Positions 1 to 28,590 of a stretch of 28,590 nt of DNA are shown one piece after another. Both the position numbers and the translations under genes were made by a program. The first letter of the stretch is position 1. Each line of letters begins with the position of its first letter. Below the pieces are notes generated by a model. That model did no database searches, had not been told where the DNA came from, and was given only the letters and a program-made list of their open reading frames with translations. The DNA is from a virus, in the IMG/VR virus record IMGVR_UViG_3300020200_000137, positions 1 to 28,590 of that record; one strand, written 5' to 3'.

Positions 1-1
1 C

Positions 2-247
2 CTGAAGGCGGCGCTCTCGACCGCGCATCTCTCGGCGATCGCCGACGACGCGCTCCTCCACCAGCTTGTCTCGCGCCAGTACGAGTACAGCGTCGGCCGC
101 GAGTCGAAGATGCGGCTCGTGTCGAAGGAGCGGATGCGGAAGGCGGGGCTCGGATCGCCGGACCGCGCCGATGCGCTCGTGCTCGCGTTCGCGGACCTCC
201 GGAAGCTCGGGATGACGAACATCGCGTCGACGATCCGCCTGCTCTGA
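2..247 (+). CDS. Terminase large subunit, C-terminal end (partial)
   Basis: The open frame enters the window from the left and stops with TGA at 245-247, giving the last 81 residues. The end of the protein reads RESKMRLVSKERMRKAGLGS followed by PDRADALVLAFA. This S-P-D-x-A-D-A-L-x-L-A-F arrangement is the usual end of the RNase H-like nuclease domain of phage large terminases, where the second Asp is commonly a metal-binding residue. The protein would cut concatemeric DNA and drive it into the prohead through the portal, and a portal gene follows 96 nt downstream, as expected. The ATPase domain lies outside the window. The 96-nt gap to the portal gene has no clear promoter or terminator. The family call is secure, but type (cos or pac) cannot be judged. 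Confidence 0.88.
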   Translation: MKAALSTAHLSAIADDALLHQLVSRQYEYSVGRESKMRLVSKERMRKAGLGSPDRADALVLAFADLRKLGMTNIASTIRLL

Positions 248-343
248 CGCGTACGTCTTCGAGCGCTTGCGCCGGGACGCGATCTCGCATAGACCTCGCC
301 TCCATGCGGAGTGGGTGCAGGCGGAAGCGCAGGCGGAGTGAGC

Positions 344-2962
344 ATGGCAGAACGCTCCCCGACCGCGCGCAAGCCGCGCGGCGGTAGCGCATCGAGCACA
401 CGCTCGAAGCGCGCGAAGCCGACACCTCCGCCGACGCGAGTACGCGCGTCGTTCCGTCAGGCGACCGATCTCGGCGTCCTCGAACGGTACATGAGGGGGC
501 TCGACGACGATCCGGTCACGGGCGTCTCGGACCCGTACACGAAGCTCCTGACGATCTTCCGTGGCGTCAACATCGTCGCGACCTCGCTCGCGCGCGTACC
601 GTTCGAGATCTGGGATACGGTGCGCGACGAGCCGCTCCTCGGCGTCGACGGCGACGATCCGCGCTCGCGGCTCGTCCGCCTGACGAAGCGACCGAGCGCG
701 GCGATGACGTGGCGCAAGCTGATCGAGACGCTCATCGTCCACTACCACTCCGGCAACGCGTACCTCTATCCGTACGCGCAGGACGTGTACGGCGTTCCGC
801 AGGAGCTTCGACTTCTCCAGCCGACGCGCATCCGGCCGTACCGCGAACCGGGCGACGACCCGATGACGATTCGCGGCTGGGAGTACCGGCGACCGGGCGA
901 CGGCAACACGGCGATCCTGCCCGTCGCGAAGGTCATGCGGCTGGAGTACGCGGTCAACCAAGAGGATCCGTTCATCGGCATCGGTCCGTTCGGTCCCGGC
1001 CGGATGGCGACCGACTCTGAGTACCTCGCGGGGACGTACCAGCGCGCGACTCTCGCGAACGGCGGCGCGCCGGGGCAGATCCTTTCGTTCGACGGCGACG
1101 AGGACGAGCTTCCGCGCGAGCAGGCCGACAAGCTGGAGTCGGAGTGGCAGAAGAAGTTCGGCGGCGCGTCGCAGGGCAACAAGCTCGCGCTCCTCACCGG
1201 CAAGTGGACGTATCAGGTGCTCGGCTTCCGGCCGCGCGACATGGAGTTCCTCGCGCAGCGGAAGTTCTCGCTCGACGAGTTCGCGCGCCTGCTGAACCTT
1301 CCGCCGCTCTACCTCGGCGTGTTCGAGAACGCTGGCCTGTCCGACGCCGGACTCCGCGTCCAGCAACGCTTGCTCTACGAGAACAACACGATCCCGCTCG
1401 CCGTGAAGGTCGCCGAGCTTCTCAACGAGTTCTTGATCCAGCGCGTCGACCCGACGCTCGAAGGCGTCTTCAACTTCGACACGGTCGAAGCGCTACGCGA
1501 CGACCTGACCTCGAAGGCGACGGTCGCCGTCCAGTTGGTCAGCGCGGGCTGGTCGCGCGAGCAGGTCGACGAGCGTCTCGATCTCGGCTTCGACTACGAG
1601 GCCGAGCACGCGCTCGAAGCCGCGATGGAAGCGCAGAGCGCGACGACCGGACCGGCCGCAGCGATCGGGGCCGCGCCGGTCGCGCTCTCCGGCTTGCAGA
1701 TCACGGCGATCATGGACGTGGTCAAGGCGGTCGTCGCCGGAGAGATCCCGCGCGACTCGGCGGTCGGCATCTTGGAAGCCGGACTCGGGATGTCGCGCGA
1801 GGATGCGACGGCCGTGATCGGCTCCGCCGGGACGCCGAAGGAACTCGTCGCGAACCCGACGCCGGAGCCGGAGCCGGAGCCAGCGCCGCCGCCGGTCCCC
1901 GTGCCGCCGCCGGTCGAAGACGGCGCGCAGCCCGCGAGAGAGGATCAGAAGGACGGCGACGTAGGAGAGCCGCCACCGCAGTTCGATCGTCGCTCGCCGG
2001 GGCTCCGGAGCGTCCGCGCGGCGGCACCTCGCAGGAAGCCGCTCTCGGCGAGCCAGATCCGGAAGGCGAAACGCGCGGCGCTCAAGCAGGCGCAGTCGAT
2101 CGAGCACACGATCGAGAACAAGATCCGGTCGACGATCATGTCGTGGCGCGCTGGCGTGCTCCGCCGTCTCGTGAAGCTGAACGCCGCGTCGGGCGGCTCC
2201 GGCGCGCGTGCCGTGCTCCGTGCGGAGAGCGACCTCGCGGAGATCCGGCTCACGGCCGAGCAGATCGCGGTACTACTCGACGAGATCGACGCGTCGTCGC
2301 TCCGGCGCGCGATCACGCCGGGGATCAGGCAGGCGTACCGCGCCGGGACCGCGACGCTCGGCGACGTGATGGACTCGATCGGCGTGCCCATCGAGAACTA
2401 CACGCGCTTCCAAGACGACCGGCTCCCGGCACTCGTGAACGGCTACATCGACAAGCGACTCGGGACCGGACTGCCGACGGCCGTGACGGACGCGACGCGC
2501 GACGCGGTCAACTCCGTGATCGTCTCGGCGGTCGACACGGGCGCGAACCTGAAGCAGACGATCGACGGCATCCGTGACGTGTTCGACGCGTCGCTCTCTC
2601 GCGCGCGCACGATCGCGCGGACGGAGACGGCGATCGCGATGTCGTCGTCGCGGCAGATCGCCTACATGGAGCAGGGCGTCGAGAAGCACCAGTGGCTCAC
2701 GGCTGGCGACGAGCACGTCCGCGACGAGCACGCGGAACTCGACGGCGTGATCGCCGAGGTCGGCGAGGAGTTCTTGCCGGGGCTCCGCTATCCGTCCGAT
2801 CCCGACTGCCCCGATCCGAGCCTCGTCATCAACTGCCGCTGTACGACCGTGCCGCTCTCGCGGACGGCGTACGCGGAGCAGCGTGACGAAGGCGCGCAGA
2901 CCGCGAGCGAGCTTGCGCTCGAACACGCGCAAGAAGCGCTCGACGAAGCGGAGGAAGCGTGA
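344..2962 (+). CDS. Portal protein fused to MuF/SPP1 gp7-type minor head protein
   Basis: This 872-aa protein joins two usually separate head proteins. Residues about 60-440 resemble HK97-type portals: YTKLLTIFRGVNIVATSLAR, then a W-R-K-L-I-E...GNAYLY segment, then a Q-x-x-F-x-L-D-E-x-A-R-L-L-x-L-P-P region. Portals form the dodecameric ring for DNA entry and tail attachment. A Pro/Glu-rich linker lies at about 505-524, then a helical stretch. Residues about 750-835 carry the Mu gpF/SPP1 gp7 signature: ARTIARTETA, W-L-T-A-G-D-E-H-V-R-D-E-H-A-E-L-D-G, and a final NCRC at 830-833. That domain is linked to head morphogenesis and, in some phages, to DNA delivery. ATG 344 is chosen because GGAG at 335-338 precedes it. 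A GTG at 311 is in frame but lacks a ribosome binding site. The stop overlaps the protease start. Confidence 0.9.
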   Translation: MAERSPTARKPRGGSASSTRSKRAKPTPPPTRVRASFRQATDLGVLERYMRGLDDDPVTGVSDPYTKLLTIFRGVNIVATSLARVPFEIWDTVRDEPLLGVDGDDPRSRLVRLTKRPSAAMTWRKLIETLIVHYHSGNAYLYPYAQDVYGVPQELRLLQPTRIRPYREPGDDPMTIRGWEYRRPGDGNTAILPVAKVMRLEYAVNQEDPFIGIGPFGPGRMATDSEYLAGTYQRATLANGGAPGQILSFDGDEDELPREQADKLESEWQKKFGGASQGNKLALLTGKWTYQVLGFRPRDMEFLAQRKFSLDEFARLLNLPPLYLGVFENAGLSDAGLRVQQRLLYENNTIPLAVKVAELLNEFLIQRVDPTLEGVFNFDTVEALRDDLTSKATVAVQLVSAGWSREQVDERLDLGFDYEAEHALEAAMEAQSATTGPAAAIGAAPVALSGLQITAIMDVVKAVVAGEIPRDSAVGILEAGLGMSREDATAVIGSAGTPKELVANPTPEPEPEPAPPPVPVPPPVEDGAQPAREDQKDGDVGEPPPQFDRRSPGLRSVRAAAPRRKPLSASQIRKAKRAALKQAQSIEHTIENKIRSTIMSWRAGVLRRLVKLNAASGGSGARAVLRAESDLAEIRLTAEQIAVLLDEIDASSLRRAITPGIRQAYRAGTATLGDVMDSIGVPIENYTRFQDDRLPALVNGYIDKRLGTGLPTAVTDATRDAVNSVIVSAVDTGANLKQTIDGIRDVFDASLSRARTIARTETAIAMSSSRQIAYMEQGVEKHQWLTAGDEHVRDEHAELDGVIAEVGEEFLPGLRYPSDPDCPDPSLVINCRCTTVPLSRTAYAEQRDEGAQTASELALEHAQEALDEAEEA

Positions 2963-4908
2963 AGCCCGCGAGAGAGTACGTCAGTGGCCCGGTGCCGACC
3001 GACATCTGCCTGAAGCGCGTGCCGTCGCTCGGCCTGATCGACGCGCTGATCGCGCGCTCGGTCGCCGTCTCGGAGAGCGACCCCGATACGCGCGTGCTGT
3101 CGCGCGACGACGAGCGCCCGCTCATCCACAAGCCGCTCGCGGTCCGCTACTCGGGCAAGCATCCGGAGTCGAGCGCGGATCGCACCGTGGTCCGCTTCGT
3201 CGTGTCGTCCGGCGAGGAAGCGCGCGACGACAAGGACTTGCTGATCGAGGGCATCGACTTCACCGGCTACGACCTCAACCCCGTGTGGTTGTTCGCGCAC
3301 GATTGGGAAGGTCTGCCGATCGGTCGCTGCCTCGCGCGCCGGACGTACAAGCGCGGCTCGACCTACGAGTTGTGGAAGGACATCGAGTTCACGCCCGAAG
3401 ACCTGTACCCGTTCGGCTATCAGGTCGGGCAGATGCACGCGCGCGGCTTCCTGCGCGCCTGTAGCGGCGGCTGGATGGGGACGCGTATCCGCGTCGTGCG
3501 CGGCGCGAGCGGGCAGCCGGAGCGCATCCAGTACCTCGCGTCAGATTGGATGGAGACGAGTTCGTGCGCGGTCGGGATCGACAAGTACGCCGTGCAGGAG
3601 GCGGTCGCGCGCGGAGTTCTCAAGCCGGACGGAGTCGACCAGTTCGCGCGCGCGGCGCGCATCGCAGCGACGGGTGTCGCGTACGAGGTTCGCAGCATGG
3701 ATCGCACCGAAGGAGCAGAGCGAGCGTTCAAGCCGAACGAGAAGCGGACGCTCGTCGAGGAGCACGTCATGGATCACAATCCGATCGGCGAATGGAAGCA
3801 GCAGGCGCTCCGCGCGCTCGGCGGCGATACGCCCGAGACGCCGGAAGTCGCGGAGCCGACGCCGAGCGACGCGCCGGTCGAGACGCCGGTCGAGACGCCG
3901 GTCGAGCCGGAGGCGACTCCGGTCGAGCCGGAGCCGGAGGCCGCGCCGGTCGAGACGCCGCCGAGCGGCGAGCCGACCGACGACGACGCGACGACCGTGC
4001 GCGCCGCGCTCGGGATGCTCCGCCGCTTCGTCGCGGCGCAGGGCGACAACGTCGCTCTCCGTGGTCCCGTCTCGCAGGCCGTCGACTCCGCCGTCGACGC
4101 TCTGTACGCGAACGTCATGGTGCTTGCTCAGTGCGCCGAGGAGCTTCGCTGCTCCGCGTCGAGCGTCTTCTACGAGGGGCGCTCGGCCGACGACGCGCGG
4201 CGTGTCGTCCGCGCTCGGATGGACGCGGTCGCCGAGCGGATGTCGCTACTTGCGGCCGACCCGAGCGCGGTCGCGATGACCGACGCGTATCTGGAGCGCG
4301 CCGTCGTCCGTGCCGAGTCCGCGCTCGCGCGATCGGGCAACGCGCTCTCCGAGCTACGCGACGCGGTGTCGCTCTACGGCGATGCCGAAGGCGGCGTCGA
4401 GACGGTCGTCCGCGCTGGCAAGAAGATCTCCGCCGCTCGGCGCGAGCGGCTCTCGGGCGCGCAGGAGAAGCTGGCGGCTGCGGTCGACACGCTTCAGACC
4501 GCGATCACGACGTTGCAGGCGGTGCTCGACGAAGACCCGCCCGCGAAGAAGGACGACGAGGACGAGGAGGTCGAGCCGAAGGACGGCGAGGAGATCACGC
4601 CGGAGGAGGCCGAAGCCGCCGACGAGGCGGTCGGACGCGCCGCGCTCGACCAGCTTCTGACGCGCGCCGCGCGCCTGCTCGACCAGCGGATCGCCGAGCC
4701 GATCGCCGCGAAGGCGACCGCCATCGAGGCTCGCTTCGCCGAGATCGCGAAGCGGTCGTCGGCGGTCGTCGCGAGCGGCGACACGGAGGCCGTCGTCGCG
4801 CCGCCGGACGACGCAGCGGCGAAGCGTGTCGAGGCGATCGCGCAGCGCGCGGCGCGGTTCAAGATCCCCGGCGTGCTCCTGCCCGAGCACGCGCGCGTCC
4901 GCTCTTGA
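2959..4908 (+). CDS. HK97-type prohead protease fused to a scaffold-like helical domain
   Basis: The GTG start at 2959 overlaps the portal stop (GTGA) and follows GGAGGA at 2950-2955. The N-terminal 230 residues look like an HK97-family prohead protease (peptidase U35/S78 type): a G-I-D-F-T-G-Y-D-L-N-P-V-W-L-F-A-H core, and S-G-G-W after a small-residue segment. H114 and S169 are plausible catalytic residues by position, which is inferred and not proven. A Pro/Glu/Val/Thr-rich linker (about 295-335) follows. The remaining 300 residues are mostly helical and charged, including RAGKKISAARRERLSGAQEK, a segment often seen in protease/scaffold proteins, and an acidic stretch near 535-555. At 649 aa it is roughly three times a bare protease. 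The downstream half probably scaffolds the shell and is then self-cleaved. It lies directly upstream of the capsid gene. Confidence 0.82.
   Translation: MKPAREYVSGPVPTDICLKRVPSLGLIDALIARSVAVSESDPDTRVLSRDDERPLIHKPLAVRYSGKHPESSADRTVVRFVVSSGEEARDDKDLLIEGIDFTGYDLNPVWLFAHDWEGLPIGRCLARRTYKRGSTYELWKDIEFTPEDLYPFGYQVGQMHARGFLRACSGGWMGTRIRVVRGASGQPERIQYLASDWMETSSCAVGIDKYAVQEAVARGVLKPDGVDQFARAARIAATGVAYEVRSMDRTEGAERAFKPNEKRTLVEEHVMDHNPIGEWKQQALRALGGDTPETPEVAEPTPSDAPVETPVETPVEPEATPVEPEPEAAPVETPPSGEPTDDDATTVRAALGMLRRFVAAQGDNVALRGPVSQAVDSAVDALYANVMVLAQCAEELRCSASSVFYEGRSADDARRVVRARMDAVAERMSLLAADPSAVAMTDAYLERAVVRAESALARSGNALSELRDAVSLYGDAEGGVETVVRAGKKISAARRERLSGAQEKLAAAVDTLQTAITTLQAVLDEDPPAKKDDEDEEVEPKDGEEITPEEAEAADEAVGRAALDQLLTRAARLLDQRIAEPIAAKATAIEARFAEIAKRSSAVVASGDTEAVVAPPDDAAAKRVEAIAQRAARFKIPGVLLPEHARVRS
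3874..3963 (+). repeat. In-frame P-V-E-T/P repeat in the protease-scaffold linker
   Basis: A 12-nt unit (ccggtcgagacg and variants) is repeated and encodes the low-complexity string PVETPVETPVEP followed by related units. It sits between the protease and helical halves of the protein, as a flexible linker. Such a tract could change length by slippage. It is seen directly in the sequence. Confidence 0.8.
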
Positions 4909-5165
4909 TCGGAGCGGAGCATCGGTGGTAAGGGGCGACAGGTTCGATGGTCGATGGGTGGTGGAGTTGCCACGCGGCAACTCGCCGGACGGCGCACGGA
5001 GTCGAGCACGGCTCGACAGACACCGCGCGCAGAGACGTACGGCGAGACGGCGCGGCAACGATGCGGACTCCGTCGATGCGGCTGTGACGATACTGGGCTG
5101 ACGACTTGATCTCGCGCGCGACTCGCGCGTCTGGATCACGAACGACAGAGAGAAGGGAAGTCACA
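4909..5165 (+). promoter_or_regulatory. 257-nt leader before the capsid gene, with two perfect hairpins
   Basis: No credible gene lies in this gap, which is long for this packed cassette. It holds two perfect inverted repeats. One is GAGTTGCC/GGCAACTC at 4964-4971 and 4976-4983 (loop ACGC). The other is GTCGAGC/GCTCGAC at 5001-5007 and 5011-5017 (loop ACG). Neither is followed by a T-run, so they are not textbook terminators. A weak -10-like GATACT lies at 5089-5094 without a good -35. The most likely role is an mRNA leader or a processing or regulatory site for the highly expressed capsid gene. That role is inferred from position only. Confidence 0.5.
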
Positions 5166-6491
5166 ATGGCCGCAGGAACCGCGCCCGCGAACGCGGGCAA
5201 CGTCGTCGTCAAGGCGGAGGGCGACCTCCACCCGATGATCGGAATCGCCGAGCGCATGGTCGACTATCTCGACGGCCAGATGCCCGCCGTCGAAGCGCTC
5301 GCCAAGCAGGGCGTCGAGGCCGCGCAGGAAGCGCAGAAGGAACTCGTCGCGCAGCGCTCGCTCATCACCGCGCTGGAGAACCGGCTCCGCGAGCAGGACG
5401 CGAAGCAGGACGACAAGCACTTCACCGGCAACTCGCCGTTCGAGCTTCAGGTCTACCGCGCCGTCGGCGAGGTCATCACCGACTCGTGGAAGGCGTTCCG
5501 CTCGGGCTACCGCAACATCCCCGAGAAGTACCGGAACACGAAGCGCGCCGCCGACCAGTACGAGGAGTCGGACACCCTCGGCGGCATCACCGTCCCGACG
5601 CTGACGTACGACAACGTCGCGTACTTCCAGCGTGAGCGTACGCTCGCTCGGCAGCTGTGCTTCGTGCTGCCGATGATGAGCGACAAGGTCGACGTTCCGG
5701 CCGTGACGAGCGGGACGCCGTCGGCGTACTACGTCTCCAACGGCTCGGCTCCCGGCAACAACTCGCCGATCACGTTCGTCGCGACGAAGCAGCTGGTCAG
5801 CAAGACGCTGATGGCCGTGAACATCGTCGAGGGCGAACTCGTCGAGGACACGGTCATGAACTACAGCGCCTTCTGGGCGCAGGTCTTCCTCGACTCGTTC
5901 TCGCTCAAGGAGAACCTCGCGGTCTTCTCGTCGACCGCGAACGATCCGGACGCGGCGACCAGCGCGTTCACGGGCGCGGTGCAGGCCGTCACGACGGCGG
6001 GCACGAACATCGTCACGACCTCGTCGTCGCACTTCTCCTCGGTGTCGTACGACAACCTCGTCGCCGTGCAGAACACGATCGACGCGAACGCGCGCGAGGG
6101 CGCGTGCTGGGTGATGAACAAGGCGGCGTTCCGCTACATTCAGGCACTCCGGACGACGGACGGATACCCGATCCTCTCGTCGTCGTGGACCGGCAACATC
6201 CCCGGCGCGAACCCGGTGCCGAATCCGGCGGTCGGTCGGCCGACGACTCTGCTCGGTGATCCGTGCTACATCACGGAGGCGATGCCGAGCGGCGTCAGCG
6301 TCTCGGGCAAGCACCTCGTCCTGTACGGCAACTTCGCCAAGGGTCACTTCTTCGGCGACCGGAAGCAGATGGCGATTCAGTGGAGCAGCGAGGCTGCGTT
6401 CACGGCTGGCGCTCTCGTGATGCGCGCCCGTGAGCGGTTCGCCGCGCTGAACGTCCTGACGGACGGCTTCGCGACGATCAAGACCGCGTAA
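5166..6491 (+). CDS. Major capsid protein, HK97 fold
   Basis: This 441-aa protein forms the icosahedral shell. The first 100 or so residues include a charged helical stretch (about 50-80) comparable to the HK97 delta domain that guides assembly and is then removed by the protease. From about residue 135 the HK97 pattern is clear: an S-D-T-L-G-G-I-T-V-P start to the mature-type domain, a long beta-rich middle, then AVGRPTTLLGDPCYITEAMP and GNFAKGHFFGDRKQMAIQWS near the end. Glycine-rich G-R-P-T-T-L-L-G motifs of this kind are typical of HK97-type capsid proteins. ATG 5166 is chosen because AAGGGAAG at 5153-5160 precedes it. An in-frame TTG at 5106 lacks a site. It follows the protease and precedes a strong hairpin. 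Confidence 0.9.
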   Translation: MAAGTAPANAGNVVVKAEGDLHPMIGIAERMVDYLDGQMPAVEALAKQGVEAAQEAQKELVAQRSLITALENRLREQDAKQDDKHFTGNSPFELQVYRAVGEVITDSWKAFRSGYRNIPEKYRNTKRAADQYEESDTLGGITVPTLTYDNVAYFQRERTLARQLCFVLPMMSDKVDVPAVTSGTPSAYYVSNGSAPGNNSPITFVATKQLVSKTLMAVNIVEGELVEDTVMNYSAFWAQVFLDSFSLKENLAVFSSTANDPDAATSAFTGAVQAVTTAGTNIVTTSSSHFSSVSYDNLVAVQNTIDANAREGACWVMNKAAFRYIQALRTTDGYPILSSSWTGNIPGANPVPNPAVGRPTTLLGDPCYITEAMPSGVSVSGKHLVLYGNFAKGHFFGDRKQMAIQWSSEAAFTAGALVMRARERFAALNVLTDGFATIKTA

Positions 6492-6512
6492 GCGGCGGCG
6501 GGGTTGGGGGGA

Positions 6513-6548
6513 GGAGCGCGGAGAGTGCGACGGCGCTCTCCGCGCTCC
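6513..6548 (+). terminator. 13-bp perfect hairpin after the capsid gene
   Basis: GGAGCGCGGAGAG (6513-6525) pairs perfectly with CTCTCCGCGCTCC (6536-6548) around a 10-nt loop. It begins 21 nt after the capsid stop. No T-tract follows, so it may be a rho-independent-like stop of the kind used in GC-rich genomes, an attenuator, or a 3' end stabiliser for capsid mRNA. Its core stem recurs after the major tail gene. Confidence 0.6.
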
Positions 6549-6568
6549 GCGCTTGGAGAGGAGGGGCG

Positions 6569-6817
6569 ATGCACCGTGTTCGAGTGAACCGCGAGATCAG
6601 CACCTATGTCGGAACGCTGATGCCGGGGTACGAGTACCCGGTACCCGACTTCGAGTACGAGCGGCTCGCGCGCATCGGCGCTCTCGTCGTAGACGAGCGT
6701 GCCGTCAGCGCGGCCGAGCGCACGGCTTCGTTGATCCCCGACGAGGAGATCGACGCGGTCGCGCGCGTAGGAGTCAAGGTCAACAGGATGGCGCGCGGGT
6801 CGACGGCGGCTCGCTGA
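6569..6817 (+). CDS. Small protein of unknown function after the capsid gene
   Basis: This 82-aa protein starts at ATG 6569 with GGAGGGG just upstream (within 6556-6565), a very strong ribosome binding site. The product is MHRVRVNREISTYVGTLMPG followed by a Y/E/P-rich segment and a short charged C-terminus. It has no signal peptide, membrane segment, cysteine or recognisable catalytic motif. Placed right behind the capsid protein, it could be a small head-associated or assembly protein, but no family is recognised. Third-base GC bias matches its neighbours and it is a probable real gene. A decoration protein would be a possible alternative, but the length is short and nothing in the sequence demonstrates it. 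Confidence 0.7.
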   Translation: MHRVRVNREISTYVGTLMPGYEYPVPDFEYERLARIGALVVDERAVSAAERTASLIPDEEIDAVARVGVKVNRMARGSTAAR

Positions 6818-6864
6818 CGCTCGAAGCGTGACGCGCGACGGCGCGCGTCCGGAGGTAAGGTCGT

Positions 6865-7890
6865 ATGCGCGTCTGCTGGGCGATGCACCGAGCGGTGATC
6901 TTCGACAGCCACGCGGTCGGCTACACCTCCTCGTCTGTCGCGCTTCTCGCCGCGCTCCGTGCGAGCGGCCGAGTCGAGATCGTCGACGACGCGCAGGACG
7001 CCGACGTGGTCGTCCACTACTGCCACCCGAGGAACTTCGTTCCGGTCGACGGCAAGCGGAACGTCCTGTTCACGATGTACGAACTCGATCCGCCGCCGCC
7101 CGAGTTCGCGGCTGCGAGTCGCGTAGCCGACGCGGTGCTGACGCCGTCGGCGTACTCGGCGCGTCTGCTCCGGATGGGAATGAACCGCGAGACGCCGCTC
7201 GTCGTCGTCCCGCTCGGCTTCGACCCGTCGGTCTGGACGCTGCCGACCGGGCCGCGTGCGTGGGACAGCGCGGAGCCGTTCACGTTCCTCTACGTCGGCG
7301 CGCTCAACGACAGGAAAGGCACGCATCTCATCATGCGCGCGTTCGAGCGGTTCGACGGCGTCCCCGGCGTACGGCTCGTGATGAAGATCTCCGGCACTGG
7401 CGACGCAACGCGACGCCGCGTCGTCGAGCGCAACGGCGTGATCTACGACGACCGCGCGCTCCCGGCCGAGGCGCTCCGCGTTCTCTACCGCCGCGCGCAC
7501 GCGTTCGTCTTCCCGACGCTCGGCGAAGGCTTCGGTCTGACGCCGCTCGAAGCTGCGGCCGTCGGTCTGCCGCTCATCGTCTCGGCGGGCGGCGCGATCG
7601 GCGAGTTCCTCGACCAGCGGCTAGTCGCGGCGGCGCTGCCGACGCGGCGTCACGCGTTGCAGGTCGGCGACGACGAATCCGTGAAGTACGGCTGGCGCGT
7701 CGATCCGGACGCTCTGAGCGCAGCGATGCTGGACGTGGTCCGGAACTACCGCCCTGCCGCGCGGAACGCGCTCCGGCTCGCGCGGCGCGTTCACGAGGGA
7801 TGGACGTACGCGCACGCGGCCGACCGGCTCGCGCTGGCCTTGACGCGTCTCGCGGAGGATCGCCGATGGCTACCTCGACGAGCGGCGTGA
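6865..7890 (+). CDS. Glycosyltransferase, GT-B fold, GT4-like (copy 1)
   Basis: This 341-aa protein would transfer a sugar from an activated nucleotide donor to an acceptor. The C-terminal Rossmann half is clear: FTFLYVGALNDRKGTHLIMR opens it, and GEGFGLTPLEAAAVGLPLIV holds the E-x7-E pair (E221 and E229) that contacts the donor in GT4-type enzymes. The N-terminal half includes RNVLFTMYE and a VLTPSAYSARLL segment. There is no signal peptide or membrane segment, so it acts in the cytoplasm. ATG 6865 follows GGAGGTAAGG at 6851-6860. It lies between capsid and fibre-like genes, so a virion or fibre protein is the most economical acceptor. That is inference; lipid or DNA acceptors cannot be ruled out. 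A clear paralog occurs at 15371-16462. Confidence 0.85.
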   Translation: MRVCWAMHRAVIFDSHAVGYTSSSVALLAALRASGRVEIVDDAQDADVVVHYCHPRNFVPVDGKRNVLFTMYELDPPPPEFAAASRVADAVLTPSAYSARLLRMGMNRETPLVVVPLGFDPSVWTLPTGPRAWDSAEPFTFLYVGALNDRKGTHLIMRAFERFDGVPGVRLVMKISGTGDATRRRVVERNGVIYDDRALPAEALRVLYRRAHAFVFPTLGEGFGLTPLEAAAVGLPLIVSAGGAIGEFLDQRLVAAALPTRRHALQVGDDESVKYGWRVDPDALSAAMLDVVRNYRPAARNALRLARRVHEGWTYAHAADRLALALTRLAEDRRWLPRRAA

Positions 7891-7894
7891 CGCC

Positions 7895-8491
7895 GTGCCG
7901 ACCGGCGCGTCTTCAGTTGGTTCGGGAGCGAGTCGAACCTCGCGCGTCGACGACGGCGCAAGCTCCGTGGCTGGCGTCGATCGGCGTGACGATCTCCGCT
8001 CTGCTGTCGACTCTGTTCTCGCACGTACGTCCGCGATCGACCTCGGCGCGTCGTTCGTCGCGCGCATCGTTGACCGTGGTGGGCTCTGGATCTACGAGCC
8101 GCCGACCGCGCTCGGACAGAAGGTCGTCCTGATGTTCTCGACGGTGCTGAACCTCGGCGCGGGACAGACCGTGTTTCTCGGTGCGGGCGGGATCTCGACG
8201 GACGAGAACGACGTGCTTCTGGCGATGCCCGCCGGAACGGCGCTCGAACTGGTGGTCACGTCGAACGTAGCTCCCGGCGCGGGCTCGATCGTCTGCACGC
8301 TCCGGAAGGAGCAAGTCGATACGCTCGTGGTCGTGACTCTTACGGGCTCGGGTGCGGCGAACCGGAAGGGAAGCTCCGCGATCTCGACCGTCTTCGCCGC
8401 GAAGGACTGGCTTTCAATGCGGCTGCAAAGCTCGGGCGGTGCTCCGGCGGCGATCGTCAACGTCGCGCTGAAGTACCAGTTCGCGACGTGA
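7895..8491 (+). CDS. Beta-rich virion-type protein; start or frame uncertain
   Basis: This frame gives 198 residues from GTG 7895, 4 nt past the glycosyltransferase stop. The last 130 residues are rich in beta-type sequence, with FSTVLNLGAGQTVFLGAGG and a final D-W-L-S-M-R-L-Q-S-S-G-G-A-P-A-A-I-V segment. This resembles the jelly-roll-like end domains of phage fibre or decoration proteins; the resemblance is by pattern only. GTG 7895 has no ribosome binding site. A strong one (GGAGG at 7854-7858) stands 7 nt before ATG 7866, which opens a different frame. A single missing base near 7893 would join ATG 7866 to this frame and produce MATSTSGVTPVPTG... The N-terminal 40 residues are therefore doubtful, while the C-terminal part looks real. 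Confidence 0.6.
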   Translation: MPTGASSVGSGASRTSRVDDGASSVAGVDRRDDLRSAVDSVLARTSAIDLGASFVARIVDRGGLWIYEPPTALGQKVVLMFSTVLNLGAGQTVFLGAGGISTDENDVLLAMPAGTALELVVTSNVAPGAGSIVCTLRKEQVDTLVVVTLTGSGAANRKGSSAISTVFAAKDWLSMRLQSSGGAPAAIVNVALKYQFAT

Positions 8492-8507
8492 ACAAAGGAG
8501 ATTGCCG

Positions 8508-9596
8508 ATGAACCGCAAGGGAAGGGGCGCGCGCGCGGTGGTCGCGCGTCTCGCCGTTCTGGCCGCGCTGCTGATCGTTCCGATCGAGGCGAGCGCGGCG
8601 ATGAAATTCCTCGCACCACTCACCGACAAGGGCGACGGCAGCGTCGAATGTACGGACTGCTGCACGGCGGGCGCGGCTCTGACGACGGACTCGCTGGTCG
8701 TCGGCGCGGCGAACAACCGCACGATGAAAACGCTCGCGAACCACGGCAGCAGCGACGAGCGATACCTGACCTCGTCGAGCGACGTGAACCCGCCCGCGTG
8801 GCGCGTGCCGCTGCTGATCGACCTCGGCGCGGCTTCGACGACCGCCGCGAACCTGTCGTCGGTCATGCAGGACGCGAGCGAAACGGGCACCGCGAACAAG
8901 CTGGTCTGGGACACGGGGCCGACGATCTCGGCTCCAGTGTTCACGGGCGCGGCGAGCTTCTCGGGCATCACCGGCTCGGTTAGCTGGGCGGGCACGACCG
9001 CGCCGATGACGTTCCCGGCGAACACGTTCGACGACTTCACGGACTTCAAGGCCGACATCAAGACGGGCGGCTCGAACGGCACGAAGTTCGTCACGGCGGG
9101 GAACGTCACGCCGGGCGCGAACAACTGCGCGAAGTGGAACGCGAACGGTACGCTCGAAGATCACGGCTCGGCCTGCGGCGGCGGGACGGGCATCGTCCCG
9201 CGCATCGACGTGTCGCCGCTCACGCAGGTCACCGTCTCGACCACGCCGCTCTACTGCGGCCTCGACGGCTCGTGCTCCGCGACGGCGAACGGCGCGGACG
9301 TGCAGACACCGCTGCTCGATACCGGCAGCTTCACGAAGCTAGAGTGTCAGGCAACGGCGGCGACCGGGCAGGCGATCACCGTCAAGCTCGGGCTCGCGGC
9401 GACGTGCGGCGGTGCTTTGAACGTCACGACCAAGGCGCAAACCGTGATGAGCGCGACTCAGTGGACGGCGGGCACGCCGACGGGGACGACCTCATGGACG
9501 AACGGTCAGTGCGTGGCGTTCGAGTTGACCACGGCGTCGGGCACGTCGAACAAGGTCACGATCCGCTGCTCGATGTCGCAGAGCGCTGGCACCTGA
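8508..9596 (+). CDS. Exported, Cys-containing tail-fibre-like protein
   Basis: This 362-aa protein starts at ATG 8508 after AAAGGAG (8494-8500). Its N-terminus is a textbook Sec signal: basic residues (MNRKGRGARAVVAR), a hydrophobic core (LAVLAALLIV) and an ASA-A cleavage site near residue 26. The rest is low-complexity, Thr/Ser/Gly/Ala-rich and fibre-like, for example ETGTANKLVWDTGPTISAP, a pattern common in phage tail fibres. Cysteines occur in several clusters (CTDCC near the start; pairs at the end), which suits an oxidising compartment. A signal peptide is unexpected for a protein meant to assemble in the cytoplasm. It opens the accessory block and its stop overlaps the next start by one base. 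No enzymatic motif is seen. Confidence 0.75.
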   Translation: MNRKGRGARAVVARLAVLAALLIVPIEASAAMKFLAPLTDKGDGSVECTDCCTAGAALTTDSLVVGAANNRTMKTLANHGSSDERYLTSSSDVNPPAWRVPLLIDLGAASTTAANLSSVMQDASETGTANKLVWDTGPTISAPVFTGAASFSGITGSVSWAGTTAPMTFPANTFDDFTDFKADIKTGGSNGTKFVTAGNVTPGANNCAKWNANGTLEDHGSACGGGTGIVPRIDVSPLTQVTVSTTPLYCGLDGSCSATANGADVQTPLLDTGSFTKLECQATAATGQAITVKLGLAATCGGALNVTTKAQTVMSATQWTAGTPTGTTSWTNGQCVAFELTTASGTSNKVTIRCSMSQSAGT

Positions 9597-12223
9597 TGAC
9601 TCGCGCCTTTCGCATCATCGCGGTCGCGCTCGCGGGGCTCGCGCTCGCGGGCGTAGCCGCGCCTGCCTACGCGGCCATCGCCGACGGGAACGGCATCACG
9701 ATGGAGCAGGGGAAGGCGTCGTTGTACGACGGCACCATCGCGCTGCACCCTAGCTGGGCTGCGCCTGCGAGCCAGTACCCGCTCGTCAATTTCTACACGT
9801 CGAGCACTTTGCAGACCGGCTCAGATGGAACCGGGATCATCGGGCTTAACTTGACGCCGAAGTTCACGGTGCCGATGATCTCGGTCGGCACTGGCGTGTT
9901 CTGGGGAGGGAAGCTCAAGAGGGTCGGCGCACCGAACAGCACCCTCGCGGACATCGTGTACGCCACCAGCGCGGTGCAGTACGGGGTCGAGGCGACTAGC
10001 GTCGCGAACGCGGTCTGCATCGGCGGCGCGCAGGCGGGCAACCAATGTACAGTCAATGGCGACTGTGACAGCGGCAACTGCGACGGCGGGAGCCCGTTGT
10101 ATCCAGACGCCTTCTACAATTACGGCACGGCCACGCAGCTACGCAACGTCGGGCGACAGAAACAATGGGTTCCCATCGGCTTCCTCGATACGTACGCGAT
10201 GGGGGCGAAGGCGTCGTGCTCGGGCGGCTCGAACGACGACACGATCTGCACGAAAGATTCAATGTGCAAGGTCTGCGTCGGCGGCTCGTCGCAGGGTCAA
10301 GAATGTACCGGGGACGGCAACTGTCCGGGGTCGACCTGCAATCTCAACGGCCAGTGCGTCGCGGGCAAGCTGTACCAGAGGGCGTGGTACGGCGGCTACG
10401 TGCGCCCGAGCATGGTCGAGCAAGCAAGGACGTGCAAGGGCGGCGCGAGTGCTGGCAACGCCTGCACGGGGGACGGCGACTGTCCGTCAAGCACGTGCCT
10501 CTACCCGCGCTTCCAGCTTGACGGTTACGACGGATTCGTCGTCGATGACATCGGGACGCTGACGGGTACGCCCGAGATCGGCTACTACGCCGGGTTCACC
10601 TGCGACCCGAACAGCGCAGGCTGGCCGGATGCGGGGACCACGGGCGCGACGCGCTGGTGCGTGCGGTCACGGCACGCGAACATCAAGAGCTTCTTCGTCG
10701 GGGGCATCCGCATCGGCGACGAGACGGTCCCGACCGACAAGCTGGAGATCAACGGCGACCTCGCCTTCGACAAGGGCTCGGGTACGAGCGGGACGATCTA
10801 CGGCTCGCGCAACAGCAACGGATCGCTGACGCTGAACGCGACGACCAGCGCGACGGGCAGCGCGCCAGAGATCAGGGTCAACTCGAACCTGACGACGGTG
10901 TCGGGCGTCTCTACTTGGCTCAAGATGGGCGCGGCCACGACGACGTTCGACAACGGCTTGTCGTCCATCTCGGCGCTCAAGATGGACGGGACGATCCTGA
11001 GTGCCGCGAACGACGCGGCGGGCTTTCAAGGCGCGATCTTCCAATGGTTCGCTCCGACCATCAGGTCGTCGCCGACGGACACGAATCGGACCACGGGCTC
11101 GTGGTACACGACATACGCTGCGCCGATCTTCCAAGTGGACAACGACACGGCGACGCTGCCGCCGACGTTCACCGTCAACCTCTGGCGGCCAATCGCGAAC
11201 GTCCCGCAGTTGAGCCGCAAGACGCCGGGGAACAACGGCTCTATCGTCGTCACCGAGTCCACCGGACTTTTCGACAGACCGGTCATCAACACGGGCGGCA
11301 CGATCACGACTCGTCGCGGAGTCTGGATGCAGGCACCGGGAGGCAGCGGCGCGCAGACGAACGTGATCGGCCTCGACGTGGACGACCAGACGGCGACGAC
11401 GCTGGTGGCGGGGCTGCGCTCGACGGTCACCTCGGGCAGCGGGAAGTGGACGCTGCTCTCGACCGGCACCGCAGCCTCGCAGCACTACGGCGTGGTCAAC
11501 GTCGGCGGCGGCACGGCGGCGGGGGAAATTCGCATCCTCGAACCGTCTGGCGGCGGCACGTCCTACGCGAGCCTCGTCGCGCCCGCGCTCGCGGCGAACA
11601 CCGCATACACGCTGCCCGTGGACGACGGCGAAGCTGGAGAGCTTCTGATGACCAACGGCAGCGGCACGCTGTCGTGGGAGCCGCGTGGCGACGGCGTGGT
11701 TGCGGACCTGCCCGCTGCCGCGTGCGTCGGCGGCACCGGCTACACCTTCTGGGATCTACCCGCGACTGCGCCCGCCACGACCGCGTGTGTCGGAACGGAC
11801 GGAACGAACACCTACGCGCGCGGAGTGCTCGCCTTCCCTGACGGCTCGACGCTCAACGCAAAGACCAGCATCATGCTCCCGAGCGTATGGTCGGGCGCTC
11901 TGTACGCCGACATCTATTGGGGCGCGAGCAACACGTCGGCGGCGAACGTGGTCTGGCAGATCACGGGCGCGTGCTCGGGCGACACCGAGACTCACGACCC
12001 GACGCTCTCATCGACGGCGAACACGGTGACCGATGCAGTGCTCACGTCAACTGCAAACTTTACGAACAAGGCGACGATCACGCTGTCGAACGCAACGAAC
12101 AACCCGTTGAGCGGCTGCGTGGCGGGCGAGCAGTTCCTCATGCGGCTGTTCCGCGACCCCACGGGGAGCGACACCTCCACGGCGACCGCCAACCTGTACC
12201 GCGTGGTGCTGCGGCAGTCGTAA
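9596..12223 (+). CDS. Large exported Cys-rich fibre-like protein
   Basis: This 875-aa product begins at ATG 9596, sharing a base with the previous stop (TGATG). It has a clear Sec signal peptide (I-I-A-V-A-L-A-G-L-A-L-A-G-V-A, cleavage near AYA-A). Residues about 140-305 hold four Cys-rich repeats of the C-x-G-G-x-x-x-G-x-x-C-T-x-D-x-D-C-x-x-x-x-C type. From about 360 the sequence is fibre-like: F-F-V-G-G-I-R-I-G-D...T-D-K-L-E-I-N-G-D-L is a typical tail-fibre phrase. GEIRILEPSGGGTSYASLVA, followed by an A-N-T-A-Y-T-L-P segment, is another. The last 150 residues form a beta-sandwich-like end domain. Codon third positions are less strictly G/C than in the head genes, hinting at separate origin. 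It may be a fibre, an exported adhesin, or both. Confidence 0.78.
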   Translation: MTRAFRIIAVALAGLALAGVAAPAYAAIADGNGITMEQGKASLYDGTIALHPSWAAPASQYPLVNFYTSSTLQTGSDGTGIIGLNLTPKFTVPMISVGTGVFWGGKLKRVGAPNSTLADIVYATSAVQYGVEATSVANAVCIGGAQAGNQCTVNGDCDSGNCDGGSPLYPDAFYNYGTATQLRNVGRQKQWVPIGFLDTYAMGAKASCSGGSNDDTICTKDSMCKVCVGGSSQGQECTGDGNCPGSTCNLNGQCVAGKLYQRAWYGGYVRPSMVEQARTCKGGASAGNACTGDGDCPSSTCLYPRFQLDGYDGFVVDDIGTLTGTPEIGYYAGFTCDPNSAGWPDAGTTGATRWCVRSRHANIKSFFVGGIRIGDETVPTDKLEINGDLAFDKGSGTSGTIYGSRNSNGSLTLNATTSATGSAPEIRVNSNLTTVSGVSTWLKMGAATTTFDNGLSSISALKMDGTILSAANDAAGFQGAIFQWFAPTIRSSPTDTNRTTGSWYTTYAAPIFQVDNDTATLPPTFTVNLWRPIANVPQLSRKTPGNNGSIVVTESTGLFDRPVINTGGTITTRRGVWMQAPGGSGAQTNVIGLDVDDQTATTLVAGLRSTVTSGSGKWTLLSTGTAASQHYGVVNVGGGTAAGEIRILEPSGGGTSYASLVAPALAANTAYTLPVDDGEAGELLMTNGSGTLSWEPRGDGVVADLPAAACVGGTGYTFWDLPATAPATTACVGTDGTNTYARGVLAFPDGSTLNAKTSIMLPSVWSGALYADIYWGASNTSAANVVWQITGACSGDTETHDPTLSSTANTVTDAVLTSTANFTNKATITLSNATNNPLSGCVAGEQFLMRLFRDPTGSDTSTATANLYRVVLRQS
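10014..10502 (+). repeat. Four Cys-rich protein repeats in the exported fibre-like protein
   Basis: Four in-frame copies of a Cys motif lie at about 10014-10085, 10219-10265, 10273-10341 and 10431-10500. The best copies read CVGGSSQGQECTGDGNCPG and CKGGASAGNACTGDGDCPSS. The second copy is partial. Such repeats are known from secreted proteins of some high-GC Gram-negative lineages and presumably form disulphides. Confidence 0.75.
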
Positions 12224-12750
12224 TGAACGCCAATCGCCTCCTGCTGCTGATCTTCGCGTGGGCCGTGCTCGGCACGGCGAGCGAGCGTCTCCTGCGCGAA
12301 GCCGGTGCGGTCACGCCCGTGCGTCACCCGGTCGGCTTCGTGACGCCGACACCGTCGCCGTCGCCGTCGCCGCGCCCGACCAGCACCGTACTCAGCCCAG
12401 CATCTGCGTGCGGCAATCCCGAGAGATGGTTCGGTACGGGTAACTGCGTCAATAGCTACGCAAGTGCTCAAATCATCATCGTGGAGGACATGACCATTAC
12501 GCGCATCGTCTGCGGACAGTCTGCCGACCCCTCGTGCGAGGTCACGTTCAACGTCACGCACGGGTTGGGAACGGAGAACGGTGACAACTGCGTGTCGGTC
12601 AATCAGGCAAGCTGCGACAAGAGCCTCGGGACGCCCATCGACCTCAACGTCGGTGTAACTGGAGCGTATGCAATTCGCGCTCGCGACACCGGAGCCAATT
12701 GCACCAATACAATCGGTGCCACCTGCACCGTGCATTACACGGTGCCGTAG
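12223..12750 (+). CDS. Small exported protein with Pro/Ser-rich linker
   Basis: This 175-aa protein begins at ATG 12223, overlapping the previous stop (TAATG). Residues 5-19 (RLLLLIFAWAVLGTA) are hydrophobic and form a signal peptide or membrane anchor. A T-P-T-P-S-P-S-P-S-P-R-P-T linker follows at about residues 41-53. The C-terminal 115 residues have eight or more cysteines and beta-type sequence and look like a small disulphide-bonded domain. No family is recognised. This stretch uses A/T in the third position more often than the head genes, so recent transfer is possible. It is tightly coupled to the large fibre-like gene upstream, which suggests partner function. Confidence 0.68.
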   Translation: MNANRLLLLIFAWAVLGTASERLLREAGAVTPVRHPVGFVTPTPSPSPSPRPTSTVLSPASACGNPERWFGTGNCVNSYASAQIIIVEDMTITRIVCGQSADPSCEVTFNVTHGLGTENGDNCVSVNQASCDKSLGTPIDLNVGVTGAYAIRARDTGANCTNTIGATCTVHYTVP

Positions 12751-12768
12751 ACTTGAGGGAGATTTGTG

Positions 12769-13047
12769 ATGCGACTTGGGATGATCTTCCTGTTGGCGAC
12801 GGTCAGCGGAGCGCAGGCACAGGAGGTGCCGTCGCCTACCCCGACACCGCTCAAGCCGTGCGTCGAAGCGAGTGCTTACGAACCGTGCGTGCAGGTCGTG
12901 CTCCCGGCGCAGCGACTCAGCGAGCGGCTCGACCGGCTAGAGGCATCCACGCAGGAAGCGGTCAATCAGCTTGCCGCGATGATCGAGTCGATTCGCAGCG
13001 GACAGACGCCAATCGCGACGCCCGCGCCGAAGGAGCAGAAGAGGTGA
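12769..13047 (+). CDS. Small exported protein with signal peptide and helix
   Basis: ATG 12769 follows GAGGGAGA (12755-12762); an in-frame GTG at 12766 sits too close to that site. The 92-aa product has a signal peptide (MRLGMIFLLATVSGAQA, cleavage before QE), a short S-P-T-P-T-P linker, two cysteines, and a helical segment RLSERLDRLEASTQEAVNQL that could form a coiled coil. Size and layout recall spanin-like proteins, but there is no lipobox Cys and no lysis gene nearby, so that call is not made. Its stop overlaps the next start (GTGA). The function is unknown. Confidence 0.6.
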   Translation: MRLGMIFLLATVSGAQAQEVPSPTPTPLKPCVEASAYEPCVQVVLPAQRLSERLDRLEASTQEAVNQLAAMIESIRSGQTPIATPAPKEQKR

Positions 13048-13259
13048 TCGTCGCAGCGGCGCTACTGGCGACGTGGTTGACGTGGGGCGCAAAGCCGACC
13101 CCGCGCCCGACCGCGAGCCCGACCGCGAGTCCGACGCCGCGCAGCGAGCTACAACAGGCGCTCTGCGAGAAGGGTTTCGCGCAGGGTAGTCCGGCGACAA
13201 TCGCGTCGCTGTGCGCGGGTATGTGCGAAGGGATGTGCCCTCCGAAGGAGAAGCAATGA
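13044..13259 (+). CDS. Small hydrophobic-start, Pro-rich, Cys-containing protein
   Basis: GTG 13044 overlaps the previous stop and follows AAGGAG (13030-13035). The 71-aa product starts with a short hydrophobic stretch (MIVAAALLATWLTWGA), then a T-P-R-P-T-A-S-P-T-A-S-P-T-P-R linker, and ends with a Cys-rich tail (CEKGF, CAGMCEGMCPP). The hydrophobic part is brief and may be a weak signal or anchor. Its stop overlaps the next start by ATGA, so it is translationally coupled to the connector gene. No family is recognised. It shares the signal-linker-Cys plan of its two upstream neighbours. Confidence 0.55.
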   Translation: MIVAAALLATWLTWGAKPTPRPTASPTASPTPRSELQQALCEKGFAQGSPATIASLCAGMCEGMCPPKEKQ

Positions 13260-14251
13260 GCACGACGGTCGGACGCTATCAGGTCGGCGCGACCGGCCGT
13301 TGGTCGGGCGTGCTGGAGCGCGAGGACGGCGCGAAGGTCGGCGTCGCCAACATCACGGCCGCGACGCTGACGCTCGTCGACGCGGCGACCGGGCAGTACA
13401 TCCGTGGTGCGTCCGTGACGCCGCAGAACGTCTGGACGCCGGGAGGCGCGCTGACGAACAACGTCGCCTTCGCGGACGCGACCGACTCGAACGGAACGCC
13501 GATCACGACGATCGGCTGGGACGTGCTCGCGACCGACGTGGCGCTCAAGACGGCGACGAACGCGCGCGAGGATCACGTCGCGACGTTCGTCATCACGTAC
13601 GCGCAGGACGGTATCTCGAAGACGATCCGACACGTCCATCGTTTACGCTGCGTCGACGCGCCCGCGCTCTGCACGTATGACGACGTGCTCGCGTCGTTGC
13701 CCGAACTCGACGAGCCGACGGCGCGGCCGATCATCGAGGACGCGATCGAAGCGTTCTCCGCGCTCGCCGAGAAGATCACGATGCGTCGGTTCCGCAAGAG
13801 TACGGTGGCGGCACCGACCGTCGAGATCCTCTCGATCCGGCAGCACCAGCAGATCATTCAGCTTCAGCGTTATCCGATCGAGTCGGTCGTCTCCGTCGAG
13901 TACGACGATGCGGGCGTCTTCTCCGGATCGAATCCGTACGACGCGAGCGAGTACGGGATCGACGCCGCGCTCGGACAAATCGAGCGCCGCTACATCCCGT
14001 GGTTCCACGGCGTCGCGAACACGAAGGTCACGTACGTCGGCGGACTCTACCGAGAGACGGGCGGCGTCGACGCCGATCTCCGCTGGGCGGCGGTACAGCA
14101 GGTCGCGCACTGGTATCGCTTCCGCGACAAGCTCGGCGTCGTCAGCGTGAGCGTGCCCGGTTCGACCGTGACGGTATACTCGCAGAGCGGTCCGCTCATC
14201 CCGGCCGTGCAGAAGATCGTCGATCACTACCGCCGACCTCGGCACTGGTAG
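13256..14251 (+). CDS. Head-tail connector: Ig-like domain fused to gp6-like adaptor
   Basis: This 331-aa protein starts at ATG 13256 after GGAG at 13247-13250. Residues about 5-130 look like an Ig-like beta domain found in phage head proteins (VANITAATLTLVDAATGQYI; an E-D-H-V-A-T-F-V-I-T-Y strand and a final H-V-H-R-L strand). Residues about 140-331 match the gp6-like head-tail adaptor plan: an opening helix TYDDVLASLPELDEPTARPI, a middle Y-P-I-E-S-V-V-S-V-E-Y strand, VTYVGGLYRE, and helices AAVQQVAHWYRFRDKLGV and AVQKIVDHYRR. Adaptors of this type bind below the portal to close the head and offer the tail-docking site. Both halves read without a break, so the fusion is genuine in this sequence. 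Confidence 0.78.
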   Translation: MSTTVGRYQVGATGRWSGVLEREDGAKVGVANITAATLTLVDAATGQYIRGASVTPQNVWTPGGALTNNVAFADATDSNGTPITTIGWDVLATDVALKTATNAREDHVATFVITYAQDGISKTIRHVHRLRCVDAPALCTYDDVLASLPELDEPTARPIIEDAIEAFSALAEKITMRRFRKSTVAAPTVEILSIRQHQQIIQLQRYPIESVVSVEYDDAGVFSGSNPYDASEYGIDAALGQIERRYIPWFHGVANTKVTYVGGLYRETGGVDADLRWAAVQQVAHWYRFRDKLGVVSVSVPGSTVTVYSQSGPLIPAVQKIVDHYRRPRHW

Positions 14252-14256
14252 GTCGC

Positions 14257-14880
14257 GTGGAGATCTCGATTACTCCGAGCGCCGGTTTGCGGCGACTTCT
14301 CGACTCGGGACCGGACCTGATGCGCGAGGCGATCGCGTTCGGGCTGAACGAAGCCGGGATGGACGCGGCTGCTGCGGTACAGCGGAAGATCCGCGACAAC
14401 CGGAGCGTGAAGACCGGCACGTTGTACCGCTCGATCCGCCACGTTATGCCCGACCAGTTGACGGTCAAGATCGGCGTCGGGTTCGGCACCGCGCCGCTCG
14501 TCTACGCGGCGCAGGTCGAGTTCGGCGGACCGATCCCGAAGTCAGGCACCGGGCGTCTCGCGTGGCCCGTCTCGCGCGAGTACGGCGGCGTCGTCCCGAC
14601 GAAGGCGGGCGTCTTCGGCGGCAGCGTACAGACCGCGCGCTTCGAGATGGGAGTCACGGAGACGTTCGTCCGCCCGTCGAAGTCCGGCCGCACGCGTATC
14701 CTGTTCTTCAAGGGACCGCAGTTCGGCGAGAAGGGCTACGCTCCGGCGTTCGTACTCTCGACCGGCGTGAACCAGCCGGGTAAGCCGTACCTGATCCCGA
14801 CGGTGCTCGGCATGGCGGATCGCTTCCGCGAGTCCGTCGAGCGCGCGATCGTCAGCGCGGGGATCACCGGGAGGGTTTGA
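14257..14880 (+). CDS. HK97 gp10-like head-tail joining / tail completion protein
   Basis: GTG 14257 starts a 207-aa protein 5 nt after the adaptor stop; the site before it (GGTAGG) is weak but the context allows coupling. Typical gp10-like features are an early helix with A-A-A-A-V-Q-R-K-I-R, KTGTLYRSIRH, a V-Y-A-A-Q-V-E-F-G-G segment and a final conserved-style helix after PGKPYLIPTVLG. Proteins of this family sit at the neck between connector and tail terminator. The insertion of about 60 residues between VEFGG and the C-terminal part makes it longer than compact family members. Gene order (adaptor, gp10-like, terminator) supports the call. Confidence 0.75.
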   Translation: MEISITPSAGLRRLLDSGPDLMREAIAFGLNEAGMDAAAAVQRKIRDNRSVKTGTLYRSIRHVMPDQLTVKIGVGFGTAPLVYAAQVEFGGPIPKSGTGRLAWPVSREYGGVVPTKAGVFGGSVQTARFEMGVTETFVRPSKSGRTRILFFKGPQFGEKGYAPAFVLSTGVNQPGKPYLIPTVLGMADRFRESVERAIVSAGITGRV

Positions 14881-15374
14881 TGGCGGCTCCGACAGCAGTC
14901 CGGCAAGCGGTGGTCGACAAGCTCCGCACGCTTCTCTCGGCGATCGTCTCGCCGACGTACCTGTTCAACGTCGGACCGACGCGCGTCCACATGAAGGAGG
15001 TCATCAACGCGACGACCGCGTGCCCCGCGCTGATGGTCGTGCAGCGGACGGAAGCGATCCAGTGGGCCTCGGTCGGTCGGCACCTCGAACGGACGCTGGC
15101 TGTTCAGGTCGGCTTCCTCGCGGAGTACAACGGTCCCGATCCAGACGAGACGGCGGTTGCGTTCATGGCGGAGATCGAGCGCGCGGTCGGCTTTCAGCAC
15201 TTCATCACCGTCACCGACTACGACACCGGACTCGTCACGGCGCAGCATCCCATCGCGTTCTACGTGCGCGGCAACGCGATCAACGTCGGCGAGCCGCTCG
15301 AAGGGCGCGTGTACGGACAGATCGACTACGAGGTGCAGTACTTCACGTCGGTCCTCGACCCGCGAAAGCTGTGA
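14880..15374 (+). CDS. Tail terminator-like protein
   Basis: ATG 14880 overlaps the previous stop and follows GGGAGGG (14869-14875). The 164-aa product has the length and layout of tail terminators: a helix (AVRQAVVDKLRTLLSAIV), a strand with A-C-P-A-L-M-V-V, HLERTLAVQVGFLAEYNG, then an F-M-A-E-I-E-R-A-V helix and a final IDYEVQYFTSVLDPRKL strand. Terminators cap the tail tube and dock it to the neck. The family call rests on order and pattern, because sequence conservation in this family is low. Confidence 0.65.
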   Translation: MAAPTAVRQAVVDKLRTLLSAIVSPTYLFNVGPTRVHMKEVINATTACPALMVVQRTEAIQWASVGRHLERTLAVQVGFLAEYNGPDPDETAVAFMAEIERAVGFQHFITVTDYDTGLVTAQHPIAFYVRGNAINVGEPLEGRVYGQIDYEVQYFTSVLDPRKL

Positions 15375-16462
15375 GCGTGGATCTCGTCTGGGCTGCGGAG
15401 ACGACCGGCAGCGAGGTCGCGAACTACATCGGCTATGCGTCCGCGAACCGCGCGCTCGCCGACGCGCTCCGCCGACAAGGCGCGCGCCTGTGGCGGCGCG
15501 GCGAGCAGCCCGCGTCGTGTCGGACCGCCGTCCACTTCATGTTCCCCGAGCGCTTCGTCCCCGTCGAGGGCGTACGTGACAACGTCCTGTTCACGATGTT
15601 CGAGTCGCACGAAGCTGAAGCGATGATGACGTACTTCGCTCCGGCGTTCTCGCGCTGCTCGCTCGTGGTGACGCCGTCGGCGTGGTGCTCGAAGCTGTTC
15701 GCGCACTACACGTCGACGCCGGTCGTCACCTGTCCGCTCGGCGTCGACGCGGAGAACTTCCCGTACAAGCGTCGTCGCTGGACGCCGGGGAATGAGCCGT
15801 TCGTCTGGTTGTACGTCGGCGCGCCGAACCGACGGAAGTGGACGATCTTGCCGGAGATCTGGGAGCACTTCCTAGCGACGCTCCCTCCCGGCTTCGCGCA
15901 CCTCTACATCAAGACGACCGGCGCGCTCGGCGATGTCGCGCTGCGACGGATGGCGCAGAACGCGCGCGAGCCGATCGAGCGGTTCGACTTCCCGACGGGC
16001 TCGATGTTCTTCTCGTCGCAGGTCACGGTCGACACGCGACTGCTGCCGCGCGCGGAACTCGCGGCGGAGGTCTACCATCGCGCGCACGGCCAGATCTTCT
16101 TGCACTGTGGCGAGGGCTGGGGATTGACCGGCCTCGAAGGCATGGCGACCGGATTGCCGCTCGTCGTCTCGGACTCGACGGGGACGCGCGAGTTCGCGAC
16201 GCGCGAGACGGCGTACCCGGTCGGCGTGACGGTCCGAAACGTCCACAGCGAGGCGACGAACGACGCGACGGGAGAAGTGATCTCGGTCGAGAACCGCGTC
16301 CCGTGGCCGAACGATACCGACGCGGTCGACGCGCTCGGGCGCGTCATGCTCGACTACCGCCGAGCGCAGATCGTCGGCCGTCGCGCGTCCGAGCGAGCGC
16401 GCGAGTTCCCGTGGTCAAGAGCGGCATCGACGCTGCTTGCGCTTCTCCGCCAGACGGGGTAG
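15371..16462 (+). CDS. Glycosyltransferase, GT-B fold, GT4-like (copy 2)
   Basis: This 363-aa protein starts at GTG 15371 (GTGA overlap with the terminator stop); a second GTG at 15377 is an alternative. It shares blocks with the copy at 6865: F-V-P-V-(E/D)-G-x-R-x-N-V-L-F-T-M-(F/Y)-E, V-x-T-P-S-A, P-L-G-x-D and a L-Y-V-G-A-x-N-x-R-K stretch. GEGWGLTGLEGMATGLPLVV carries the E-x7-E pair (E248 and E256). No signal peptide or membrane segment is seen. Sequence divergence between the copies suggests different sugars or acceptors. It lies between the neck genes and the tail tube gene, so a tail or fibre acceptor is likely, though unproven. Confidence 0.85.
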   Translation: MSVDLVWAAETTGSEVANYIGYASANRALADALRRQGARLWRRGEQPASCRTAVHFMFPERFVPVEGVRDNVLFTMFESHEAEAMMTYFAPAFSRCSLVVTPSAWCSKLFAHYTSTPVVTCPLGVDAENFPYKRRRWTPGNEPFVWLYVGAPNRRKWTILPEIWEHFLATLPPGFAHLYIKTTGALGDVALRRMAQNAREPIERFDFPTGSMFFSSQVTVDTRLLPRAELAAEVYHRAHGQIFLHCGEGWGLTGLEGMATGLPLVVSDSTGTREFATRETAYPVGVTVRNVHSEATNDATGEVISVENRVPWPNDTDAVDALGRVMLDYRRAQIVGRRASERAREFPWSRAASTLLALLRQTG

Positions 16463-16476
16463 TGCCTCGGGCAGAG

Positions 16477-16507
16477 CGGGCTGGGTCGTAGCTGCACCGG
16501 GCTGGGT
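16477..16507 (+). repeat. Direct repeat CGGGCTGGGT, 21 bp period, before the tail tube gene
   Basis: Identical 10-mers lie at 16477-16486 and 16498-16507 in the 105-nt gap between the second glycosyltransferase and the major tail protein. The period of 21 bp is two helical turns, so a protein dimer could bind both from one face. No clear -35/-10 pair is seen. It may be chance in GC-rich DNA. Confidence 0.35.
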
Positions 16508-16567
16508 TGGTTGTGAAGTGGAGCCGCTGACGCGAGACGCGCGGTAGGCTTCGAGGAGGAAGTCCCC

Positions 16568-17578
16568 GTGCCTTACGTTGCACCGAACCTCTCGTTCAAC
16601 ACCGGGCTCGTCTTCTCGCAGGAGACGGCGATCGGCACAGCGGTCGCTTACGGCACGCTGAACACCGCGTCGTGGGCGGGGGCCGAGAAGCGGTACGCCG
16701 GTCCCGCGCTGCTCGACGGCGCGTTCACTCCGGCGCAGCAGGACGTGAAGCTCATCACGACCAACCCCGTGCGTCAGTCGATGACGAAGCGGAAGGACAT
16801 CGTCGGCCGGTCGATCGTCACGATCACCTTCGACGCGTTCCTTCAGGGGAGCGGCGGAACCGGCGGACAGATGCCGTGGTTCGTGCCCCTGATCGAGTCG
16901 TGCGGGCACTCGATCGCGAGCAACTCCAGCGGCGGCTCGTCGTCGTGGGTGCTGACGCCGACGAACACGCCGCCGTCGCTCACGTTCTACCACCACTCGG
17001 GCGGCGTCCGACAGCTGATTACCGGAGCGTTCGGGACGTGCAGCTTCAAGTTCCCGGCGGGCGATGCGCCGCGCGTCAGCTTCACGTTCAAGGGCGTCTG
17101 GAACGCGCCAACCGACGTGGCCTTCCCGACCCTGACCAACCCCGGCTTCTACGCGTCGCAGGTCCAGAGCGAGGCGTTCGTCCTGAACGCGCTCAACGCG
17201 CTGATCGTCCCCGAGGTCAGTCTCGATCTCGCGGCCGAAGCGCAGGAGCGCGAGGACATCAACTCCGCGCTCGGCTTCTACGGCTTCTACCACTGCGACC
17301 GGAATCCGAAGGTGATGGCGAAGATCGAGCGCGCGTCGACGCTCGCGCTCGGCTTGGACCCGTACACGCTCCAGCAGAACGCGAGCGACTGCGACCTCTC
17401 GTGGACGCACGGCTCGGCCGCGAGCGGATCGCAGGCGCTGTTCGCCGTTCCCGACTCGCAGCTGACCACCGTGAACGAGGAAGACCGGAACAAGCGGAAG
17501 GTCTTCAACTGCACATTCAAGGGTCAGGGCACGAACGAGAACGCCGACTACAAGATCACGTTCAAGGAGAAGATCTAA
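16568..17578 (+). CDS. Major tail (tube) protein
   Basis: GTG 16568 follows GAGGAGGA (16553-16560) at good spacing. The 336-aa product has a tail-tube-type opening, F-S-Q-E-T-A-I-G-T-A-V-A-Y-G-T, then a beta-rich body with RSIVTITFDAFLQGSGGTGG and PRVSFTFKGVWNAPTD, and a short basic end. Tube proteins stack as hexameric rings around the tape measure. The position, after the terminator and before the chaperone pair and tape measure, strongly supports this. The long body (about 330 residues) suggests an added domain beyond the minimal tube fold. The strong ribosome site and following hairpin fit a highly expressed gene. Confidence 0.8.
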   Translation: MPYVAPNLSFNTGLVFSQETAIGTAVAYGTLNTASWAGAEKRYAGPALLDGAFTPAQQDVKLITTNPVRQSMTKRKDIVGRSIVTITFDAFLQGSGGTGGQMPWFVPLIESCGHSIASNSSGGSSSWVLTPTNTPPSLTFYHHSGGVRQLITGAFGTCSFKFPAGDAPRVSFTFKGVWNAPTDVAFPTLTNPGFYASQVQSEAFVLNALNALIVPEVSLDLAAEAQEREDINSALGFYGFYHCDRNPKVMAKIERASTLALGLDPYTLQQNASDCDLSWTHGSAASGSQALFAVPDSQLTTVNEEDRNKRKVFNCTFKGQGTNENADYKITFKEKI

Positions 17579-17586
17579 GCCGTGCG

Positions 17587-17626
17587 GCGCGGAGAGTCGC
17601 GACGCGAGTGTCTCGTCTCTCCGCGC
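17587..17626 (+). terminator. 10-bp perfect hairpin after the major tail gene, sharing the capsid stem
   Basis: GCGCGGAGAG (17587-17596) pairs with CTCTCCGCGC (17617-17626) around a 20-nt loop that itself contains short self-complementary pieces. It starts 9 nt after the tail tube stop. The stem sequence is the same as in the hairpin after the capsid gene. No T-tract follows. Confidence 0.55.
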
Positions 17627-17766
17627 TCTCGGTTGAGCGTCCGATGGCAAGCGAACGCCCGATGCTTCCGCCTGCACCCGCTCCGCATAGCGGCGTTCGT
17701 GTACGAATGGGCGTACGCGGACCGGCAAGGGTTGCACGCGCGGCTCGCCATCGCCGCTCAAGCCAG

Positions 17767-17814
17767 CGGGAGGGGGGCGCGTCGGCGATAGGCGTCGGCG
17801 TCGTCCCCCTCCCG
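17767..17814 (+). other. Second hairpin in the tail tube/chaperone gap
   Basis: CGGGAGGGGG (17767-17776) pairs perfectly with CCCCCTCCCG (17805-17814) around a 28-nt loop holding two copies of a GCGTCGGCG unit. It sits in a 296-nt stretch (17579-17874) with no credible gene. A terminator, processing site or G-rich structure is possible. Confidence 0.45.
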
Positions 17815-17832
17815 TAGCTACTTCAGGGCTGA

Positions 17833-17851
17833 CCACGCGCCGTTCGCGTGG
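17833..17851 (+). promoter_or_regulatory. Short hairpin just upstream of the tail chaperone start
   Basis: CCACGCG (17833-17839) and CGCGTGG (17845-17851) pair around a 5-nt loop. It ends 24 nt before ATG 17875 and 9 nt before its AGGGAAA site, close enough to affect ribosome access. It is seen directly; the role is inferred. Confidence 0.35.
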
Positions 17852-17874
17852 CGACTGCGAAGGGAAAGAACACG

Positions 17875-18399
17875 ATGGCAAAGCAGGTCGAGAACTTCCT
17901 CCCGCCGGGACTCGCGCTCAAGAAGGTCGAGCGCGCGCCGCGATGGACGAATACGATCGCGCAGGCGCGGATCGACGCGCCCGTCTTCCGGATCAAGCTC
18001 GCGTATATGCCCTACCGTACGTTCCGCGACGCGGTCGTCGAGGCCGCGCAGCTTCGTCAGCGGAGCGGCGGATCGAACCCGGCGGAGACGGAGATGACCG
18101 CGATGCGGCCGATGCTCCAGAAGGTCGCGCTCGATTGGGAAGGCGCGACGCTGGAGAACATCAACGAGATCCTGCGCGGCGACCGCGTGATCCGTCCGTC
18201 CGACGAGTCGCCCGAGGCGCTCGAAGCGTTCGTCGAGAAGTACGTGACGAAGCAGGAGGAGTTCCCGTTCTCGATCGGGCTGTTCGTCTACATCTGGTTC
18301 AACTCGTATCCGGACAAGTTCCAGAACCCGGTGTTCTCGCTCCTTCAGGAGTGGGGCGACTCGATCGCGGCGGAGGTGGAGAGGGGAAAAGAAGACTGA
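17875..18399 (+). CDS. Tail assembly chaperone, short (gpG-like) product
   Basis: ATG 17875 follows AGGGAAA (17861-17867); an in-frame GTG at 17848 is less likely because it lies inside a hairpin arm. The 174-aa product is a mostly helical protein with WTNTIAQARIDAPVFRIKLA, a V-A-L-D-W-E-G...N-I-N-E-I-L segment, and an I-G-L-F-V-Y-I-W-F segment near the end. It lies between tube protein and tape measure, where lambda gpG-type chaperones are encoded. These coat the tape measure and recruit tube subunits. The last codons cross a G GGA AAA heptamer four codons before the stop, so a fraction of ribosomes should shift into the next frame. Confidence 0.82.
   Translation: MAKQVENFLPPGLALKKVERAPRWTNTIAQARIDAPVFRIKLAYMPYRTFRDAVVEAAQLRQRSGGSNPAETEMTAMRPMLQKVALDWEGATLENINEILRGDRVIRPSDESPEALEAFVEKYVTKQEEFPFSIGLFVYIWFNSYPDKFQNPVFSLLQEWGDSIAAEVERGKED
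18384..18390 (+). promoter_or_regulatory. -1 ribosomal slippage heptamer G GGA AAA
   Basis: In the chaperone frame the codons read AGG GGA AAA GAA GAC TGA. The heptamer GGGAAAA fits X-XXY-YYZ in the right phase, close to the lambda G/GT site (G GGA AAG). Slippage by -1 bypasses the TGA at 18397 and enters a frame open to 18872. Position at the end of a gpG-like gene, before the tape measure, is the classical context. Confidence 0.85.
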
Positions 18400-18872
18400 C
18401 CTACCTCGCGGCAGCGATGGCGCGCCCGCGCCGCCCGCTGTCGTGCGTTCAGTGTCGTGCGCTCTGCGAGATGGAGCCGGACGGACCGTCGTGTTGGTAC
18501 GGTCGGACCTGTCCGTTCCGTCTCGCAGAGAACTACCCAGAGGTGCTGAGAGCGTACGAGTTCGCGATGACAGCAATCTCACGAGTCGAGCACGACAAAG
18601 GCGAGCGCGCAGGTACGGTCGAGTACAGCACCACGCGCGAGGCGATTCAGTTCGCGGCGTGGGCGGAAGCTCTGGAGACAGCGGAGGACCGGACGCGCGG
18701 GATCGCGCTGGTCATGCAGACGCTCGACGGCTGTCTGATCGGCAACGATTGGGAGGCGACGCGAGCGGTCGCGCGTCTCCGAGTCGGCACTCCGCAGGAG
18801 CAGGTTGAAGACCAGATCGCCCTCGATCTCGACGGCGATCTGGGTGATGGTGACGGCGGCGAGGCGACGTGA
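18390..18872 (+). CDS. Tail assembly chaperone extension (gpT-like), reached by -1 shift
   Basis: After slippage the frame adds 160 residues, giving a fused product of about 332 aa. An in-frame ATG at 18417 could also start it alone, but no ribosome site precedes it. The extension begins with a Cys-rich segment (C-V-Q-C-R-A-L-C, then S-C-W-Y-G-R-T-C-P-F) that could bind a metal. A helical middle (AIQFAAWAEALETAEDRTRG) and an acidic Asp/Gly-rich end follow. In lambda the GT fusion links tube subunits to the tape measure. The frame ends at the base where the tape measure start begins (TGATG). Codon bias is normal for the cassette. Confidence 0.78.
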   Translation, partial: RRLTYLAAAMARPRRPLSCVQCRALCEMEPDGPSCWYGRTCPFRLAENYPEVLRAYEFAMTAISRVEHDKGERAGTVEYSTTREAIQFAAWAEALETAEDRTRGIALVMQTLDGCLIGNDWEATRAVARLRVGTPQEQVEDQIALDLDGDLGDGDGGEAT

Positions 18873-21800
18873 TGGCCGAAGAACTGAACATCACGATACG
18901 CGCGAAGGACGAAGCGAGCGCCACGCTTCAGAAGGTCGCCGGAGCCGTCGACCAGACGGCTCGCGCGGCCGACGGCGCGAAGTCGTCGGCCGAAGGGTTC
19001 GGGGTGTCGATCGGCGCGCTGGTCGCTGGCGTCGGTACGCTCGTCGGCGCGGTCGGCGGACTCGCGGCGGCGTTCGGTGTGGTCGATGTCGCGATCAACG
19101 CCGCGTTGACGGGGATCGATCGCGGCGGCGCGTTCGACGATATGTCGAAGAAGATCGGCGTGTCGATCGAGTCGCTCTCGCGCATGGACATCGCCGCGAC
19201 CGTGAGCGGCGTGTCGCTCCAGTTGCTCGGCAACTCGTTCAAGAAGCTCTCGATCAACATGGTCGAGGCCGCGTCCGGCGGCGAAGCGCAGGCGGCGGCG
19301 TTCGCCGCGCTCGGCGTCTCGGTGACGGACGCTAGCGGGAAGGTCCGCGACTCCGAAGAAGTCCTGCTCGATCTCGCCGACGCGTTCTCGCGCGCCGAGC
19401 CGAGCGCGCAGCGGACGGCTCTTGCCATGGAGATTTTCGGCAAGGCCGGTGCCGAGATGATGCCCTTCCTGCTCGAAGGCAAGGAAGGGCTGGGGCGCTT
19501 CGCCGAGATCAACGACAAGCTCGGCCTGACGTTGCAACGCGAGACGAATCTTGCGCTCGAAGTGGTCGGCGACTCGCTCGCGATCCTCGGGCGCGTGAGC
19601 GACGGCGTCGCGCAGCAGTTCGCGATCGGGCTCGCGCCCGCGCTCGAAGAGATCACGTCGGGGCTGGTCGACTTCGTCGCGGAGGTTGGCATCGGCGACG
19701 GCACGATCGCGGGTTTCGGCGCGGCGATCGGCGAAGGACTGCGCTCCGCGTTCGAGTCGGCGAGCCAGCAGCTTCGCGAGTTGAAGGAGATCTTCACCAC
19801 GCTGGAGTGGGACGACGCGATGTCCGTGATGGGCGCGCGTCTGAACCGCGCGCTCGAAGCGGCGTTCGAGTCCGCCATCTGGGCTGCGGGTCGCGCCGCG
19901 AAGAACGTGTTCGAGAAGGTCGTCGCGTGGGTCTTCAACTCGGTCGACGTGGCCGCAGTCGCGAAGCTCTCGAACGAGAAGATCATCCGCGAGGAACTCG
20001 CGACGCTAGAGCAGCAGCTTCGTACGCGCGTCGGCAACGACACGTCGCAGGCGTCGAACGTGGCGCAGTACGACGCGCAGGTCCGCCAACTCGTCGAGGG
20101 CATCGGCGCGCTCAAGGGGCGGCTCGGCGAGCTTCACGGCGAGCAGTTGGTCGCCGACGCGGCGGCGGCGAAAAGCACGCAAGGGCTTATCGACCAGCAG
20201 GTCGCCGCGAACCTCGACGCGCTCGGGCTCGGCGCGGCTGCGGATAGCTGGCGCTTCTACTCGGAGAAGGGCGTCATCGCGCTTCCGGTCGTCCAGAAGA
20301 ACACGGAAGCCGAGAAGGAGAAGGAGAAGGCGGTCGAGTCGGCGACCAAGGCGGTCGAGTCGGCGACCGACGCGCTGCTCAATCAGGTCGCCGCGACAGA
20401 GTCGACGACGGCCGCGCAGGAGACGCGGAACACCGTCATCGAGCAGGGCATCGAAGCGGGCGACTCGTACGCGACGATCCTGACCAGCATCGAGGACGCG
20501 GAGCTTGCGAACGAAGCGGCGACGCTGCTCGCGTCGGGCGCGACGCTCGCCGCAGTCGACGCGTACGTCAAGGCGGAGCAGGGCGCGAACCAAGCGGCGG
20601 AGTCGACGAAGAAGTGGAACGAGGCGCTCGAAGCGGTCGACGCCGTTGGCAAGATGAAGGAGGAGATCGGAATCTGGGAGCAGGTTCGCGACGGCGTGAT
20701 CTCCGTTGAGGAAGCGCACAGGAAGCTCGCGATCGCGAAGGAACGGGACCGGGGACTCTCGCAGAAGCAGGCGGAGGAGTACGTCAATCTGACCGGGACG
20801 CTCGACGACCTGCGCGACAAGTACGGCGAGGTCGAGGAGTCGTCGCTCGATCTCTGGTCGAACATCGACGACGCGTTCTCGCAGATGATGGACGGCTTGA
20901 TTCAGGGCACGCTCGATATGAGCGACATCTGGAAGTCGTTCTCGCAGGGGATGTTGAAGGAGATCGTCAACTCGCTCGGCGGCATGAGCGGGTTGTTCAA
21001 GTCGTTCGTTGGCTGGCTCGGCGGCTTGTTCAACGGCGGCGGCGGAGGTGGCGGCGGCGGCGGCGGGATTCTTAGTGGCCTGCTCGGCGGCTCCGGCGGC
21101 GGATCGCTCGGTGGCCTGCTCTCGCTCGGCGTGCCGCTTGCGCTCGGCGCTGGCGGGTTCTTCGAGAACCCGACCGTCAGCATCGCGATCAATTCGCTCT
21201 CGCTGCTCAACTCCGGCGTCGGACTCGCAACCGGCGGTATCGGCGCGGGCGGCGGTCTGATCGGCGCGCTGTTCGGTCCCGGCGTCGGCGCGACGACGCT
21301 GGGCTCGATCATCGGACCGACCGGCTCGGGGCTCGTAACGAGCTTGTTCGGCTCAGGCTCGGAGTCGGTTCTCGGTACGTCGCTCGGCGCGATCGGCTCG
21401 ACGGCGGGCGCAGTTCTCGGCGGCGCGGGCGGCGCTTACGGCGTCTGGAATCTGGTACAGGGCGGACAGAGTGGCATCGAGATCGCGGCCTCGCTCATCG
21501 CGATCGTCGCTGGCGGCGCGGCGATCCTCAACGCCTTCCCGGTCATCGGCACCATTATCTACGCGATCATCCTCGCGCTCACCGCGATCGCGTCCGCGTT
21601 CACGGACATTACGCCGACGGCGGGCACGCTCCGTCGCCGCGCGGCCGAGGCGCTACTCGACCAGACGAAGACGTTCGACGAGCTTCAGGACAAGTACGGC
21701 GACCTGACGCGGACGACGAGCAACCTTGGCTCGGCACCGGGTTTGATCGGACAGCGCGAGCGACTCGGCGCGGAGAACCTCAACGTCATTCAGGGATTCG

Positions 21801-24800
21801 CGACGATCTTTGGGCAGCTTGCCTTCGGCAACGCGCCGGGAACCGACAAGCGCGTCGTCGCCGACGTAGCGTATCAGTGGACAAATATCCTCACGGACTT
21901 CTTCTCTCGCATGGGTGGCGAGTCGGCGGTCGTGGCGGCGGAGATCAGGAAGAACTTGCTTTCCGCGTTCCGCGACCTCGGCATCAACGATGCGGCGAAA
22001 GCGTTCGAGTTGCTGAACGAGGCGGCGGGACCGATTCTGTTCTCGCACAGCAACTTTCAGTATCTAGAGGAGGCGGTCGATCCGGCGATGCTTCTTGGCG
22101 CGACGATTCGCGGCGTGGGCTCGATCTTTGAGTCGGAGCTTCCGGCTGGCGTCCACATCGCGGCGCTCGCGCTAGAGTCGATGAAGAACGAGGGCGTCGC
22201 GATGTTCGGCGACCTCGACACCGTCGGCCGCGAGACGCTGCTCAATCTCTCGCAGGACGCGGAGAACTTCGACGCCGTCGTCGCGCAGCTGTTCAAGAAC
22301 GGATTCAAGATCGACACGGAGGAGTTCAAGACGCGGCTCCAAGACATCACCGCGTCGGCGAGCTTCATCGGCGAGAACATCGGCGCGATCTTCACGAGCG
22401 GAAGCGTGAGCGCTGGGATCGACGCGATGATGCAGAAGCTCCAAGCGTCGATCAAGGAGTCGGTCGTCGGATCGCAACTCAAGACGCTGTTCGAGGAGAC
22501 GAACATCGCCGCGTCCTTCGAGCCGGTGTTCGCGCAACTGCGGTTGCTCAACGAAGACTCGTCGCTCGCCGGGACGCCGGAGTTCACGGCGAGCATGGTG
22601 CAGGCGATCGCGGAAGGTCGCGCGAACCTCCAAGACTACATCCCGATGCTTCAGGAGATGCGCGAAACGTCGGAGGCCGTCGCGGAAGCGCTCGCAGAGG
22701 CGTTCAAGCCGGACCCGATCGAGCAGTTCTGGACGACGATGGCCGACCTCACGAAGGAGAATCAGGCGGCGCTCGACGCGTACGCCGCGTCGCTGTTCCA
22801 AGTCGCGTCGACGGCCGAGTTCAACGGCGATGGGCAGGGGCAGCAGGCGGCGCGCGACGCGATGCAGGAGCGGATCGACCAGCAGTCGTTCGGCGCGGCG
22901 CAAGCAGCGGCAACGCTCGCGGCGACGAACAGCCCGCAGAGCGCGGCGCTCGCGGCTCTCACGACCGAGTTCCAGTACAAGGTCGCGGCGGCGCTTCAGG
23001 ACGGCGTGTTGAGCGGCACGGAGAGAGCGGACCTGCAAGGCTTGAAGGTGAAGCTCGACGCCGCCGGTCAGGCGTTCGCAGACTCCGTCTCGTCTGGCGC
23101 TGGCGCGCTCGCCGATCTGTTCTCGCCGGACAAGCTGAAGGCGTCGGTTAACGCTGCGGCCGAAGCGTTGAAGGGCGCGGTCGGTGGCGCGGCCGGGTCG
23201 ATGTTCGACGTGATCCAGCAGGGCGGCTCGAAGGCCGAGGGAATCAAGGCGTTCGGCGAGAGCTTCAAGTCGAGCGTGAAAGAGAACATCCTCGCCGGGA
23301 TGCAGGAAGCGCTCGTGCAGAGCGCGATCATGGAGGGCGCTCTCGCGCAGCAGATGGGCGCGCTCAAGGAGGTCATCAAGGGCGCGCTGGTCGGAGGTAT
23401 CTCGGAGTCCGAGCAAGCTGTCATCGACCAGATGATCGGAAACATCAACACGCTCACAGATCAGACGCTCGCGGAACTTCAGCCGACGCTCGACTCGATG
23501 GCGGGCACCGCCGAGAAGCTCGTCAACGGCACCGATAAGACCGTCGAGAACCTCGACGACATCAAGACGGCGTCGGACGACGCGACCTCGGCGGTCGACG
23601 ACGCGGCTACGAAAGCGACCGAGAATCTCGGCTCGCTCGCGACCGCGATGGACCCGCAGAAAAGCGACGCGATCAAAGACGGCGTCGACGCGATGACCGA
23701 CGCGCTCGGCGCGGGCGGAACGACGAACGAAGGGCTCAAAGCGGCGCTACTATCGGCGACCGGCGCGCTCGGAACCGGCATCGGAGATCAGTCGTCGCTC
23801 ACAGGAGCGCTCTCGTCCGCAGTCGGCGCGTTGTCCGGAAGCGGCAACGACGCGCTGACCGGCGCACTCAGCGCGGCGAGCGGCGCGCTCTCTGGCGGCG
23901 ACAGCGCGCTCACTGGCGCGGTCGGTGCGGCGTTCTCGGCGCTCGCAGGCGGCGGCGACGGCACGCTCGTCAACGGCGCTGGTGCGGCGGCGGCGGCGCT
24001 GAAAGACAACCTCGCGGCCGGACTCCTCGACGCGCAGGACGGGCTCGGTCAGTTCGCCGATTTGCTACGCAACTTCCAGCTTCCGATCGGGAACAGCGCG
24101 AAGGGCGGATCGTTCAAGCGCGGCATGAGCTTCGTGGGCGAAGAGGGGATGGAGCTAGTCGTCGCCAACGAGGGCGGCGGCTTTACCGTCATCCCGCTGA
24201 ACGGCGTGCCGCACGCCGCGCAGGGCATCAAGCTGGACGAGAACGGCAACCCGGTCGACGCAGGACCGCCGCCGCTAATTCCGATCGGCGTCCGCAAACC
24301 GTCGCGAGGCTGGGGCTACGGCGGGCCGATCATCGAAGGCCCTTGGGATCCACGTCACCCCGACTACAAAGACCCGAGAGACGACGACGGCGAGGGAGGC
24401 GGCGAGCAGAGCGTCAGCGTCAGCTTCAACTTCGCTGGTGCGCTCGACGACTTCTTCCGTGGCGGCACGCGCAAGGAGCTACGCGAGGCGCTTGCGGAAG
24501 CGACCGGCGAGGGAATCTTCCAAGGGATGCTCGACGGGCTGCTGAAGTACGCGGGGCTCGACGACTTCCAGAAGAAGATGGGCGAGACGATCGAGGACGC
24601 GTTCGCGGACGGCAAGGTCAGCGCGGAGGAGTTGGCCGACATCGTCCAGCAGGGCATGGACTTCAAGAAGAAACTGCGCGAACTCGCGAGGGACAACGCG
24701 GACGCGTTCGCGGCGATCGCAGAGCAGTTCGGACTCGATCTGAAAGAGCTTGGCCTCGACCCGGTGTCGCTTGCACTGGAGGAGGAGCTTGGTCCGGAGT

Positions 24801-25837
24801 TCGAGCGTATCGCGGCCGAGTTCGGACTCGACCTCGGCGAAGACACGTACAAGAACCTGCTCGCTGGCGCGGAGGCTGGAGCGAACGCGATCGGCGGTGC
24901 GCTGCGTTCCGTGTTGAACGATCCGGCGAACCTGACGATGGAGAACCTGACGGTTGCGCTCAAGACGGAGATCTATCGGAGCGTGTCGCAGGGCTTGATC
25001 GACGCGTTCATCCAGAGCGCCGTGATTCAGGGCGCGCTCGCGATTCCGCTCGGAATCATCCAGACCACGTTCGCGGCTGTCGCTGCCGGACAGATGAACG
25101 CGGCCGAAGCGAACGTGGTCATCGCCGAGCAGGTCGCGGGGATCTTGGAGATCATCAACGGCGAAGGCTTCAAGGCGATGCTTCAGCCGATGCTCGACGG
25201 TCTGAAGCAACTGGGGGCGGATCTCGGTCAGACCGGCGACGCGGTACAGGACACGGTTCCGCCGTTCCAAGACGCGGCGCAAGCCGCAGAGGACGCCTGT
25301 ACCGGCCAGTGCGATCTCGAATACAAGCTCGTTCAGGCGCAGCTTGGAATCGGCAACCTGACCGGCGAAGGCGGCGCTGGTGTCTTCGGCGTCGAATACT
25401 ACGAGCCGCAGCGGAAGTTCGCGCGCGGCGGCTTCGTGCGCGGAACGCCGCGCGGCGTACGCGGCATCTTCGGCGAAGACGGCGACGAGGTGGTGCTGCC
25501 GCTCGAAGGCTCGGAAGCGCAGGCTGCGCTCGCTGCTGCTGCGGCGGGCTTCGCGTCGGCGAGCATCGCGTCGGGGCTCTCGTCGGCGAGCGGCGCGCTC
25601 GAAGCGGAAGCGACGCTCGCGTCCGTCGCCGAGATGACGGCCGCGCTCAAGGAGCAGCAAGCGGCGCAGCGCGCGTCCGACGCCGAGCTTCGCGCGACGC
25701 TCGCCGCGACGGTCGCAGCGCTCACGGAGCGCCCTGTTTCGGTCGAGATCGACGGAGTAGAAATCGTTCGCGCGACCGTCGACCATCTGGAGCGCCGCTC
25801 GCGCGGTGGTAGCGCGACGCTCAGTCGCGTGAGATAG
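18872..25837 (+). CDS. Tape measure protein
   Basis: At 2321 aa this is the longest gene. The ATG 18872 shares a base with the previous stop. The start resembles tape measures (I-T-I-R-A-K-D-E-A-S-A-T-L-Q-K-V-A). Hydrophobic segments lie at about 45-75 and 871-910, an 11-Gly run at 722-732, charged helices near 480-510, and the typical K-A-G-A-E-M-M-P-F motif near 190-200. Two G-G-x-F-x-x-G...G-E-x-G-x-E-x-V motifs occur at about 1745 and 2185; one at the end is normal, the inner one suggests duplication. The protein sets tail length and is ejected into the host envelope. By the usual 0.15 nm per residue, the tail could approach 350 nm, though non-helical parts would reduce this. No peptidoglycan hydrolase motif was recognised. 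Confidence 0.9.
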   Translation: MAEELNITIRAKDEASATLQKVAGAVDQTARAADGAKSSAEGFGVSIGALVAGVGTLVGAVGGLAAAFGVVDVAINAALTGIDRGGAFDDMSKKIGVSIESLSRMDIAATVSGVSLQLLGNSFKKLSINMVEAASGGEAQAAAFAALGVSVTDASGKVRDSEEVLLDLADAFSRAEPSAQRTALAMEIFGKAGAEMMPFLLEGKEGLGRFAEINDKLGLTLQRETNLALEVVGDSLAILGRVSDGVAQQFAIGLAPALEEITSGLVDFVAEVGIGDGTIAGFGAAIGEGLRSAFESASQQLRELKEIFTTLEWDDAMSVMGARLNRALEAAFESAIWAAGRAAKNVFEKVVAWVFNSVDVAAVAKLSNEKIIREELATLEQQLRTRVGNDTSQASNVAQYDAQVRQLVEGIGALKGRLGELHGEQLVADAAAAKSTQGLIDQQVAANLDALGLGAAADSWRFYSEKGVIALPVVQKNTEAEKEKEKAVESATKAVESATDALLNQVAATESTTAAQETRNTVIEQGIEAGDSYATILTSIEDAELANEAATLLASGATLAAVDAYVKAEQGANQAAESTKKWNEALEAVDAVGKMKEEIGIWEQVRDGVISVEEAHRKLAIAKERDRGLSQKQAEEYVNLTGTLDDLRDKYGEVEESSLDLWSNIDDAFSQMMDGLIQGTLDMSDIWKSFSQGMLKEIVNSLGGMSGLFKSFVGWLGGLFNGGGGGGGGGGGILSGLLGGSGGGSLGGLLSLGVPLALGAGGFFENPTVSIAINSLSLLNSGVGLATGGIGAGGGLIGALFGPGVGATTLGSIIGPTGSGLVTSLFGSGSESVLGTSLGAIGSTAGAVLGGAGGAYGVWNLVQGGQSGIEIAASLIAIVAGGAAILNAFPVIGTIIYAIILALTAIASAFTDITPTAGTLRRRAAEALLDQTKTFDELQDKYGDLTRTTSNLGSAPGLIGQRERLGAENLNVIQGFATIFGQLAFGNAPGTDKRVVADVAYQWTNILTDFFSRMGGESAVVAAEIRKNLLSAFRDLGINDAAKAFELLNEAAGPILFSHSNFQYLEEAVDPAMLLGATIRGVGSIFESELPAGVHIAALALESMKNEGVAMFGDLDTVGRETLLNLSQDAENFDAVVAQLFKNGFKIDTEEFKTRLQDITASASFIGENIGAIFTSGSVSAGIDAMMQKLQASIKESVVGSQLKTLFEETNIAASFEPVFAQLRLLNEDSSLAGTPEFTASMVQAIAEGRANLQDYIPMLQEMRETSEAVAEALAEAFKPDPIEQFWTTMADLTKENQAALDAYAASLFQVASTAEFNGDGQGQQAARDAMQERIDQQSFGAAQAAATLAATNSPQSAALAALTTEFQYKVAAALQDGVLSGTERADLQGLKVKLDAAGQAFADSVSSGAGALADLFSPDKLKASVNAAAEALKGAVGGAAGSMFDVIQQGGSKAEGIKAFGESFKSSVKENILAGMQEALVQSAIMEGALAQQMGALKEVIKGALVGGISESEQAVIDQMIGNINTLTDQTLAELQPTLDSMAGTAEKLVNGTDKTVENLDDIKTASDDATSAVDDAATKATENLGSLATAMDPQKSDAIKDGVDAMTDALGAGGTTNEGLKAALLSATGALGTGIGDQSSLTGALSSAVGALSGSGNDALTGALSAASGALSGGDSALTGAVGAAFSALAGGGDGTLVNGAGAAAAALKDNLAAGLLDAQDGLGQFADLLRNFQLPIGNSAKGGSFKRGMSFVGEEGMELVVANEGGGFTVIPLNGVPHAAQGIKLDENGNPVDAGPPPLIPIGVRKPSRGWGYGGPIIEGPWDPRHPDYKDPRDDDGEGGGEQSVSVSFNFAGALDDFFRGGTRKELREALAEATGEGIFQGMLDGLLKYAGLDDFQKKMGETIEDAFADGKVSAEELADIVQQGMDFKKKLRELARDNADAFAAIAEQFGLDLKELGLDPVSLALEEELGPEFERIAAEFGLDLGEDTYKNLLAGAEAGANAIGGALRSVLNDPANLTMENLTVALKTEIYRSVSQGLIDAFIQSAVIQGALAIPLGIIQTTFAAVAAGQMNAAEANVVIAEQVAGILEIINGEGFKAMLQPMLDGLKQLGADLGQTGDAVQDTVPPFQDAAQAAEDACTGQCDLEYKLVQAQLGIGNLTGEGGAGVFGVEYYEPQRKFARGGFVRGTPRGVRGIFGEDGDEVVLPLEGSEAQAALAAAAAGFASASIASGLSSASGALEAEATLASVAEMTAALKEQQAAQRASDAELRATLAATVAALTERPVSVEIDGVEIVRATVDHLERRSRGGSATLSRVR
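21035..21067 (+). repeat. Poly-glycine run (11 Gly) in the tape measure
   Basis: Eleven consecutive Gly codons, mostly GGC, followed by further Gly-rich sequence to about 21115. It forms a flexible segment between a helical region and the hydrophobic middle of the protein. Such GGC runs can vary in length by slippage and are error-prone in assembly. Confidence 0.85.
23795..24004 (+). repeat. Tandem 18-19-residue repeats in the tape measure
   Basis: Units starting at 23795, 23852, 23906 and 23963 share the pattern L-T-G-A-(L/V)-x-x-A-x-x-A-L-(S/A)-G-(S/G). The spacing is 57, 54 and 57 nt. The last unit is degenerate. The Ala/Gly/Ser/Leu composition suggests a small-residue helical or beta-repeat spacer. 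Confidence 0.75.
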
Positions 25838-25846
25838 GGCACCACG

Positions 25847-27448
25847 ATGCCGGAAACCCGTCCTTCGTACTCGACGCTCGCACTCCGGAACGAGGTCACG
25901 GACCGGAGTGGCTCGGTGATTCTCTCGGCGACGAGCGAGGCCGCGCTTTGGCGGAAGGAGGAACTTCTCTCGCCGGTCCGCTCGCGGCGCTGGCGGTCGA
26001 CATCGAACGGTCAGCAGTCCATCGTCGGGCAATTCGCGAGCGCGATCACGCCGCGCCTGTGTGCGTTGATCGACTCGAATTTGAACACGCCAGCGGGCAA
26101 CATCGAAAACGCGCTCGCGGCGACGATCTTCAGGCTGCGCGCCGAGGATCTTGATGCCGACTACAACGACGGCGACGCGATCGCGACGTGGACGACGATG
26201 GGCGGCGTTTCGTTCACGCAGGCCAGCGCGGGAGCCAAGCCGAGCTTCCAGACGAACGAGATCGACGGCAAACCCGTCGCGCGCTTCGATGGCGGCGACT
26301 ACCTCGACTACTCGGGCACCATCGCGCTCGGGACCGTCCACACGATCGCTTTCGTCGTGAAGTTCTCGAACGTCGTCACCCAGAGTCGCATCTTGGGCGG
26401 CACGGCGTCGCGCATTTCGTTCTACACGTCGGCGAACACACTTCGCTACGAGCACGATGGCTCCGGCTTCGTCAGCGTCTCGTGGACGCCGACCGTCTCG
26501 CGCTGGTACTGCATCCGCATCGTCCGCAACGGAACCAGCGTGAGCTTCTACGTCGACGGCGTACAAGTCGGCACGACGCAAACGCTCGCAGCGAACACCG
26601 CGTTCACGTTGAAATACGTCGGGCGCGCGATCGACACGTCCTCGCCGCTGCAAGGTGATCTCGCCGATGTCATCATCGCGACGGACACCAGTTTCGAGGC
26701 GAACGGATACGGCCTCGCGTTGCAGGACTACCTCTACGCGCGGTATCTCGGCACGGCTACGGCGAGCAGCTTGACGACGATGGCGCTCTCGTCGCTCCTG
26801 CTGGAGTTCTCGGCGTCGTCGACGTTTCCGACCGTGAACGCTCCCCGCTGGGCGCTTCAGTCGTACGCGCAGACCGGACGGCGCGTCCTGAAGTGGTACG
26901 TGCGCGAGCCGGACAGCTGGGTCGCAGCCGCGCAAGCCACGCGGAAGGACTTCATTAGCGACGCTCTCGATCTCTACCTCGGCGGAGCGTTCTGGCGACT
27001 GACGTTGCCGAGCGGCGCGGTGCTCGACTCCGACTCCGACGGCGTGGTCGACGCGTATCACGAACTCGGCGTGGTCTGGTTCGGACAGTACACGGAACTG
27101 CCGATTGACTTCGGCTTCGACATCGAGGTCAGCGATCCGTCGATGGTGAGCGAGTCGGACGCGGGGGCGCGCTTCGTCGATCGGCTCCCGACGTACCACG
27201 AGATCTCCGCCGACAGCACGGCCAACCTCGAAGCCGTCTCGTATCCGCTGCTCGCGCAGATCGACGCGGCCGGGACGAGCCGTCACGTTCTGCTCGACAT
27301 CTGGGGACCGAGCCCGTCGATCTCCGTCCGCGCGCAGGGTTGCTGGTATGGCTTCCTCGGCGGCGGCAAGGGGCGCGCGGCGCAGTTGAAGCGCAAGATC
27401 GCAGGACGAGACGACATCTCGATCTCGCTCGTCGAAGCGAGGGCGTGA
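25847..27448 (+). CDS. Minor tail protein with inserted LamG/concanavalin-like domain
   Basis: ATG 25847 lies 9 nt after the tape measure stop; the upstream site (GATAGGGC) is weak. The 533-aa product has tail-type flanks: residues 1-85 (W-R-S-T-S-N-G-Q...A-L-I-D-S-N-L) and about 310-533 (including LWYLGGAFWRLTL-like text near 375-385 and a Y-T-E-L-P-I-D-F-G-F-D-I-E-V stretch). Between them, residues about 97-300 have a LamG-like plan: FRLRAEDLDADYNDGDAIAT, R-F-D-G-G-D-Y-L-D-Y, YCIRIVRNGTSVSFYVDGVQ and a G-D-L-A-D-V-I-I-A end. LamG-type beta sandwiches commonly bind sugars or proteins. Following the tape measure, it probably sits at the tail tip (Dit-like position), with the insert aiding host binding. 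No catalytic residues are seen. Confidence 0.75.
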   Translation: MPETRPSYSTLALRNEVTDRSGSVILSATSEAALWRKEELLSPVRSRRWRSTSNGQQSIVGQFASAITPRLCALIDSNLNTPAGNIENALAATIFRLRAEDLDADYNDGDAIATWTTMGGVSFTQASAGAKPSFQTNEIDGKPVARFDGGDYLDYSGTIALGTVHTIAFVVKFSNVVTQSRILGGTASRISFYTSANTLRYEHDGSGFVSVSWTPTVSRWYCIRIVRNGTSVSFYVDGVQVGTTQTLAANTAFTLKYVGRAIDTSSPLQGDLADVIIATDTSFEANGYGLALQDYLYARYLGTATASSLTTMALSSLLLEFSASSTFPTVNAPRWALQSYAQTGRRVLKWYVREPDSWVAAAQATRKDFISDALDLYLGGAFWRLTLPSGAVLDSDSDGVVDAYHELGVVWFGQYTELPIDFGFDIEVSDPSMVSESDAGARFVDRLPTYHEISADSTANLEAVSYPLLAQIDAAGTSRHVLLDIWGPSPSISVRAQGCWYGFLGGGKGRAAQLKRKIAGRDDISISLVEARA

Positions 27449-27452
27449 CCCC

Positions 27453-28590
27453 GTGCGGCACGACGCGTTCTTCGCCTGCGACGACACGTACCCCGGCATC
27501 ACGATCTCGCGCGGGCAAGCGACGATCAACGGAGATCAGACGCTCGCCGCTGGCGGCACCGACTTCCTGCTCAACGCCGCGCCGGATGTCGAACTGAACG
27601 AAGGTCAGATCGTCTCGATCACGGACAACGGCGCGGGCGGCACGTCGAAGGTCGCGTACTGCCGCGTCCTGAAGCGGACGACTTCGCCGTCGCAGAAGGT
27701 CAAGCTGCTGCCGGTGCAGACGACCGCCGACTCGTCCGGCGTGATCGGCTTGAGCTTCAAGTCGGGCGCGACGATCTCCGGCCGTAGCGTGCTGACCGAC
27801 GCGCTGACGCTTGTCATCGACCTGTCCGACGCGCCGCCCGAGAGCCTCGCGGAGAAGTACACGTACGTCGTCGCTGTCGCGGGCAGCGTGATGTCGCCGG
27901 TCACGAGCAACGGTCGCGCGCTGATCCGGATGCTGAAGCGGTCGCTCGTCGGCGATCCGCTCGGCGGCGCAGGCTCCGACACGATCGGCGACGCGGTGCA
28001 GGGCGTTGCGACAGGCAACCGCGCGGTGTCGCCGTTCAACTTCGTCTTCCTCGAAACGACGCTCACGCCGGGGCAGCGTTACGAGTTCCGGCTGCTCGTC
28101 GGCGTCGACGGCACGACGCTTAACTCGGTCCGTCTCGTCTCGCCGCGCATCTGGGCTGCGCGCGTCGCGACCGTCTACTCGGCGTCGCAGGTCACGCAAG
28201 TCACGACGACGAATACGGCAGCGCAGGAGGTCTGCACGACGGGGACCATCCCGGCGGGGACGTACCTCGTGCTCGCGTCGTGGCTCCACGCTGCGTCGCA
28301 CAACGCGGCGGGCGATGCCGTCTTCACGCGGCTCCGACTGATGACGGCCGGATCGAACTTCTTCCGCTCGGATTGGTCGCCCGTCTCGACCTCCGAGTAC
28401 AACGCGCGTGGATACGCGGCCGTGATGACTCTCGGCGCGAACGAACAGATCCGGCTGAACCACGCGTGCGCGAACGTCGTCACGGTCGGGCTCACGTCGC
28501 AGGTAAAGCAGGCGTACGTCTACGCCGTGACGTTCGCGTCGCAGGCGATGCAGCAGTTGATCGGACGGATCATCACACACGGAACGAACT
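27453..28590 (+). CDS. Tail-tip or fibre-type protein (partial, runs off the window)
   Basis: GTG 27453 lies 4 nt after the previous stop and opens a frame with no stop to the window end (379 complete codons). The first part reads MRHDAFFACDDTYPGITISR, followed by beta-type sequence. From about residue 240 a jelly-roll-like segment is visible: EVCTTGTIPAGTYLVLASWL, then R-L-R-L-M-T-A-G and a final VKQAYVYAVTFASQ. Such domains are common in phage tail-tip and fibre proteins. No ribosome site of note precedes it, so coupling to the minor tail gene is likely. The rest of the protein is outside the window and the function cannot be fixed. Confidence 0.7.
   Translation, partial: MRHDAFFACDDTYPGITISRGQATINGDQTLAAGGTDFLLNAAPDVELNEGQIVSITDNGAGGTSKVAYCRVLKRTTSPSQKVKLLPVQTTADSSGVIGLSFKSGATISGRSVLTDALTLVIDLSDAPPESLAEKYTYVVAVAGSVMSPVTSNGRALIRMLKRSLVGDPLGGAGSDTIGDAVQGVATGNRAVSPFNFVFLETTLTPGQRYEFRLLVGVDGTTLNSVRLVSPRIWAARVATVYSASQVTQVTTTNTAAQEVCTTGTIPAGTYLVLASWLHAASHNAAGDAVFTRLRLMTAGSNFFRSDWSPVSTSEYNARGYAAVMTLGANEQIRLNHACANVVTVGLTSQVKQAYVYAVTFASQAMQQLIGRIITHGTN

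Follow-up and report, generated by a model that had tools for sequence, protein, structure and literature searches.

Phage fibres are regarded as parts of the virion that are made in the cytoplasm. It is already known that virion operons can include genes for exported proteins, and that phages encode signal-bearing proteins of unknown function (PMC10367356). The exported phage lipoproteins Llp/Cor of T5 prevent secondary infection and also, as proposed, wasteful adsorption to fragments of lysed cells; Llp adjoins the RBP gene pb5, and other exclusion lipoproteins are located downstream of gpJ (PMC9586334). The late morphogenesis operon of lambda encodes Lom, which is exported and strongly expressed in the lytic cycle (PMC9836094), and PblB of S. 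pneumoniae is a tail-fibre-like phage protein with a predicted signal peptide which serves as a cell-surface adhesin (PMC4508584). In P. gingivalis phages, several proteins of unknown function are predicted to use the general secretion of the host (PMC10367356).

Here we describe a block of five consecutive genes (g1–g5, Table 1) within the virion operon of a linear virus sequence of 28.6 kb (the window), which shares some properties with each of these systems. Like Llp/Cor, the genes at this position (the slot) in the window and its relatives are predicted to specify phage-encoded exported proteins, but Llp/Cor are single small lipoproteins, whereas the slot encodes 3–6 mostly larger, fibre-modular, Cys-rich proteins (100–900 aa). 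Furthermore, the slot is located between capsid/GT (or orf198) and connector rather than beside gpJ/pb5, and a lipobox is absent from the sequences of g1–g5. Lom is likewise exported from a late operon and scores highly with the signal predictor used here, but represents one outer-membrane family (PF06316) at the tail end, which g1–g5 do not match. PblB shares the combination of fibre-like sequence and predicted signal, but is one tail protein, encoded by a temperate phage of Gram-positive bacteria, and its S. mitis form is freed by lysis and binds other cells. The P. gingivalis phage proteins were not reported as a conserved capsid–connector array of tail-fibre modules. The open-access papers searched described no array of exported fibre modules that occupies a fixed slot throughout a clade, and the original prediction of an undescribed system is fair for the whole array, but too broad with respect to exported proteins in virion operons as such.

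Gene order around the block

From 5′ to 3′, the window contains the end of the terminase, the portal with a MuF-like fusion, a protease, MCP, GT_A, orf198 and g1–g5, followed by the connector, neck, tail terminator, GT_B, major tail protein, chaperones, tape measure and 2 distal genes, with part of these labels being assigned from position. The block lies between MCP and connector, and so does break the capsid-to-connector order as had been claimed. The coordinates of the five genes and their overlapping or close junctions were found to be exact on re-checking, with the g2 ATG overlapping the g1 stop (TGATG, 9594–9598), further overlaps at TAATG (12221–12225), GTGA (13044–13047, g4/g5) and ATGA (13256–13259, g5/connector), and a spacing of 18 nt between g3 and g4. 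Scans for promoters and terminators gave nothing beyond chance level. Horizontal acquisition of the block was considered and rejected: the codon usage of g1 and g2 fits that of the phage, while g3–g5 have a lower GC3 (0.77–0.79), as do two other genes of the window.

Table 1. Features of the slot and its surroundings in the window (SP, signal-peptide score; a slash marks the predicted cleavage site)
Feature	Position	Strand	Length (aa)	SP	Description
MCP	5163-6491				
GT_A	6865..7890	+			GT4 glycosyltransferase left of the slot; PF20706, Pfam 6.7e-20; kept in relatives
orf198	7895..8491	+			Left edge of the slot; non-exported, Cys-poor beta protein; homologues at the same place in L021/L022
g1	8508..9596	+	362	5.35	Sec signal peptide, ASA/A at 30; C-terminal knob-like domain; 11 Cys
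g2	9596..12223	+	875	4.67	Sec signal peptide, AYA/A at 26 or APA/Y at 24; 22 Cys
g3	12223..12750	+	175	3.94	Signal peptide; TPSPSPSP linker; beta-rich C-terminal domain with 8 Cys
g4	12769..13047	+	92	3.96	Signal peptide, AQA/Q; Pro/Thr-rich, then helical stretch
g5	13044..13259	+	71	2.94 (sub-threshold)	N-terminal hydrophobic segment; Pro/Thr-rich linker; 4 Cys
Connector	13256..14251	+			Head-tail connector, right edge of the slot; phrog_442 (PHROG 442) 1.8e-18
GT_B	15371..16462	+			Second GT4 glycosyltransferase; PF20706 3.3e-7; kept in relatives

GT_A and GT_B are 38% identical, lie within the virion operon, and are both retained in the relatives and in a sister lineage described below; these two GT4 enzymes are likely to glycosylate virion or slot proteins. 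The portal gene (353–2962) has a fused C-terminal MuF-like domain, while the cave phage L012 (MW202897), which has a related portal, has two genes (portal 14908–17145, minor capsid 17334–18083). A small gene 5′ of the tape measure (18399–18872), abutting the preceding gene, has a Cys-rich CxxC start and 3.8% Cys, and possibly encodes a zinc-binding tail chaperone. A sister contig (L002, IMGVR_UViG_3300020214_001897) is 99.6% identical to the window, of which it covers 1–8052, ending just 5′ of the block; its upstream extension contains TerL in full, together with a PAPS-reductase-like reading frame.

Export signals and cysteine content

Signal peptides were scored using a simple home-made rule based on a charged n-region, a hydrophobic core and small residues at −3/−1, with a threshold of 3.6. 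In phage lambda the five top-scoring proteins were Rz, lom, bor, Rz1 and rexB, which are all exported or membrane proteins, and in six other phages only 3/98 virion-module genes reached 3.6. Within the window, g1–g4 scored 3.94–5.35 and the best gene outside the block 3.22. Sec-type or hydrophobic starts had been claimed for all five products, and this was borne out, with Sec-type signals in g1–g4, although the g3 cleavage site is less canonical, while g5 at 2.94 is weaker and shows a hydrophobic segment only, without positive charge and with a weak site, making it more anchor-like than a cleavable signal. Over four phages (the window and three relatives, see below), 17 of the 19 slot genes scored ≥3.6 versus none of 46 other virion genes (Fisher 9e-14; best-start rule applied alike to both groups, gene starts of the relatives called by hand, and slot genes not fully independent within a phage, with three L021 genes being paralogues). 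Conventional tail fibres and tailspikes, with which the slot genes of the relatives share modules (Gly_rich_2, LamG, pectate-lyase), differ in being made without a signal peptide.

The many cysteines noted in the original prediction were also present, as all five products contain 2.2–5.6% Cys versus 0–1.5% in other genes of the window except chapB (3.8%). In the four phages, the median was 2.55% for slot genes versus 0.62% (p=2.6e-6). The LamG domain (PF13385) occurs without a signal in the dist1 product of the window, which has 0.6% Cys, and with a signal in L025_c, which has 4% Cys, so that cysteine enrichment follows the signal rather than the fold. In g2, Cys-rich C-x(4)-D/N-C repeats occupy approximately aa 140–305, and the C-terminal half is fibre-like. 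Such motifs (CTGDGDC, CDVTADC, CSTEADC) are shared between predicted exported proteins from different members of the clade, namely g2 (aa 140–305), L025_b and L025_a.

The hydrophobic N-termini could alternatively be uncleaved anchors, or be removed by the prohead protease, so that no secretion takes place; g5 and L022_e are indeed more anchor-like than cleavable, and in P. gingivalis phages, capsid proteins that start with signal-like sequences have been proposed to be cleaved by this protease (PMC10367356). In most slot products an A-x-A type site follows the hydrophobic stretch at a suitable distance, the products are enriched in cysteines, and none of them is a capsid protein, which makes this explanation very unlikely. 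The related suggestion of fibres held by an uncleaved N-terminal anchor is therefore less probable for most members on the basis of these sites, but could hold for g5. We consider the slot proteins very probably exported, with Sec likely to export the products, signal peptidase I to cleave most of them, and disulphides to form outside the cytoplasm.

No outer-membrane anchor was identified in g1–g4, and a spanin reading of g4/g5 was rejected since neither has a lipobox. Single-sequence AlphaFold models of the C-terminal domains of g1 and g3 had a pLDDT of 41–42 and were left unused, while comparing the profiles of orf198 and the g1 knob gave a probability of 6%. Elsewhere, a virion-module gene of Azospirillum phage Cd (L017:20803–21231), unrelated to the block-bearing clade, has a twin-arginine-like signal (TRRGILAG).

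Conservation of the slot and turnover of its modules

There are no close isolates, with portal and capsid matching phage records at ~25% identity only. Searches of IMG/VR with g1, g2, MCP, portal and connector gave nothing beyond L002, and the same was found for g1–g3 against phage records (g1 also at E≤10) and g2 against plasmids. No family match was obtained for g1–g3 in profile searches, including Pfam, PHROG and NCBIfam for g2, and these products are called fibre-like from their sequence and the homology of g1 only; against Pfam at E≤1, g1–g5 gave nothing but unrelated weak matches for g4. TerL recovered no contigs other than distant podovirus-like ones, whose virion genes are unrelated, the g2 Cys repeats had one weak match in a Woesearchaeota MAG which was not accepted as host evidence, and weak matches between g2 and picornavirus VP1 in the PDB (E 0.28) were attributed to chance.

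Using an alignment of GT_A and GT_B as bait yielded 19 further viral contigs. Three of these (L021, L022 and L025) share the portal, GT_A, connector and tail terminator with the window, with E-values down to 1e-101, as well as MCP in L022/L025 and orf198 in L021/L022 (8.8e-10 and 5.6e-14, respectively; both homologues without signal peptide or Cys enrichment). These relatives are divergent, with portals ~30% identical, and the connector is 35–38% identical in genomes G002, G003 and G004. The block recurs in all three as 3–6 tandem, mostly Cys-rich genes for predicted exported proteins 5′ of the connector: six in L021, including one lipoprotein (L021_a, 42 aa), which has the sole lipobox (LSAC), four plus one membrane protein in L022, and three in L025. 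In the window, G002 and G004 it lies between capsid/GT and connector; in G003 the capsid gene is located elsewhere, but the block keeps its position, with GT/orf198 on one side and the connector on the other. Together with the signals and cysteines, this recurrence supports the original proposal of exported fibre-like proteins suited to an oxidising compartment and possibly displayed at the surface.

In the portal tree, the four block-bearing phages form a single clade with 100/100 support; the clade also includes L035, a fragment almost identical to the L021 phage. A separate sister lineage (100/100) has the same GT4 adjoining the connector, but its slot lacks the signal-peptide block. Since the block-bearing phages form one clade at ~30% portal identity, the slot is ancient and has been retained, whereas the genes within it are exchanged. 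In the sister lineage, radical-SAM-like, sulphotransferase-like and extra GT4 genes (L024:4111–5567, L031:8982–9785 and L028:2973–9593) are present in place of exported fibres, making this region an accessory-gene hotspot.

The only recognisably shared member of the block is g1, which matches L021_b (1.7e-15), through L021_b L022_a (2.7e-10), and by alignment L025_a; invariant columns of this family include Cys207, 280, 300, 335 and 354. L021 (f) and L022 (d) have genes of similar size with signal peptides directly 5′ of the connector, which are counterparts of g4 by position alone. The slot genes of the relatives contain Gly_rich_2 (2.8e-9) and PHROG 863 (9.1e-10), Laminin_G_3 (3e-13), and the tail fibre PHROG 38058 (2.7e-7). 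As judged from these sequences, module content changes while position, predicted signals and cysteines persist.

One product, L025_b, is pectate-lyase-like (PL/RHGA PF12708 1.3e-5, just under the Pfam cut-off; tail-spike PHROG 7458 3.8e-6) and predicted to be exported. This may indicate that the slot encodes secreted enzymes and adhesins which remodel exopolysaccharide or biofilm around infected cells, aiding release and spread, and a GDSL-type gene in the slot of the cave phage L012 is in line with such a role. Within g1–g5, however, no enzyme family was matched, and we regard such a remodelling role as quite unlikely.

Possible roles of the slot proteins

The distal tail genes are retained in the near-complete 73 kb relative G004 (dist1 7.8e-49), which argues that the block is an addition and not a replaced receptor-binding apparatus. 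The same genome gave no match to an integrase or resolvase, favouring a role in the lytic stage. Lysogenic conversion, in which adhesins expressed from a prophage alter host attachment, has precedents in Lom and PblB and would fit the fibre-type adhesin modules; given this result for G004 and the packing of the genes within a late morphogenesis operon, it seems most improbable. Outside its slot, G004 encodes another predicted exported protein (L043:18151–19554, 467 aa) with a Pro/Thr-rich linker and a Cys-rich tail recalling g3/g5.

In the cave phage, the fibre-like genes at the slot have neither signals nor high Cys, a hint that virion parts can be encoded there. The slot products might thus be neck or head fibres that need disulphides, and that are exported, folded outside the cytoplasm and joined to the virion at or after lysis. 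The block adjoins the connector in a virion operon, its modules are those of tail fibres and tailspikes, and a short [DN]G.[IVL] motif downstream of the cleavage site, found post hoc in 7/12 large products (three of the 7 being paralogues) versus 7% of background windows, could be a common docking strand. A signal peptide would nevertheless take the protein away from the assembly site, the classical distal tail genes are still there, and we know of no tailed phage that matures structural proteins outside the cytoplasm, leaving virion appendages a doubtful explanation. In its most specific form, where the lineage builds disulphide-stabilised receptor-binding appendages by Sec export, periplasmic folding and oxidation, and attachment to the virion at lysis via the common N-terminal motif, we consider it unlikely.

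At the level of sequence, signal peptides and an enrichment in cysteine are established, as are the cistronic packing of the genes among virion genes and the retention of the slot within one clade; with respect to function, we lean slightly towards the slot proteins acting at the cell surface or on debris rather than within the virion. Our favoured, still tentative, explanation is that g1–g5 form one cassette of late-expressed exported proteins, derived from tail-fibre-type modules, which may mask receptors at the cell surface or on debris. It is suggested by the module types, the late operon, the lack of an integrase match and the retained distal tail genes in G004, and the precedents described above; specific receptor masking or superinfection exclusion, a plausible suggestion of the original prediction, is put forward by analogy and from module type, and may well prove not to be the function. 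Less surely, fibre-like knobs and lectins, joined in one relative by a depolymerase-like protein, would late in infection coat the dying cell or leave with it. Their targets, bound or trimmed, would be the surface polymers also recognised by the phage tail. Related phages could thereby be kept from superinfecting, and progeny from sticking to debris, comparable to the T5 exclusion lipoproteins. Turnover of modules among relatives would then track changing host surfaces, and g4/g5, like the genes at equivalent positions in the relatives, may anchor the whole set in the envelope.

The slot, together with its two flanking GT4 genes, provides a handle for finding further members, and phage lectins or spikes stabilised by disulphides would serve as reagents. 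For the phages themselves, the sequences indicate that a whole lineage probably sends fibre-like proteins out of the bacterial cytoplasm, so that a 'tail fibre' label based on the module alone would be wrong or incomplete for all of its members. With this array, a specific candidate is available either for masking of the surface late in the lytic cycle or for maturation of virion parts outside the cytoplasm.
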